Positions 1-64,000 of a stretch of DNA of 64,000 nucleotides are shown here, piece by piece. Each line of letters begins with the position of its first letter. Within the stretch, counting starts at the first letter, position 1. Made by a program: the position numbers and the translations under genes. Origin of the DNA: Labilithrix sp. (lineage in GTDB: Bacteria > Myxococcota_A > Polyangia > Polyangiales > Polyangiaceae). The notes beneath the pieces were generated by a model. It was not told the DNA's origin and searched no databases. It worked only from the letters and a program-made list of their open reading frames with translations. The stretch covers positions 59,089-123,088 of the forward strand of contig JAHBWF010000003.1 of NCBI GenBank assembly GCA_019637105.1, written 5' to 3'.

Positions 1-1137
1 CTCCAGGGCCTCGTGAAGGCGGGGTACAAGGAGACCATCAAGAACATCGCGCGCAAGGCCGGCTACAAGCCGGAGAGCCCGGCGTTCTTCGAGATCCTCG
101 GCTGGAAGCAGAAGCAGGCCGCCGGCGGCCACCGGCAGGTCGGTCTGTCCAACCTCACGCTGCAGAAGCGCGAGCGCTTCGACGGCCTGTCCGAGGCGGA
201 GATCTGCGAGGCGATCGTCACGCAGAAGCTCTCGCACAAGGACGTCGTCGGCCGGCTGCCGAAGGACGTGGGGCTCACGCCGGCCATCATGGTGGCGCTG
301 CTCCCCTCGCTCTCCGACCGTGACCTCCGCATGCTGACGCCCACGCTCGAGGAGCTGGGGCTCATGACCGAGCCCGAGATCCGCCGGCGCTGGGAGAAGG
401 CGATCGCCGAGGCCACCGACCAGCGCGCGCTCAACATCGCGAAGAACGTCCGGAGCAAGGAGCTCCGGACGAAGCTCGAAGAGGCGAGCGACAACGCCGC
501 GAAGAAGGCCGTGGCGGAGGCGGCGGCCGAGCGGCCCGTCGACGTCATGTTCCTCATCGACAAGTCCGGCTCGATGGAAGGCGCGATCGACAAGTCGAAG
601 GAGGCGCTGTCGCGCATCCTCGCGGGCTTCCCCGCGGAGCACGTGCACATCGCGAGCTTCGACACGACCGGGACGGTCCTCAAGCCCAAGGCGCCCACCC
701 GCGCGGCCGTGCAGCACATGCTCGGCGGCATCAAGGCGGGAGGCGGCACCGTCCACGCCGCGGCGCTCCGCGCCCTCCACCAGGCGGGCGTGCGCGTCGC
801 GGCGACGCACGCGCTGATCGTCATCGTCGTCGGCGACGAAGCCGGCGAGGACGGCGGACAGCTCGCGCGCGCGTTCAAGGACTACGGCTACGACGTCGCG
901 GCGATCGCGATGCTCGTGAACGTCTCGACCACGCGCGGAACGACCGTCCAGTCGTGCGCGCGCGCGCTCGGCGTGCCGTACAGCGAAGTGCAGATCGACC
1001 AGTTCGAGGACCCCTACCAGGTGCCTCGCGTTCTCCGCGCGCTGCTCGAAGCCCCGAAGCTGGGGCCCGGCGTCGCCGCGCAGAGCGGCTGGCTCGAGCG
1101 CGTCCTCGCGACGCCGATCCTCACGCTGCCTTCGTAG
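1..1137 (+). CDS. VWA-domain protein, 5' end beyond the window
   Basis: The reading frame is open through base 1, so the protein is probably longer than the 374 residues counted from the GTG at 13. The C-terminal half is a von Willebrand factor A domain with a complete metal-binding MIDAS: D183-x-S185-x-S187 (IDKSGSM), T246 in GGGT and D275 in VGDE. The preceding 170 residues are helical and charged. The order helical region then VWA recalls Ro60/TROVE-type RNA-binding proteins, but no diagnostic TROVE residue can be named. It is the first of five co-directional genes, 31 bases before the next, that include JAMM, ubiquitin-like and E1 proteins; VWA domains often act as adaptors in such complexes. 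The VWA call is firm; the role is inferred. Confidence 0.85.
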   Translation, partial: LQGLVKAGYKETIKNIARKAGYKPESPAFFEILGWKQKQAAGGHRQVGLSNLTLQKRERFDGLSEAEICEAIVTQKLSHKDVVGRLPKDVGLTPAIMVALLPSLSDRDLRMLTPTLEELGLMTEPEIRRRWEKAIAEATDQRALNIAKNVRSKELRTKLEEASDNAAKKAVAEAAAERPVDVMFLIDKSGSMEGAIDKSKEALSRILAGFPAEHVHIASFDTTGTVLKPKAPTRAAVQHMLGGIKAGGGTVHAAALRALHQAGVRVAATHALIVIVVGDEAGEDGGQLARAFKDYGYDVAAIAMLVNVSTTRGTTVQSCARALGVPYSEVQIDQFEDPYQVPRVLRALLEAPKLGPGVAAQSGWLERVLATPILTLPS

Positions 1138-1168
1138 ACCACCACCCCAACCCCGAGGGCTCCGGTTC

Positions 1169-2188
1169 ATGGACTACACGAAGTTCCTCGGGAAGAAGGA
1201 AGAGGCCGTCCTCGCGTACCTCGGGGGTCCCTTCGCCTACGGCAGGGACCGCCGGCTCCGCGTGGGCGAGCCTCGGCCTTCGCTCGGCTTCCATCGGTTC
1301 GAGATCGAAGGCCGCGCGGCCCGCGCGATCGGCCCCGCGGAGTCGCCCGACACGGGCGGCCTCCCGCGCGTGCGCGGGCATCACGTGCGCGGTTGGATCA
1401 CGTGCGCGAGCGGCGCGAGCCCGGGACGCGCCGCGAGCCCGCGTCACGGCCGCCGCGAGGGCGACCCCGCGGCGCGGTCGCGCGTCGAGATCGTCCGGCT
1501 CCTGCCGGACGAGCAGCCGGCGCCGTTTTCGATCGTCCGCGCGCGTCGCTGGCACTCGGGCGATCTCGTCTTCGAGTCGCTCGACTTCGACGGCGAGGTC
1601 GAGGAGGCCGCGCGCCTCCGGCTCGAGAAGCTCGAGCCCCTCGGCGAGATGAAGGGCGTCCCCGCCTCGCTCCGCCTGGCGTACGGCGTGGCGCTCACGA
1701 CGGCGATCGCCGCTCGGATGGGCGTCGCGCTCTCCGTTCGTGAAGCGGCCGCGGCCGGGCCGCGCGTCGCCGACGAGGGCGAGGACGCGGCGCGCGCGTT
1801 CGTCGGCGCCCTCGCCGCCCGGCGCGCCGAGGACGCGGAGCAGGCGCGCTCGCGCGCCCTCGCCCTCGATCGGGGCGCGCGCGAGCCCGTCGCCGCGCGC
1901 CGCCGCGGCGCCCCGACGCTCGACGACGCGCACCTCCGCGCCGCGCTCGCGCTCGACGGCGTCGACGCCCGGCTGCTCTCGTCGCGCCAGCTCGGCGGCG
2001 GCAACCTCGAGGTCGCGTGGGAGTTCATGGGAGAGCGCTTCATCAGCGTGATCGACGCCCTCACGCTCCAGGTCTTCGACTCGGGCGTCTGCCTCGCCGG
2101 CGCCGACGAGCTCGTCACGCTCGACAGCCTGCCCGGCGTCATCCGCGAGGCGATCCAGACCGACGCGCTCGTCATCACGCGTCGCTGA
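1169..2188 (+). CDS. Unknown 339-aa protein of the ubiquitin-like cassette
   Basis: Not assignable to a family by eye. The ATG at 1169 lacks a clear Shine-Dalgarno. The N-terminal 170 residues include beta-rich stretches; residues about 190-250 are Ala/Arg-rich and probably a linker. The last about 70 residues form the best-looking domain (NLEVAWEFMGERFISVIDAL, then SGVCLAG and TLDSLPGVIREAI). There are only two cysteines, C79 and C308. C308, followed by Leu and then a helix-like TLDSLPGVIREAI, loosely recalls the segment after the catalytic Cys of E2 enzymes, but there is no HPN motif. It sits between the VWA gene and the JAMM gene, where related bacterial cassettes often encode an E2-like or partner protein. 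That role is a hypothesis. Confidence 0.7.
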   Translation: MDYTKFLGKKEEAVLAYLGGPFAYGRDRRLRVGEPRPSLGFHRFEIEGRAARAIGPAESPDTGGLPRVRGHHVRGWITCASGASPGRAASPRHGRREGDPAARSRVEIVRLLPDEQPAPFSIVRARRWHSGDLVFESLDFDGEVEEAARLRLEKLEPLGEMKGVPASLRLAYGVALTTAIAARMGVALSVREAAAAGPRVADEGEDAARAFVGALAARRAEDAEQARSRALALDRGAREPVAARRRGAPTLDDAHLRAALALDGVDARLLSSRQLGGGNLEVAWEFMGERFISVIDALTLQVFDSGVCLAGADELVTLDSLPGVIREAIQTDALVITRR

Positions 2189-2318
2189 GGGCCGACCCCG
2201 GGGAGCGCCGCGTCGGGACGGCCGGCGCGACGATCGCGCGCGGTCCCCCTGGACAGCGCGCGTCCCGATGACGAGGTTCTCGCGACTGCGCGCTCGAGCG
2301 CGTCGCGCGGAGGCGACC

Positions 2319-2774
2319 ATGGGATCTCACCTGCGCGAAGTCTTCTTCCTCGTCGGCGAAGGCGACGTCGTCCTCTGGTCGGACGCGTCGGAGAGCCCGG
2401 TGCGCCTGCCCGACACGCGAGCGCGCTGGGAGGCGATCTGGTCGCGCCGCGAGCGGATCGTCGAGATCGCGCACTCGCATCCGATCGGCCCGATCGCGTT
2501 CTCGCGCGAGGACGAGACGACGATGCGCGCGCTCGTGACGGCGCTCGGTCGGCCGGTGCTCTTCTCGGTGGTCGCGCCGGACGGGATGATCCGCCGCGTC
2601 GAGCCGGTCGACGAGCCCGGCGCCGGTGAAGATCGGCGCGCTCGGCTCGTCGAAGACGAGCCCTGGTGGACGCGCCTCCTCCGGCTCGCGTCGGGGATGC
2701 AGGAGACGTCACGGACCACGGACCTCGCTCGCGCGGTGGCGGCGCCGAGCGAGATCGCAACGAAGGAGCAATGA
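2319..2774 (+). CDS. JAMM/JAB-family metalloprotease (Mov34/MPN-like)
   Basis: A 151-residue protein with the JAMM zinc motif H52-S-H54-P55-x6-S62-x2-D65 and an early Glu (E7) where the family places its catalytic acid. JAMM proteases remove ubiquitin-like proteins from targets or trim their C-terminal tails. The ATG at 2319 is preferred over an upstream start at 2268 because GGAGG lies five bases before it. The stop is nearly fused to the next gene: TGA at 2772-2774, with ATG codons at 2771 and 2777, indicating translational coupling. The next two genes encode the ubiquitin-like protein and the E1, the usual JAB partners in bacterial ubiquitin-like operons. The last about 45 residues look disordered. 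Confidence 0.88.
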   Translation: MGSHLREVFFLVGEGDVVLWSDASESPVRLPDTRARWEAIWSRRERIVEIAHSHPIGPIAFSREDETTMRALVTALGRPVLFSVVAPDGMIRRVEPVDEPGAGEDRRARLVEDEPWWTRLLRLASGMQETSRTTDLARAVAAPSEIATKEQ

Positions 2775-2776
2775 AC

Positions 2777-3025
2777 ATGGCAGTCCTCAACATCACCTAC
2801 AACGGTCTGTCCGCCGACTACCCGCTGGACGTCGACCGCGCGCTGAGCGACCGCGACGTCCGTCGCATCGCCGTCGAGGTCGTCCGCTCGGGCGGCCTGC
2901 GCGGCCTGGCCGCGGCGAACCTCGGCGATCGCGCGTTCGACGACTACGTCGTCGACCGGTTCCACACGCCGCAGGGCGAGCGTCGCATCTACCTGCGCCC
3001 GAAGGTCCCCTTCGGCTGCTCGTAA
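2777..3025 (+). CDS. Small ubiquitin-like (beta-grasp) protein, candidate modifier
   Basis: An 82-residue protein. The pattern fits a beta-grasp start: strand AVLNITYNG, turn, strand SADYPLDV, then helix SDRDVRRIAVEVVRSG, then later strands ending YLRPKVPFGCS. It resembles in size and layout the prokaryotic ubiquitin-like proteins of PRTRC-type cassettes (Prok_Ub), though the assignment is by pattern and context. AAGGAG at 2763-2768 is eight bases from the ATG at 2777, so that start is preferred to the ATG at 2771. The C-terminus is Gly-Cys-Ser rather than Gly-Gly, so maturation would need removal of two residues by the adjacent JAMM protease, or the tail works differently. It lies between JAMM and E1 genes. 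Confidence 0.72.
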   Translation: MAVLNITYNGLSADYPLDVDRALSDRDVRRIAVEVVRSGGLRGLAAANLGDRAFDDYVVDRFHTPQGERRIYLRPKVPFGCS

Positions 3026-3100
3026 CCACGAAGGCGTGGAGGGCGTACCTTCGCCCTCCCCCTTCCTCCTCCTCTCACCGTCGTCCCTCGAGGTGCCTTG

Positions 3101-3682
3101 ATGAAGCGTGTCGTCTTCTGTGGCGTGGGCGCGCTCGGGTCGAACGCGGTCGTCGCGTGCCGAAACCTCGACGCCGCGCTCGTCCTGATCGACTTCGACC
3201 GCGTCGAGTCGAAAAACTGCCTCTCGCAGGCCTTCGTCAAGCCGTCGGTCGGGAAGAACAAGGCCGACGCGTTGAAGCTCCAGCTTTCGAACTTCTGGGG
3301 CGTCAAGGCGGAGGCGTTCGGCGTCCGCGTCGACGAGTCCAACGTCGCGACGCTCTGCGGATCGGCGGACCTCGTCGTCGACGCGTTCGACAACGCGAAG
3401 AGCCGCCGGCTGCTCTCGGCCTGGGCGGAGAGCGCCGGCAAGCCGCTCGTCCACGCCGCGGTCTCGGCGGACGGGACGTTCGGCCTCGTCCGCTGGGACG
3501 CGCGCTTCGTCGCCGACGAGGAGCCCGCGGCGGGGGCGGCGACCTGCGAGGGCGGCGAGCACCTCCCGCTGCTCGCCGTCGTCGCCGCGACGCTCGCGCG
3601 CGCCGTGCAGGACTTCGTCGCGCGCGGCGTGCGTCGCGACGCCATGATCGCCCTCTCGGGCGTGACCACCACCTCGGAGTAG
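3101..3682 (+). CDS. E1/ThiF-like adenylating enzyme
   Basis: A 193-residue Rossmann-type E1 domain. It has the nucleotide loop G8-V-G-A-L-G-S14, the acidic strand end D31-F-D33 followed by N39 (DRVESKN), the GKNKA motif at 51-55 that contacts ATP, and D94-x-x-D97-N98. This family adenylates the C-terminus of a ubiquitin-like protein. C149, in a CEGG segment, is the obvious candidate for a thioester cysteine; no paired CxxC zinc motifs were seen, and the protein is shorter than ThiF or MoeB (about 250 residues). The ATG at 3101 is used rather than the TTG at 3098. It is the last gene of the cassette, 75 bases after the ubiquitin-like gene. Confidence 0.88.
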   Translation: MKRVVFCGVGALGSNAVVACRNLDAALVLIDFDRVESKNCLSQAFVKPSVGKNKADALKLQLSNFWGVKAEAFGVRVDESNVATLCGSADLVVDAFDNAKSRRLLSAWAESAGKPLVHAAVSADGTFGLVRWDARFVADEEPAAGAATCEGGEHLPLLAVVAATLARAVQDFVARGVRRDAMIALSGVTTTSE

Positions 3683-3821
3683 CGGGGCGCCCGGCCGCCC
3701 CGCCGCTTCGACGGCGGCGCGCGGCTCCGGTGTGGGACGGTCCCCTCCGCCTCCTCGCGCCGCCGCTCCTCCGGCCGACCTTTCGAGGCCGGTCCCCCGT
3801 CCCGTCGCCCCGCCCGAGGAG

Positions 3822-3870
3822 CCCCTAAAGAGACCCCTAAAGAGACCCCCTAAAGAGACCCCTAAAGAAA
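3822..3870. repeat. Four tandem copies of a 12-13 bp unit, CCCCTAAAGAGA
   Basis: Copies start at 3822, 3834, 3846 (one extra C) and 3859 (last copy ends AAA). They lie in the 295-base space between the E1 gene and the FHA-GGDEF gene, about 110 bases before the latter. The AT content is unusual for its surroundings. A weak open frame (3732-3944) runs through it but is Pro/Lys-rich and not convincing. Function unknown; a multi-site operator or a simple slippage product are both possible. Confidence 0.85.
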
Positions 3871-3977
3871 CCAAGAGCGGCGCGAACTACACGCAAAAGC
3901 GAGCCCGTGTAGCATCTCCGTGCCGGGCCCCCGGGATCCCTTGACCGTGTCGTGAAACCTCGGCAACCTTAGAGGCT

Positions 3978-4925
3978 ATGGCAAGTGATCCCCCTTACCG
4001 GGCGCGGCCGAGCATCCCGGCTGACGAAGGGGAAGCCACACGTATCACGAGCCTGTCGAGCCTCGAGTCCGAGCTCCGAGCGCGACGCCAGCAGGTCGCC
4101 GCGTACCTCGTCGTCCTTCAGGGGACCAACGTCGGCGAGATGCACAAGATCGACGGCCCCGAGGTGGTCATCGGGCGCGCCGTCAGCGCGACGGTTCGCC
4201 TGAACGACGACGGCATCTCCCGCCGGCACTGCCGCGTGCTCTCGATCGGCGGGCAGGTCATCATCGAGGACCTCGGCAGCGCGAACGGCACGCTCGTCAA
4301 CGGCGAGATGGTGCAGCAGCACGCGCTCAAGGAGGGCGACAAGATCCGCCTCGGCGCGACGACGACCCTCAAGTTCACGTACCAGGACAAGCTCGACGAG
4401 AGCTTCCAGCAGCAGATGATCGACGCCGCCCTGCGGGACGGCCTGACGCGCACGTACAACAAGAAATTCTTCCAGGATCGCCTCGAGACCGAGTTCGCCT
4501 ACGCGAAGCGTCACAAGACGATGCTCTCGCTGGTCATGTTCGACGTCGACTACTTCAAGCGCGTCAACGACAACTACGGCCACCTCGCCGGCGACGCCGT
4601 GCTCGTCCACCTGGCGCGCATCACGCAGGCGACCATCCGCACCGAGGACGTGCTCGCGCGCTATGGCGGCGAGGAGTTCGCCGTCATCTGCCGCGGCATC
4701 GCCCTCTTGAACGCGGGCGTCCTCGGCGAGCGCCTCCGCGCGCGCGTGGAGCAGGAGAACTTCGACTACCAGGGGACGCGCCTGCCCGTGACGATCAGCG
4801 TCGGCGTCGCCGCGCTGCCGGAGGCGAACGTCGCGCTGGCGTCCGAGCTCGTCCGCGACGCCGACAGCGCGCTCTACGAGGCGAAGCGCTCCGGCCGCAA
4901 CCGCGTCTGCCTGAACGGCCTCTGA
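3978..4925 (+). CDS. FHA-GGDEF diguanylate cyclase
   Basis: A 315-residue cytoplasmic protein. An FHA domain at about residues 42-125 (IGRAVSATVRL, SRRHC, GSANGT) should bind phosphothreonine. A GGDEF domain follows at about 145-312 with active-site G230-GEEF and an intact product-inhibition I-site R221-T-E-D224 five residues upstream. It should make c-di-GMP from two GTP, with feedback inhibition. The FHA domain suggests that Ser/Thr kinase signalling controls output, which fits a genome rich in such kinases. It converges with an EAL gene 47 bases downstream, so synthesis and breakdown of c-di-GMP are encoded tail to tail. Confidence 0.95.
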   Translation: MASDPPYRARPSIPADEGEATRITSLSSLESELRARRQQVAAYLVVLQGTNVGEMHKIDGPEVVIGRAVSATVRLNDDGISRRHCRVLSIGGQVIIEDLGSANGTLVNGEMVQQHALKEGDKIRLGATTTLKFTYQDKLDESFQQQMIDAALRDGLTRTYNKKFFQDRLETEFAYAKRHKTMLSLVMFDVDYFKRVNDNYGHLAGDAVLVHLARITQATIRTEDVLARYGGEEFAVICRGIALLNAGVLGERLRARVEQENFDYQGTRLPVTISVGVAALPEANVALASELVRDADSALYEAKRSGRNRVCLNGL

Positions 4926-4972
4926 CGCAAACGCGGACGTCCGGCCCCGGGCGCCAGGACGAGCGCCCTCGC

Positions 4973-5800
4973 TCAGCGGCGGCCGCGGAGCGAGAGCGGC
5001 GGCTCCTTCGGCGCGCCGCGGACCGTCGTTCGCTCGGCCTTGCGGCCGGGGGCGGTCGGCCACGAGACGGGCGGCGGCGGCAACGCCGGACGCGCCAGGA
5101 GGTACCCCTGGCCGAAGCGCGCGCCTGCCTCTTGAACCGCCTCGAGCTCCTCGGCCGTCTCGATGCCCTCGGCGACGACCATCGCGTCGAGCTCGCGGCA
5201 GAGGACGACGATCGCCGAGACGAGCTTGAACATCCGCGTGCCGCTGCGGAGCCCGGCGACGAGGTCGCGATCGAGCTTCACGATCCGCGGGTGGAGGTCC
5301 GCGATGTAGCGCAGGTTCGAGTAGCCCGCGCCGAGGTCGTCGACGACGAGGTAGACGCCCCGCCCGCGGACCTCGCTGAGGATGCTCTGGCAGAGGCGGA
5401 AGTGCGAGAGCGGGACGCCCTCGGTGATCTCCAGGTAGACGTCCTCGGTGTGCCGGAAGATCGGATCGTCGGGCTGGACGACGAACTTGTCGTTCAGCTC
5501 CGCGGGGTGGATGTTCAAAAAGAGCGGGTGCGTCGGGCAACCCGCGATCGCGAGCTCGCGGATGATGCGGCCCAGCTCGCCCGTGCAGGAGTGCTGGACC
5601 GCAGCGGCGAAGAGGCTCATCGGGCTCTCGAAGTCGGGCGACTTGGAGCGGACGAGCGCCTCGTACGCGAAGATCTTCTTCGTCTTGAGGTCGACGACCG
5701 GCTGGTAAACGACCTTCAGGGCGCGCGTGTCGAGCAGCCGACGGATCGCCACGGTCGTGCGACGTGGCTCGGCGGCGGCAGCGGCGGCGACGCGACTCAC
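4973..5800 (-). CDS. EAL-domain c-di-GMP phosphodiesterase
   Basis: A 275-residue protein that is essentially one EAL domain (about 18-245) with no sensor domain. The catalytic set looks complete: E47-A-L-V-R, the Asn of FLNIHP, the Glu of YLEITE, VDDLGAGYS, the Lys of IVKLD, AEGIET and the Gln of FGQGYLLARP. It should hydrolyse c-di-GMP to pGpG. No membrane segment or signal peptide is present, and the C-terminal 30 residues are Pro/Arg-rich. It converges with the FHA-GGDEF gene, suggesting a matched synthesis/degradation pair, though each has its own promoter. Confidence 0.94.
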   Translation of the reverse strand: MSRVAAAAAAEPRRTTVAIRRLLDTRALKVVYQPVVDLKTKKIFAYEALVRSKSPDFESPMSLFAAAVQHSCTGELGRIIRELAIAGCPTHPLFLNIHPAELNDKFVVQPDDPIFRHTEDVYLEITEGVPLSHFRLCQSILSEVRGRGVYLVVDDLGAGYSNLRYIADLHPRIVKLDRDLVAGLRSGTRMFKLVSAIVVLCRELDAMVVAEGIETAEELEAVQEAGARFGQGYLLARPALPPPPVSWPTAPGRKAERTTVRGAPKEPPLSLRGRR

Positions 5801-5845
5801 GATCGAATCATCATAGAGGAGTGTGCGGCGCCGTCGACAGCTCGT

Positions 5846-6628
5846 TCACGCGGGGAGCGTTTCTGCGAGCCGCCCTCGGCGGAAGACCCACATCTGCCCC
5901 GGCAACCCGATCGTCCAGTCCTCGTCGCGCGTCAGCGGCGCGGTCGCGATGACGGCGACGCGATCGCGCGGCGTCGTCACGGTCGCGAAGTCGACCTCGA
6001 GGTCGTCGTCGGCGAGCGTCGCCTTCGCGAACGGCGCCTTGCGGATGATGTAACAGAGCTTCGTCGCGCATCGGGCGAAGAGCTGCGAGCCGTCCCCGAG
6101 GAGGAAGTTGAACGTGCCGCGGTCGCCGATCTCCCGCCCCGCCCGCGCCACGGCGCGCGCAAGCGCCGACGGCTCCGGGTAGCCCTTCGGGAAGGCCCGC
6201 TCGAGCCGGTTCATCAGCGCGCAGAACGCGTACTCGCTGTCGGTCGTGCCGATGGGCCGGAACCGGCCGGGCTCGAGCCGCTGCTTGATCCCGCGCACGG
6301 TCCCGTTGTGCGCGAACGTGAAATGCCTCCCCCACAGCTCTCGGACGAACGGGTGCGTGTTGGCGAGGTTCACCGGGCCGCGCGTACGCTTCCGCACGTG
6401 CGCGATCGCGAGCAGCGTCTTGATGGGGTTGTTGCGGACGTACGCGGCGAGCGAGGAGTTGGCCGCCGCGGCCGGCTCGAGGAACGTCCTCACGGAGCGC
6501 CCTTCGTACAGCGCCAGACCCCAGCCGTCGGCGTGAGGCCCTCGCGCTCCGCCTCGGAGCGCCAAGCCCGAGAACGAGAAGACGATGTCCGTCGGTACAT
6601 TGCACTCCATACCGAGGAGCTCGCACAT
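5846..6628 (-). CDS. Class II glutamine amidotransferase (YafJ-like)
   Basis: A 260-residue N-terminal-nucleophile amidotransferase. It starts Met-Cys-Glu-Leu-Leu-Gly, placing the catalytic Cys at position 2 as in the family; the initiator Met must be removed. Further family features are PHADGWGLALY, the AHVRKRTRGPVNLANTHPF segment that binds glutamine, FAHNGTV and a GTTDSEYAF motif. These enzymes release ammonia from glutamine, but the acceptor for stand-alone YafJ-type proteins is not established. It lies 46 bases from the EAL gene and 37 bases from the esterase gene, all on the minus strand. No Shine-Dalgarno is obvious, but Cys2 fixes the start. Confidence 0.9.
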   Translation of the reverse strand: MCELLGMECNVPTDIVFSFSGLALRGGARGPHADGWGLALYEGRSVRTFLEPAAAANSSLAAYVRNNPIKTLLAIAHVRKRTRGPVNLANTHPFVRELWGRHFTFAHNGTVRGIKQRLEPGRFRPIGTTDSEYAFCALMNRLERAFPKGYPEPSALARAVARAGREIGDRGTFNFLLGDGSQLFARCATKLCYIIRKAPFAKATLADDDLEVDFATVTTPRDRVAVIATAPLTRDEDWTIGLPGQMWVFRRGRLAETLPA

Positions 6629-6665
6629 GGATGGCGAACGAGCGTAGACGGGGTCACGAGCTCGA

Positions 6666-7427
6666 TCAAGCCAGTGCGCGGAGCCACGCGCTCAGGCGCT
6701 CCATCGTCGCCGGAGGGATCGTGTGCGGTCCGGCGAACGGATCGAAGGTGACGTCGAACCCGGCGCTCACGAGGGCGTCGCGGAGGCGCTCGGCGCTCGC
6801 GAACGGCAGGATCGCGTCGCTCCGGCCGTGGCTCTGGAACACGGGCATCGGCCGACCGTCGGCCGCTCGGCGCGCGCTCATCCGCGGCGTCCACTCGCGC
6901 TCGGCGAGGAGCGTCCCCGAGAGGACGACGAGACCGGCGACGCGTCGCTCGGGCTGCCTCAGCGCGACGTCGACGGCGAGCATCGAGCCCTGCGAGAAGC
7001 CGCCGAGGACGAGGCGATCGGTCGGGACCTCCTTCGCGAGCGCGTCGAGCATCTCGCCGAACGCCGCGCGCGCTTCGGCGAGCCCCTCGGGGACGTCGCC
7101 CGACAGATCGCGCGCCTGCCCCGTCGCGAGGGCGAGCTCGAGCCGCGTGAAATCGATCAGCCACCACGCCCGCGCGTCTCCGAAGGCGGCCTGCCCGGTG
7201 AGGTCCCGGAGACCGTGGAGCGCCTCGGGGAAGACCATCACGGTCCCCGGCGGGACGTCGAGCGCGCCCGCCAGGCCGACGAGATCGTCGCCGGGCGCCC
7301 CGAAGCCGTGGGCGAGGACGAGGACCATCGGCGCGGTCGCCCCCCGATTGTCGCCCTGATTTTCGGAGGTTGGGCCGGGCTTCACCACCCGACGGACCTG
7401 GAGCGGACCGAGCTTCTGCTTCTGCAT
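6666..7427 (-). CDS. Alpha/beta hydrolase, phospholipase/carboxylesterase type
   Basis: A 253-residue serine hydrolase of the carboxylesterase/thioesterase (YpfH-like) group. Visible elements are the oxyanion segment LAHGFGAPGDD, the nucleophile motif GFSQGS, the acid in QSHGRSDAILP and the His in FAGPHTIPP. There is no signal peptide, so it probably acts in the cytoplasm on short acyl esters. The first about 33 residues are poorly conserved in style and the true start could be the internal Met at APMVLVLAHG. It is followed on the same strand by the amidotransferase gene. Confidence 0.88.
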   Translation of the reverse strand: MQKQKLGPLQVRRVVKPGPTSENQGDNRGATAPMVLVLAHGFGAPGDDLVGLAGALDVPPGTVMVFPEALHGLRDLTGQAAFGDARAWWLIDFTRLELALATGQARDLSGDVPEGLAEARAAFGEMLDALAKEVPTDRLVLGGFSQGSMLAVDVALRQPERRVAGLVVLSGTLLAEREWTPRMSARRAADGRPMPVFQSHGRSDAILPFASAERLRDALVSAGFDVTFDPFAGPHTIPPATMERLSAWLRALA

Positions 7428-7579
7428 GGAGACGGCATCCTACTCGGCGCCCGAGCCGCCGGCGGTCCATGACGGTCCATGACACGGAAGCCATGGTGGA
7501 TCGTGCGTCCATCTCTTTGAAAACTTACACGTTTCGGTTGCTCGTGGGGGAAGCCGAGGCGTACACTTCTCCCACGGCC

Positions 7580-9037
7580 ATGTCCTCGTCTCCGTCCGTG
7601 AAGCCCGGCGACGTCCTCGCGGGAAAGTACCGCGTCGAGCGCGTGCTCGGCGCCGGAGGCATGGGCTACGTCGTCGCCGCGCGCCACCTGCAGCTCGATC
7701 AGATGGTCGCGATGAAGTTCCTCCGCAAGGGCGCGGTGGAGAACACCGAGGCCGGCGCGCGCTTCCTTCGCGAGGCGAAGGCCGTCGTGAAGCTCCGCAA
7801 CGAGCACGTCGCGAAGGTCTACGACGTCGGCACGCTCGAAGGCGGCGAGCCGTACATCGTGATGGAGTACCTCGAGGGCTGCGATCTCGCGGCGCTCGCG
7901 AAGCAACGCCACTCCGTCCCGGCGAGCGAAGCCGCGGAGTACGTGATGCAGGCGTGCGAGGCGCTCGCCGAGGCGCACGCGCTCGGCATCGTCCACCGCG
8001 ACATCAAGCTCGCGAACCTCTTCGTCACGCGCGGGCCGGCGGGCGGGCCGCTCGTGAAGGTGCTCGACTTCGGCATCTCGAAGACGAACCCCTTCGGCGA
8101 GTCGGAGCACGAGATGACGCGCACCGCGTCGATGCTCGGCAGCCCGCGCTTCATGTCGCCGGAGCAGATGCGCGACCCGCGCGCGGTCGACGGGCGAACG
8201 GACGTCTGGTCGCTCGGCGTCGTCCTCTACCGCCTCGTCGCGGGTCGTCCGCCGTTCGAGGCGGACACGCTCGGTCGCCTGCTCACGATGGTCATGCACG
8301 AGCAGGAGGCCCCGCTCTCGTCGGTGCGGGGCGATCTGCCGCCGGGCTTCGATCAGGTCGTCGCGCGGTGCCTGCAGAAGGATCCCGCGACGCGCTTCTC
8401 GACCGTCGCCGAGCTCGCCTACGCGCTCGTCCCCTACACGCTCGATCCGGCGCGCGCGCGCTCGGTCGCCGACCGCATCGCGGCCGTGCAGAGCCTCCCG
8501 ACGCTCCCGCCCATCACCGCCGACAACTCGGGGCCGCTGCCCGCCGCGTCCGGTCGCGTGAGCGCCCCGCCGGCGATCGCCGACACCGGGACGGCGTCGC
8601 CGTGGACCGGCACGCACGGCGGCGCGCGACCGAAGAGCCCCGCGACGACCATCGCGCTCGGCGTGGCGCTCGCCGCGATCCTCGTCGGCGCGGGGATCTT
8701 CGCGAAGGTGCGCGACGACAGGCAGCAAGCGAGCGCGCGCGCGGCCGCCGCGGCCATGACGATCCAGCCGCCCGCTCCGCCGGCTCCCACGCTCACCCAG
8801 GCGCCCGTCGCGCCGCACGTCGAGCCGACCGACCCCACCGCCGTCGCGACGATCCTCGGCGCGTCACCGATGACGCCGCCGCCGCCCGCGACGGGCGTCC
8901 CGAACGCCGAGCCCGCGCCCGCGCCGCGGCGCGCGCCGGTCGTCGTGACGCCGAGGGCGAAGGCCCCGGCGGCGCGGCCCGCGAGCACGCCGGTGACGCC
9001 GAAGAACGAGAGCGGCATCCCGGACACCCGCGATTGA
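7580..9037 (+). CDS. Membrane-anchored Ser/Thr protein kinase
   Basis: A 485-residue Hanks-type kinase. The kinase domain is at about 17-280: glycine loop GAGGMG (24-29), Lys K46 (VAMKFL), catalytic H139-R-D141-I-K, D163-F-G165 and the SPRFMSPEQ activation segment. One transmembrane helix follows at about 357-379, then an Ala/Pro-rich extracytoplasmic tail of about 100 residues with no recognisable sensor fold. The ATG at 7580 is chosen because the kinase begins about 15 residues later; the frame stays open further upstream. It is followed by secreted-protein genes on the same strand, a common myxobacterial arrangement. Confidence 0.93.
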   Translation: MSSSPSVKPGDVLAGKYRVERVLGAGGMGYVVAARHLQLDQMVAMKFLRKGAVENTEAGARFLREAKAVVKLRNEHVAKVYDVGTLEGGEPYIVMEYLEGCDLAALAKQRHSVPASEAAEYVMQACEALAEAHALGIVHRDIKLANLFVTRGPAGGPLVKVLDFGISKTNPFGESEHEMTRTASMLGSPRFMSPEQMRDPRAVDGRTDVWSLGVVLYRLVAGRPPFEADTLGRLLTMVMHEQEAPLSSVRGDLPPGFDQVVARCLQKDPATRFSTVAELAYALVPYTLDPARARSVADRIAAVQSLPTLPPITADNSGPLPAASGRVSAPPAIADTGTASPWTGTHGGARPKSPATTIALGVALAAILVGAGIFAKVRDDRQQASARAAAAAMTIQPPAPPAPTLTQAPVAPHVEPTDPTAVATILGASPMTPPPPATGVPNAEPAPAPRRAPVVVTPRAKAPAARPASTPVTPKNESGIPDTRD

Positions 9038-9101
9038 ATCATCGAGGCGTTCGTGTCCTCATGAGCGGAGGATCGCGAGAGGACTCGTGGGAGTGAGAGG
9101 G

Positions 9102-10097
9102 ATGCTCAAGGCCACCATCGTCGCGTCGTCTTTGTGCGCCGTGCTGGTGGTCGCGCCGCGCGCGCGGGCCGGCGACTCCGAGGGCGGCGCCGCCGCGGCC
9201 GAGTCGCTCTTCCAGGAGGGCCGCAAGCTGATGGAGGCGAAGCGCTACGGCGACGCCTGTCCGAAGTTCGCGGCGAGCCAGAAGGTCGCGCCCGCCATCG
9301 GGACGCTGCTCAACCTCGCCGACTGCTACGAGAAGAACAACCAGCTCGCGAGCGCCTGGGCTCGCTTCCACGAGGCCATCGCCCTCGCGCGGAGGCTCGG
9401 GCGCGCGAACCGCGAGCAGACCGCGCGCGAGCGGGCCGACAAGCTCGAGCCGCGCCTCATCAAGCTCTCGATCCTGTCGCGATCGTCGGCGGTCGAGGTG
9501 AAGCTGGACGGCAACCCGATCGATCCGGCCGCGCTCGGTACGCCGATCCCCGTCGACGCGGGCGAGCACACCGTCGAGGCCACCGCGAAGGGCAAGAAGC
9601 CCTTCTCCACGACGTTCGAGGTCAGCGAGAAGTCGAAGACGCCGTCCGTCGAGATCCCGGTGCTCGAGGACGCTCCGCAGGAGACGCCGGTCGTCGAGGA
9701 CGACGTCGGGAACAAGGAGAAGCGGCCGAAGGAGCCGCCGAAGGACGAGGGCGGCTGGTCGACGCAGAAGACCCTCGGCGTCGTCGCGGCCGTCGCGGGC
9801 GTCGCCGGCCTAGGCGTCGGGGGCTACTTCGGGTTGAAGACCTCGAGCACCTGGAAAGAGGCGCAGACCTACTGCACCGGGCTCGAGTGCGATCAGGCCG
9901 GCGTCGATCTCGCGGCGGAGGCGAAGAGCACGGGCAACATCGCCACGATCGGCGTCATCGCCGGCGGCGCGCTGCTCGTCGGAGGGGTCGTCCTCTTCTT
10001 CACGGCGCCGAGCGACGGCCCGAGGTCCGGCGCCGCCCCTGGCGCGGTCGGCGTCGGCGTCGGCCCGGGCTCCGTGCTCCTCCGAGGCTCGTTCTGA
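9102..10097 (+). CDS. Exported TPR/PEGA-like protein with two C-terminal membrane segments
   Basis: A 331-residue protein with a cleavable signal peptide (LKATIVASSLCAVLVVA...ARA). A TPR-like segment (ESLFQEGRKLMEAKRYGDAC, then TLLNLADCYEKNNQLASAW) covers about 25-110. A PEGA-like beta region follows (VEVKLDGNPI, VDAGEHTVEATAKGKKPF), then an acidic/Lys-rich linker, and two hydrophobic helices (about 225-245 and 282-305) flanking a short loop with CTGLEC. Proteins of this build are common in myxobacteria next to Ser/Thr kinases; the function is unknown. The ATG at 9102 has GGGAG eight bases before it; a GTG at 9087 is the alternative. It overlaps the next gene by one base. Confidence 0.85.
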   Translation: MLKATIVASSLCAVLVVAPRARAGDSEGGAAAAESLFQEGRKLMEAKRYGDACPKFAASQKVAPAIGTLLNLADCYEKNNQLASAWARFHEAIALARRLGRANREQTARERADKLEPRLIKLSILSRSSAVEVKLDGNPIDPAALGTPIPVDAGEHTVEATAKGKKPFSTTFEVSEKSKTPSVEIPVLEDAPQETPVVEDDVGNKEKRPKEPPKDEGGWSTQKTLGVVAAVAGVAGLGVGGYFGLKTSSTWKEAQTYCTGLECDQAGVDLAAEAKSTGNIATIGVIAGGALLVGGVVLFFTAPSDGPRSGAAPGAVGVGVGPGSVLLRGSF

Positions 10098-11395
10098 TGC
10101 CGCCGGCCGCGCTCGCGCGACGTCTCGGCGCCGCGGGCGTCTGCGTCGGGCTCGTCCTCTCGTCGCTCTTCTCCTCGCTCGTCGCCTGCAACGCGATCCT
10201 CGGCGTCGAGGACGTCCGGCTCCGCCGCAGCCGCGACGCCGGCGAGGAAGAGGAGGAGCCCGCCCCGCCGGATCCCGAGGACGAGGACGCGGAGCCGCCC
10301 GGCCGCCCCAACGTCCTCCAGGCCGCCCTCGGCGAGCAGCACTCCTGCGCGCGCAAGCCCGACGGCACGGTGCGCTGCTGGGGCGACGACCTCCAGGGCC
10401 AGACCGGCTCCGGCGGCCCCGCCGACGGCGGGCTCGTGCTCACGCCGCGCGACGTCGGCGGGGTCACCGACGCGATCGACATCGCGTCCGGACGCAACCA
10501 CACGTGCGTCGCGCACCAGAGCGGCAAGGTCTCGTGCTGGGGCTACAACCTCGACGGGCAGCTCGGCAACGGAGAGTCGGCGAACCGCAAATCCGTACCG
10601 GTCGAGGTCGTCGGGATCACCAACGCGTTCGCCGTGGCCGCGGGCGGCAACTTCTCCTGCGCGCTCCGCGGCAGCGGCTCGGTCGCGTGCTGGGGCGGCA
10701 ACGGGAGCGGGCAGCTCGGAAAGGGCGATCAGGCCCCCAGCACCACGCCGGTCGCCGTCCCGGGCCTCGGCGGCGTCGTCGCGATCGCCGCCGGCCAAGC
10801 GCACGCGTGCGCGGTCGCGAGCTCGGGCTCCGTCTCGTGCTGGGGCGACGGCGCGAACGGCCAGCTCGGCTCCGGACAGGCGGTCAGCAGCTCGAGCCCC
10901 GTCGCGGTCGACAACCTCACCGACGCCGTGATGGTCGCCGCCGCCGAGCGCTCGACGTGCGCCGTCACGCGCGGCGGGTCCGTGCTCTGCTGGGGCGCCA
11001 ACGAGCTCGGGCAGCTCGGCACCGGCGCCGCGAACGCGAGCCCGAACCCGGCGCCGATCGTCGTCGCGAACCTCTCCGACGCCACGTCGATCTGGACCGG
11101 CCGCAACCACGCCTGCGCGGTGCGCAAGACCGGCGCCGTCGTGTGCTGGGGCGCCGGCGCGCGCGGGCAGCTCGGCGACGGGCAGTCGCGGCCCGACGCG
11201 GGCGGCACGCAGGCGTCGTTCGTCACGGTCTCGGGCATCCAGACGGCGATCGGCGTCGGCGCGGGCGGCGACCACTCCTGCGCCCCCACGAAGAACGACG
11301 CGATCGTCTGCTGGGGCGCCAACGAGCGCGGGCAGCTCGGCAACGCGACCACGACGAGCGAGCTGTCGCCGGTGAGCGTGCAGGGCTATCCGTAA
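10097..11395 (+). CDS. RCC1-repeat beta-propeller lipoprotein
   Basis: A 432-residue exported protein with lipobox LVAC after a hydrophobic segment, then an acidic Glu/Asp/Pro linker. From about residue 75 there are seven RCC1-type repeats, each with the pattern ...(A/S)G..HxCA......CWG.N..GQLG.G, enough for one seven-bladed propeller. Each repeat carries two cysteines at fixed positions (HxCA and CWG), unusual for RCC1 and consistent with a disulphide in each blade outside the cytoplasm. ATG overlaps the TGA of the preceding gene (TGATG), so the two are translationally coupled. It is probably a surface recognition protein; no ligand is evident. Confidence 0.92.
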   Translation: MPPAALARRLGAAGVCVGLVLSSLFSSLVACNAILGVEDVRLRRSRDAGEEEEEPAPPDPEDEDAEPPGRPNVLQAALGEQHSCARKPDGTVRCWGDDLQGQTGSGGPADGGLVLTPRDVGGVTDAIDIASGRNHTCVAHQSGKVSCWGYNLDGQLGNGESANRKSVPVEVVGITNAFAVAAGGNFSCALRGSGSVACWGGNGSGQLGKGDQAPSTTPVAVPGLGGVVAIAAGQAHACAVASSGSVSCWGDGANGQLGSGQAVSSSSPVAVDNLTDAVMVAAAERSTCAVTRGGSVLCWGANELGQLGTGAANASPNPAPIVVANLSDATSIWTGRNHACAVRKTGAVVCWGAGARGQLGDGQSRPDAGGTQASFVTVSGIQTAIGVGAGGDHSCAPTKNDAIVCWGANERGQLGNATTTSELSPVSVQGYP

Positions 11396-11410
11396 GGAGG
11401 CGCGGCCCCG

Positions 11411-11496
11411 GGCGCGGCCGGAGGAGACCGCGCGGGGCGCGGCCGGAGGCGGACGCCCGGGCGCGGGGCGCGGCCGGAGGAGACCGCGCGGGGCGC
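11411..11496. repeat. Exact 30-bp direct repeat (11411-11440 and 11467-11496)
   Basis: Two identical 30-base copies beginning GGCGCGGCCGGAGG lie in the 150-base space between the RCC1 gene and the Cys-rich lipoprotein gene. They are separated by 26 bases that contain a further partial copy (GGGCGCGGCCGGAGG at about 11436). The second copy runs into a GGGGCGCCCC palindrome followed by six A. Base composition here is nearly pure G+C. No coding frame is convincing. It may be a short duplication or a structured RNA leader; nothing decides between them. Confidence 0.85.
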
Positions 11497-11545
11497 CCCA
11501 AAAAAGATCGCGACACGAAGGCGGCCGGCGGCTCTTCGAAAAACC

Positions 11546-12295
11546 ATGAAGAGCTTCGAACGTCTCCCGGCGCGACGGCCCCTCGCCTTCTCCTTCTTCT
11601 TCGCGCTCGCCGGACTCGGCGCCTGCACGGCCGGCGGCGGCGGCTCGGACGCCCTCGGCGACGCCGGCGCGGACGAGCCGAGCGCCGCGGGCAACGGCGG
11701 CGCCGTCGCCCAGGACTGCGGCGATCTCCCGAGCTCGCAGGCCGTCAGCCAGCCCTGCTGCCTCGCGAGGGGCATCGACGCGTGCGGGGCGAACCTGTTC
11801 TGCGCGGCCTTCGACGGCCGCACGCAGCCGACCTGCTACCTCGAGCGATCGCGCCTCGACATGACGGAGTGCGGCGAGGACCGCCAGTGCGTGAGCGGCG
11901 CCTGCAACGACGCCGTCGGGCAGTGCCAGAGCATGCCGGGCACGACCTGCGACGCGAAGGTCGGGTGCGCGACCGTCGACGGCGCGCGCGCCGTCTGCGT
12001 CGAAGAGCGCTGCAGGACGACCGACGGCGAGATCGGCGATCCCTGCGCGCGCGACTCCGACTGCACGAACGGGACCTGCTCGGCCGACCATCGCTGCCTC
12101 GGCAAGGAGGGCGCGGCCTGCAACGACCACCGCAGCGATCAGTGCGGAGAGGGCCTCTGCTGCAAGGGGAACAAGTGCGCCGACTGCCGGCAGGGAGAGG
12201 GCGAGAGCTGCGGAGGCTTCCTGGAGTGCCGCCCCGGCCTCCGCTGCTGCCGGTTCACCGGCTCCGGCTCGTACTGCTACCCGTCGTGCAGTTGA
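11546..12295 (+). CDS. Cysteine-rich lipoprotein
   Basis: A 249-residue exported protein with lipobox LGAC after a hydrophobic signal (FSFFFALAG), then a Gly/Ala-rich spacer. The remainder holds about 34 cysteines arranged like the Dickkopf/EGF-type Cys-rich modules frequent in myxobacterial surface proteins (for example CARDSDCTNGTCSADHRC, then CGEGLCCKGNKCADC and CRPGLRCC). These cysteines should form disulphides in the envelope. No catalytic motif is visible. It is 150 bases downstream of the RCC1 gene and converges with the MarR-GNAT gene 16 bases away. Confidence 0.88.
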   Translation: MKSFERLPARRPLAFSFFFALAGLGACTAGGGGSDALGDAGADEPSAAGNGGAVAQDCGDLPSSQAVSQPCCLARGIDACGANLFCAAFDGRTQPTCYLERSRLDMTECGEDRQCVSGACNDAVGQCQSMPGTTCDAKVGCATVDGARAVCVEERCRTTDGEIGDPCARDSDCTNGTCSADHRCLGKEGAACNDHRSDQCGEGLCCKGNKCADCRQGEGESCGGFLECRPGLRCCRFTGSGSYCYPSCS

Positions 12296-12311
12296 GCGCG
12301 CGCGAGGCCGC

Positions 12312-13328
12312 TCACGTACGCTTCGGCGCGACGCGACGCGACGGGTAGCTCATCGCGACGTCGCAGCGCGCGTAGCTCGCCCCGTAGCGCCTCATGATCG
12401 CCGCGTCGTGCCGGAAGCCGAGCTTCTCGTAGAGCTTGATCGCCGCGACGCACTTCGAGTTCGTGAGCAGGTAGAGCGAATCGACGTCCATCGTGCTCGC
12501 CCGGGCGAGCGCGGTCGTGAGGAGCAGCTCCCCGGCCTTGCGGCCTCGAGCGCGCTCCAGGACGCCCATCTTCGTCAGCTCGAAGACGCCCTCTTCGACC
12601 TTCATCAGCGCGCAGGTCCCCACGACGCCGAGCTCGGCGGACTCGACGAAGAGGATGACGCCGCCGCGGTCGAGGATCGTCCCCCGCGGGTCCGCGAGGA
12701 GCGCGCGGTCCTTGTCCTCCAGCGCGAACATCGACTCGATCCACTCGGCGTTGATCGCGTAGAAGTCCTTCGCGAGATCGTCCGAGTACTCGCGGATCGC
12801 GAGGTCGTCCGCGCGCCCGCGGTCCGCGAGGTCGTCGCGCGGCGCCCCCGCGGCGTCGAGCGCGCGCGCCTCGAGCGGACGCTCCGCGAGCTTTTGCTCG
12901 AGGCCGGCGATCTGCTCGAGCAGCGTCCCCTCGAGCGGCGCGCACATCGTCCCGACGGCGTCGGCGATGGCCGGCCACGCCGCCGTCTTCGCCTTCGTGA
13001 CGAGCGCGCGGCCCTGCTTCGTGAGCCTCAGTGTCTTCTGCCGCTGATCCGCGGCGTCGCTCTCCGCGACGATCACGCCCCGATCGACGAGCCCGGAGGC
13101 GGTGCGCGTGACCGCGGGCTGGCTCACCCCGAGAGACTCGACCGCCGCCGTGATCGTCATCGGCCCGAACCGATCGATCGCCGCCAGCAGCGCGAGCTCG
13201 GCGGGCTGCGCGTCGACGCCCATCGCCCGGTGCACCTTCGCGGCGTCCGCCTGCAGGCGCTCCGCGAGGCGCTTGAGCCTGCTGCCCAGGAAGAGGTGAC
13301 CGAGCTCCGAGAGCAGATCCGCCGGCAT
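12312..13328 (-). CDS. MarR-GNAT fusion (regulator/N-acetyltransferase)
   Basis: A 338-residue two-domain protein. Residues about 20-150 are a MarR winged-helix domain (ELALLAAIDRFGPMTITAAV, then LGVSQPAVTRTASGLVDRGVI and DQRQKTLRLTKQG). Residues about 175-325 are a GNAT acetyltransferase domain (DFYAINAEWIE, FELTKMGV, RGRKAGELLLTTALA, which is the acetyl-CoA loop, and YEKLGFRHD). Such fusions are known across bacteria; the acceptor substrate cannot be read from sequence. A perfect inverted repeat lies 20 bases before the start codon, suggesting autoregulation. The gene upstream on the same strand is the GH13 enzyme, about 100 bases away and transcribed towards it. Confidence 0.92.
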   Translation of the reverse strand: MPADLLSELGHLFLGSRLKRLAERLQADAAKVHRAMGVDAQPAELALLAAIDRFGPMTITAAVESLGVSQPAVTRTASGLVDRGVIVAESDAADQRQKTLRLTKQGRALVTKAKTAAWPAIADAVGTMCAPLEGTLLEQIAGLEQKLAERPLEARALDAAGAPRDDLADRGRADDLAIREYSDDLAKDFYAINAEWIESMFALEDKDRALLADPRGTILDRGGVILFVESAELGVVGTCALMKVEEGVFELTKMGVLERARGRKAGELLLTTALARASTMDVDSLYLLTNSKCVAAIKLYEKLGFRHDAAIMRRYGASYARCDVAMSYPSRRVAPKRT

Positions 13329-13347
13329 GAAGCGACCTCCGGCAACT

Positions 13348-13363
13348 ACATAACACGTTATGT
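13348..13363. promoter_or_regulatory. Palindromic MarR-type operator
   Basis: ACATAAC-AC-GTTATGT is a perfect 7-base inverted repeat with a 2-base spacer, AT-rich in a very GC-rich background. It sits 20-35 bases upstream of the MarR-GNAT start codon, overlapping where its promoter should be. MarR proteins bind palindromes of this size, so autoregulation is the simplest reading. Confidence 0.75.
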
Positions 13364-13430
13364 TTATGGCGCAAGCCCGCGATGCGCCGCGCCGCGACGT
13401 CTCCGGCGGCTCACCGCGGCGGGCGCGCGA

Positions 13431-15104
13431 TCACGGACGGAGCTGGAAGATCGCGTAGCCGTTGGCGGGCAGCTTCACGGTGACGGCGTCGCCCGCGACC
13501 GCCAGCGAGCCCTCGCCGAGCACGACGCGGCCGCGCCCGGGGAGCGCCGACGTCGCCGCCCCCTCGCGCGGCTCGCCGGCGAGGTTCACGGCGACGAGGT
13601 AGCTCTCCGCGTCGTCCTCGCGCACGAACGCGACGAGCCCGCGATCGTCGAGCGGGACGAGGCGGGAGCTCCCCGCGCCCCACACGGCGTGCCCCCGGCG
13701 GAGCGCGAGCAGCGAGCGATAGAACGAGAGCATCGAGTCGGGATCGGCGTCCTCGGCCTCCACGCTCGTCTCGCCGGGCGCCTCGCCGAACGGCAGCCAG
13801 GGCGCCCCGGTCGTGAAGCCGTGACCGGCGGCGTCGCGCGTCCAGGTCATCGGCGTCCGCGACGTGTCACGAACGTCGATCGGCGTCGCCGCGCCGGGCC
13901 GCAGCGCGACCTCCTCGCCGTAGTAGATGAACGGCGTGCCGCGCATGGTCATCTGGAGGAGCGCCGCGCCGCGGTACCGCGCGGCGTCGTTGCCCGCGGT
14001 CTGCCACGCGCGGAGCACGTCGTGCGAGCCGATCACGAGCGCGTCCTGAGCGCCGTCCGGGAACCCGCTCGCGGTCGTCATCGCGTCCTCGATGATCCGC
14101 CGATCGCCCGAGGCGAAGGCGAAGCCCCAGAAGTAGCCGTAGGCGAAATCGAAGGCCATGTGGAACATGTCCTCCCCTCCGCCGAAGTACGGCGTCGCGT
14201 TCGTCAGCTCGACCGGCTCCGCGACCATCGCGCGCTCGGCGTAGCCGTCGACGAGCCGGCGGATCGACTTGATGTAGTCGATCGTCTCGGGGACCAGCGA
14301 GCACGACGTCGCGGTCTCGAAGAGGAGCCCGACGACGTCGCAGCGGAAGCCGTCGACGCCTTTGTCGAGCCAGAAGCGCGCCGTGTCGAGCATCTCCTCC
14401 GCGACGGCCGGCTCGCGGTAGTTGAGGTCGGGCTGCCCGGGGTAGAAGCGGTGGAAGTAGTACTGCTGCCGCGCGGGCTCGAGCTCCCACGCGCTGTCGC
14501 CGAACGTCGAGCCGTTGGTCCCGCAGCCGATGTCGTCGCGTCCGGCGGTGTCCGACCACACGTACCAGCTCGCCTTCGCGTTGGTCTTGTCCTTCCGCGA
14601 CTCCTGGAACCACGGGTGCGCGTCCGACGTGTGGTTCAGGACGAGGTCGATGAGGACGCGCATCCCGCGCGCCTTCGCCTCGGAGAGCAGGCGCTCGAAG
14701 TCCGCCATCGTCCCGTAGGCCGGCTCGATCGCCCGGTAGTCCGCGACGTCGTAGCCGGAGTCGGCGAAGGGCGACGGCATGATCGGCATGAGCCAAAGCG
14801 CGTCGACGCCGAGGTCCTTCAGGTAGTCGAGGCGCGACACGAGCCCCGGGAGATCGCCGACGCCGTCGCCGTTCGAGTCCTGGAACGACCGGACGTTGAC
14901 CTCGTAGAACACCGCGTGGCGGTACCAGTCGGGGCCGGCGAGCAGCGCCGCGGCGCGCGCCTGCTGCTCCGGCGTGGGGCGCGGCGGCGGGCGGACGGGG
15001 CCCGCGGGCGCGGCCTCGTCGGAGTCGGAGCCCCCGCACGCGGGCGCGCTCGCGAGCGCGGTCAAGAGGGCGAAGGCTGCGGTCCGAGCGTAGGCGCGAT
15101 GCAC
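13431..15104 (-). CDS. Exported GH13 alpha-glucosidase/amylase-family lipoprotein
   Basis: A 557-residue glycoside hydrolase family 13 protein with a lipobox (APAC) after a signal peptide. The TIM barrel shows region I DLVLNHTSD, region II GFRCDVVG with nucleophile D256, region III VAEPVEL with acid/base E296, and region IV GSHDV with D362. The N-terminal FYEVNVRSFQDSNGDGVGD is typical of the oligo-1,6-glucosidase/trehalose-synthase side of the family, so an exo-acting alpha-glucosidase on malto-oligosaccharides is most likely. The last about 80 residues form a beta domain. Lipidation suggests work at the cell surface. It is divergent from the SGNH esterase gene with 127 bases between them. 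Confidence 0.92.
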   Translation of the reverse strand: MHRAYARTAAFALLTALASAPACGGSDSDEAAPAGPVRPPPRPTPEQQARAAALLAGPDWYRHAVFYEVNVRSFQDSNGDGVGDLPGLVSRLDYLKDLGVDALWLMPIMPSPFADSGYDVADYRAIEPAYGTMADFERLLSEAKARGMRVLIDLVLNHTSDAHPWFQESRKDKTNAKASWYVWSDTAGRDDIGCGTNGSTFGDSAWELEPARQQYYFHRFYPGQPDLNYREPAVAEEMLDTARFWLDKGVDGFRCDVVGLLFETATSCSLVPETIDYIKSIRRLVDGYAERAMVAEPVELTNATPYFGGGEDMFHMAFDFAYGYFWGFAFASGDRRIIEDAMTTASGFPDGAQDALVIGSHDVLRAWQTAGNDAARYRGAALLQMTMRGTPFIYYGEEVALRPGAATPIDVRDTSRTPMTWTRDAAGHGFTTGAPWLPFGEAPGETSVEAEDADPDSMLSFYRSLLALRRGHAVWGAGSSRLVPLDDRGLVAFVREDDAESYLVAVNLAGEPREGAATSALPGRGRVVLGEGSLAVAGDAVTVKLPANGYAIFQLRP

Positions 15105-15231
15105 GCTCGCAGCGTATCAGCCCCCGAATGCCGCGCGACACGCGTCCCTCGCGAGGCCGACGCGCGGGCGACGATCGTCGGGGACGCGCCCTTGCTCGAG
15201 GGGATCGCCGTCACCAACCTCGTCGAAAGCG

Positions 15232-16701
15232 ATGCGATGGCCATGGATCCTCTCGACGGCGTGCGTCGTCTGCGCGTGCTCGACCGAGAAGAAGGCGCCG
15301 AACCAGGCGACGAGCGACGCCACGGAGCCGGAGCGTGACGGCGCGAGCGGCTCGCGCGCCCCGCCGCCGCCCGAGACGAGCGCCGACGCGGGCGCCGACG
15401 CGATCGCGCCTCGCCCGTACAGGCACTACGACGTCAACCACGTCCTCTCGACGGGGCAGTCGGACAGCGTCGCGAACGGCGCGTCTCCCTTCCTCACGAC
15501 GACCCAACCGTTCGGGAACATGTCCTTCGACGTCGGGGTCATGACGAGCGGCGACTGCGACGCCGACGGCTGCCGACGCTACGAGACGCCCTCGGACTTC
15601 GTGCCGCTCGTCGAGGGGGATCAGTTCTTCGGCTACGGCGTCGAGACGATGTCCGCCGGCCTGGCGAACCAGGCCTCCGTGTTCGCGCGCGCCTGGCTCG
15701 CGGACCACGGCGCCGCGCCGAAGCACGACATCCTCGTCAGCCTGCACGGACGCAGCGGCAACACGTACTGGTGCCTGCGCAAGGGATCCTGCAACTACCT
15801 GTCGGGCTACGTCACGCCGTTCGCGGAGGCGCGGATGCAGGTCGAGAGCGCGAAGGCGATCGCCGCGAGCAAGGGCAAGTCCTACGTCGTGCGCGCCGTG
15901 ACCGCGATCCACGGCGGCTCCGATCACCAGGACAGGCAGAACGAGCTGTCGTTCATCCCGCGCAACGACGGCGGCGGCTTCGTGGGCACCTACGCCGAGG
16001 CGCTCCTGGAGTGGCAGCGCGACTACGAGACCGCGGTGCGCGAGCTCACCGGTCAGGACGAGGCGGTGCCGCTCTTGATCTCGCAGTTCGGGAGCTGGAC
16101 GGACACGCCCGTGAGCGACATCCCGGTCCGCCAGCTCGAGGCGCACGTGAGGGCGCCGGGGAAGGTCGTCGTCGTCACCCCGAACTACCCGTTCGTGCAC
16201 TACACCGACTGCCTCCACTACTCGAACTACTCGCAGCGGCGCATGGGGGCCTACTTCGCGAAGGCCTACCAGCGGATCGTCGTCGAGGGCGGGACGTTCG
16301 AGCCGCTCCGACCGCTCTCGGTGACGCGCGCCGGGAAGGTCCTGACCCTGAAGTTCCACGTCCCCGTGCCGCCGATGGTGATCGACACGACGCGGGTGGT
16401 CGATCCGGGGCACTACGGCTTCACCTACGCCGACAGCGCGTCGTCGGCGACGATCGCGAGCGTGGCGCTCGCCGGCGCCGACACCGTCACCGTCACGCTC
16501 TCGGGCGCGCCGACGGGCACGGCGCGGAAGCTTCGCTACGCGCTCAACGCGCCGGTGCCGCACGCCTGCCCGGGACCGAGCGAGGGCGCGCGCGGCAACC
16601 TCCGCGACTCCGACGCGACCCAGGGCTACCACGTGGACGCGAACGGCCGACCGTACGAGCTTTACAACTGGTCGGTGACGTTCGAGCTCGACGTCCCCTG
16701 A
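15232..16701 (+). CDS. Lipoprotein, SGNH/sialate-esterase-like hydrolase
   Basis: A 489-residue exported protein (hydrophobic start, CVVCACS lipobox-like). The core begins with NHVLSTGQSDS, matching the GQS nucleophile block of the sialate O-acetylesterase/carbohydrate-esterase-6 type SGNH hydrolases. It ends with YTDCLHYSNYSQRRMGAYFA, which supplies the family's D-x-x-H catalytic pair before a Gly-x-x-Phe helix. Between them LVSLHGRSG and LLISQFGSW fit further core strands. The C-terminal about 130 residues are a beta domain. It probably removes acyl groups from polysaccharides outside the cell, consistent with the neighbouring GH13 enzyme, but the substrate is unknown. Confidence 0.75.
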   Translation: MRWPWILSTACVVCACSTEKKAPNQATSDATEPERDGASGSRAPPPPETSADAGADAIAPRPYRHYDVNHVLSTGQSDSVANGASPFLTTTQPFGNMSFDVGVMTSGDCDADGCRRYETPSDFVPLVEGDQFFGYGVETMSAGLANQASVFARAWLADHGAAPKHDILVSLHGRSGNTYWCLRKGSCNYLSGYVTPFAEARMQVESAKAIAASKGKSYVVRAVTAIHGGSDHQDRQNELSFIPRNDGGGFVGTYAEALLEWQRDYETAVRELTGQDEAVPLLISQFGSWTDTPVSDIPVRQLEAHVRAPGKVVVVTPNYPFVHYTDCLHYSNYSQRRMGAYFAKAYQRIVVEGGTFEPLRPLSVTRAGKVLTLKFHVPVPPMVIDTTRVVDPGHYGFTYADSASSATIASVALAGADTVTVTLSGAPTGTARKLRYALNAPVPHACPGPSEGARGNLRDSDATQGYHVDANGRPYELYNWSVTFELDVP

Positions 16702-16799
16702 GCCCCGGTCGCGCGCCCGCGCGTCACCCGAGCTCGGCGTCGGGCGCCGGCGCGCGCGGCGCCTCCCAAGCGGCTCGATTTGAGCGATACTCCGGCCCG

Positions 16800-17798
16800 A
16801 TGGCAGGCGAGACGGAGGCGAAGGGCGACGCGCACGGCGGCACGGGTCACATCATCCAGTCGCTCGTCGTCAACCTCGCCATCGCGGCGGTGAAGGCGGT
16901 CGCCGCGTACTTCACCAAGTCGGGCTCGATGCTCGCCGAGGCGCTGCACTCGTTCTCCGACTGCGGCAACCAGCTCCTCCTCCTCGTCGGCGTGCGGCAG
17001 GCGCGGAAGCCCGCCGACGAGCGGCATCCGTTCGGCTACGGGCGCGCGGTCTACTTCTGGTCGTTCATGGTGGCGCTGATGCTGTTCCTCGGCGGCGGCG
17101 TATTTTCGATCTACGAGGGCGTCCACAAGATCCGCGAGCCCGAGCCCGTCGAGCGGGTCTGGCTCGGCGTCGGGATCCTGGCGGTGTCGCTGCTCCTCGA
17201 GGGCGGCGCGACGCTCTCGAACGTCCGCGAGCTCAACCGGCGTCGCGGCGCGAAGGGGTTTTATCGGTACCTGAAGGACACGACCGACTCGGATCTCGTC
17301 GTCGTGTTCGGCGAGAACTCCGCGGCGGTGCTCGGGCTCGTCTTCGCGATCGCCGCGCTCGCGCTCGCGGCGGTCACCGGCGACGGCCGCTGGGACGGAG
17401 TCGGCAGCTCCGCCATCGGCCTCGTCCTGGTCGGGGTCGCGGCGTTCCTCGCGATCGAGGTCAGCTCGCTCCTCCTCGGCGAGGCGGCGGCGCCGGAGAT
17501 CGCCGACGCCGCGCGGGAGACGGCGAAGAAGTTCCCCGAGCTCGAGAGGGTGCTCAACGTCGTCACGATGCAGCAGGGCCCGGGCGAGGTGCTCGTCCAC
17601 GTGAAGCTCGCGTTCGCCCCCTCGCTCACCGTCGAGGAGGCGTGCCGGATCATCAACGAGTACGAGGCCGCGTTCCGCGCGGCGCGCTCCGAGGTGCGCT
17701 GGGTCTTCGTCGAGCCCGACATCCCGCGCGCCGTGGCCGCGCTGCGGCCGGCGGCAAAGGCCCCGGCCGCGGACGAGGCGCGCGCCGCCGAGGCCTGA
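16800..17798 (+). CDS. Cation diffusion facilitator transporter (ZnT9-like)
   Basis: A 332-residue CDF protein with about six membrane helices and a C-terminal cytoplasmic domain (EIADAARETAKKFPELERVL, VHVKLAFAPSL). The helix-2 metal motif H50-S-F-S-D54 is intact in SMLAEALHSFSDCGNQ. The matching motif in helix 5 is E172-N-S-A-A, not HxxxD, which is the pattern of the SLC30A9/ZnT9 branch, where helix 5 lacks the His/Asp pair. Metal specificity is therefore uncertain. The ATG at 16800 is chosen because the CDF fold starts about 17 residues later. The C-terminal tail is Ala-rich. Confidence 0.9.
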   Translation: MAGETEAKGDAHGGTGHIIQSLVVNLAIAAVKAVAAYFTKSGSMLAEALHSFSDCGNQLLLLVGVRQARKPADERHPFGYGRAVYFWSFMVALMLFLGGGVFSIYEGVHKIREPEPVERVWLGVGILAVSLLLEGGATLSNVRELNRRRGAKGFYRYLKDTTDSDLVVVFGENSAAVLGLVFAIAALALAAVTGDGRWDGVGSSAIGLVLVGVAAFLAIEVSSLLLGEAAAPEIADAARETAKKFPELERVLNVVTMQQGPGEVLVHVKLAFAPSLTVEEACRIINEYEAAFRAARSEVRWVFVEPDIPRAVAALRPAAKAPAADEARAAEA

Positions 17799-17927
17799 GG
17801 TCGCCGGCGGCCCGCGCGATCGCGGACCGGCCCGCGACGAAGAGCTCGCGAGGAGCCCGTCACGGCACGGTACGGCACCCGCGCCGCGCGCGACGTCGGG
17901 CCCGTCGAGCCCCTCGAGAGCCCGCGA

Positions 17928-18557
17928 TCACGTCCTGCGCCCGAGCCGCTCGTGGACCCGATCCCACGCCCGAGGGTCGCACGTTTCGCGCGGCGGGAGA
18001 TGGTCGCGCGCCGTCCGGCCCATGTCGTCCTCTGCGGCGGGATCCGCGCCGGCCTGGAGGAACAATTCGATCATCGGGAGGTTGAGCTTGTGAGCGGCGA
18101 TGCCGAGCGCGGTCCACGCGAAATCGCCGCCGAATTCATCGATGGTCTCCGCCGCGCCGTGCTCGAGGAGCAGCTTGGCCATGTCCAGATCTTCTTCCCA
18201 GGCGCAGCGTCGCAACGGGGAATCTCCGACCTTGTTGCGGACGTTCGGGTCGGCGCCGGCCTCGAGCAGCCTCCGAGCGGCCTGGAGACCCGCGGGGGTC
18301 GATGCGCTCAGGAGTGGAGTTTCATTGCGATGAACGTCCCATTCATTGACGTCCGCGCCATACTCGATGAGAAGCGCGACGCTCTCCACCGGGCCTCCGA
18401 CGCTCAGCTCGCCGATCGCGGCATGAAGGGGCCTCCAACCTTCTTCATCCGGAGCGTTCGGGTCCTCGCCCTTGGAGAGAAGGCTCTCGAGGAGCCCCGC
18501 GTCGTGCCGCTCGATCGCGTCGAAGAGATTGGATGCCATGGATGGGAGACTCACCAT
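17928..18557 (-). CDS. Ankyrin-repeat protein
   Basis: A 209-residue soluble protein made of about five ankyrin repeats (LFDAIERHDAGLLESLLSKG, then GWRPLHAAIGE, VALLIEYGADVNEWD, AARRLLEAGADPNVRNK, AKLLLEHGA and IELFLQAGADPAAEDD). Ankyrin proteins bind other proteins; nothing here suggests catalysis or export. The ATG at 18557 has GGGGAG about nine bases upstream, while the ATG at 18539 (MASNLF) is an alternative without a clear site. It converges with the cation transporter gene. The flanking spaces (129 and 225 bases) hold nothing recognisable. Confidence 0.88.
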   Translation of the reverse strand: MVSLPSMASNLFDAIERHDAGLLESLLSKGEDPNAPDEEGWRPLHAAIGELSVGGPVESVALLIEYGADVNEWDVHRNETPLLSASTPAGLQAARRLLEAGADPNVRNKVGDSPLRRCAWEEDLDMAKLLLEHGAAETIDEFGGDFAWTALGIAAHKLNLPMIELFLQAGADPAAEDDMGRTARDHLPPRETCDPRAWDRVHERLGRRT

Positions 18558-18782
18558 GTTACCTGCTCCCCGTCGACCTCGAGGCGACCGCGCTCGCCGA
18601 GGCCGGAGACCCCGCCGCGAGAGCCAGAGCACCGACCAAGGCCCTCGTCCCGCGCCGCGTGACGAGCTCCTCTCACGCGTCGTCGCAGCGAGCGGAACGA
18701 TCGCGGCGTTCTCCGTCAGGACGTCGCGCGAGGTGCCGGACCCGGCGCGGCTTTTGCGCCGCGTGAGCGCTCGTCGCGCGGC

Positions 18783-20198
18783 CTACGCGCGGAGGGGGCG
18801 GCGCGTCACGCGCACCCCGCGCTTCGGGCGGAGGGTGATGAGCGGATCGAGCTCGACGCGGAACCCCGGCGCGAGCGAGAGCCGCTCGTCCCGCGCGATC
18901 ATCGCGAGGATGATCTGCGCCTCCATCATCGCGAAGTGGTTTCCGATGCACGTCCGCGCGCCGCCGCCGAACGGCAGGTAGGCGTAGCGCGGCCGCCCCT
19001 CGGCGCGCTCCGCCCGGAAGCGCTCCGGATCGAAGGCCTCGGGCCGATCCCAGTACGCCGGGTGCCGGTGGATGACGTACGGGCACACGCCGACGATGCT
19101 CCCCGCCTTCACCGGATAGCCGCCGAGCGTGTCGGCCTCGACGCTCTGCCGCTCGAAGATCCAGGCCGGCGGGTAGAGCCGCAGCGCCTCCTCGAGGACG
19201 AGCTTCGTGTACTCGAGCGCGCGCACGTCCTCGAGCGCCGGATCGCGGTCGCCGAGCACGCGCGTCGCCTCCTCGCGGACGCGCGCCTCGACCTCCGGGT
19301 GCTCCGCGAGGAGGTAGAACGTCCAGGAGAGCAGGTTCGCCGTCGTCTCGTGACCGGCGAGCACCATCGTGATGACCTCGTCGCGGAGCTGGCGATCGGT
19401 CATCCGGCCGCCGCCTTCGCCCCCGTCGTCGACGGCGGCCATCAGCATCCCGAGGAGGTCGTCGCCGCAGCCCCGATCCGCGGCCGCCTGGGCCCGGCGG
19501 TCGGCGATGAGGCGGTAGACGACGCCGTCGAGCGTCTTCATCGCCTTCTTGAAGCGGAGGTTCGCCGGCGTCGGCACGTAAGGCGGGATCGGGACGATCG
19601 ACTCGGCGAAGTCGTTCGCCCAGCGGAGCGCGGTGTCGAGGGCGTGGCCGACCTCGCGCGCGTCGCCGTCGACGTCGGCCGAGAAGAGCGTCAGCCCGAC
19701 GATGCGGAACGTGAGCCGCATCATCTCCTCGTGGACGCAGAACGGGCGCGACGCGCCGAGGTCCTCGGCGCGCCACCGCTCGAGCATCGCGCGGGTCGCG
19801 CCCGCCATCTGCGCGGCGAAGCCGGCGAGCGCCGCGCGATGAAACGCGGGCTGCGCGAGCTTCCGCTGGCGCCGCCACGGCTCGCCCTCGCTCGTCAGGA
19901 GGCCCTCGCCCAGCACGACCTTGAGCCCGATGTAGTTGCGGCTCTTCGTGTACGCCTTGGCGTTGTCGAGCAGGACGTGACGGACCACGTCGGGATCGGT
20001 CACGAGGTAGTAGTCGTAGGGGCCGAACCGGCAGCGGACCACGTCGCCGTAACGCTCGCGCGACGTCGTCATGAACCCGATGGGGTCGCGCCACGCCGGG
20101 AAGGCGCTCCCGAAGAACGGGATGCCCCGCGGCCCCGGCGCGGAGATCGATGAAGCGGCGGCGCGCGTGACCGCGCCGGCGTGGCTCGTCGGATTCAT
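18783..20198 (-). CDS. Cytochrome P450 monooxygenase
   Basis: A 471-residue P450. It has the I-helix AGHETTA (about 279-285), the K-helix E-x-x-R in LEEALRLYPPAW, the PERF segment and the haem-binding loop FGGGARTCIGN with thiolate C417. There is no N-terminal membrane anchor, as is usual for soluble bacterial P450s. The layout resembles CYP102/CYP4-type long-chain hydroxylases, but the substrate is not readable. The ATG at 20198 (MNPTSH) follows AAAGGGAG closely; a longer frame to 20237 would run towards the operator. It is divergent from a TetR gene, with paired palindromes between them. Confidence 0.95.
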   Translation of the reverse strand: MNPTSHAGAVTRAAASSISAPGPRGIPFFGSAFPAWRDPIGFMTTSRERYGDVVRCRFGPYDYYLVTDPDVVRHVLLDNAKAYTKSRNYIGLKVVLGEGLLTSEGEPWRRQRKLAQPAFHRAALAGFAAQMAGATRAMLERWRAEDLGASRPFCVHEEMMRLTFRIVGLTLFSADVDGDAREVGHALDTALRWANDFAESIVPIPPYVPTPANLRFKKAMKTLDGVVYRLIADRRAQAAADRGCGDDLLGMLMAAVDDGGEGGGRMTDRQLRDEVITMVLAGHETTANLLSWTFYLLAEHPEVEARVREEATRVLGDRDPALEDVRALEYTKLVLEEALRLYPPAWIFERQSVEADTLGGYPVKAGSIVGVCPYVIHRHPAYWDRPEAFDPERFRAERAEGRPRYAYLPFGGGARTCIGNHFAMMEAQIILAMIARDERLSLAPGFRVELDPLITLRPKRGVRVTRRPLRA

Positions 20199-20242
20199 GG
20201 CTCCCTTTCGGCTCGCCTCGCGGCTCACTCCCAACACCGATG

Positions 20243-20266
20243 GAACGTGAGATAATCCTCACGTTC
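20243..20266. promoter_or_regulatory. TetR operator, site 1
   Basis: Nine-base arms GAACGTGAG and CTCACGTTC form a perfect inverted repeat around the 6-base spacer ATAATC. It lies 45-68 bases upstream of the P450 start, in the 100-base divergent space between the P450 and TetR genes. A near copy of its core lies 38 bases further on, so both are probably bound by the adjacent TetR protein. Confidence 0.85.
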
Positions 20267-20283
20267 TCGCGACGCGCCTCGAA

Positions 20284-20301
20284 TGTGAGGCATCCCTCAT
20301 G
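20284..20301. promoter_or_regulatory. TetR operator, site 2, overlapping the tetR start codon
   Basis: TGTGAG-GCATCC-CTCATG matches the core of site 1 (CGTGAG-N6-CTCACG) with the same 6-base spacer. Its right half contains the ATG of the TetR gene (20299-20301). Binding here would block tetR expression, giving autoregulation together with control of the P450 from site 1. Confidence 0.75.
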
Positions 20302-21015
20302 TTTGTCAACCCGAAGCCCCGAAAGGCCGACAAAAAGCGCGCCTCGACGCCCCCGGAGGCGCACGCGGACCGCCGCGTCCCGACGCAGGAGCGGAGCCGC
20401 CAGCGCGTCGAGCGGATCCTCGACGCCGCCGCTCACGTCTTCGCGGACGCGGGGCACGAGGCCGCGACGATGGAGGCGATCGCCGCGCGCGCCGAGACGT
20501 CGATCGGCTCGATTTACCAGTTCTTTCCGAACAAGGCGGCCGTCTTCGACGCGCTCGTCCGGCGTCACCACGACGGGATCCGCGCCTTCTTCGACGGGCT
20601 CTTCGCCGGGCCGCTGCTCGAGGGCCCCTGGCAGACGCTCCTCGACGCCGGCATCGACGCCATCGCGGCGCTCCACGCGACCGACGCCGGGTTCCGCGCC
20701 GTCTGGAGCGGCCAGCACTTCACCAAGTCGATGCTCGACGAGGGCGAGGCGCTCAACCGCGAGCTCGCCGATCGCGTCGCCGTCGTCTTCGAGCACAAGC
20801 TCCCCGGGTTGCCCGCGGCCCGGCGCGCGTTCGTCGCGATGATGGTCGTCGAGCTCGTCAGCGCGATGCTCATCCTCTCGGCCCGGCGCCCCGAGGACGC
20901 CGACGCGGTGATGGCGGAGACCAAGGCCCTCCTGCGGCTGTACCTCTCGCCGTACGAGGGTGACGCCGCGAAGGCCTCCGGGAAGGGTCGCTCCAAGCTA
21001 AGATCACGCCGATGA
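20299..21015 (+). CDS. TetR-family transcriptional repressor
   Basis: A 238-residue TetR regulator. The helix-turn-helix is at about 37-82 (RILDAAAHVFADAGHEAATM, then IAARAETSIGSIYQFFPNKAAVFDAL). The rest is an all-helical ligand domain of the type ending TKALLRLYLSPY. The N-terminal 30 residues are Lys/Arg-rich. It is divergent from the P450 gene, and two GTGAG-N6-CTCA(C/T) palindromes occupy the shared space, one over its own ATG. It is therefore the likely repressor of both genes, relieved by a small, perhaps hydrophobic ligand related to the P450 substrate. Confidence 0.93.
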   Translation: MFVNPKPRKADKKRASTPPEAHADRRVPTQERSRQRVERILDAAAHVFADAGHEAATMEAIAARAETSIGSIYQFFPNKAAVFDALVRRHHDGIRAFFDGLFAGPLLEGPWQTLLDAGIDAIAALHATDAGFRAVWSGQHFTKSMLDEGEALNRELADRVAVVFEHKLPGLPAARRAFVAMMVVELVSAMLILSARRPEDADAVMAETKALLRLYLSPYEGDAAKASGKGRSKLRSRR

Positions 21016-21039
21016 GCCGGCCGTCGGCTCGCTCCGTTC

Positions 21040-22437
21040 ATGAGTGACCTCAAGGGCAAGAGACCGCGCATCCTCGGGGCCCGCGTCGCCGGGCTCCGAC
21101 TCACGCCGGAGGAGCGCTTCTTGATGACGCGGATCGACGGCGAGCGGTCCGTGTCCGACCTCGCGGAGGTCACGGGCCTCGAGGCGGGCCGCGTCGAGCA
21201 GATCGTCTCGAAGCTCGCCTTCGAGGGGGCCGTCGATCTCGTCGAGCCGAAGGCCCCGCCGGCGCTGAACGGCGTCGCGGGCCTCGACGACGGAGGGACG
21301 ACGTCGATGGCCGAGCTCGCGGCCGCCCTCGGTCTGGACCCGAGCTCGTTCGAGCCGGCTCCCCCGCCCGCGCCTCCGCCCGCGCGCCCGCGCCCGCGCG
21401 TGCAGCTCCGGCGCCGTGAGCCCGACCCGCCGATCGCGGCGCCGGAGCCCGCGGCGCCGTCGCCCGCGCTCGAGTCCGGCCTGGAGCTCGGCTCCTCGCC
21501 CGACCTCGAGGCCGTCGCGGGCCTCGTCGAGCGCATGCCCGGCCGGAGGGCGAGCGATCCCGATCTGCCGGAGATGCACGCCGCGCTCGACGCCGCCGCG
21601 CTCGAGGCCTTCGGCGAGGCCGACGAGGAGGCCGACGAGCTCGAGGAGGTCCACGACGATCCGACCGACGCCGAGGACGGCGAAGGGCCCGCGGCGCCGG
21701 TCGACGTGAAGGCCGACGAGATCTCGCGCGCCGTCGCCGAGCGCAACTACCGCCAGGTCTACGAGAAGCGCTGGCACGAGCTCACGATCGATCAACGCGT
21801 CGCCGGCGCCCACGTGTCGAAGGGCTCCGACCTCTTGGCGCTCTGCTTCGACGCCGACCCGCGCGTCGTCGGGGCCGTGCTCGAGAACGCCGCGTGCGGC
21901 CTCGACCACGTGCGCCTCATCGCGTTCCATCACCGCACGAGCACCGGCCTCGAGATCGTCTCGCGCCGGCAGGACTGGCTCCGCGATCTCCTCGTGGAGC
22001 GGCGCCTCCTCCGCAACCCGATGATCGGAGAGATCGTCCTCGGCCGGGTGATGGGCCCCAAGCGGCTCTTCGCGACCTACAAGATCGCCATCGATCGCGA
22101 CATCCCGGAGCTGACGCGCATCAAGTGCCGCGGCTACATCCGGCAGAAGTGGCAGACCGCGCCGTCCGAGGAGCGCGCCGATCTCGTCCTCCGCACCGAG
22201 GGCCGCTGCCTCGTCCTCATGACGGGCTGCACCTTCGACGCGAAGACCACCGCGATCCTGTGCGGGCGCCCGATCAACTCGGTGATGTTCGTCCAGTCGA
22301 TCGCGAAGTTCGGCTCGTCGCCGCCCGCCCTGCTCGCGCACCTGATGAAGCAGCCGTTCGTGCGCAAGAGCCCGCCGCTGAAGAAGATGCTCCTCGCGCA
22401 CCCGAACATGCCCGGCGACGTGAAGCGCGGCGTCTGA
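21040..22437 (+). CDS. Winged-helix-type N-terminus with unknown C-terminal domain
   Basis: A 465-residue protein in three parts. Residues about 12-70 look like a small winged helix (LTPEERFLMTRIDGERSVSD, then LAEVTGLEAGRVEQIVSKLA). Residues about 90-225 are a low-complexity Pro/Ala/Glu linker. Residues about 235-465 are a globular, mostly helical domain (NYRQVYEKRWHELTIDQRVA, HVSKGSDLLALCFDADPRVV, QKWQTAPSEERADLVLRTEG) resembling repeat-type helical folds. No catalytic motif is visible. The N-terminal module recurs in the protein at 52745, which has a TPR C-terminus instead, so the module is reused. It starts 25 bases after the TetR gene. Function unknown. Confidence 0.8.
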   Translation: MSDLKGKRPRILGARVAGLRLTPEERFLMTRIDGERSVSDLAEVTGLEAGRVEQIVSKLAFEGAVDLVEPKAPPALNGVAGLDDGGTTSMAELAAALGLDPSSFEPAPPPAPPPARPRPRVQLRRREPDPPIAAPEPAAPSPALESGLELGSSPDLEAVAGLVERMPGRRASDPDLPEMHAALDAAALEAFGEADEEADELEEVHDDPTDAEDGEGPAAPVDVKADEISRAVAERNYRQVYEKRWHELTIDQRVAGAHVSKGSDLLALCFDADPRVVGAVLENAACGLDHVRLIAFHHRTSTGLEIVSRRQDWLRDLLVERRLLRNPMIGEIVLGRVMGPKRLFATYKIAIDRDIPELTRIKCRGYIRQKWQTAPSEERADLVLRTEGRCLVLMTGCTFDAKTTAILCGRPINSVMFVQSIAKFGSSPPALLAHLMKQPFVRKSPPLKKMLLAHPNMPGDVKRGV

Positions 22438-22499
22438 GGGCGCGGCGTCGACCGCGCCCCCGCGAGCGGGTCGCCGGCGCGCGGGTCGCCGGCGCGCGG

Positions 22500-23570
22500 T
22501 CAGGGCTTCATGGTCGTGTGCGTGAACTCGGTCTTGCCGTTCTCGTCGACGAACTCGGCCGTGAGCTTCTTCCCCTCGATGACGATGTAGAGGAAGCCGA
22601 GCTCGAGCGACTCGAACAGCGAGGGGTTGCCTCCGCCGAGCGACGTCGCCTTCGCGCCCGCGCCGGACACCGCGAGCTCCGTGCCCTTGCAGCTCTCGTT
22701 GAGCCACTGGCGGCTGTGGTCGTGCCCGCTCAGGTAGAGGTCGACCTTCCCGCAGATCGTGTCCTCGAGGTAGCTCTTCACCGCCTTGCCGTTCACCGGC
22801 GACGGCGGCACGACCCCGAACTTCACGTCGTAGCGGCCGGCGTTGCCGTGCGGACCGTTCGACTTGTACGGGTGGTGGCCGACCGCGATCTTCCACTCCG
22901 CCGTCGAGGCGGCGATCCACGCGCCGACGTCTGTGCGCTGCGCGGAGTCCTGGCCGAACATCGCCATGTTCGTGTCGAGGCCGAAGACCTCGACGGCGCC
23001 CTCACCGGCCGGCGGCACGTGGTGCCAGTACGCGGACGGGAGCTTCCACTTCTTCGACTTGGCCGTGTACGCGATCTCGTTCTGGCCCTTCAGGAAGTCC
23101 GTCCCCAGCCCGTCGTGCCCGTAGTCGTGGTTGCCGAGCACGACCCAGAAGTCGAGATCGACGGCCGCGTAGGGCGTCTCGAAGTGCGTCTGGAAGATCG
23201 GGTCGTCGGGGGACGACGCGCCGCTGTTGTAGAGGTTGTCGCCGAGGAGCTGGACGAAGTCGCACCCGCGCGCCTTGCAGAGCGCGGCGATCGTGTTCCC
23301 GACCTTGATCTGCGCGTCCGAGCCCGTGCCCGTGTCGCCCATCGCGACGAAGCGCACGGTCTTCGGCGCCGCCGGAGACTCGCCGGAGGAGCCGGCGTCG
23401 CCGCCGCCGACCGCCGGGCCGCCGCCGGAGCTGGACGAGCTCGAGCTCGTCGACGAGCCGCCCGACGACGCCGACTCGTCCGGAGGACCGCCGGAGCGGC
23501 TCGTGGCGCCCTCACCGCCGCACGCGGCGACGAGGACGAGGAGTGACGCGAAACCGGTAAGACGCTGCAT
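22500..23570 (-). CDS. Secreted purple-acid-phosphatase-like metallophosphoesterase
   Basis: A 356-residue exported enzyme. A lipobox (VAAC) is followed by a Ser/Gly-rich spacer of about 50 residues. The metallophosphoesterase blocks are all present: GDTGTG, GDNLYN, GNHDY, VGHHPY and SGHDHSRQ, the set seen in tartrate-resistant (purple) acid phosphatases. It should hydrolyse phosphomonoesters at the cell surface using a two-metal centre. The ATG at 23570 is chosen because the signal peptide begins there, with GGAG about nine bases upstream; a start nine codons earlier is possible. Confidence 0.92.
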   Translation of the reverse strand: MQRLTGFASLLVLVAACGGEGATSRSGGPPDESASSGGSSTSSSSSSSGGGPAVGGGDAGSSGESPAAPKTVRFVAMGDTGTGSDAQIKVGNTIAALCKARGCDFVQLLGDNLYNSGASSPDDPIFQTHFETPYAAVDLDFWVVLGNHDYGHDGLGTDFLKGQNEIAYTAKSKKWKLPSAYWHHVPPAGEGAVEVFGLDTNMAMFGQDSAQRTDVGAWIAASTAEWKIAVGHHPYKSNGPHGNAGRYDVKFGVVPPSPVNGKAVKSYLEDTICGKVDLYLSGHDHSRQWLNESCKGTELAVSGAGAKATSLGGGNPSLFESLELGFLYIVIEGKKLTAEFVDENGKTEFTHTTMKP

Positions 23571-23716
23571 TCTTCCGTTCTCCCCAGGTGTCTCCATCGG
23601 AGCGACGACGCGCGGGCGCTCCGGCCCGTCGCCCCTACGCGTGGTAGCGCGGGGCGTCCAGCACGAGACCGTCTCGTTCGGTCAAGTAGTCGAAATCGCA
23701 GCCTCCGCCAAGCGCG

Positions 23717-24142
23717 TCACTCCTTCGACTCGGCCCCGCGCTGCGCGGCGAGCAGGTCGCGGATCTCCGCGAGCAGCGTCTCCTGCGCGCTCGGCGCGGG
23801 CGGCGGCGCCGAGGTGCGGAAGCGGTTGTAGAGGCGAACGATGACGACGACGACGCTCGCGACGACCAGGAGCTCGAAGAGCGACTGGAGGGCCGCGCCG
23901 TAGTTGACCGCGACCTCCTTGACGAGCTCCTTGCCGTCCGGGCCGACCTGCGCGGGCTGCAGCGTGATCCTGAGCTCGTTGAAATTGACCTTGCCGGTCG
24001 CGAGGCCGATCGGCGGCATGATCACCTTCTCGACGAGCGCGTTGACGACCTTGCCCGACGCGGCGCCGATGATCACGCCGACGGCGAGATCGACGAAGTT
24101 CCCCTTGATCGCGAACTCGCGAAACTCCTTGAGGATGCTCAT
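23717..24142 (-). CDS. mscL: Large-conductance mechanosensitive channel MscL
   Basis: A 141-residue protein of family length. It starts MSILKEFREFAIKGNFVDLA, with the conserved amphipathic helix, followed by GVIIGAASGKVVNALVEKVI in the pore helix and IMPPIGL. A periplasmic loop follows, then the second helix (LFELLVVASVVVVIVRLYNR) and a charged cytoplasmic helix (QETLLAEIRDLLAAQ). It opens under membrane tension to release solutes during osmotic down-shock. AGAGGGG lies close before the ATG. The 260 bases upstream hold no recognisable gene. Confidence 0.96.
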   Translation of the reverse strand: MSILKEFREFAIKGNFVDLAVGVIIGAASGKVVNALVEKVIMPPIGLATGKVNFNELRITLQPAQVGPDGKELVKEVAVNYGAALQSLFELLVVASVVVVIVRLYNRFRTSAPPPAPSAQETLLAEIRDLLAAQRGAESKE

Positions 24143-24402
24143 GCCGCCCCTCTTTACTCCTTCGCGGCGGCGGACATCAGCCCGGCGAATCGCAGAGGTT
24201 CGCGCGCGGCGCGGAGCCCATGCGCCGGGCCGAGGGCGCGTCGGCGCGCGGACGTCGCCCGAGCTCGACTCGGGCCGAGCTCGAGCGCGGGCGACGGCGC
24301 GGCGCCTCGGCCGGGCGGCGACGACGCTCGTCATCGTCGTCGAGCACGTCACGTTTCGTCCTCCGCGGGAGGCGCGAGCCTCGCCGGGGTGGGGAGGGGC
24401 GC

Positions 24403-24951
24403 TCACCGGGGCGTCGGGAACGTCACCGGGATGGTCAGCGTCGAGTCCCAGCACTTCTCGACCTCGGGGAACGGCGTCGCCTTGACCGCCTTGAGCATGC
24501 AGTCCGCCACGGCGTCCGGGAGCGTCTTCTCGATCACCTTCGTGCTCTTGATCTTGCCCTTCACGTCGACGGTGATCTTGATCTTCACGGTGCCCTCGAG
24601 GTTCGGGCTCTTCTTCTTCCCCTCGGCGTAGCACTCCTTCAGCTTCGGGCGCGCGCGCTTCTCGAAGTCGACGCCGACCGGCGTGCACTCGTCCTTCGTC
24701 TCGCCGACCACGGGCGCGCCCGCGGGTGACGGAGCCGGCGCCTCGCCGTCGGCCGCGGCGGCCGGCGGGGCCTCGGTCGTCGCGCTCGACGCGTCGGGCG
24801 CGGCGTCCTCCGCGGGGCTCGGCGTGACCTCGGCGGGAGGAGCGGCGGCCGGCGCCGGGGCGGCGGGCTCGGGCGGGGCTCCGCCGCACGCGAGCGCGAG
24901 CGCGAGGGGGATGGTCGTGACCAGGAGCGAGACCGCCTTCACCTTCGTCAT
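24403..24951 (-). CDS. Lipoprotein with TonB-C/AgmX-like C-terminal domain
   Basis: A 182-residue exported protein. Lipobox LALAC is followed by a 65-residue Ala/Pro/Glu-rich linker that could span part of the envelope. The C-terminal about 85 residues resemble the TonB-C/AgmX/PglI domain common in myxobacteria: a conserved CYAEGKKKSPNLEG, the strand VKIKITVDVKGKIKSTKVIE, and CMLKAVKATPFPEVEKC. The Cys residues probably pair. The start at 24951 lies 10 bases after the stop of the upstream ceramidase-like gene, so the two may be cotranscribed. Precise role unknown. Confidence 0.82.
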   Translation of the reverse strand: MTKVKAVSLLVTTIPLALALACGGAPPEPAAPAPAAAPPAEVTPSPAEDAAPDASSATTEAPPAAAADGEAPAPSPAGAPVVGETKDECTPVGVDFEKRARPKLKECYAEGKKKSPNLEGTVKIKITVDVKGKIKSTKVIEKTLPDAVADCMLKAVKATPFPEVEKCWDSTLTIPVTFPTPR

Positions 24952-24961
24952 GACGCTCAGT

Positions 24962-25813
24962 CTATGCCGCATCGTCCTCGGCGTGGGCCGCCAAGGCCTC
25001 CTCGAGCCGGAGCGGCGCCCTGCCCCGCTTCTTCAGCATGTCGAGCACCAACCCGATCGCGAGCGCCGCCACGACGTGCTTGAGGGCGTGACCGCCGACG
25101 GTCCTCGACGTCGCCTCCCAGATCGCGTCGTCGTAGCGCTCGAGCGCCTTCGCGCCGGCGTACACCGGCACGACGGCGAGGAGCTCCGCGCCGCGCGAGT
25201 AGCGAGGGCGGAAGAGCAGCATCAGCAGCGGCAGCGCGAGCATCGGGAAGAGCTGCACGAAGAGGTAGAGGCGGAGATCGCCGGCGCCGCGCTCCTCGGA
25301 GAGCCGCCACACGACCACGCTCGCGACGCCCGTGAACACGAAGGGCAACAAGAGCATCCGTGACCAGTAGACGCTGACGCGCTCCGCGATCATCGCCGCG
25401 AAGAGCGAGGTGAAGGCGATCGTCATCGGGAGCCGGTCCCAGAACAGGCGGCCGGTCGACGGCGCGAGGTGGTACCAGCCCGAGCCGAACGCGGTCAGGA
25501 GCACCCCGGTGAAGAAGAGCACGTAGGCCGGCCGCTCCCGCAGCGACTCGAACGCGGTGTGCGCCCCGGGTCGGAACGGACCGTCCGGATCGCGCGTCGG
25601 CCCGCGCCGGAGGAACGACAGGCCCGCCCAACCGACCAGGAGGAACGCGACGTTCGACAGCACGTTGAGCGCGTTCGGGATCCCGAACAACGTCCGGGTG
25701 TCCGCGAAGCGGTGATACGCCTCGGGCTGCGCGATCGGCCCTTGCCGCCACAGGAAGGCGGCCGCGGCCGCGGCGACGACCACGAGGAGCGTGACCCGGA
25801 GCCCCTTGCCCAT
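24962..25813 (-). CDS. Alkaline-ceramidase-like (CREST) membrane protein
   Basis: A 283-residue polytopic membrane protein with about seven hydrophobic helices. It has the CREST-family metal-site pattern: Ser and His in GSGWYHLAPS, Asp in WDRLPM, and paired His in GGHALKHVVAA near the C-terminus. In alkaline ceramidases these residues hold zinc and hydrolyse an amide. Whether this bacterial member acts on a ceramide-like lipid is unproven, but myxobacteria do make sphingolipids. The ATG at 25813 is chosen because the upstream 36 residues are Pro/Arg-rich and unlike protein. Confidence 0.85.
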   Translation of the reverse strand: MGKGLRVTLLVVVAAAAAAFLWRQGPIAQPEAYHRFADTRTLFGIPNALNVLSNVAFLLVGWAGLSFLRRGPTRDPDGPFRPGAHTAFESLRERPAYVLFFTGVLLTAFGSGWYHLAPSTGRLFWDRLPMTIAFTSLFAAMIAERVSVYWSRMLLLPFVFTGVASVVVWRLSEERGAGDLRLYLFVQLFPMLALPLLMLLFRPRYSRGAELLAVVPVYAGAKALERYDDAIWEATSRTVGGHALKHVVAALAIGLVLDMLKKRGRAPLRLEEALAAHAEDDAA

Positions 25814-26034
25814 CTCCGGCCATCGAAGCGCCTCCGGGTGCGGAGGACAAGTCTGCGGCTCGCGCGGCGCGGCTCGACGACGCAGGCCGGGCGAGGACGG
25901 CCGCCGAGACGAACCCCACACGAGACGTGGGGCCCAGGCCAGGCCCGGGATACACCGCGTATCGTTGTGCAGGGCACGCTTATCTGCGAAGGTGGCGCGT
26001 TGGCGTCGCTGCGCGACGCAGAGCTGGAGGTCAC

Positions 26035-26595
26035 GTGCCTCGCCATGTGAAGGGCATCCTGTTCGCGGACTACGTCCGGATGATCCGCAGTCAGAAGAGC
26101 GTCGACTGGAAGCACCACCTCGAGGAGGAAGACCTGGCGTTCCTGACGGCGCGCGTCGAGCCCGCCAGCTGGTACCCCATGCAGACGTTCGAGCGCATGG
26201 GCAACGCCATCCTGAAGGAGATCGCGGCGGGCGACGTCGAGGCCGCGCGCATGTGGGGACGCGTCTCGGTGGATCAGCTTCGGCTGGCGACGCCGTCGCT
26301 CGTGGCGGACGACGATCCGCTCGAGACGCTGATGCGCTTCAAGGTGCTGCGGTCGACCTTCTTCGACTTCGAGGCCGTCGAGGTGACCACCGCCGCCTCC
26401 GACCACGCGGCGATCCGGATCCACTACCACATGGGCCCGATGGCGGAGGAGGCCGCCTCGTTCCAGACGATGGGCTTCTTCGAGCGCCTCCTCGTGGTCG
26501 CCGGGGCCGAGGGCATCGAGGCGCGCTTCAAGCAGAGGTCGTGGGCCGGCGACTCGCGGACCGTGCTCGAGCTCCACTGGGAGCCGCCTCCCTGA
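26035..26595 (+). CDS. Unknown 186-aa soluble protein, possibly HNOB/DUF2378-like
   Basis: GGAGG at 26026-26030 directly precedes the GTG at 26035, fixing a start that removes an implausible Arg-rich N-terminus. The protein begins VPRHVKGILFADYVRMIRSQ and alternates helices and strands (LEEEDLAFLTARVEPASWYP, AILKEIAAGDVEAARMWGRV, MGFFERLLVV). The WYP motif and overall order recall the myxobacterial DUF2378/TIGR02265 family of haem-NO-binding-like fold, without an evident haem His. No signal peptide or membrane helix. It is followed 94 bases later by a hybrid histidine kinase, but a functional link is not shown. Confidence 0.75.
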   Translation: MPRHVKGILFADYVRMIRSQKSVDWKHHLEEEDLAFLTARVEPASWYPMQTFERMGNAILKEIAAGDVEAARMWGRVSVDQLRLATPSLVADDDPLETLMRFKVLRSTFFDFEAVEVTTAASDHAAIRIHYHMGPMAEEAASFQTMGFFERLLVVAGAEGIEARFKQRSWAGDSRTVLELHWEPPP

Positions 26596-26689
26596 GGAGC
26601 CCGGCCGCGAGGCGCGGCCTCGACGCGGCGCCCCACCGCAGCCCCACCCCGTTGGTCGCAGAGGCCGTTTCGTGCGAGAAAAGGGGCCA

Positions 26690-30322
<3,633 letters not shown>

Positions 30323-30389
30323 CCCCGGCTCGAACGGAGTCGCGAGCGGCGCGAGCCCGCGGAGGCTCCGAGGACCACGGCCCCCCGCG

Positions 30390-31691
30390 TCAATCGCCGG
30401 TGATTCGGCTGTGGTCGCGCGTGTCGCGCATGCGGGCGTAGACGACGAGCGACACCGCGACCGCCGCGGTCACGTACCAGTAGAACCCCTGCTCGACGCC
30501 GCGCGACTTGAACCACAGCGCGACGTACTCGGCGGTGCCGCCGAACACCGTGTTGGCGACCGCGTAGGGAAGCGCCACGCCGAGCGTGCGGATCTCGGCG
30601 GGGAAGAGCTCCGCCTTCACGACGGCGTTGATCGCCGTGTAGCCGGAGACGATCGCGAGCGCCGCGACGGCGAGCGCGAACGCGACGTACGGATCCCGCG
30701 CGGACGCGAGGCGCGTCATGATCGGGACGGTGAGGAGCGTGCCCAGCACGCCGAAGCCGATCATGATCGGCCGCCGACCGACGCGATCGGAGAGCGCGCC
30801 GACGACGGGCTGGAGCAGCATGAAGACGAAGAGGGCGGCCGCGGTGATGCGCGTGGCGGTCGTCTTGTCGAACCCCGACGTCACGACGAGGAACTTCTGC
30901 ATGTAGGTCGTGTACGCGTAGAACGCGAGCGTCCCGCCGGCGGTCAGCCCGACGACGATCGCCGCCTCGCGTGGGTGCTCGCGGACGAGCCGGACCGCGC
31001 TCGAGCGACGCGTCCGCCCCTCCGACCTCACGGTCTCGAACGAGCTCGTCTCGAGCAGCCCGCGCCGCAGCCAGAAGACGCCGACCGAGAGGACGCCTCC
31101 GACCGCGAACGGGACGCGCCACCCCCACGACGCGAGCGCGGCGGGCTCGAGGAGGAGCTGCAACACCAAGAGGACCGAGAGCGCGACGAGCTGCCCGGCG
31201 ATGAGCGTGACGTACTGCAGGCTCGACCAGAACCCGCGATGGCCGCGGCTCGCGATCTCCGCCAGGTAGGTCGCGCTCGCGCCGTACTCGCCGCCGACGC
31301 TGAGGCCCTGGACGAGGCGCGCGGCGACGAGGATGACCGGCGCGGCGACGCCCACGGCGCGGTGCCCCGGCGCGCACGCGATGATCATCGAGCCGGCGCA
31401 CATGAGCGTCACGGAGAGCGTCAGCCCGGCCTTCCGCCCGTGCCGGTCGGCGTAGACGCCCATCAGCCACGCGCCGAGCGGGCGCATCACGAAGCCGACC
31501 GCGAACACCGCGGCCGCCGCGAGGAGCTCGGACGTGCGGTCGCCCGAGGGGAAGAAGATCGGCGCGAAGTAGAGCGAGAACGCCGAGTAGACGTACCAGT
31601 CGTACCACTCGACGAGGTTGCCGGCCGAGCCGGCGAGCATCGAGCGGACGCGGCCCGCGCGGCGCGCGTCGTCCGTCGTCGCCTCGCTCAC
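30390..31691 (-). CDS. kgtP: MFS metabolite:H+ symporter, alpha-ketoglutarate permease type
   Basis: A 433-residue 12-helix transporter of the MHS family. It closely follows E. coli KgtP from memory: NLVEWYDWYVYSAFSLYFAP, VMRPLGAWLMGVYADRHGRK, LVQGLSVGGEYGASATYLAE, WSSLQYVTLIAGQ, TTYMQKFLV, LLQPVVGALSDRVGRRP and YAVANTVFGGTAEYVAL. It should import 2-oxoglutarate or a related dicarboxylate with protons. The start is GTG at 31691. It lies 27 bases after the unknown 446-residue gene on the same strand and may be read with it. Confidence 0.92.
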   Translation of the reverse strand: MSEATTDDARRAGRVRSMLAGSAGNLVEWYDWYVYSAFSLYFAPIFFPSGDRTSELLAAAAVFAVGFVMRPLGAWLMGVYADRHGRKAGLTLSVTLMCAGSMIIACAPGHRAVGVAAPVILVAARLVQGLSVGGEYGASATYLAEIASRGHRGFWSSLQYVTLIAGQLVALSVLLVLQLLLEPAALASWGWRVPFAVGGVLSVGVFWLRRGLLETSSFETVRSEGRTRRSSAVRLVREHPREAAIVVGLTAGGTLAFYAYTTYMQKFLVVTSGFDKTTATRITAAALFVFMLLQPVVGALSDRVGRRPIMIGFGVLGTLLTVPIMTRLASARDPYVAFALAVAALAIVSGYTAINAVVKAELFPAEIRTLGVALPYAVANTVFGGTAEYVALWFKSRGVEQGFYWYVTAAVAVSLVVYARMRDTRDHSRITGD

Positions 31692-31718
31692 GTCCGCACG
31701 CCGCCGGCGCCCGCTGCC

Positions 31719-33059
31719 TTACAGCTTGCGCGTCGAGGTGGGCGCCGCGGGCGCCGGGGGGACGGCCGGATGCGCCGCCTGAGCGGCCTCCGCGACCGCG
31801 CCCGAGGAGCGCGGCGGGGGCTCCGACACGGCGACGACCGGCGGCGGCGCGGCCGTCATGCTCGGGACCCACGAGTCGAGCCCGAGCGGCGCGAAGACCT
31901 CGCGGCCCTTGGCGGGGAGCGGCTGCAGCGTGCTCACCAGCGCCTCCTTGCGGAGGTAGAGCTCCTCGCGGCGGCCGCCCTCGGCCTCCGTCTTGAGGGT
32001 GAGCTCGAACTCGTTCGGGCTCCGCTTGGCGATCTCGCGCACGGTCGGCGCGAACATCGACACGAGGCGCACCACGAAGGGCACGGCGAGCCCGTTCTCG
32101 AAGACCGGCTGCGCGTCGAGCGAGACGTTGATGAGCTGCTCCTTCTGGTCGGTGACGTCCCGCGTCGCCGCCTTGAGCGCGGCCCAGACGCGCTCGATCT
32201 GCGCGACGTCCTGCGCGCCGAGGTTGCCCGGCAGCGCCTCGGCCGCGGGCGCCCCCGGGTGCTCGACGGTGCCGCCGACCGCGCCCGCCTCGTTCCTGCG
32301 GATGCGGAAGACGAGCATCTCCTTTTCGGTCAGCTTGCGCCGGAGCGCGAGCTCGAAGGACTCGTCGCTCATGTCCACCTGCACGATGGTCCAGTCGTCG
32401 ACGACGAGCTCCTTGGCGGTGACCGTGCCGCGGAGCCAGCTCTTCTCGACGCCGACGTGGAGCGCGACGCCCTGGACGAAGTCCGAGACCTTGCGCGGCG
32501 CCGTCCACGTGGCCGTGCGGTGCGGCGCGATCGTGAACGAGGTCGCGATGCCGTCGGGGTGCTCGAACGCGGCGGTGCCCGAGTGGCGCGCGTCCTTGCC
32601 GTCGAGGTTCAGCCGGATGGCGAGCTTCGTCTTGAGGACGGGGAACCGCGCCGCCTTGAGGAACGCCTCGAGCTGCGCGCGCATCTCCGACGCGCGGCGA
32701 TCGTTGTCGCCGCGGAGCTGGAGCGACTCGCGCTCGTTCGAGCCCAGCGTGCTCTTGCGATGCTCGTCGATGTAGTGCGTCGCGTACTCGGCGACCGCGC
32801 GGGCGTACTCGAGCGCGTGCTGGTGCCGGACCTTCTGCGCCGTGTCCTGCACCGCGCGCATGACGACGGTGTGGAACTGCTCGAGGGCCTCGAGGCCCTT
32901 CACGCGGTTCTGCGCGACCTCCTCGCGTTGCTTCGCGAGCTGCGCGCCCTCGACGTCGAGCTGCACGATGCGCGTCGAGGCGGCCATGAAGGCCTCGAGG
33001 GTCGTGAGGAAATTGTACCCGAGCGGAAACGGCGTGGAGTCTCCGTAGAGGTAGCGCAT
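31719..33059 (-). CDS. Unknown 446-aa coiled-coil-containing protein
   Basis: No recognised family. It begins MRYLYGDSTPFPLGYNFLTT, a distinctive start, then a long helical/coiled-coil stretch of about 110 residues (EGAQLAKQREEVAQNRVKGL and following). Residues about 130-390 are beta-rich (ARHSGTAAFEHPDGIATSFT, VSDFVQGVALHVGVEKSWLR, DDWTIVQVDMSDESFELALR). The C-terminal 50 residues are Pro/Ala-rich. No signal peptide or membrane helix. The ATG at 33059 is chosen because the frame further upstream is Arg/Ser-rich. It lies between the decayed cytochrome gene and the KgtP-like gene; a link is not shown. Confidence 0.8.
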   Translation of the reverse strand: MRYLYGDSTPFPLGYNFLTTLEAFMAASTRIVQLDVEGAQLAKQREEVAQNRVKGLEALEQFHTVVMRAVQDTAQKVRHQHALEYARAVAEYATHYIDEHRKSTLGSNERESLQLRGDNDRRASEMRAQLEAFLKAARFPVLKTKLAIRLNLDGKDARHSGTAAFEHPDGIATSFTIAPHRTATWTAPRKVSDFVQGVALHVGVEKSWLRGTVTAKELVVDDWTIVQVDMSDESFELALRRKLTEKEMLVFRIRRNEAGAVGGTVEHPGAPAAEALPGNLGAQDVAQIERVWAALKAATRDVTDQKEQLINVSLDAQPVFENGLAVPFVVRLVSMFAPTVREIAKRSPNEFELTLKTEAEGGRREELYLRKEALVSTLQPLPAKGREVFAPLGLDSWVPSMTAAPPPVVAVSEPPPRSSGAVAEAAQAAHPAVPPAPAAPTSTRKL

Positions 33060-33147
33060 CGCACGCGAAGGATACCGACATTCACCCGGTGCGTCACAAA
33101 GAGTCGCGAAGGACCGCCGCCGGCGCGTCGCCCGCCCCCCGTGACGG

Positions 33148-34850
33148 TCACTGGAGGCGCTTCGCCTGCTCCGCGATGACCTCATCGGCGGCGTCGACGT
33201 CGATCGCGACCGGAGCGCCGCGGATCTCGTCGAGCGCGCGCTTCGCGTAGCCGCGGACGATGGGGTACGGGTGCGTGAGCTGACCCGCGAGCACCGGGAC
33301 GGCGGCCTTCACGCGGCCCTCCCCGAGGAGCTGGAACGCCACCGCCTGCTCGTGGGGCTTGCCGCGCTCGGCGGTCGCGAGGAGCACGTCGGCGTCGAGC
33401 GCGCCGTACAGCTTCTCCAAGGCGCCGCGGTCGTAGCTCTTGTTCCACCACGCCTCCATGGTCCGGACGAGCGCGCCGACCTCCTTGTCGCGATGGCAGA
33501 GCGCGCACTCGACCGGCCGGTCGAGCAGGACCTTGGCCGCGTCGGTCGGCGAGCCGATGCGGTGGTAGCGGGTGAGCCCGCCGTCGAGCCCCATGTTCTT
33601 CCGCGGCATGTGGCAGGCGAAGCAGCGCGCCCCCTCCCCCGCGGGATCATGGTGCGCGTGGGCGCGGAGCGCGTCGGGCGACGCGTACGTGTCGTGGCAG
33701 CGGGTGCAGAGCGCGTCCGCGCGCGCGGGCTCGAGCTTCTGGAGCGACGCCGTGCCGTCGTGAGCGTGCGGATCGTGGCAGTCGACGCACGCGAGCTTCG
33801 AGGCGCAGGCTCCGAGCATCATGTCGCGCGCCTCGCCGGAGTTGATGTGGCTGCCGCCGGGGGAGCGCTTGCGCGAGCCGCCCTCCCACGTCGGGTCGTA
33901 GCCGGAGAAGAGGACCTGATGGCAGCGCGCGCACACGCGGTTCAAGGTCTCGGCGCGCGCCCCGTTCGCCGCCAGGCGCGGGCTCCGCGGCGCGGGCAGG
34001 CGGACGGCGAACGCGTCGCTCACGGGCTCGAACGACGGCAGGCAGGCGCGTCGGGTCCTTCACGTGCTCGGCGGCGCCGGGTGGCAGGACTCGCAGCCGT
34101 CCGACCTCGACGAGGTGGCTCGCGCGGAAGCGGGCGCGCGTCGACGTGAGGGCTCCTTCGAGCGTCGGCTTCTGCTTGGGCGCCCCGAGGCGCGCGAGCT
34201 CCTGCTCGAGCAGCGAGGTCATCGCCCGCTCGTTCGTCACGACGTAGCTCGCGCGGAGCGGCGACGGGAGGAGCGGATCGAGCACCACGCCCTGGTACGT
34301 GCCGCGCCCGGCCAGCGCGCCGAGCACCGTCGAGGCGTACGGCGCCGTGTTGTGGCAGAAGATGCACGTCTGGTTCCAGACCGCGCCGATCTTCAGGCCG
34401 TCGCGGGCCTTCACCATCACCGAGTAGCCCTTGTAGCGGAGCGATCGCGTCGCGAGCATGTAGCTCACCGGGAGCACGCGCTCCTCCGACGGGTCTCCGA
34501 GCGCGGGCGCGCCCTCGCGCACGGCGGCGACGGCGACGCCGGCGTAGTCCTCGCGGTGGCGTCCCCCGATGACGCGCGTGATCCGGTAGACGCCGTGGCC
34601 GTAGCGCTTCGACGAGAGCGTGACGAAGCGGTCCCCGCCGGCCGACTCGAGGCGCGCGACGTCGTCGTGGAAGCGGAACTCAGTGCCGTCGAACGGCCCC
34701 TTCACGTCGGCGGCGCGCGCCTCGCGCGTCATGTTGTGCATGGGCGACCGGCGCCACCTGAGGATCGACGTACGCGGCGTGGCAGCGCGCGCGAGCCTCG
34801 CTTCCCTGCGTAGTCGTCGAAGCGAACGTTGCTCGTCACGGAGCCCGGTC
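33148..34850 (-). pseudogene. Decayed multihaem cytochrome c with C-terminal HEAT repeats
   Basis: Parts of one protein are spread over three frames. Reading 5' to 3' on the minus strand: NVRFDDYAG, then RARCHAAYVDPQ in a second frame, then WRRSPMHNMTREARAADV through CIFCH to LVEVG in a third. CESCHP returns to the first frame, AEHVKDPTRLP is in the third, and SFEPVSDAF onward (CARCH, CVDCH, CTRCH, CFACH, CALCH, then HEAT-like repeats) is in the first again. That is five frame changes, in two clusters near 34755-34815 and 34040-34110. Seven CxxCH motifs survive; an eighth reads RxRCH, as if its first Cys had become Arg. An intact homologue would be an exported octahaem protein. Assembly error is the alternative; the Cys loss favours decay. 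Confidence 0.8.
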
Positions 34851-34970
34851 CCGCGGCAGCGCTCGGCCCGCGCGACGGCGGGCGATCGAGCCAGCAAGCA
34901 CCGCGACCTGACCACCGCCGCGCGTCGACCGCGCCGCGAGGCTCGTCTCCGACGCGCGCTCCCGAAGAGG

Positions 34971-37900
34971 TCACGTGAGCCACTCGCCCGCCCGCGCCAG
35001 CGTCCGCATGTGCTCCCGCACGACGCCGAGGAACGTGCGCTTGTGCTCCGGGTTCTTGATCTTCGACGCGCGGGCGAGGAGTCGATCGCGCGCGGCGCCG
35101 ATCGCCTTCTTCGCGCCCTCGACGTCACCGCACGCGTGCAGCGCCTCGGCGTAAGCGACGCGGATCAGCGCCTCGCCCTCCCCGACCCCGCCGATCTGCT
35201 CGAAGAGCCGCATCGCCTCGGAGGCCGCGCGGAAGATCTCCTCGGGGCTCGCGCCCTTGTGGATGAGCGTGAGCGTCATGAACGCCAGGAGCGCGGCGCG
35301 GTAGGGCGGCGCGTGCTCGAGGAGCGGGAGCGCCCGCAGCTCCTCCGCCTCGGCGGCCTCGTTGTCGTTGGCGAAGTAGTGGACGCCCGCCAGGTACGCG
35401 CGCGCGCGGCCCTCGCCGACGCGATCGCGCTGCGCCGCGTAGGACGCGATGACCTCCTCGGTCGTGACGACGGCGTCCCGGGGCCGGTTGGTGCGCACGT
35501 AGAGGTGGCCGAGCCGGAGCTTCGCGTCGTTCACGATGGTCGCGAGCCCGAGGCGCTCCGCGGCGTCGCGCGCCTCGACGAGGACCGCCTCGGCCGTCGC
35601 GTAGGCGCCGAGCTCCGACAGCGCCCAGCCGGCGCTCTGGAGCAGACGCGCAGCGTTCCGCGCGTCGCCGAGGAGCTCGAAGCAGCCGGCGGCGTCCCGC
35701 GCCAGCGTGGCGGCCTTCTCGAGCTCCCCCTCCCACGACGCGCGCGCGACGTTCGCCGAGAGCAAGAAGGCCCGCGCCGCCGGCTCCCCGGCGATGAAGG
35801 CCTCGTCGCGATCGATCGGCGCGAGGAGCGCGCCCGCCACGTCGTAGAGCCCCACGACCCCGAGCGCGGTCGCGATGCGCGACGTCGCGATCACGCGCGC
35901 GGCGGTCATCGGCGCGCCCGCCCCGCCCGCCGCCGGACCGCCGGCCATGATCGCGGTGCCCCGCTGCGATCGTCCGGCGCCGCTCGCGAGCTCGAGCAGG
36001 CGCTCCGCCACCTCGCGCGCCTCGTCCACGTGCCCGAGGGTCATCGCGGCCTCGGTCGCCTCGGCCGCCGCCGCGTACCAGTCGCCGCCCTCCGGCTCGA
36101 GATCGCGCATCGCGGCGTGCGAGTGCTCGCGCGCCGCGGCGTGCTCCCCCGACCAGCGCGACGCCTCCGCGAGGACGAGCTGGAGCTTGCCGTTCGTCAC
36201 GCCCGACGCGCCGGCCTGGATGGCGCGATCCGCGCGGAGCTTCGCCGCCACGAGGTCGTTGCCCTCGAGCGCCTGAAACGCCGCGCGCGCGTAGAACAGG
36301 AGGGCCCGGTCGCGGGCGCCGCCCCGCTCGAAGTGCTCGCCGAGGAGCATCGGCTCGTGCTCGCCGGCCTGCTCGAGCCACTCGGCGGCGAGCCGGTGTC
36401 CGAGCGCCTGGTCCTCGGCGGTGAGCATCTGGTAGGCCGCGTCGCGGACGATCGCGTGACGGAAGGCGTACTCGCGATCGGCCGGGAACCGCGAGACGTC
36501 GCGGCGCTGGACGATCTCGCGGCGCGTGAGCTCGGCGAGCCACTCGTCGACCTCGCTCACGTCGTAGCGGCCGCCCGCCAGCGCGATTACGCCGCCGCGC
36601 CAGAAGCGCTCCCCGAAGACGCTCGCGGCGCGGAGCACGCGGCGCGCGGCCGGATCGAGCCGCTGCAGGCGCGCCTCGACCATCGCGAGCACCGTCGTCG
36701 GCAGGGCCCACGAATCGACGCCGGCGGACGGCGGCATCGACGGCGGAGGCGGAGGCACGGTCCCCGAGGCGGGCGTCCCCGGGCGGGACTGCGCGCGCCC
36801 CGTGCCCTCGGCGTAGGCGCGGATCAGCTCCTCGAGGTAGAAGACGTTGCCCGCCGCGCGATCGAGCAGGCGCGCCACCTCCGACGCGCTGAGGTCCTCG
36901 CCGAGGACGTCGCGGACGAGGCGCTCGCCCGCGCGCCGGACGAGCGGCCCGAGCCGCACCTCCTGGAGGCTGCGCTGCGCCCAGAGGTGCGGGAAGGCGT
37001 CGTGGACGTCACCGCGCGCCACGGCGAGCACCATGAAGCTCCGATCGGTCGCGGCGCGGAGCGCGGCGTCGAGGAGGTTCACGCTCGGGAGGTCGCCCCA
37101 GTGGAGGTCCTCGATCACGACGACGAACGGCGACGCGCTGCTCTCCGCCAAGACGAAGTCGCAGAACGCGCGGCGCATCTGGTCCCCCATCAGGATCGCG
37201 TCCTGGCGCGCCGCGCGGAGCTGCACGCTGTCGGCGTCGGAGAACGGGATGCTCGCGATCTCTCCGAGGAACTCGGCGACGCGCGCGACCTCGGGCTCGG
37301 CGACGTTCCGAGCGACGCGCGCGCGGAGCTTCTGCTGGCGGACGACGAGGGGCTCCCCGCCGTTTATCCCCGCGCTCCGCCGGAGGAGCCGCGCGATCAA
37401 CGCGAACGGCGATCCCTCGCTCATCGCGTCGCCGCGCGCGAGGAGGATCTCCGCGCCCCCGAGCTCGTGCATCCGGCGGAGGAGCTCGGTGACGAGCCGC
37501 GACTTCCCCGCGCCGGGGAACCCCGTCACGAGCACGGCGCGCGCGACGGGCTCCTCCACGCACTCCTCGTACAAGGCGAGCAGCGTCGACAGCTCGCGGT
37601 CGCGCCCGACGAACGGCGTCGGCTTCCCGAGGAGCGTGCGCGCCTTCGTGTCGCGCTCGCGGAGGCCGCGGATGAAGAGCCCTCGGTCGTCGCCGCCGAC
37701 GTCGAAGCGCATGTCGAGGAGACCGGCGGTCGTCTCGTCGAGGAAGACCGGGCTCTGGCCGTGGCGCGTCTCGTCGCTGACGCCGACGCTGCGCGTGCGC
37801 GCCGTCGCCAGGATCGACGCGGCGCGCTCGAGGACCTCTCCGACCGCGCTCCGGCCCGTGACCGTCGCGAGGCCGGTCGCGAGGACGACGCGCGCCTCGA

Positions 37901-39038
37901 CCAGGTGGGACCGGAGCGCGAGCGCGCAGCGCGCGGCGTGCGCCGCCTGGTCGCTCGCGCCGCCTTTCCCCGCGAGCGTCACGACGAGCGAGCCGTCGGC
38001 GAGCATCTCCGACTCGGCGCCGAAGCTCGCGACGATCGTGCGCGGATCGAACGACGCGGCGAGCGTCTCCACCGCGCTCACCGGGAGCATGTCGCGCGCG
38101 CCGTCGTCGCCGTCGCCGTCGGGGAGCGGGAGCGCCGCCATCACGACGCACACGAGCCGCCGCTCCCCCGCCGTCAGCGCGCGGATCAAGGGCGCGCTCG
38201 CGCGCTGCGCCGGCGCGTCACGCACGGCGGCGAAGGGCTCGAGCTCCTTGAGCACCGCGCCGCCGTTCCCCGGCCGGGACGCCGCGTGCTTCGAGAGCAT
38301 CCGCGAGATCAGCTCGTCGAGCGCGGGGGGCACCTCGATGCCGATCTCGCGGAGGCTCGGCGGGCTCTCGAGCAGGATCTTCGCCAGGAGCGCCGCCATG
38401 TTCTCCCCGGCGAAGGCCGGCCGGCCCGCGAGGCACTCGTAGACGAGGCAGCCGAGCGAGAACACGTCGGCGCGCGCGTCGACCTCGCGCGCGCCGCGCG
38501 CCTGCTCCGGCGCCATGTATCCGGGCGTGCCGACCATGACGCCGCTCCGGGTCGAAGGGCGCGAGGCGCGCATCAGCCGCGCGACGCCGAGGTCGAGGAC
38601 CTTCGCCTGATCGACCGAGCGCCCCGGGAGGTAGACGTTCGACGGCTTGACGTCCCGATGGACGACGCCCTTGTCGTGGAGGACCGCGAGCGCCTCCGCG
38701 ACGCGGCGCGCCACGGCGAGCGTCTCGTGCAGCGTGAGCCCGCTGCGCTCGATGCGTTCGGCGAGGTCCTCGCCCTCGAGCCACTCCATCGCGAGGTAGG
38801 GGCGGCCGCCCTCGAGGACGCCGTGGGCGACGTACTTCACGATCCGCGGGTGGGCGATCTCGGCGAGGATCTGCGCCTCGCGCTTGAAGCGCTCCGCCTC
38901 GCGCGCGAGCGATCCGTAGAGGACCTTCACCGCGACGAGCCCGCCGGTGAGGCGGTCCTTCGCGCGGAAGACCTCGCCCATCCCGCCCGAGCCGACGAGC
39001 CGCTCGATCACGAACCGCTCGGCGAGGATCCGTTCCAC
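34971..39038 (-). CDS. PknK-like giant Ser/Thr kinase with AAA-ATPase and TPR region
   Basis: A 1355-residue cytoplasmic protein. Residues 9-270 are a Hanks kinase (GSGGMG, VAVKVL, HRDVKPSN, DLGVA in place of DFG, GTPGYMAPEQ). Residues about 310-480 look like a degenerate nucleotide-cyclase-type domain (RRLVCVVMAALPL, TIVASFGAESEML, VVLATGLATV) without clear catalytic residues. A P-loop ATPase follows (PFVGRDRELSTLLALYEEC, GFPGAGKS with K512, VVVIEDLHW), then TPR-like helices to the end. This order matches PknK/AfsR-type signalling ATPases. It starts at GTG 39038. The decayed cytochrome gene lies just downstream. Confidence 0.92.
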   Translation of the reverse strand: MERILAERFVIERLVGSGGMGEVFRAKDRLTGGLVAVKVLYGSLAREAERFKREAQILAEIAHPRIVKYVAHGVLEGGRPYLAMEWLEGEDLAERIERSGLTLHETLAVARRVAEALAVLHDKGVVHRDVKPSNVYLPGRSVDQAKVLDLGVARLMRASRPSTRSGVMVGTPGYMAPEQARGAREVDARADVFSLGCLVYECLAGRPAFAGENMAALLAKILLESPPSLREIGIEVPPALDELISRMLSKHAASRPGNGGAVLKELEPFAAVRDAPAQRASAPLIRALTAGERRLVCVVMAALPLPDGDGDDGARDMLPVSAVETLAASFDPRTIVASFGAESEMLADGSLVVTLAGKGGASDQAAHAARCALALRSHLVEARVVLATGLATVTGRSAVGEVLERAASILATARTRSVGVSDETRHGQSPVFLDETTAGLLDMRFDVGGDDRGLFIRGLRERDTKARTLLGKPTPFVGRDRELSTLLALYEECVEEPVARAVLVTGFPGAGKSRLVTELLRRMHELGGAEILLARGDAMSEGSPFALIARLLRRSAGINGGEPLVVRQQKLRARVARNVAEPEVARVAEFLGEIASIPFSDADSVQLRAARQDAILMGDQMRRAFCDFVLAESSASPFVVVIEDLHWGDLPSVNLLDAALRAATDRSFMVLAVARGDVHDAFPHLWAQRSLQEVRLGPLVRRAGERLVRDVLGEDLSASEVARLLDRAAGNVFYLEELIRAYAEGTGRAQSRPGTPASGTVPPPPPSMPPSAGVDSWALPTTVLAMVEARLQRLDPAARRVLRAASVFGERFWRGGVIALAGGRYDVSEVDEWLAELTRREIVQRRDVSRFPADREYAFRHAIVRDAAYQMLTAEDQALGHRLAAEWLEQAGEHEPMLLGEHFERGGARDRALLFYARAAFQALEGNDLVAAKLRADRAIQAGASGVTNGKLQLVLAEASRWSGEHAAAREHSHAAMRDLEPEGGDWYAAAAEATEAAMTLGHVDEAREVAERLLELASGAGRSQRGTAIMAGGPAAGGAGAPMTAARVIATSRIATALGVVGLYDVAGALLAPIDRDEAFIAGEPAARAFLLSANVARASWEGELEKAATLARDAAGCFELLGDARNAARLLQSAGWALSELGAYATAEAVLVEARDAAERLGLATIVNDAKLRLGHLYVRTNRPRDAVVTTEEVIASYAAQRDRVGEGRARAYLAGVHYFANDNEAAEAEELRALPLLEHAPPYRAALLAFMTLTLIHKGASPEEIFRAASEAMRLFEQIGGVGEGEALIRVAYAEALHACGDVEGAKKAIGAARDRLLARASKIKNPEHKRTFLGVVREHMRTLARAGEWLT

Positions 39039-39180
39039 CGGCGACGAGAGTAACCGACTTTCGCGCCGCGAACACGCGACGGCTGACGGGCCGCCGCCCT
39101 CGGCGGATTCCGGCGCCCGCGACGCGCGCGCTGGGTCCAGGCGCGGCTCGAGCCGCTCCCGGACGCCGGCGGCGCGAGGC

Positions 39181-39996
39181 TCAGTCCAGGCGCTGCTCGA
39201 GCCGCTCGACCAGTCGGCGGACGAGATCGCGATCGTCGGCGAAGAGCGCGTGGCCGGTGTCCGGGACGAGCTCGAGCTCCGCCCGCGGGAGCCGGCGCGC
39301 GAGCACCTCGGCGTTCCGCTTCGGGATGAGGAGGTCCTCGGCGCCCGTCGCGACCACCGCCGGGCAGTCGATGCGCGCCAGGCGGGGAGCCACGAAGTGC
39401 GTCGACGCCGCGAAGAGGTGCGCGGCGAACGTCGCCGGCGGAGTCGGATCGTCGCGCATCGCCGCCGGCCAGTCGCGGAAGATCTCGCGCGCGCGTCCCC
39501 ACTTCGACGGAGGCAGGAGGAGCCGCGCCATGTCGGCCGAGGGCTCGCGGCCGCGGAACGGCATCGAGAGCAGGCGGTAGAGCGACACCGGCTCGGGGAG
39601 CGCGCCGGCGAGGAAGCCGGGCGTGGTCGCGAGGAGCACGAGCCCGCGCACGCGCGCGCGGTGGCGGAGCGCGACGTGCTGCGCGATCATCCCGCCCATC
39701 GAGATGCCGACCACGACGGCGTCGTCCACGCCGGCGTCGTCGAGGACCGCGGCCACGTCGTCGGCCATCGTGCCCATCGTCCACGGCGGACGAGGCCGCC
39801 CGCTCTTGCCGGTGCCGCGGTTGTCGACGGCGATCACGCGGCGGGGCCTCGCCGCGTCCGAGGTCAGCCGCTCGGGGACGTCGAACCAGAAACGGGACGA
39901 GAGGCCCAGCCCCTGGAGGAGGACGACGGCGGGCGCTCCCTCGGCGCCGTGGGTCGCGTAGTGGATGCTGGCGCCCGGGCGGGTCACGAAGGGCAT
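39181..39996 (-). CDS. Alpha/beta hydrolase (lactonase/peroxidase-like fold)
   Basis: A 271-residue hydrolase with oxyanion segment LLQGLGLSSRFW, DNRGTGKSGRP, nucleophile elbow VGISMGGM, acid in ATGAEDLLIP and catalytic His in DTGHALFADD. No export signal. The family covers esterases, lactonases, dehalogenases and cofactor-free peroxidases, so the substrate cannot be told; the EEL-type C-terminus and TGAEDLLIP resemble 3-oxoadipate enol-lactonase relatives. It is divergent from the histone-like gene with only 35 bases between start codons, so the two promoters must overlap each other or the genes. Confidence 0.88.
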   Translation of the reverse strand: MPFVTRPGASIHYATHGAEGAPAVVLLQGLGLSSRFWFDVPERLTSDAARPRRVIAVDNRGTGKSGRPRPPWTMGTMADDVAAVLDDAGVDDAVVVGISMGGMIAQHVALRHRARVRGLVLLATTPGFLAGALPEPVSLYRLLSMPFRGREPSADMARLLLPPSKWGRAREIFRDWPAAMRDDPTPPATFAAHLFAASTHFVAPRLARIDCPAVVATGAEDLLIPKRNAEVLARRLPRAELELVPDTGHALFADDRDLVRRLVERLEQRLD

Positions 39997-40031
39997 GGTG
40001 GTCTCCCCAATCTATCGCCTACGTTTGTCCC

Positions 40032-41180
40032 ATGGCAGCTCGCCGAGCGAAGAAGCCCGCGGTCGAGGACACCTCACGCGCGCCGAAGCGCGCCGCGACG
40101 GCAAAGGCCCGCGCGAAGCGCGCCGGCGGGGAGAGGTCTCGCCGCGCCGCCACGACGCCGAAGGCCGACGCGACACGGCACGAGGCGACCGCGAAGAAGA
40201 ACGCCGCCGCGAGGACCTCCGCCGCCGACGCGACCGCGAAGACGTCCGCCGCCACGAAGGCTTCGAGGAAGAACGCGAAGGCCGCGAAGTCGTCCGCCGC
40301 CACGAAGACCGCGAAGAAGAACGCGAGGGCCGCGAAGTCGTCCGCCGCCACGAAGGCCTCGAAGAAGAGCGCGAAGGCCACGAAGTCGTCCACCGCCACG
40401 AAGGCCTCGAGGAAGAGCGCCGCCACGAAAAAGAACGTGACCGCCGCGAAGAAGAACGCCGCCGCGAGGACCTCCGCGGCCACGAAGACCGCGAAGACGT
40501 CCGCCGCCACGAAGACCGCGAGGACCTCCGCGGCCACGAAGACCGCGAGGACCTCCGCGGCCACGAAGGCCACGAAAAAGAACGTGACCGCCGCGAAGGC
40601 CGCGAAGAAGAACGCCGCCGCAAAGGCGCCCGCCGCCGCCGCGCGGCGGCGCGCTTCGGCGCCGCCGACCGAACGATCTCCGACGAGCCCGGCGGGCGCC
40701 GCGGCCACGACGCCGTCGGCGCGCGTGCTCGCGGCGTGCGCCGAGCTGCCGACCGAGCGCTCGCTCACGGACGAGGAGCGTGAAGCGATGGCGAAGGTCG
40801 CGGCGACCGCGCGCGGCTTCGTGGGCGTCGAAGGCGCGCCGCACGAGATCGTCGTCGGCGTCTCCGCGTTCATCGAGGAGGTGCGGGCCGGGCGACGCGA
40901 AGAGCCGAGGAGCCAGGACGTCCGCCTCGGCTTGGGCGTCCTCTGGGGCGAGCAGCTCCGCGCGCAGGTCGGCTGGCGCTGGGTTCACCTCACCTACCCC
41001 GACGGCTTCGCCTCCTACGCCCTCGTCCCCGACGACCGCGCGTTCGCGTGCTTCCCGCTGAACCGCCTCCCCGAGGCGCTCCGCCGCGACGGCGCGAACA
41101 CCTCGGCGCACGTGTTCGAGTCGATCCGCACCGGCAGCCTGCCGGCGCGCCACGCGAACGCGTACCTCGTGATCGGGTGA
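40032..41180 (+). CDS. Histone-H1-like Lys/Ala tail fused to a globular domain
   Basis: A 382-residue protein. Residues about 5-205 are almost only Ala, Lys, Thr, Arg and Ser, in degenerate repeats such as KTAKTSAAT, KTARTSAAT, KASKKSAK and TKKNVTAAK, like the tails of eukaryotic H1 and bacterial H1-like nucleoid proteins. From about 233 to the end lies an ordinary folded domain (SARVLAACAELPTERSLTDE, then VRLGLGVLWGEQLRAQVGWR, WVHLTYPDGFASYALVPDDR) that I cannot name. The tail should bind DNA or another polyanion non-specifically and may tether the folded domain to it. Base composition of the tail is strongly repetitive, so its length may vary between strains. Confidence 0.88.
   Translation: MAARRAKKPAVEDTSRAPKRAATAKARAKRAGGERSRRAATTPKADATRHEATAKKNAAARTSAADATAKTSAATKASRKNAKAAKSSAATKTAKKNARAAKSSAATKASKKSAKATKSSTATKASRKSAATKKNVTAAKKNAAARTSAATKTAKTSAATKTARTSAATKTARTSAATKATKKNVTAAKAAKKNAAAKAPAAAARRRASAPPTERSPTSPAGAAATTPSARVLAACAELPTERSLTDEEREAMAKVAATARGFVGVEGAPHEIVVGVSAFIEEVRAGRREEPRSQDVRLGLGVLWGEQLRAQVGWRWVHLTYPDGFASYALVPDDRAFACFPLNRLPEALRRDGANTSAHVFESIRTGSLPARHANAYLVIG
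40197..40620 (+). repeat. Coding tandem repeats in the histone-like tail
   Basis: Units of 27 bases encoding K-T-A-(K/R)-T-S-A-A-T are consecutive between about 40480 and 40565. Longer blocks recur at a distance: the stretch encoding KKNAAARTSA appears near 40195 and again near 40452, and the stretch encoding KKNVTAAK near 40430 and 40574. The pattern indicates expansion by unequal recombination or slippage. Confidence 0.8.
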
Positions 41181-41220
41181 AGCCGCGAGCGGCGCCGGCA
41201 CGATCGCGCGGAGACGGCGC

Positions 41221-41787
41221 TCAGGGCGCGTAGATCTTGTTCTGCCTGCCGGGCACGTGGCAGTTCCCCGAGTCACAGCTCGCGGCGATGCCCTCGCCGA
41301 GCGCGGTCGACATGCTCTCCGTGCCGCTCGCGCTCCGCACGTGCGTCTTCGAGCCGGACTTCACCGGCGCGCCGATGAGCCAGAAGAACCCGTCGGCGTC
41401 GCTCTTCACCGGACCGAGCTGCTCGGCCTCGTGGACGACGATGACGTCGATGTCCGCGGCGGGCGCTCCTCCCCGGACGACGCGGCCGCCGAACGAGAAC
41501 GCCTTGTCCTTGGCGAGCCCGGCGCTGCTGTGACACGACAGGCAGTCGATCGTGTCGGACGCCGCCGTCGGACCGCCGGTGCCCTCGTGGGCGACCACCA
41601 TCCTCTGGTCGGGGCGGTTGGCGGTCGGGCTGTAGTCCGCCCCGAACACCCCGCCGCCGGCGCCGCCGGCGGCGGACTCGCGCGGCAGCGGCTTCCCGAG
41701 GATGACGCCGGCGGCGCCGAACTGCGGCTCGTCGGGAGCACACGCCCCGAGGGCCGCGGCCAGCAGCGTCGCGGGGAGCCTTCGCAT
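41221..41787 (-). CDS. Lipoprotein with two haem c motifs (CxxCH and Cx4CH)
   Basis: A 188-residue exported protein with lipobox LGAC. A haem-binding motif CLSCH lies near residue 84 (DTIDCLSCHSSAGLAKDKAF). A middle beta region (FGGRVVRGGAPAADIDVIVV, FWLIGAPVK) looks like a carboxypeptidase-regulatory-like sandwich. A second site, CDSGNCH, near the C-terminus has the Cx4CH spacing. The protein at 44008 has the same order (CLHCH, beta region, CNFCH), so they are probably related. Divergent, 315 bases away, is the beta-barrel gene of the same module. It probably carries electrons or binds haem at the outer membrane; redox role inferred. Confidence 0.82.
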   Translation of the reverse strand: MRRLPATLLAAALGACAPDEPQFGAAGVILGKPLPRESAAGGAGGGVFGADYSPTANRPDQRMVVAHEGTGGPTAASDTIDCLSCHSSAGLAKDKAFSFGGRVVRGGAPAADIDVIVVHEAEQLGPVKSDADGFFWLIGAPVKSGSKTHVRSASGTESMSTALGEGIAASCDSGNCHVPGRQNKIYAP

Positions 41788-42102
41788 CGACGGTAAAGAG
41801 AGCACGACGCGTGCCCCGAAGGCGAGCGCGGTCCGACCGACGGCCGAGCGCGTCGCGCGCGCGTTTCGCCGTCGCCCGATTTTGGCGCCCATCGGTTGCC
41901 CGAACCCCTTGTAGTGTAGGGGACCGCATGACTGGCGCGCGGATCCACCAGCCGCAGGCCCCCGCCGTGGGTCGGCGGCCCCGGCCCGGGCCGCTCCGTC
42001 GCGCGGACGCTCCGCTCGCTCGGCGAGCGCCCCGCCGCACCCGCGAGCCCGGCTCGTGGACCGCTCCGTGCTTGCGCCGCGAGGGGTCTCGCGAGGAGTG
42101 GA
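41788..42102. other. Divergent intergenic region (315 bp)
   Basis: Separates the minus-strand haem lipoprotein from the plus-strand barrel operon and should contain both promoters. A short inverted repeat, CCCCT-TGTAGTGT-AGGGG, lies at 41905-41922. No coding frame is convincing and no standard promoter could be assigned. Confidence 0.6.
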
Positions 42103-44004
42103 ATGGGATTGGCTGAAGCGGCGCGGCGCCGAACCACGTCGGCCCCGGCTCGCGCTCGCACGAGGAGGGCGCTCGCGCCGTGGGTCGCGCTCCTCGCGCT
42201 GCTCGTGCACGTCCACGCGTACGCCGCCCCGCGCGTCGCCCAAAGGCGACCGGCCGCGCCGGCCCCGGCTCCTGCCGCCGAGCGGCCGTCGCGCGGCTGG
42301 TCGAACCCGCGGGCCCTCGAGCTCGCGAAGGAGGGCATCGACGCCAAGAAGCGCGGCGACCTCGCGCTCTGCATCCAGAAGGACCAAGCCTCGCTGATCC
42401 TCGAGGATCACCCGTACGTCCGCCTCCACGTCTCGAGCTGCCTCGCCGGCCAGGGGCGCTTCAAGGACGCGCTCATCGCCGCGCGCGACGCGCTCGCCGC
42501 CGGCATCCGCAACGAGGACGAGGATCTGAAGCGCGCGGCCCTCGCGCGCGTGCAAGAGCTCCTCCCCAAGCTCGCGAAGCTGAAGCTGGCGATCCCGAAC
42601 AAGACGCAGGGCCTGAAGATCACGCTCACGCCGGCCGTCGGGGCCGGCACGGCGATCCGCCCGAGCCAGCTCAAGGGGCCGATCTCCGTCGATCCCGGCG
42701 AGTACACCATCGAGGCCGTCCGCGAGGACAAGGGCGACCGCTACCTCTTCCGGGAGAAGATCACGCTCGACGAGGGCGAGGAGAGGGAGGTCGAGATCCT
42801 CCCGAAGAAGGACCACCTCCCCGGCGAGGTCGAGGAGTGCCTCCGCAACGCGAAGACGTACAAGGAGCGCCTCAAGTGCATCGAGGAGTCGTCGACGCAC
42901 CCCAACGTCCACGTCGGGATCGACGTGAGCGCGTACACGGACTCGACCGCGGTGCACGTGCTCACGCCGGCGATCAACGCGTCGGTCGTCTCGCCCACGG
43001 GCGGCTGGAACGTCGGCGGCTCGTACCTCCTCGACATGGTCACCGCCGCGTCGCCGGACCTCGTGTCGACGGCGTCGCGCTCGTTCCACGAGGAGCGCCA
43101 CGCGGCGTCGCTCAACGGCGGCTACAAGCTCTCGTTCGCCGACGTCGGCTTGAACGGGAACGTCTCGAGCGAGCCCGACTACCTCTCGCGCACGCTCGGC
43201 GGCTCGATCAGCACGGAGCTCAACGACAAGCTCATCACGCCGCGCCTCGGCTACAACTACTCGTGGGACACGATCGGCTACCGCAACACGCCGTTCAGTC
43301 AGTTCAGCCGCGCGTTGACGACGCACGCGATCGAGGCCGGCGTCACGTTCGTCTTGTCGCCGACGACCCTCCTCGTCACCGGCGTCTCGATGGGGTTCGA
43401 GCGCGGCGAGAACTCGAAGCTCTACCGCTTCATCCCGATGTTCCCGGCCGACATCGCGCCGCGGATCCCCGCGGGGGCGACGGTCGCGCTCGTGAACGAG
43501 GAGCGCCTCAGCTTTCGCCCGCGCGAGTTCGTCCCGCAGCAGCGCGACCGGCTCGCGATCGGCGCGCGCGTGAACCACCGCTTCGGCAACGGCACCTTGC
43601 GCGTCGAGGAGCGCCTCTACACGGACAACTGGGGCATCAAGGCGTCGACGACCGACGGCCGCTACCTCCACGACCTCGGCGAGCGCCTGCGCGTCTGGCC
43701 GCACCTCCGCCTGCACGCGCAGTCGGGCGCGAGCTTCTACCAGCTCGCGTACACCGGAGTCGTCGACGGGCAGGGCACGCCGGTCGAGATCCCGCGCTAC
43801 CGCACGACCGACCGCGAGGCCTCGCCGATGGTGGCGATCACCGCGGGCGGCGGCGCGCGGATCGCGCTGACGAACGAGAAGGCGCCGACCCAGTACGCGA
43901 TCGTCGTGAGCGGCGACGTGATGTACAATCGGTATTTCGAGTCCCTCTTCATCCTCAGCCGAACCGCCGTGTGGGGCACCCTCGGCTTCGACGCAGAGTT
44001 CTGA
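42103..44004 (+). CDS. Outer-membrane beta-barrel with N-terminal TPR-like region (DUF3570-like)
   Basis: A 633-residue exported protein. A signal peptide (WVALLALLVHVHAYA) is followed by a Pro/Ala linker and a helical TPR-like region (ALELAKEGIDAKKRGDLALC, VSSCLAGQGRFKDALIAARD), then a PEGA-like beta domain (ISVDPGEYTIEAV). From about residue 265 alternating aromatic strands run to a terminal Phe (GTLGFDAEF), as in outer-membrane barrels. YNYSWDTIGYRNTPFSQFSR resembles DUF3570 barrels. AGGAG lies just before the ATG. It is the first gene of a three-gene operon with two haem-motif exported proteins, so it may act as their outer-membrane partner. Confidence 0.82.
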   Translation: MGLAEAARRRTTSAPARARTRRALAPWVALLALLVHVHAYAAPRVAQRRPAAPAPAPAAERPSRGWSNPRALELAKEGIDAKKRGDLALCIQKDQASLILEDHPYVRLHVSSCLAGQGRFKDALIAARDALAAGIRNEDEDLKRAALARVQELLPKLAKLKLAIPNKTQGLKITLTPAVGAGTAIRPSQLKGPISVDPGEYTIEAVREDKGDRYLFREKITLDEGEEREVEILPKKDHLPGEVEECLRNAKTYKERLKCIEESSTHPNVHVGIDVSAYTDSTAVHVLTPAINASVVSPTGGWNVGGSYLLDMVTAASPDLVSTASRSFHEERHAASLNGGYKLSFADVGLNGNVSSEPDYLSRTLGGSISTELNDKLITPRLGYNYSWDTIGYRNTPFSQFSRALTTHAIEAGVTFVLSPTTLLVTGVSMGFERGENSKLYRFIPMFPADIAPRIPAGATVALVNEERLSFRPREFVPQQRDRLAIGARVNHRFGNGTLRVEERLYTDNWGIKASTTDGRYLHDLGERLRVWPHLRLHAQSGASFYQLAYTGVVDGQGTPVEIPRYRTTDREASPMVAITAGGGARIALTNEKAPTQYAIVVSGDVMYNRYFESLFILSRTAVWGTLGFDAEF

Positions 44005-44007
44005 GTC

Positions 44008-44604
44008 ATGAGGAGCTCCCGGCACCACGGCAGCACGAGACGGCGGGGCGCGGCGGCGCTCCTCTTCGCTTGCGCGGCGCTGTCGGTCGTCGTCGGCTCG
44101 ACGCTGGGCGGATGCACCGATCCCGTGCGCGACGCCGAGATCGAGGCGCTCGGCCCGGAGGAGCCGGGCGTGCCCCCGAACCCGGAGCACCGCCCGGGCC
44201 AGCCGTGCCTGCACTGCCACTCGCAGGGCGGCCCGGCGTCGAACAAGCCGTTCGCGATCGCCGGGACGGTGTACGAGACCGACCAGCCGGGCTCGAACGG
44301 CGCCGACGGGATCTTCGTCCAGTTCGTCGACTCCGCCGGCGGCGGGCCGCGCGAGATCCCGCAGACCGGCCCGTCCGGGAATTTCTACGTGCCGCTGCAA
44401 GACTGGCCGGACCTCAAGTACCCGGTCCGCGTCGGTCTCTACGAGGACCTCAACGGACCGCCGACGGTGATCATGAAGAGCCTCATCAACCGCGAAGGAT
44501 CCTGCAACTTCTGTCATCGTCCCAACCTCGCCGATCCGACGGACGAGGAGATCGACGACAGCCGCAGCTCCGCGGGGCAGATCTTCTTGAGGTCGGGATC
44601 ATGA
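44008..44604 (+). CDS. Lipoprotein with two CxxCH haem motifs
   Basis: A 198-residue exported protein with lipobox LGGC. CLHCH lies early (GQPCLHCHSQGGPASNKPFA) and CNFCH late (REGSCNFCHRPNLADP), separated by a beta-sandwich-like region (IAGTVYETDQ, IFVQFVDSAG, GNFYVPLQDW). The order and the phrase after the first motif match the lipoprotein at 41221, so the two look like paralogues flanking the barrel gene. It starts three bases after the barrel gene stops and overlaps the next gene by four bases. Probably an envelope dihaem cytochrome. Confidence 0.85.
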   Translation: MRSSRHHGSTRRRGAAALLFACAALSVVVGSTLGGCTDPVRDAEIEALGPEEPGVPPNPEHRPGQPCLHCHSQGGPASNKPFAIAGTVYETDQPGSNGADGIFVQFVDSAGGGPREIPQTGPSGNFYVPLQDWPDLKYPVRVGLYEDLNGPPTVIMKSLINREGSCNFCHRPNLADPTDEEIDDSRSSAGQIFLRSGS

Positions 44605-45146
44605 GGACGCGCGCGCGCCGCCTCTTCGTCGTCGCGCTCGCCCTGGCCTTCGCGCCCGCGGCGGCGGCGTCGTGCAGCCTGCGGACGGAGTCGGGAGAGT
44701 TCGGCGATCTCCCCGACCGGGCGTCGTTCGTCGACAACAACGTCTCGCTCTTCATGGAGGTCCGCTGCGGCGGCCTGGACTGCCACGGGCAGGTCGGCCG
44801 GCCGCTGCGGATCTACGGCCAGACCGGCCTGCGGCTCAAAGCCCGCGACGACGGGCTGCGCGACAACTCGCCCACGACCGACGAGGAGCGCACGGAGAAC
44901 TATCGCTCGGTCGTCGGCCTCGAGCCCGAGGCGCTGTCGGAGTGCTTCGAGTCGAAGGGGGAGAAGATCGCCACCTTCCAGCTCCTCAAGAAGCCGCTCG
45001 GCATCGAGAACGACGGCATCCGTCACAAGGGAGGCCCGGTCCTGCGCCCCACGCAGTCGGATCCCGGCTGGCAGTGCCTCTACGGGTGGGTGAGCGACAA
45101 CGTCGACGCAGCGGAGTGCGAGCGCGCCTCGAAGATCACGCCCTGA
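44601..45146 (+). CDS. Exported protein with a Cx4CH haem-like motif
   Basis: A 181-residue protein with a signal peptide (LFVVALALAFAPAAAASC), possibly lipidated at the Cys of AASCS. One Cx4CH site, RCGGLDCHGQVGRPLRIYGQ, is visible, then a helical/charged region and paired Cys (ECFESKG, QCLYGW, ECERASK). Its ATG overlaps the stop of the preceding gene (ATGA), showing tight coupling. The Cx4CH spacing matches the second site of the lipoprotein at 41221. One haem at most; other cysteines may form disulphides. Confidence 0.8.
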   Translation: MRTRARRLFVVALALAFAPAAAASCSLRTESGEFGDLPDRASFVDNNVSLFMEVRCGGLDCHGQVGRPLRIYGQTGLRLKARDDGLRDNSPTTDEERTENYRSVVGLEPEALSECFESKGEKIATFQLLKKPLGIENDGIRHKGGPVLRPTQSDPGWQCLYGWVSDNVDAAECERASKITP

Positions 45147-45173
45147 CGCGACCCGGGGTGTAGCCTCGAGCGG

Positions 45174-45938
45174 ATGAGGCGGGGGAAGAAGGCGGGCGCG
45201 AGTCCGAGGGCGAAGCTCCGTCCGCGACGCGAGCGAGGCGCGCCCCGCGGACCGATCACGCTCGCGATCGACGTCGGCGGCGCGGGGATCAAGGCGCTCT
45301 TGCTCGATCCTCACGGCGAGCCGCTCACCGAGCGCGCGCGCGTCCCGACGCCGCGACCGGCGACGCCGGCGCGCGTCGTCGAGGCGATCCTCGACCTCGT
45401 CCGCCCGCTCGGCGATTTCGACCGCGTGAGCGTCGGCTTCCCCGGCGTCGTCGTCGGCGACACGATCCGAACCGCGCCGAACCTCGACGGACGCTGGAAG
45501 GGCTTCCCGCTCGCCCGCGTCCTGTCGTTGAAGCTCGGGCGACCCGTCCGCGCTTTGAACGACGCCGGCGTCCAGGGCTACGGCGTGATCGAGGGGAGAG
45601 GCACCGAGATGGTGCTCACCTTCGGCACCGGGATGGGGACGGCCCTCTACTCGGACGGTCACTACGTCCCGAACCTGGAGCTCGCGCATCACCCCTTCCG
45701 GGGGAAGAAGACCTACGAACAGTATGTAGGTGGACGCGCGCTCGAGAAGATCGGCAAGGAGAGGTGGAACCGCCGGGTCAAGCAGGTCATCGACCAGATC
45801 GATCCCGTCTGGAACCCGCGCCGCATCTACCTCGGCGGCGGCAACTCCCGGCACCTCCGCCTCGACCTGCCGAGGCACGTGAGCGTCACCGAGAACGTCG
45901 CCGGCCTCCTCGGCGGGATCGCGCTGTGGCGCGACTGA
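45174..45938 (+). CDS. ROK-family sugar kinase, probable glucokinase
   Basis: A 254-residue ROK kinase. The phosphate-1 motif AIDVGGAGIKALLLD lies near residue 30. It is followed by SVGFPGVVVGD, PNLDGRWKGFPL, LNDAGVQGYGV (catalytic Asp), FGTGMGTAL (phosphate-2) and ELAHHPFRGKKTYEQYVG, where family members often bind substrate or metal. The C-terminus has IYLGGGNSRHL (adenosine loop). It resembles glucokinases, including polyphosphate-dependent ones; the phosphoryl donor cannot be decided. The N-terminal 25 residues are basic and may be extra. It is soluble and starts 28 bases after the haem operon. Confidence 0.88.
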   Translation: MRRGKKAGASPRAKLRPRRERGAPRGPITLAIDVGGAGIKALLLDPHGEPLTERARVPTPRPATPARVVEAILDLVRPLGDFDRVSVGFPGVVVGDTIRTAPNLDGRWKGFPLARVLSLKLGRPVRALNDAGVQGYGVIEGRGTEMVLTFGTGMGTALYSDGHYVPNLELAHHPFRGKKTYEQYVGGRALEKIGKERWNRRVKQVIDQIDPVWNPRRIYLGGGNSRHLRLDLPRHVSVTENVAGLLGGIALWRD

Positions 45939-46023
45939 CCGCGACGGACCGCTCGCCCAGGCCGCCCGATCGCCGGCGAATCTCCCGAGAAATGCGGGCG
46001 CGAGCGCGGTATGCTCTCCCGAG

Positions 46024-47721
46024 ATGATGGCTCTCGACCGCTCGCCGATTCGCGTGGTGGGGCGCTACGCGCTCTACAACGAGATCGCGGCCGGGGGCAT
46101 GGCGACCATCCACCTCGGGCGCCTGCTCGGGCCGGTCGGCTTCGCCCGCACGGTCGCCGTGAAGCGCCTGCACCCGCAGTTCGCGAAGGACCCCGAGTTC
46201 GTCTCGATGTTCCTCGACGAGGCGCGCCTCGCCGCGCGCGTGCAGCACCCGAACGTCGTCGCGACCATCGACGTCGTCGCCACCGACGGCGAGCTCTTCC
46301 TCATCATGGACTACGTCCGTGGCGAGTCGCTCTCGAAGATCCTCCGCACCATCCGCAAGCAGAACCGGCGCGTCCCTCCGCGGATCGCGGCGGCGATCAT
46401 GTGCGGCTTCCTCCACGGGCTCCACTCCGCGCACGAGGCGAAGAACGAGCGCGGCGAGCCGCTCGGTCTCGTGCATCGCGACGTGTCCCCGCAGAACGTG
46501 CTCGTCGGCTCCGACGGCATCGCGCGTGTGCTCGACTTCGGCATCGCGAAGGCCCAAGGCCGCATCCAGGTCACGCGCGACGGGCAGATCAAGGGCAAGC
46601 TCGCCTACATGCCGCCCGAGCAGCTCGCCGGGCGCGAGCTCTCGCGCGCCGTCGACATCTACGCGTCGGCGGTCGTGATGTGGGAGACGCTCACGGGCGA
46701 GCGGCTCTTCAAGGGCGACACCGAGGGCGAGACGCTCGCGAAGATCCTCCGGGATCCGGTGCTCGCTCCGACCGCGGTCGTCCCCGACCTGCCGAAGAGC
46801 TTCGACGCGCCGCTGCTCAAGTCGCTCAGCCGGGACGCCTCGAAGCGTCACGCCACCGCCAAGGAGCTCGCCCTCGAGCTCGAGCGCTGCTGCGGCATCG
46901 CGAGCCCGACCGAGGTCGGCGAGTGGGTCGAGGACGTCGTCGGTCACGTGCTGAACGCGCGCGAAGCGCAGATCGCCGAGATCGAGAGCAGCTCGGTGGG
47001 CATGAGCATCTCCGAGGACCCGAGCGAGAGCGACTCGGACCTGTCGCTCCCGAGCTCGCGGGCGATCCGCGCGGCCGGGGGATCGCCGATCGACACGCTG
47101 CCGATGGGGTCGGGGCCGCCGGTCTCCGGGCGCCGGATCGCGCCGCCGACGCCGACCGCCCCGATGACGCCGCGCGCGGCGGCATTGGCCGCCCCTGCCG
47201 GCGACGAAGGCACGGGCTCGCGCTCACGGAGCGGCCTCACCGGCACGATGCTCAACCTGCCGGTCGACCGGAAGCTGCCGATCCTCGCGTCGATCGGCGG
47301 CGTCGTCGTGCTCTTCGCCGTGGTGGGCGTCGTGCTCGCCGGCAAGTTCTCGAGCGGCTCCGGCGCGAACGGCCCGGCCGCGAGCAGCGCCTCGGTGACC
47401 GCGATCGCGACGAGCGTGCCCTCCGCCTCGAGCGGGATCGCGCCGGCGAACACCGACCGGGACATCCCGGATCCGCCGCCGAGCGTCACGGGCTCGACGC
47501 CGGAGGAGCCCGCCGAGGACGACACGAAGCCGGCGACGACCACGACGACGGCGACGACCACGAGCCCGGCGAAGCCTCCGGTCGCCGCCCATCCGACCCC
47601 GAAGGCGCCGTCGCCGCCGAAGCCGACCGCGTCTCCTCCGCCCACGTCGAAGAAGAGCTGCGATCCGCCTTACACGATCGACGCGACCGGGCGGAAGAAA
47701 TACAAGCTCGAGTGCATGTGA
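46024..47721 (+). CDS. Membrane-anchored Ser/Thr protein kinase with C-terminal tail
   Basis: A 565-residue Hanks-type kinase. The kinase domain is at about 14-280: AAGGMATIH loop, VAVKRL Lys, catalytic H151-R-D-V-S-P-Q-N, where Ser replaces the usual Lys two after Asp as in many myxobacterial kinases, D171-FG and GKLAYMPPEQ. An acidic/Ser-rich juxtamembrane stretch leads to one membrane helix at about 419-440. The extracytoplasmic tail is Thr/Pro/Ala-rich and ends in a short CDPPYTIDATGRKKYKLEC element, probably one disulphide loop. Ligand unknown. Confidence 0.92.
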   Translation: MMALDRSPIRVVGRYALYNEIAAGGMATIHLGRLLGPVGFARTVAVKRLHPQFAKDPEFVSMFLDEARLAARVQHPNVVATIDVVATDGELFLIMDYVRGESLSKILRTIRKQNRRVPPRIAAAIMCGFLHGLHSAHEAKNERGEPLGLVHRDVSPQNVLVGSDGIARVLDFGIAKAQGRIQVTRDGQIKGKLAYMPPEQLAGRELSRAVDIYASAVVMWETLTGERLFKGDTEGETLAKILRDPVLAPTAVVPDLPKSFDAPLLKSLSRDASKRHATAKELALELERCCGIASPTEVGEWVEDVVGHVLNAREAQIAEIESSSVGMSISEDPSESDSDLSLPSSRAIRAAGGSPIDTLPMGSGPPVSGRRIAPPTPTAPMTPRAAALAAPAGDEGTGSRSRSGLTGTMLNLPVDRKLPILASIGGVVVLFAVVGVVLAGKFSSGSGANGPAASSASVTAIATSVPSASSGIAPANTDRDIPDPPPSVTGSTPEEPAEDDTKPATTTTTATTTSPAKPPVAAHPTPKAPSPPKPTASPPPTSKKSCDPPYTIDATGRKKYKLECM

Positions 47722-47775
47722 CGCGCGCTCGCCGCGAGTAGCCGGAGCGGCGCGGGCTTGGTAAGGCGGACGGTC

Positions 47776-49896
47776 ATGAACCGCGCCGCCGCTCGCCTGC
47801 CGATCTCCGGAGCCGTCGCGCTCCTCGTCCCGCTCGCCGCGTGCGGCCCCGCCCCCGAGGGCGCGCGCGTGCCGCCCGTCACCGCCGCCCCCGCGGGATC
47901 GACGACGACGGCGCCGACGGCCGCGACCGAGAAGGGCGCGGGCTACGCGGGGCACGGCGCCGACAGCGTCTCGCCGGAGGTGCTCGCGCGGTTCGCGCCT
48001 CCTCCCCTCCCCGCGGGGGTGAGCCGGCGCATCCAGGCGATGCTCGACGTGCGCGCGCCGATCGGGAGCCGCGTCTCGCCCGACGGCAAGACGCTCTTTT
48101 TCGCGTGGAACGTCACCGGCACGCTCCAGATCTGGCGGACCGACGGCCCCAAGAATTTCCCGGTCCAGATCACCGGAGGCGAGGACGTGACGCGGCTCGG
48201 GGAGATCACGCCCGACGGCAAGTGGCTCGTCGTGACGCGCGATCGGAAGGGCGAGGAGAACCCGGGGCTCTACCTGGTCTCGGCGGTCGCCCCCGCGGGC
48301 GCTCCGCTCGAGGCGATCCAGCACCTCCCGAAGGTGCAGACGCACCTGCAGTTCGTCTCCGAAGACGGCAAGTGGATCTACTTCCGCGCGAACGATCGCA
48401 AGCCGGACTCGTACGCCGTCTACCGCTACGAGATCGCGACCCGGAAGAAGGAGCTCGTGTTCGGAGAGGACGGCCTCTGGTCGGTGGCCGACCAGCGCGT
48501 CCTCTCGGGCAACCGGACGCTCCTGCTCGCGAAGGCGACGGGCGCGCTCACCTCGGAGCTCTGGGAGTGGGACGAGGGCGCGAAGAAGCTCACGCCCGTG
48601 TTCGGCCAGGGCGAGAAGGCCGAGTACCGCGCGGTCTACGCCTCGACGCCCGGCGAGCTCGTCGTCTCGACGCCGAAGTTCGGCGACTTCCGCCGCCTGT
48701 ACCGCGCGAAGCCGACGGGCAAGGCGCTCGAGCCGGAGGACGTCACGGCGATCACGCCCGACGCGAAGCACGACGTCTCTTCGTTCCACTTCGACGAGCC
48801 GCGCAAGGTCCTCTACTACACGACGAACGAGCGCGGGTACACGCGGCCGCACGCGCTCGACGGCAAGACGTACGCGGAGAAGAGGCTGCCCGAGATCGCC
48901 ACCGTCCCCGGCGTCGCCGAGGACCACGTGACGTTCGGCGCCGCCTCGTGGGACGGGCGCTTCGTCGTCGTCCACGCGTCGGCGGCGCGCCACCCGGCGA
49001 CGTCGTTCGTCCTCGACTGGCGGACGCAGAAGCTCACGCAGTGGGTGACGCCGAGCACGCCGGAGATCGACACGTCGAAGTTCGCCGTCGCGACGCTCGA
49101 GAGCTACCCGGCGCGCGACGGCACCGCGATCCCGATGTTCGTACGTCGCCCGGAGTCGTGCGCGCGCGACGCCGGCGACCGACGCGACCCCTGCCCGGTC
49201 GTGGTCCACTTCCACGGCGGCCCCGAGGGCCAATCGATGGCGGGCTTCAGCACGTACGGGCAGGTGTTCGTCGACGCCGGCTTCGTCTGGGTCGAGCCGA
49301 ACGTGCGCGGCAGCGACGGCTACGGCAAGCGGTGGCTCGACGCCGACAACGGGCCGAAGCGCCTCTCGGTCATCACCGACATCGAGGACGCGGCGAAGCA
49401 CGTCCGCGCCGCCTTCGCGGTCGCCGGGAAGGCGCCGAAGGTCGGCGTCATGGGCGGCAGCTACGGCGGCTACTCGACGCTCGTCGCGATGACCAAGTTC
49501 GCCGGCGCGTTCGACGCCGGCGTCGCCAACGTCGGCATGTCGAACCTCCTCACCTTCCTCCAGAACACCGCCCCCTACCGCCGCGCCCTCCGCGCCAGCG
49601 AATACGGCGATCCCGACAAGGATCGCGCGGCGTTGCTCGAGCTGTCACCGATCACCTACATCGACAAGGTGAACGCGCCGCTGCTCCTCATCCAGGGCGC
49701 CAGCGATCCGCGCGTCCCCATCGGAGAGGCGATCCAGATGCACGCCGCCCTCGAGAAGAAGGGGGCGACGACGAAGATGATCGTCTTCCCCGACGAGGGG
49801 CACGGCACGCAGAAGCGCGAGAACAAGGTCCTCGAGATCGGGCACACCCTCGACTGGTTCGAGTCGCACCTGAAGGCCAAGCCGGCGGCGCCGTAG
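47776..49896 (+). CDS. Exported S9-family prolyl-oligopeptidase-like peptidase
   Basis: A 706-residue lipoprotein (LAAC lipobox). Residues about 95-440 form a beta-propeller-like region (GEDVTRLGEITPDGKWLVVT, SEDGKWIYFRAND). The C-terminal hydrolase domain has VVVHFHGGPEGQ, catalytic S562 in GGSYGGYST, D644 in GASDPRVPIGE and H676 in PDEGHGTQ. It should cleave short peptides, as dipeptidyl- or acylaminoacyl-type peptidases of family S9 do, at the cell surface. The ATG at 47776 has AAGG about nine bases upstream and directly precedes the signal peptide. Confidence 0.93.
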   Translation: MNRAAARLPISGAVALLVPLAACGPAPEGARVPPVTAAPAGSTTTAPTAATEKGAGYAGHGADSVSPEVLARFAPPPLPAGVSRRIQAMLDVRAPIGSRVSPDGKTLFFAWNVTGTLQIWRTDGPKNFPVQITGGEDVTRLGEITPDGKWLVVTRDRKGEENPGLYLVSAVAPAGAPLEAIQHLPKVQTHLQFVSEDGKWIYFRANDRKPDSYAVYRYEIATRKKELVFGEDGLWSVADQRVLSGNRTLLLAKATGALTSELWEWDEGAKKLTPVFGQGEKAEYRAVYASTPGELVVSTPKFGDFRRLYRAKPTGKALEPEDVTAITPDAKHDVSSFHFDEPRKVLYYTTNERGYTRPHALDGKTYAEKRLPEIATVPGVAEDHVTFGAASWDGRFVVVHASAARHPATSFVLDWRTQKLTQWVTPSTPEIDTSKFAVATLESYPARDGTAIPMFVRRPESCARDAGDRRDPCPVVVHFHGGPEGQSMAGFSTYGQVFVDAGFVWVEPNVRGSDGYGKRWLDADNGPKRLSVITDIEDAAKHVRAAFAVAGKAPKVGVMGGSYGGYSTLVAMTKFAGAFDAGVANVGMSNLLTFLQNTAPYRRALRASEYGDPDKDRAALLELSPITYIDKVNAPLLLIQGASDPRVPIGEAIQMHAALEKKGATTKMIVFPDEGHGTQKRENKVLEIGHTLDWFESHLKAKPAAP

Positions 49897-49936
49897 TTTC
49901 GTCGCCGCGGCCGCGCGGGGCGCTATACTCGGCGAG

Positions 49937-50665
49937 GTGAAGCGCCTCGTCACGCTCCTCCTCGTGGGTCCGTGCCTCTCCCTCGCGTGCGGCGGGGGCA
50001 ACCCGGAGCCCGGGACGAGCAGCACGCGCTCCACGGCGTCGGGCGGCGGACGCACGCTCGCGTCGAGCCCGAAGGACGGCGTCGCGACGTTCTACGACGC
50101 CGACGGCTCGGGCAACTGCAGCTTCGACGCGAGCCCCGGCGACCTCGACGTCACCGCGATGGCCATGCCGGAGTACGACGCCAGCGCGTCGTGCGGAGCG
50201 TGCCTGCTCGTGAAGGGCCCGAAGGGCGAGGTCACGGTGCGCGTCACCGACAGCTGCCCGGGGTGCGAGGGCAACGGGATCAACCTCGATTTGAGCGCGC
50301 AGGCGTTCGCGAAGATCGCCGATCCGAAGGACGGGCGCATCGACGTCACGTACGAGCTCGTCTCGTGCGCGACCTCCGGGAACGTCGCCTACCGCTTCAA
50401 GGACGGCAGCTCGAAGTGGTGGACCGCGATCCAGGTCCAGAACCACCGCGTGCCCGTCGCCAAGCTCGAGTACCGGAAGGACGGCGCGTGGGTCGCGATG
50501 AGCCGCGAGAGCTACAACTACTTCGTCGAGGCGAACGGCGTCGGCGATCAGCCGGGCGGGCTCACGCTCCGCGTGACCGCCGCCGACAGCCAGGTCATCG
50601 AGGAGACGCTCGCGGGCGGCGTCGAGGCGGAGAAGATCGTCCGCGGCACGAAGCAGTTCAACTGA
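49937..50665 (+). CDS. Bacterial expansin (EXLX1-like) lipoprotein
   Basis: A 242-residue exported protein (lipobox SLAC, GTG start). Domain 1 is a double-psi beta barrel: GVATFYDADGSGNCSFD, then VTDSCPGCEGNGINLDLSAQ and AFAKIADPKDGRIDVTYELV. Domain 2 is the expansin carbohydrate-binding sandwich: AYRFKDGSSKWWTAIQVQNH, then PVAKLEYRKDGAW and LTLRVTAADS. The WW pair and NHR motif match the cellulose/peptidoglycan-binding face of Bacillus EXLX1. Expansins loosen wall polymers without hydrolysis. The four Cys in domain 1 recall plant-type disulphides. It follows the S9 peptidase on the same strand. Confidence 0.9.
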   Translation: MKRLVTLLLVGPCLSLACGGGNPEPGTSSTRSTASGGGRTLASSPKDGVATFYDADGSGNCSFDASPGDLDVTAMAMPEYDASASCGACLLVKGPKGEVTVRVTDSCPGCEGNGINLDLSAQAFAKIADPKDGRIDVTYELVSCATSGNVAYRFKDGSSKWWTAIQVQNHRVPVAKLEYRKDGAWVAMSRESYNYFVEANGVGDQPGGLTLRVTAADSQVIEETLAGGVEAEKIVRGTKQFN

Positions 50666-50704
50666 CGCCCCCGCCCGGACCGGACGCGCATGCCCTCCGG
50701 GGCG

Positions 50705-52459
50705 TCACGCCACGACGCCGCGCACGACCTGCTGGGCGATCGGGTGGTAGCGCGCGCGGAGCTCCGCGAAGAGGCGCTGCGCGAGCGGCTTCGTCTCGGG
50801 GCGCGCGGCGAGCGCGCGGTAGAGGGGCTTCAGGTACTTCATGCGCCCGGTCCGGCCGAGCACCTCCTCGACGCGCGGCAGCACGCCGTCGGTGAGGCCC
50901 GACTCGCAAGCCAGGGTCAGCCAGCTGACGAGCACCTCCGGGTTCTTCGCGGCCGTCAGCCCGTACACCCTGTCGAGCTCCTCGCACACGGCGAGCGGCG
51001 AGGGTCTCGGCATCGCCTCGAGGTAGAGCACCCACTCGGTCACGCTCCAGCCCTTCGTCTCGCCGGGCGCCGGCGCTCGCCCGACGAGCTCGAGCACCGC
51101 GCGGAGGCGCGCCGAGTCGGGCGCGCGGAACGTCGCGGGCAGCCCCGGCGCGTCGACCCACGCCTTCGCGTCGACCTCCGCGAGCAGCCCGGGGATCTCG
51201 CGCTCCACGAGCGCGAGGAAATCGTCCGTCGTCACGGCGCCGAAGCGGTGCGCGCCGAGCCAGCGCGCCAGGAGCGCGTCGAAGGCCGCGCGTCCGGCCG
51301 CGGCCTCGAGCGCCTTCAGGAAGAAGTAGCCCTTCTCGTAGGGCACGACGCTGAACGCCTCGTCGGGATCGATCCCGACGAGGTGCGTGCGCAGCTTGGT
51401 GAGCTCGGGCCGCGCCGCGTGCTGCGCGAACGCCTGCTGCAGCTTCTGGTGGCCGATCGCCGCGTGCAGCGCGGCCATCTCCGGCCCCTCGAGCGCCTCG
51501 AGGATCCGCCGCTCCGCGAAGACGGTGAAGCCCTCGTTGAGCCAGAAGTGCTCCGCGGTGGCGTTCGTGACGAGGTTGCCGGTCCACGAATGAGCGAGCT
51601 CGTGCGCCACGACGTTCACCAGGCTGCGATCGCCGGCGAGCAGGGATGGCGTGAGGAACGTGAGGCGCGGGTTCTCCATCCCGCCGTAAGGGAACGACGG
51701 CGGCATCACGAGCAGGTCGAAGCGGTCCCAGTCGTACGGCCCGAAGAGCGCCTCGGCCGCGCGGAGGTGCTCCTCCACCCGCTCGAACTCCCACGCGGCG
51801 GCCTCGAGCGCCGCCGGCTCCGCCCACACGCGCGAGCGCGGCGAGAGGTCCTTCGACGCGAGATCGCCCACCGCCAGCGCGAAGAGGTACGGCGGGATCG
51901 GCTGCGGCATCTCGAACCGCTCGACCGCGCGCTCCCCGTGCAGCTCACGCGAGAGAGGAGCGGCGGCCATGACGGCGCGCAGCCGTGACGGGACGTCGAT
52001 CGATGCGGTGAACGTCTGCCGAACGGACGGCGTGTCCTGGCAGGGCAGGACGCTCCGCGCGTGGATCGCCTGGCACTGGGAGAAGAGGTACGGGTGCTGC
52101 GTGCCGAGCGTCTGCTCCGGCGTCAGCCACTGGAGCGCCGAGGCCTCCGGCGACGTGCGGTAGCGGACGCGGACCGACCTCGCGCCCGGCGGGACGGCGA
52201 TCTCGAGGCGACGACCGAGGATCGGATCGGCGGCGTGGAGCGTGTGCTCCAGCGGCGCCCCGCTCGCGTCGAGCACGGCGTCGACGTCGAGCGCGCGCGT
52301 GTCGAGGTCGAGCGGGCCGCCCGCGGCCGGCTCCGCGAAGTGGAGCGTGACCTCGGCGTGGAGCACCCGCGCGGCGAAATCGACGGTCGCCCGCCAGTCG
52401 AAGCTCTTCGTGCGGGGTTGCGCGTCGTCGGCGTAGGAGTGAGGGTCGAGTCGAGCCAT
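50705..52459 (-). CDS. M1-family aminopeptidase (LTA4H-like)
   Basis: A 584-residue zinc peptidase. The exopeptidase motif GGMEN is followed by H286-E287-L-A-H290 and the third zinc ligand E309 in LNEGFTVF. A Tyr in YEKGYFFLK fits the transition-state residue. The helical C-terminal domain (VTTDDFLALVEREIPGLL, MKYLKPLYRALAARPETK) is the type seen in leukotriene-A4-hydrolase-like aminopeptidases. No signal peptide, so it is probably cytoplasmic. The ATG at 52459 (MARLDPHS) starts the recognisable protein; upstream residues are basic and non-conserved in style. It is divergent from the TPR gene at 52745. Confidence 0.94.
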   Translation of the reverse strand: MARLDPHSYADDAQPRTKSFDWRATVDFAARVLHAEVTLHFAEPAAGGPLDLDTRALDVDAVLDASGAPLEHTLHAADPILGRRLEIAVPPGARSVRVRYRTSPEASALQWLTPEQTLGTQHPYLFSQCQAIHARSVLPCQDTPSVRQTFTASIDVPSRLRAVMAAAPLSRELHGERAVERFEMPQPIPPYLFALAVGDLASKDLSPRSRVWAEPAALEAAAWEFERVEEHLRAAEALFGPYDWDRFDLLVMPPSFPYGGMENPRLTFLTPSLLAGDRSLVNVVAHELAHSWTGNLVTNATAEHFWLNEGFTVFAERRILEALEGPEMAALHAAIGHQKLQQAFAQHAARPELTKLRTHLVGIDPDEAFSVVPYEKGYFFLKALEAAAGRAAFDALLARWLGAHRFGAVTTDDFLALVEREIPGLLAEVDAKAWVDAPGLPATFRAPDSARLRAVLELVGRAPAPGETKGWSVTEWVLYLEAMPRPSPLAVCEELDRVYGLTAAKNPEVLVSWLTLACESGLTDGVLPRVEEVLGRTGRMKYLKPLYRALAARPETKPLAQRLFAELRARYHPIAQQVVRGVVA

Positions 52460-52744
52460 CGCGGGACCACGGTCGCACACTCGACGCGGGACGACGAGCG
52501 GGTTCCGTGCGCGCTCCTTCACCGCCGAAGCGCGGCGCCGGGGAGATGACCGTGCGCGCTCTCGCCTCGCAGGCGCGAGGAGCCGCGCAGGACGCCCCCC
52601 GCGCGTCCGCGCGGGCGCGGAGCGGCGCGCCCGCGGGCTCGAACGAGCGGTCGAGAGGACGAGGAGGCGCGCGGGCTCCGGAAGCTCGCCTCGCGAGTCG
52701 GGGTCGAGTTAGGATCAGGCGTTTTGTTCTCGAGGGGAGGGGAC

Positions 52745-54115
52745 GTGGAGCGCTCGACGATCTTGAAACCGACCGATTGTGACCTCAAGCGGCTGCCCCT
52801 CGGGGCGCTCGAGGCCTTCATGCTCTCGCAGCTCGACGGCCAGCTCACGCTCGAGGAGATCGCCGAGGTCTGCAGCCTCGGGCTCGCGGACGCCTCGCGC
52901 ATCGCGGAGCGCCTGCTCGAGCTCGGCGCGGTCCGCGAGAGCGCGGCCGGGCGGACGCCGCGGCCCGTGCGCGGCAACGCGCCTGCCCGCGCGGCGATCG
53001 AGGAGGACGCGCGCCGCGTGTCGGATCCGCGCTCCGAAGCGCAGCCACGCCACGTCGACGCCGCCGCGCACGACGGAGAGAGGAGGCGCCGCCGGAGCTC
53101 GCGGCCGTCGCTGCGTGTCCGCGCGGCCGTCCCCCGCGGCTCGACCGCCGGCGCCGCGAACGCGGACGCGGACGAGCCCCGTGAGCTCGACGAGATCCTC
53201 CGCGAGGGGCTCGACGACCTCGACGCGCCGGCGAGCGAGGCGCGGCGCGCCGAACGCGACGCGCCGCCTCCACCCGAGGCGGGTGGCGCGGGCCCCTCGG
53301 GCGCGCCCGCCGCTTCGAAGACGCCGCCCCCACGCAAGCCGAGCAAGGCGCTTCGACTCTCGTCGCGCCGGATGAGCGCGGCGCGGAAGCAAACGCCGAC
53401 GCCGACGTCGAAGGCGAAGACGGCGACGCCGGCGGGCGGGACGAGAGGCCACCGGTTTCCCGCGCCACCGGAGGAGAAGAAGCAGCGCGCGAGCGCGGCG
53501 CCGGCCCCTGCGCCGCCCGCGGAGGCGAGCCCGCAACGCTCGGCGGAGAAGTGGCGCCAGCTCCGGGCCGCGGCGCGGGAGGTCGAGATCCAGGCCCGCG
53601 TCGAGCCGCTCCTGCGCGCGGCCGAGGCGGCGCTGAAGGGCAACGATCCGATCGGCGCCGCGAACAACTTCCGCCTCGCGCTCCAGCACCGCGAGGATCC
53701 CTTCGTGCGGCTCAAGCTCGAGGACGCCGACCGCCTCGCGAAGGCCGTACGCTTCGAGCGGAGCCTGGCCAGCGCGCGCGCGGCCGAGGAGGACCGCCGC
53801 TGGGCGGACGCCGCGGTCCACTACGGGCGCGCGCACGGCACCAAGCCGACGGCGGAGATCGCGGACCGCGCCGCCAACGCCCTCCGCGCGAGCGAAGGCG
53901 ACCTAGAGCGCGCGGCGACGCTCGCCGAGCAGGCGGTGGCGCTGGATCCGAGGAACGCACGGTACCGCGTGACGCTCGGCGAGGTCTGCCTCGCGGCGAA
54001 GCTCCTGACGCGGGCGCAGACCCACGCCGAGATCGCGCTCGAGCTCGCCCCTCGGGACCCGCGCGCCAAGGCGCTCGCGGCGGCGATCGCGAAGGCGAAG
54101 AAGGAGCAGACCTGA
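52745..54115 (+). CDS. Winged-helix-like N-terminus with C-terminal TPR region
   Basis: A 456-residue soluble protein. The GTG at 52745 follows a strong purine run (GAGGGGAGGGG). Residues about 15-65 form the same small winged-helix-like module as the protein at 21040 (LPLGALEAFMLSQLDGQLTL, EEIAEVCSLGLADASRIAER). Residues about 70-280 are a long low-complexity linker rich in Arg, Ala, Pro and Glu. Residues about 290-456 are TPR-like (EAALKGNDPIGAANNFRLAL, LASARAAEEDRRWADAAVHY, NARYRVTLGEVCLAAKLLTR). It probably links DNA or a protein partner with a TPR-binding client. Function unknown. Confidence 0.82.
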   Translation: MERSTILKPTDCDLKRLPLGALEAFMLSQLDGQLTLEEIAEVCSLGLADASRIAERLLELGAVRESAAGRTPRPVRGNAPARAAIEEDARRVSDPRSEAQPRHVDAAAHDGERRRRRSSRPSLRVRAAVPRGSTAGAANADADEPRELDEILREGLDDLDAPASEARRAERDAPPPPEAGGAGPSGAPAASKTPPPRKPSKALRLSSRRMSAARKQTPTPTSKAKTATPAGGTRGHRFPAPPEEKKQRASAAPAPAPPAEASPQRSAEKWRQLRAAAREVEIQARVEPLLRAAEAALKGNDPIGAANNFRLALQHREDPFVRLKLEDADRLAKAVRFERSLASARAAEEDRRWADAAVHYGRAHGTKPTAEIADRAANALRASEGDLERAATLAEQAVALDPRNARYRVTLGEVCLAAKLLTRAQTHAEIALELAPRDPRAKALAAAIAKAKKEQT

Positions 54116-54180
54116 CCCGACGCGCGCCGCGCCCGCGCGCTCCGACGCCCGCGTCGTGACGCTCGAGCGAGCCCGAGCGG

Positions 54181-55725
54181 TCAGCGCGCGACGAGCAGCC
54201 GGCGCAGGATCTTGCCCGAGGCGGACTTCGGGATCTGGTCGAGGAACACGACGGCGCGGATACGCTTCTGCGGCGAGACGCGCTCCTGGACGAACGCCAT
54301 CAGCGCGTCCTCCGAGACCGTCTTCCCGCCCTTGACCACCACCGCGGCCACCGGGATCTCCCCGGCCTCGGGGTCCGGGCGCGGGAAGACGGCCGCGTCC
54401 GCGACGGCCTCGTGGCGGAGGAGGACCGCCTCGAGCTCCGCGGGCGCCACCTGCATCCCCTTGTACTTGATGAGCTCCTTGACGCGATCGACGAGGAAGA
54501 AGTCGCCGTCGCGGTCGACGTAGCCGACGTCGCCGGTGTGGAGCCAGCCCTCGGCGTCGACCGTCGCCTTCGTGGCCTCGGGCTCGTCGAAATAGCCCTT
54601 CATCACGATCGGACCGCGGACCCAGACCTCTCCCGGCTCTCCCGGCGCGACGTCCTCGCCGCTCTCGACGCCGACGACGCGCGCTTCGACGCCGGCGACG
54701 AGACCGCCGATCGATCCGGGCTTGTTGCGCTCCGGTACGCGCGTGCCGAGGTGGGACGCGCCGGTGACCTCGGTCATCCCATAGACCTGGTAGACGAGCG
54801 CGCCGGTCCGCTTCGTGAACTCCTCCGCGAGCCCTTCGCCGAGCGGAGCCGCGCCGACCAGAGCGTACTTCAGCTTCGGGAGATCGAGCTCCCCGGGGTG
54901 CTTCGCGAGCCCGAGGAGGATCGGCGGGACGACGTGCAGGAGGGGCACCTCGTGCTTGCGCGCGAGCTCGAGGAACGTCGGCATGTCGAAGCGCGGCATC
55001 GTGATGATCGTCGCGCCGCGCGTGAGCCCGAACGTGAGAAACGCCATGATGCCGTAGATGTGGAAGAACGGCAGGACGGCGAGCACGTTCGATCCGGCGA
55101 TCACGACGTCCGCTTCCTTCATCGCGTCGAGCGACCGACACTGCGCGATCATGTTGCGCTGGGTCAGCATCACCCCTTTGGGGAAGCCGGTCGTGCCGCT
55201 CGAATAGGGCATCACCGCGAGGTCGTCGGCGCTCACGTCGATCTCGGGCGGCGTCTTCGGTCCGCCGAGGAGCGCGGCGAGCGGCTCGCAGCCGGGCACC
55301 TCGCCGATGACGACGATCGGCAGGGACGGCGCGGCCGCGCGGATCGCTTCGACGAAGGGCGGCACCGTGACCACGAGCTTCGGCCTACCGGACCCGAAGT
55401 ACTTCTCGAGCTCGCCCGGGGTCGAGAGCGGGTTGAGCATCATCGCGACCGCGCCGACGGCGATCGTGCCGTGGTACGCGAGGGCGACCTCGGGCACGTT
55501 CGGACAGACGAAGGCCACCCGATCGCCGCGACCGACGCCCCGCGCCGCGAGCGCGTGCGCCACGCTCGCGGAGAGGTCGAGGAGCTGCTGGTACGTGTAG
55601 CTCCGCCCGGAGGGGCCGTCGATCAACGCCGTCTGCGACGCGAACGGCGCCACGGCGCGGCGGAAGTACGCCGCGAGCGAGAGGTCGGGGATCGTCGGTG
55701 ACGGCGAGCGGCTCGTGAGCACCAT
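54181..55725 (-). CDS. AMP-forming acyl-CoA synthetase/ligase
   Basis: A 514-residue ANL-superfamily enzyme. The AMP-binding P-loop is YSSGTTGFPKGV; later motifs are VYGMTEVTGASHLG, GWLHTGDVGYVDRDG, VDRVKELIKYKGMQVAP (hinge) and the catalytic Lys in PKSASGKILRR. The pattern fits 4-coumarate:CoA-ligase/long-chain-acyl-CoA-synthetase types, which activate a carboxylic acid as adenylate and then thioester; the acid is unknown. The start at 55725 (MVLTSRS) precedes the conserved N-terminal domain; earlier residues in frame look non-coding. No clear Shine-Dalgarno. Confidence 0.94.
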   Translation of the reverse strand: MVLTSRSPSPTIPDLSLAAYFRRAVAPFASQTALIDGPSGRSYTYQQLLDLSASVAHALAARGVGRGDRVAFVCPNVPEVALAYHGTIAVGAVAMMLNPLSTPGELEKYFGSGRPKLVVTVPPFVEAIRAAAPSLPIVVIGEVPGCEPLAALLGGPKTPPEIDVSADDLAVMPYSSGTTGFPKGVMLTQRNMIAQCRSLDAMKEADVVIAGSNVLAVLPFFHIYGIMAFLTFGLTRGATIITMPRFDMPTFLELARKHEVPLLHVVPPILLGLAKHPGELDLPKLKYALVGAAPLGEGLAEEFTKRTGALVYQVYGMTEVTGASHLGTRVPERNKPGSIGGLVAGVEARVVGVESGEDVAPGEPGEVWVRGPIVMKGYFDEPEATKATVDAEGWLHTGDVGYVDRDGDFFLVDRVKELIKYKGMQVAPAELEAVLLRHEAVADAAVFPRPDPEAGEIPVAAVVVKGGKTVSEDALMAFVQERVSPQKRIRAVVFLDQIPKSASGKILRRLLVAR

Positions 55726-55873
55726 GCCGTAGAGAGTCTCGTGCCCCCACCGTTTCGTCAAACGGTGCGCGCGTCCGGCCCCTCGCCTCCGGTCGAGCTT
55801 GCCGGCCGGAGCCGCGACGACGAGGTCCTCGCGGTCTCCCGTCACGTCGTCGAGTAGCGGCCGCGGGGCGCCG

Positions 55874-56776
55874 CTACTCGACGAGCGCGGCGCGCTGCGC
55901 CGGTCCCAAGAGCGAAGCCCAGCGCGCGACGAACTTGCGGTTGAAGTCCGTGACGTGCGGGTACTCGACGTAGGGACGCCGCGTCGCATACGAGTAGGTC
56001 ACCGAGTAGCGATCGCGGCTCGTGGGCGGCGAAGCGCGGTGGAGGATGCGCGCCGGGTCGAAGAAGTGGACCGTGTCGCGGGCCCCCACCGCCCGCTGCC
56101 GCCGGACGGCGGGGACGACCGCCCCGAGCTCCTTCGTCGTGAGGACGTCCCCCCAGACGAGCCGCAGCGCGTCGACGACGGCGTCGGTGTCGCGCCGCGA
56201 GAGCCACTCGAAGGGCCCCGCGCCGTCGTCCACGTCGCTGAGGTAGACGATGAACTTGAGCATCCGATGGTCCTCGATATCGCGGTGCCAGAGGCGGATC
56301 CCGTTCTCCTTCGCGTCCGCCATCTCGCGCTTGACGTCCATCCCGAGGTACCGGACCGGCACACCGAGGTAGTTCTCCACGAGCGAGAGCAGACGCGCGT
56401 CGAGGCCGATCCGGAAGGCGTCCGGCCGCTCCATGATCTCGTGCCGCGGGACGTGGACGCTCGACGCAGTGGTCGCCGCGCGATCCTTCAGCGACTCCGC
56501 GAACGAGCGGAGCTGCGTCATCCCCTCCCGTGAGACGAACGGCAAGGCGGCCGCCGAGGAGCGCGCGAGCCCTTCGTCCTTGAGCACCTCGAGGACGTCG
56601 CGGCAGGATCCGTCCACGCCGGGCAGCGCGTCGACGTGACGCTCCGTCCGCCGGCTGTAGCGCGCCGAGAGGGCCGCCTCGACGAGCCCGACGCGTCGAA
56701 GGTTGCGGAACACGCGCAGCTGCGCGCGCTTCACGGGACCGTCGGTCAAACGCGTTTCGTACCCGAACTCCTCCAT
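55874..56776 (-). CDS. 2-oxoglutarate/Fe(II) dioxygenase, phytanoyl-CoA-hydroxylase-like
   Basis: A 300-residue oxygenase. The iron triad is H164-x-D166 in LWHRDIEDH and H246 in ILHRASPP, with an Arg shortly after (DRYSVTYSY) to hold 2-oxoglutarate. KFIVYLSDVDDGAGPFEWLS is the usual strand-loop of PhyH-like enzymes. It should hydroxylate a small or lipid-like substrate. A strong AAGGGGGG site lies five bases before the ATG. The adjacent acyl-CoA ligase on the same strand (148 bases downstream) makes an acyl-CoA substrate conceivable. Confidence 0.85.
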   Translation of the reverse strand: MEEFGYETRLTDGPVKRAQLRVFRNLRRVGLVEAALSARYSRRTERHVDALPGVDGSCRDVLEVLKDEGLARSSAAALPFVSREGMTQLRSFAESLKDRAATTASSVHVPRHEIMERPDAFRIGLDARLLSLVENYLGVPVRYLGMDVKREMADAKENGIRLWHRDIEDHRMLKFIVYLSDVDDGAGPFEWLSRRDTDAVVDALRLVWGDVLTTKELGAVVPAVRRQRAVGARDTVHFFDPARILHRASPPTSRDRYSVTYSYATRRPYVEYPHVTDFNRKFVARWASLLGPAQRAALVE

Positions 56777-57340
56777 CACATCCCCCCTTGTTGTCGAACC
56801 GAACCTAACGTTGGAACTCGAGATCGCCAGTCGTACGGAGCCGAGATCGCCGGATCGCGAAGAGCCCACCCATCGCGCCGATCCTGCTCCTGGATCGACG
56901 GGCGCCGCGCGCGCTCGCGCGGGCGTCCGTCGATCCACCGAGCGCGACGCGAGGTCGTGCTCGGTCCGGTCGTGGGCTCGTCGTGGGGCACGACACGCGC
57001 CGCTTCCCGGAAATGCAGGCGTTTCCCGGAGGTCCTCTCCGCGCCGCGCGCGCCTCGCCCGCGCGGCGTCGACCGCGGTCGACGCGCGACGACTCGGCGA
57101 GAGCGTGCGTGTGGCTGGACGTGAGCATCCTCCGGACCTCCCCTCCGTCGGCGGCCCCCCCCCGAGGGCGGCGCCGCGCCGACGTGCGAGCCACGTGCCG
57201 CGACGCGCTCCTTCGGGACACGCGCGCGCCTCCGGGACCGGAGGAGCGCGCGCCCGGAGCTCCGCCGGCGGGCCGTGCGTGACCGACGCGAGCGCGCGAG
57301 CACGCGGGCTCCCTGCGGCCGGGCGCGGCGGAGCTTCGCC
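56777..57340. other. Gene-free stretch (564 bp)
   Basis: Lies between the 2OG oxygenase start and the receiver-domain gene stop, both on the minus strand. Reading frames here are Arg/Ala-rich and look like chance frames. A run of nine C lies at 57155-57163. I see no RNA gene, repeat or clear promoter, apart from the expected leader of the oxygenase gene. Confidence 0.6.
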
Positions 57341-57844
57341 TCAGGCGCTCATGCCCAGCGAGACGGCCTCGTCGCCGTCCGCGCGAGCCTCGCCGCCGAG
57401 CTCCTGGCTCCTCCGGTCGTCGGACGCCGCGTCGCGCCCTGCGTCGGGCTGCCGGTGCGCGAGGAGCCGCTTCACGTGCCGCAGCAGCGTGTCGGGCATG
57501 CACGGCTTGACGACGAGCATGTCGGCGCCTGCGGCGAGGGCGCGGGCGGCGTGCTCGACCTGCGCGTCGACCGACGACGTCGACGCGTCCGCCAGCGCGA
57601 TGATGTGCGTCCCCGATCGCGCCTTGAGCCCTCGAATGGTCTCGACGGCGTCGAGCTCTCCTTCGAGTGACATGCTCACGAGCGCGACGTCGGGCGCCAG
57701 CGCCGAGCACCTCGCGACGGCGGCCGCCCCTTCGTTCACCGACTCGACGTTCATGCCGAACTCCGAGAAGTAGATGTCCTGGAGCAGACATCGGACTTCG
57801 CATTCGTCGACGACGAGTAGCACCGGCTTCTCACGGTCTGTCAT
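57341..57844 (-). CDS. Receiver-domain protein lacking the phosphoacceptor Asp
   Basis: A 167-residue protein: one receiver domain (about 6-125) and a 40-residue acidic tail. The acidic pocket (D13-E14 in LLVVDECEV) and the conserved Lys K113 (VVKPCMP) are present, but the phosphoacceptor position reads ALVS57MSL, Ser for Asp, and the usual Thr/Ser of the signalling strand is in an altered IIALADA. It is therefore probably a pseudo-receiver that acts by binding. A good GGGAG precedes the ATG. Upstream on the same strand lies a degenerate histidine kinase. Confidence 0.88.
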   Translation of the reverse strand: MTDREKPVLLVVDECEVRCLLQDIYFSEFGMNVESVNEGAAAVARCSALAPDVALVSMSLEGELDAVETIRGLKARSGTHIIALADASTSSVDAQVEHAARALAAGADMLVVKPCMPDTLLRHVKRLLAHRQPDAGRDAASDDRRSQELGGEARADGDEAVSLGMSA

Positions 57845-58027
57845 GATCTCCCTCTCCGAAGCGGGGGAGCGTGCTGCACGCCCACCGTGGACCGCTCGAC
57901 TGCGCGTTCCGTGCCCCGCAGGAGCCCGCGAATACTCGACGAGAATCGGGCCGTCGCGCGGGCGCTCGCGAACCGTTCGTTCGCGGAGGCGGAGCCGGCG
58001 AACGGAGACTTCGCGGCGAGCCCATCG

Positions 58028-59227
58028 TCAGCGCGGACCGTCGACGCGGCGCGGCAGCTCGATCGCGAGCACGCAGCCGTCGGGCAGGGCGCGGACCACG
58101 AGCCGCCCGCCGCTGGCCTCGGCGGCGCGACGGACCGTCGACGAGTCGAGGTCGAGCCCGCTGCGATCGCTCCCGGCGTCGGCGACCTTCTCGACCGACG
58201 TCCCGTGGACCAGCGCGCCGCGGGGATCACCACGCTCTTCGGCGACTTCGACGACGACTCGATCGCTCGTCGCGCCGACGGTCAACCGAACGGCGCCGGG
58301 CACTCGGGTCGCCTCGAGGGCGCCCTTCACGGCGTTCGAGACCGCGTCGCCGACCACGACTCGGTCCGCTTCGACCTCGAGATCGTCCCCCTCGATCTCG
58401 ACCTTCCATTCGAGATCTCTCGCCTTCGCCTTCGCCGCAGCGACGCGATCGAGCTCCTCGACGAGCTCCGTCGACGCGACGCGCGCGGGAGCGGCGGCGC
58501 GGCCGTGACGTCGGACCTCCGCGAGCTCCCGCTCCACGCGCTCGGCCATCGCGGCGATGCTCCGCTCGAGGACCTCCGCGGCGCGGCCGCGCACCTTCCC
58601 CTCGGCCTCCAGCAGCGCGTACGCGACCACCGCGACCGAGAGCCGATCGCGCAGCTCGTGCGCGAGGCAGGCGAACCGGGCGGAGGCGTTCGACGCGACG
58701 TACTCTTCGCGTCGGCGCGCGTACTCTCCGGCCGCGCGCGCGGCGGCCTCGGCGACGCACCGATCGAGCGCGTCGCGCTCCCTCCGGCCGATCCAGATGT
58801 TCGGCTCCGCGGCGAGCTCCACGATCGCCGTCCGGGCGTCGATGTAGTCGAGGACGACCCTCGTCACGTCGAGGCTCGGGCTCGCCGGCGCCCTGGGGCG
58901 CCGGTCAGGCGGGGCGCCGGACGGGCTCGGGCCGCTCGCGAGCTCGCCGAGGAGCGCCTTGAGGAGCTCCGCGATGCCCTCCCCGAGCTCCGTCGTCGTG
59001 GCGCGAGGTACGGGGCGCGCCGCCGCAAGCTCTCGGGTACGAACGAGCAGACGACCGGCGTTCCCCTTGACGAAGCGGTAGACGCGCAGCCGAAACTCGT
59101 CGGGCTCCGGCTCTGCTCCGGGCTGCGACGTCGTGATGTTGCGCGCGTTGCGCCCCGCTTCCAGAGTCGTTGCGCTCGGCACCGTCCTCGGTATCGAAGC
59201 GTCGAAGCACGCGTGGGTGGCGGACAT
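58028..59227 (-). CDS. Degenerate histidine-kinase-like protein
   Basis: A 399-residue soluble protein. The N-terminal half is helical and has no named sensor domain. An H-box with H190 is recognisable (ARFACLAHELRDRLSVAVVA), and an N-box-like AVSNAVKGALEA follows. The ATP-lid motifs are altered: the DxGxG box reads AEERGD and the GxGLG box reads RSGLDLDS, so ATP binding is doubtful. The end, ASGGRLVVRALPDGCVLAIE, is a normal HATPase C-terminus. The ATG at 59227 has TGGAGG five bases before it. It may be a scaffold or partner of the Asp-less receiver downstream (183-base gap). Confidence 0.85.
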   Translation of the reverse strand: MSATHACFDASIPRTVPSATTLEAGRNARNITTSQPGAEPEPDEFRLRVYRFVKGNAGRLLVRTRELAAARPVPRATTTELGEGIAELLKALLGELASGPSPSGAPPDRRPRAPASPSLDVTRVVLDYIDARTAIVELAAEPNIWIGRRERDALDRCVAEAAARAAGEYARRREEYVASNASARFACLAHELRDRLSVAVVAYALLEAEGKVRGRAAEVLERSIAAMAERVERELAEVRRHGRAAAPARVASTELVEELDRVAAAKAKARDLEWKVEIEGDDLEVEADRVVVGDAVSNAVKGALEATRVPGAVRLTVGATSDRVVVEVAEERGDPRGALVHGTSVEKVADAGSDRSGLDLDSSTVRRAAEASGGRLVVRALPDGCVLAIELPRRVDGPR

Positions 59228-59609
59228 GATGCCTCCAGATGTGAGTTCGAGTCCGACGCTTGCCGGATCCGTGCCTCGAGCCGCACCCCGAGAAACGTCG
59301 GGCTCCTCGGGCGCGAGGAGCCCCGACGTGAAGGACCTTTGCACGTCGCGCGAAGGCCGCGTTCGCGGGCCGAACCGCGGGGCTCGCGACGACGCGCCAG
59401 CTCGCTCGCTCGGCCCTCTCCCCGCGGCCCTCCGCGCGCGCCGCGTGCGATCCACGCGGCCGAGCGTCGCCGCGTCGATGGATCCGCGTCCTCCGGTCGA
59501 CGACGAACGGACGCACGCGCGCGCCCCCCAAACGCGCGCGCGTGCGTCCTCGCGAGCCGCGAGGCGCCGTCGCGAGACCGTGTCGCGCCGCTCGCTCCCG
59601 CCGCGCCGG
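59228..59609. other. Intergenic stretch (382 bp), no gene seen
   Basis: Separates the stop of the FHA-sigma54 activator from the start of the degenerate kinase, both on the minus strand. Frames here are Arg/Ala/Ser-rich and unconvincing. It should contain the promoter for the kinase-receiver pair; no clear -24/-12 or -35/-10 element was identified. Confidence 0.55.
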
Positions 59610-60989
<1,380 letters not shown>

Positions 60990-61188
60990 ACTTGCGCCTC
61001 CTCTCAATAGGTTCTGCGCGGCCCTTCCCGCCTCGCGCCCTTCGTCGCGTGGCACGCCAGGCGGTCGGGCCGACCGGCCGCAGATCACCGACGAAGAGGT
61101 CCTCGGTGACCTGGAGCTCGACGCGCGCCGCGTAGGACCCCGCCCCGTGCGGAGACGAGGAGCGTCCGCGGAGCCGCGCGCGACACCG

Positions 61189-62292
61189 CTACGTCGAAGT
61201 GTTGTCGATGATGCGATACGCTCCTGGACGCACGGCCGAGGAGCAGGGTGGAGTGAAGCTCCTCACCGCGGGCGGCGTCCTCGCCCGCGCGGCCTCGAGC
61301 GCCGCACGAATCATCCTGTGGCGGGCGCTGCGGCGCGCGCCGAGGTGCTCGCCGCAGAACGCCGCGACGGCAGCCGTGTCCGCTCGAAGCCCGGCTCGCG
61401 TCATCGCCGCCTCCAGGGCGTCGCGCATCGCCGCCGCCGTCTCGAAGCGGCCGCTCGCGCTCGGCGACAACGCGACCTCCATCACCTCGCCGACGGCGGG
61501 GTGGACGTCCCTTCGTTCGCATAGCGGCTCGGCGATCCGGCCCCTGCGAACGACCTGCATCGTGCTGATCACGTTGGACGCCTCGAACGGCGGCTTCCCC
61601 GTGACGAGGCGATAGAAGACCGCGGCGAGCGCCCATATGTCTGCGCGCCGGTCGACCGCGAGCCCGAGCGCCTGCTCGGGGGCCATGTACAGAGGTTTGC
61701 CTTTGACGATCCCGGGCTTCGTATCCAACGAGAGGCGATCCCTCGCCTTCGCGACGCCGAAGTCGATGACCTTGGTGATCCCCCGCGAGCTCACCAGGAT
61801 GTTCTGTGGGGAGATGTCGCGGTGGACGACGCCGAGCCCCTTGCCGCGCTCGTCGACGACTTCGTGCGCGGCGTGGAGGCCCGCGCACGCGTCGGAGAGG
61901 ATGCGCAGGAGGATCTCCTGCGGCACGCGCACCGAGCTCCTCGCCGCGACCCGCTCCAGGGTGCGCAGCGAGTCTCCGTCTACCCACTCGATGACGAGGT
62001 ACAGGCGGTCGCGGTTGTCGCCGACCTCGAGGACTTGCGCGACATTCTCGTGCTGAATGCGCGCCGCGATGCGCGACTCGTCCTCGAAGAGCCGACGGAA
62101 CTCGGCGTCCGACGCGTAGACCGGGAGGATCGTCTTCAGGGCGACCTGCCTGGTGATCCCACGGTGATCGCGCTGGTTGGCGAGCCAGACGGCGGCCATT
62201 CCTCCCTCGGCGAGGGGACAGAGCAGCTCGTTTCTGCCGAGCCGGTCACCCGCGACGAGCCGAGGCCCGGCGGGAGAGAGCGAACCCGTCAT
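61189..62292 (-). CDS. Soluble Ser/Thr protein kinase
   Basis: A 367-residue Hanks kinase with no membrane helix. The domain is at about 15-285: LAEGGMAAVW loop, VALKTI Lys, VVHRDISPQN (Ser in place of the second Lys), VIDFGVAK and GKPLYMAPEQ. A helical tail of about 80 residues follows, with no named domain. The ATG at 62292 has GGGAG six bases upstream; the long frame beyond it is Arg-rich and unlikely to be coding. It lies 199 bases before the FHA-sigma54 activator on the same strand, so it is the natural candidate to phosphorylate the ligand of that FHA domain. Confidence 0.93.
   Translation of the reverse strand: MTGSLSPAGPRLVAGDRLGRNELLCPLAEGGMAAVWLANQRDHRGITRQVALKTILPVYASDAEFRRLFEDESRIAARIQHENVAQVLEVGDNRDRLYLVIEWVDGDSLRTLERVAARSSVRVPQEILLRILSDACAGLHAAHEVVDERGKGLGVVHRDISPQNILVSSRGITKVIDFGVAKARDRLSLDTKPGIVKGKPLYMAPEQALGLAVDRRADIWALAAVFYRLVTGKPPFEASNVISTMQVVRRGRIAEPLCERRDVHPAVGEVMEVALSPSASGRFETAAAMRDALEAAMTRAGLRADTAAVAAFCGEHLGARRSARHRMIRAALEAARARTPPAVRSFTPPCSSAVRPGAYRIIDNTST

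Positions 62293-64000
<1,708 letters not shown>

Follow-up and report, generated by a model that had tools for sequence, protein, structure and literature searches.

PRTRC systems hold genes for a ubiquitin-like protein (Ubl) and a JAB protease besides an E1 of the TIGR03736 ThiF family, and in CBASS Cap2 an E2 domain is fused to the E1. Defence is the role of some bacterial E1/Ubl/JAB operons, such as those of Bil and CBASS, and archaeal SAMPs are an example of tagging without an E2. BilABCD is described as an ISG15-like bacterial Ubl system with separate genes for Ubl, E1, E2 and JAMM protease, the last of which exposes the C-terminal glycine of the Ubl (PMC11354881). In that description, the Ubl (BilA) has two domains, the E1 consists of an inactive and an active adenylation half plus a Cys domain, and the E2 has a CEHH motif. 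The operon types 6a-6e of Iyer et al. (2006) combine E1-like with JAB genes, and some of the types add a Ubl gene (PMC1779556). FtsH ternary vWA-MoxR systems are described as uniting a vWA protein with E1, E2, Ubl and JAB, together with MoxR and FtsH ATPases, a RING E3, EAD1 fusions and caspase-like effectors (PMC7159879). Capped sulfur carriers are described with a GG ending, a short C-terminal cap, biosynthetic gene neighbours and QbsD, a JAMM-type protease that uncaps them (PMC6006322).

The locus under study occupies positions 1-3682 of the window, the term used here for the whole 64,000-nucleotide stretch that was analysed. A first-pass annotation had proposed five co-directional genes, and all five open reading frames were found, in the order VWA-U339-JAMM-UBL-E1 on the plus strand, where U339 is the 339-aa product of the second gene:

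1..1137, plus strand: 3' part of the VWA gene, reading frame open at the window start, VWA_2 match
14945 or 14951 (alternative starts) to 16726 of L005, in the parent contig (G000:C223): full VWA gene
1169..2188, plus strand: U339, 339 aa, two OB-like N-terminal domains, helical middle, C-terminal E2-like domain
2090..2092, plus strand: codon of U339 Cys308, candidate Ubl-accepting cysteine, in a DSG-V-C-L motif
2319..2774, plus strand: JAMM/JAB metalloprotease, Prok-JAB match
2777..3025, plus strand: Ubl, 82 aa, ending RIYLRPKVPFG-CS, AlphaFold2 pLDDT 88
3014..3022, plus strand: Ubl Gly80 followed by a variable tail of two residues (Cys-Ser), whose clipping is predicted from the tail survey and the JAMM link
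3101..3682, plus strand: E1-like adenylating enzyme, 193 aa, ThiF fold, ThiF match

The window edge cuts the VWA gene, whose start lies about 640-645 bp upstream in the parent contig, giving a protein of about 591-593 aa. The longest JAMM reading frame starts at 2268, with conservation only from near the ATG at 2319. The JAMM and Ubl genes are almost fused, as the annotation had stated, with the JAMM stop at 2772-2774 and the Ubl ATG at 2777 or, overlapping this stop, at 2771. Profile searches with Pfam matched Prok-JAB to the JAMM protein (E 2.2e-6), ThiF to the E1 (E 3.8e-20) and VWA_2 to the VWA protein (E 2.6e-9). U339 and the Ubl remained without a family match in Pfam, PADLOC and PHROGs, and their NCBIfam matches were at chance level. 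Because of these Pfam matches and the same-order orthologues of all five genes elsewhere, the cassette is not a product of chance.

The cassette resembles Bil in its separate genes, but its Ubl is a single beta-grasp domain of 82 aa, its E1 has 193 aa, a Cys domain behind OB-like folds contrasts with the CEHH-type E2 of Bil, and a VWA protein is present as well. It shares E1, JAB and, with some types, Ubl with types 6a-6e, whereas no type in section 14 of PMC1779556 is described as having a VWA protein or an OB plus Cys protein; 'vwa' and 'von willebrand' are absent from the main text of that paper. The vWA protein is shared with the FtsH ternary systems, but none of the additional components described for these in PMC7159879 belongs to the conserved set of the cassette. 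An E1 is shared with PRTRC, although the cassette E1 scored 33.3 bits against TIGR03736, with a cut-off of 144.75, and none of the five proteins matched another PRTRC model at E 1 or better. Unlike the fused CBASS Cap2, the E1 stands alone. No paper describing the VWA-U339-JAMM-UBL-E1 arrangement was found among those listed by a search with largely open-access coverage. The first-pass annotation had likewise been unable to match this gene order to the known types (PRTRC, Bil, Bub). The same order recurs in other bacteria and in viruses.

Co-occurrence of the five genes was almost all-or-none in 194 related genomes. A close E1 was present in 22 of them, together with VWA in 21, U339 in 19, Ubl in 20 and JAMM in 18, while the other 172 held VWA in none and U339, Ubl and JAMM in one each. 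In 19 genomes whose retrieved stretch lacked at least one of the genes, VWA and U339 were present in 18 each and JAMM in all 19. The full order on one strand was found in 37 of 78 named loci, and a locus titled Myxococcus xanthus AM003 (L082) held all five genes. One genome (G212) showed JAMM-UBL-E1, with VWA and U339 not seen. Inserts of 2.9-7.9 kb separated JAMM and UBL in 14 of the 37 complete loci; a fifteenth, in L065, was sited between UBL and E1. The inserts were dropped as extra parts of the system after the reading frames of two (L063, L065) were read and their genes looked unrelated.

The E1 carries all motifs that had been named for it: G8-x-G10-A-x-G13-S14 (GxGxxG), D31-x-D33-R-V-E-x-K-N39 (DxDxxxxxN) and GKNKA. 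Cys149 (codon 3545-3547) is invariant in two alignments (A1, A8). By sequence, these are the ATP-site motifs and the putative catalytic Cys of an E1. MoeB was its best PDB profile match, and TcdA, ThiF, Uba4, SAE2 and UBA5 were others.

The beta-grasp-like fold proposed for the 82-aa protein was supported by an AlphaFold2 model (strand-strand-helix-strand-strand). The protein is conserved through RPKVPFG, with R74, P75, P78, F79 and G80 invariant in 61 aligned members, and ends in a variable tail, which had no residues in 7 rows, 1-2 in 41, 3-16 in 12 and 55 in one. Its profile matched nothing below E 0.28 among PDB sequences. In viruses, 6 of 56 Ubls deviate from the RP..PFG-type pattern, among them L244 (RPKTRFA), which is without the Gly. 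The HxHP-x6-SxxD motif of the JAMM protein is intact, as annotated; H51, H53, S61 and D64 are invariant, and the upstream Glu E6 is present in 90 percent or more of the aligned members. This gives the JAMM/MPN+ signature E...HxH(x7)SxxD, and the motif occurs in 54 of 55 viral copies. The JAMM profile matched nothing among PDB sequences at E 0.1. Among bacterial loci, the Ubl was tail-less in 4 of 4 without an intact JAMM and in 3 of 58 with JAMM (Fisher 6e-5). In one JAMM-deficient locus (L057), the JAMM body is gone, a remnant of its C-terminus is kept and the Ubl is tail-less. Since the JAMM-deficient loci all have a tail-less Ubl, JAMM probably matures the Ubl by tail removal. A phylogeny-aware test, with one contrast on well-supported branches and five on all, lacks power. 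Tail-less Ubls also occurred alongside JAMM, in the 3 bacterial loci above and in 9 of 49 viral loci, so JAMM may have another function too. A viral locus (L251) had a 48-residue Ubl tail and no JAMM in its stretch, which begins just before the Ubl.

U339 comprises two OB-like domains (about aa 10-142) and an E2-like domain (about aa 250-335). The latter is an alpha-beta4-Cys-alpha unit with an invariant Cys in a GxCL motif, conserved in 41 of 41 aligned members and in 29 of 29 rows spanning both clades. Its model shows a helix, a four-strand meander, the Cys loop and a helix, in the order of the E2 (UBC) fold. A UBC E2 was not among the listed Foldseek or VIA matches, nor was an E2 among the listed rows of a PDB profile search. 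The HPN motif upstream of the Cys is absent, and strand 4 runs directly into D-x-G-x-C-L. Compared with four E2s by hhalign, the C-terminal domain scored 23.0, whereas the highest of 150 column shuffles reached 17.5; Cys was aligned with Cys, but the match spans only 21 columns, at 9-12 percent probability. A Pfam scan of 41 members gave scattered weak matches only. Prok-E2_B (PF14461) had zero matches in 140 genomes, controls included, and is hence uninformative. Section 14 of PMC1779556 describes bacterial E2-like proteins that lack the classical His. The first-pass annotation had seen no recognisable E2. The Cys domain makes U339 a candidate for an E2 of an uncommon kind; its homology to E2s is no more than suggestive, and we lean slightly towards an E2 role.

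The VWA protein consists of an N-terminal region of about 380 aa and a VWA domain with an intact MIDAS (DKSGS), in which D400, S402 and S404 are invariant in the family alignment. Its VWA region alone matched PHROG 850, 'RNA-binding protein' (E 2e-4). An N-terminal region followed by a C-terminal MIDAS VWA domain is also the layout of Ro60/TROVE (PF05731), and tRNA-like RNAs near clade II VWA copies are a further likeness. The TROVE search suggested in the first-pass annotation was negative: PF05731 had no match in the source genome, and 34 members of the VWA family likewise lacked one at E 1 or better, the cut-off not being reached, and TROVE membership was rejected because PF05731 is absent from the protein's own genome. 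A first hhalign set looked strong, clade II reaching Prob 94 and clade I with viruses 69, but was discounted because some of its rows were not TROVE proteins. Against a clean set of four TROVE proteins, whole VWA proteins reached Prob 10-15. The N-terminal part alone scored 28.8 for clade II, above all 60 shuffles (maximum 19.1), and 21.5 for clade I, with 3 of 60 shuffles as high. The likeness to TROVE is suggestive only, for clade II and not for the clade of the window.

A self-contained ubiquitin-like modification system is the reading we consider fairly probable. The Ubl would be made with a short C-terminal tail, and JAMM would clip it after Gly80, as the joint loss of JAMM and tail strongly suggests. 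Judging from the conserved residues, the E1 would adenylate Gly80 and form a thioester on Cys149. The Ubl would then pass to Cys308 of U339, which would serve as a carrier of E2 type, its OB-fold domains being the adaptors. The VWA protein, with its Ro60-like layout, might conceivably be a scaffold, a target selector or itself modified.

The same proteins could form a sulfur-carrier system. In it, the Ubl would be uncapped by JAMM and converted to a thiocarboxylate by the E1, and the Cys308 protein would pass on or consume the sulfur. The removal of a one- or two-residue cap by a paired protease, as described in PMC6006322, is a close precedent, the E1 is short with MoeB as its best match, and the small molybdopterin synthase subunit was among the structural matches of the Ubl. 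Against this, the Ubl terminates in one Gly (PFG) rather than GG, its partners are VWA and OB/Cys proteins that co-travel in bacteria and viruses, and the loci whose reading frames were read by eye showed no gene for biosynthesis, a rhodanese or a cysteine desulfurase; we regard this explanation as unlikely. Equally doubtful is tagging by E1 and Ubl directly, with U339 and VWA as substrates or receptors. The weak E2 assignment of U339, given the Foldseek, VIA and PDB profile rows without an E2, would fit such a system, but a Cys that is invariant in both clades, with its motif in 55 of 55 viral copies, is more than expected of a mere substrate.

Dedicated anti-phage defence appears very improbable. 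The defensive Bil and CBASS operons are precedents, the E1 matched PADLOC E1-E2 models, and it matched the NCBIfam 6A-MBL anti-phage cap2_3 model below its cut-off. However, no system-specific PADLOC or NCBIfam match was obtained, in one bacterial family 74 of 96 genomes have the cassette, each in a single copy, and viruses themselves carry it. Of the two readings first proposed, a modification system is favoured here, and a defence role is unsupported.

The complete cassette is shared by large tailed-phage-type contigs and Myxococcota. The full order on one strand recurred in 52 of 60 distinct IMG/VR loci, on contigs of up to 619 kb, and the Caudoviricetes virus Rctr197k has all five genes inside its tRNA array. 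Most bacterial E1s formed one group among viral E1s, and most of the cassettes in bacteria appear to be a single lineage nested among the viral ones. In INPHARED phages, the window Ubl had zero matches and the window E1 two distant plasmid matches only. A term search (Ubl, JAB, ubiquitin) of a 2021 jumbo-phage survey and a 2026 review gave no description of such a cassette.

Viral cassettes were often located among tRNA genes. In the roughly 500 bp upstream of VWA, 21 of 47 viral and 4 of 33 bacterial loci had a tRNA. Downstream of E1, the counts were 18 of 59 viral and 5 of 71 bacterial loci, so the VWA side was not clearly preferred. The window held no tRNA, and its lineage showed no tRNA-like element upstream of the VWA gene. 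Matches to the Y RNA-like YrlA next to VWA genes of clade II scored 35.1 (L055), 33.0 (L054) and 28.7 bits (L133), with a gathering score of 69; they were rejected as specific, an ordinary phage tRNA array scoring 35.5 and 28.5 bits. L053 showed tRNA matches and no YrlA. Because viral cassettes adjoin tRNA arrays, a link to translation or tRNA biology is suggested. As a tentative extension, which we hold to be rather unlikely, a Ro60-like VWA scaffold and an OB-fold E2 would tag proteins of the translation or tRNA machinery, and a giant-phage tRNA-array cassette would have been captured once by a Myxococcota ancestor and become a chromosomal system.

New here are the link between Ubl tail and JAMM, the Cys domain of U339 as candidate E2 and the viral occurrence of the cassette. 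With this locus, bacterial Ubl systems gain a distinct member that seems to be single-copy in tractable myxobacteria and also occurs in tailed phages, and a candidate E2 with an unusual layout comes with it. The loss of JAMM together with the tail is a natural experiment that predicts the role of the protease. If the phage copies are real, giant phages come equipped with a ubiquitin-like tagging cassette of their own, and the effect of the tag during infection would be directly testable. Should the tentative RNA-linked reading be true, a bacterial Ubl pathway would be paired with a tRNA-linked ribonucleoprotein.

The five genes lay where the first-pass annotation had placed them, as checked by the open reading frames of the window. 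The VWA gene was interrupted by the window edge and was complete in the parent contig, encoding about 591-593 aa. Profile searches recovered the proposed families for the VWA protein (VWA_2, E 2.6e-9), the JAMM protein (Prok-JAB, E 2.2e-6) and the E1 (ThiF, E 3.8e-20); the 339-aa protein U339 and the 82-aa ubiquitin-like protein (Ubl) gave no match in the same search. NCBIfam returned ThiF/MoeB-type matches under the cut-off for E1, weak VWA-type matches for the VWA protein, a single chance-level match (E 0.06) for Ubl and none for U339 or JAMM. With PADLOC, generic E1-E2 models were matched and the JAB match was weak. In PHROGs, part of the VWA protein matched 'RNA-binding protein' (E 2e-4) and E1 matched two families with no assigned function; U339, JAMM and Ubl of the window were unmatched there. 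The MIDAS of the VWA protein was intact, and its N-terminal region matched no Pfam family. Short direct repeats of about 12-13 bp, CCCCTAAAGAGA, were located immediately 3' of the E1 gene (window 3807-3868).

An E1 search of 194 related genomes gave 26 matches at E ≤1e-15, of which four were distant (33-40 percent identity). A close E1 was present in 22 genomes, and these held VWA in 21, Ubl in 20, U339 in 19 and JAMM in 18 cases. The remaining 172 genomes contained no VWA, one U339 (G193, a distant-E1 genome) and one Ubl and one JAMM, both at the start of a contig in G076. Some absences may represent assembly gaps, because many assemblies were fragmented.

A pattern-limited scan of species genomes yielded at least 78 named loci. 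Among the 78 listed, 64 had myxobacterial-type titles (counted by hand); the others were Virgisporangium (two), distant cyanobacteria (two) and scattered MAGs or odd titles. All five genes were present in order on a single strand in 37 of the 78, with JAMM-UBL gaps of 2.9-7.9 kb in 14 of these, and no order other than VWA-U339-JAMM-UBL-E1 occurred among the listed loci. Many of the 41 incomplete loci were ends of contigs.

Gene content of the incomplete loci among the 78 listed
UBL-E1 only: 24
JAMM-UBL-E1: 6
Without JAMM: 3
E1 only: 3
VWA-UBL-E1: 2
VWA-U339-E1: 2 (both cyanobacteria)
U339-JAMM-UBL-E1: 1

Whole-genome searches of 19 genomes in whose retrieved stretch at least one gene was missing detected VWA in 18, U339 in 18 and JAMM in all 19, not always adjoining one another. 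Locus L113, titled Pyxidicoccus, belongs to genome G205; in the family of this genome (presumably Myxococcaceae), 74 of 96 genomes gave a Ubl match, one apiece. When each gene of the window was compared with its counterpart in the relative L058, third codon positions held most differences, in JAMM barely (22 vs 20), and changed codons outnumbered silent ones in U339 and JAMM. The E1 of L122, titled Comamonas sp. KCTC 72670, fell inside Myxococcus E1s; this record is probably mislabelled or contaminated. A variant locus (L052, 6128-7174) carried a JAB gene immediately 5' of a distant E1 of VCDY type and was flanked by patatin-like and acyl-CoA ligase-like genes, named by eye.

In IMG/VR, 17 loci were found with the E1 profile and 67 with a wider profile, the latter representing 60 distinct loci by E1; viral status follows the IMG/VR assignment. 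The complete cassette, ordered on a single strand, was present in 52 of the 60. VWA was absent from the stretch in three of the eight incomplete loci, and five had fewer genes. The largest contig comprised 619 kb. The neighbours on one E1-only contig, L198, looked bacterial. The partial genome of Rctr197k (Caudoviricetes), with annotated head morphogenesis and terminase genes, held all five genes by profile, interspersed with other genes. In its annotation the E1 was ThiF-like, hypothetical genes covered JAMM and Ubl, VWA was entered as a miscellaneous feature, and no gene was annotated on U339's strand at U339. PHROGs held no family for VWA, U339 and Ubl of viral locus L193, and its JAMM matched a family labelled tail protein. 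Some viral-type Ubls (L130, 6397-6798; L245, L248, L251, L254) extended about 45-60 residues beyond the conserved Gly, as if carrying a fused second segment that JAMM would release.

Features around viral copies
L254 (KX853510.1), 4789-22097, and L187-L253: viral copies often within or beside tRNA arrays
L207, 15047-16213: translation-elongation-factor-like GTPase a few kb off the cassette (PHROGs)
L199, 17052-18707: full-length GroEL-like protein a few kb off the cassette (PHROGs)
L258, 11803-13317 and 20281-20535: two annotated CRISPR arrays of phage Rctr197k

All 41 annotated tRNAs of the Rctr197k record were located at 172.8-190.1 kb, flanking the cassette (176.8-186.2 kb) on both sides, with none annotated elsewhere in the record. 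ARAGORN detected 799 tRNAs in 1,167 kb of the 60 viral loci (0.68 per kb, counting stretches around the cassette only); bacterial loci L057-L123 had 0.21 per kb. At least five tRNAs were present in 38 viral loci and none in six. The highest IMG/VR count was 43 within one 20-kb stretch; L223 had a single tRNA-Sec match.

A second type of cassette, clade II, was represented by L053, L054 and L055 of another Myxococcota family and L133 (Anabaena). Its Ubl was about 66 aa long and tail-less, with the terminus RPEA[VL]YG. Partner genes encoded a VWA protein, an OB/Cys-type protein (read in L053, L055 and L133) and an E1 ending VCDY or VCDYA-type. No Ubl was found in the stretch examined of L134 (Nostoc), and the JAMM profile of clade I, the window's type, found no JAMM in clade II genomes. 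Rfam placed tRNA or tRNA-like elements in the interval separating Ubl from VWA in all four clade II loci, the L054 VWA start being inferred; ARAGORN differed, reporting two tRNAs in L054, two close to the genes of L133 and none in L053 or L055. The cyanobacterial VWA genes were immediately preceded by a gene for an L7/L12-type ribosomal protein (L133, 5395-5775, by profile match; L134, 622-1014, by eye). An additional gene lay between VWA and the OB/Cys protein (L053, 6194-7162; L055, 8086-8880), its L055 copy having no clear family. Profile comparison related the VWA proteins of clade I, viral ones included, to those of clade II across both parts; the N-terminal parts alone gave Prob 91 and a score of 54.5 vs a shuffle maximum of 21.0. 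Kinship with TROVE is suggested for the clade II VWA only.

In the E1 tree, 69 bacterial rows formed a single group (SH-aLRT 97), with seven divergent MAG loci and five clade II rows set apart beforehand. Viral rows surrounded this group, and six changes were needed. The tree is consistent with a single capture from phages, the direction being unproven. Most of the seven divergent MAG loci had viral rows as nearest E1s, and most may be viral contigs.

Parts of the published literature served for comparison (PMC1779556, PMC7159879, PMC11354881, PMC6006322, PMC7824862, PMC13282480, PMC7412058). U339 may act as an E2, and the cassette may be linked to RNA. The best-supported step would be maturation of Ubl by JAMM as protease. 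The cassette itself is real and conserved; it encodes a distinctive set of proteins, probably for Ubl modification, and is common to myxobacteria and large phages.
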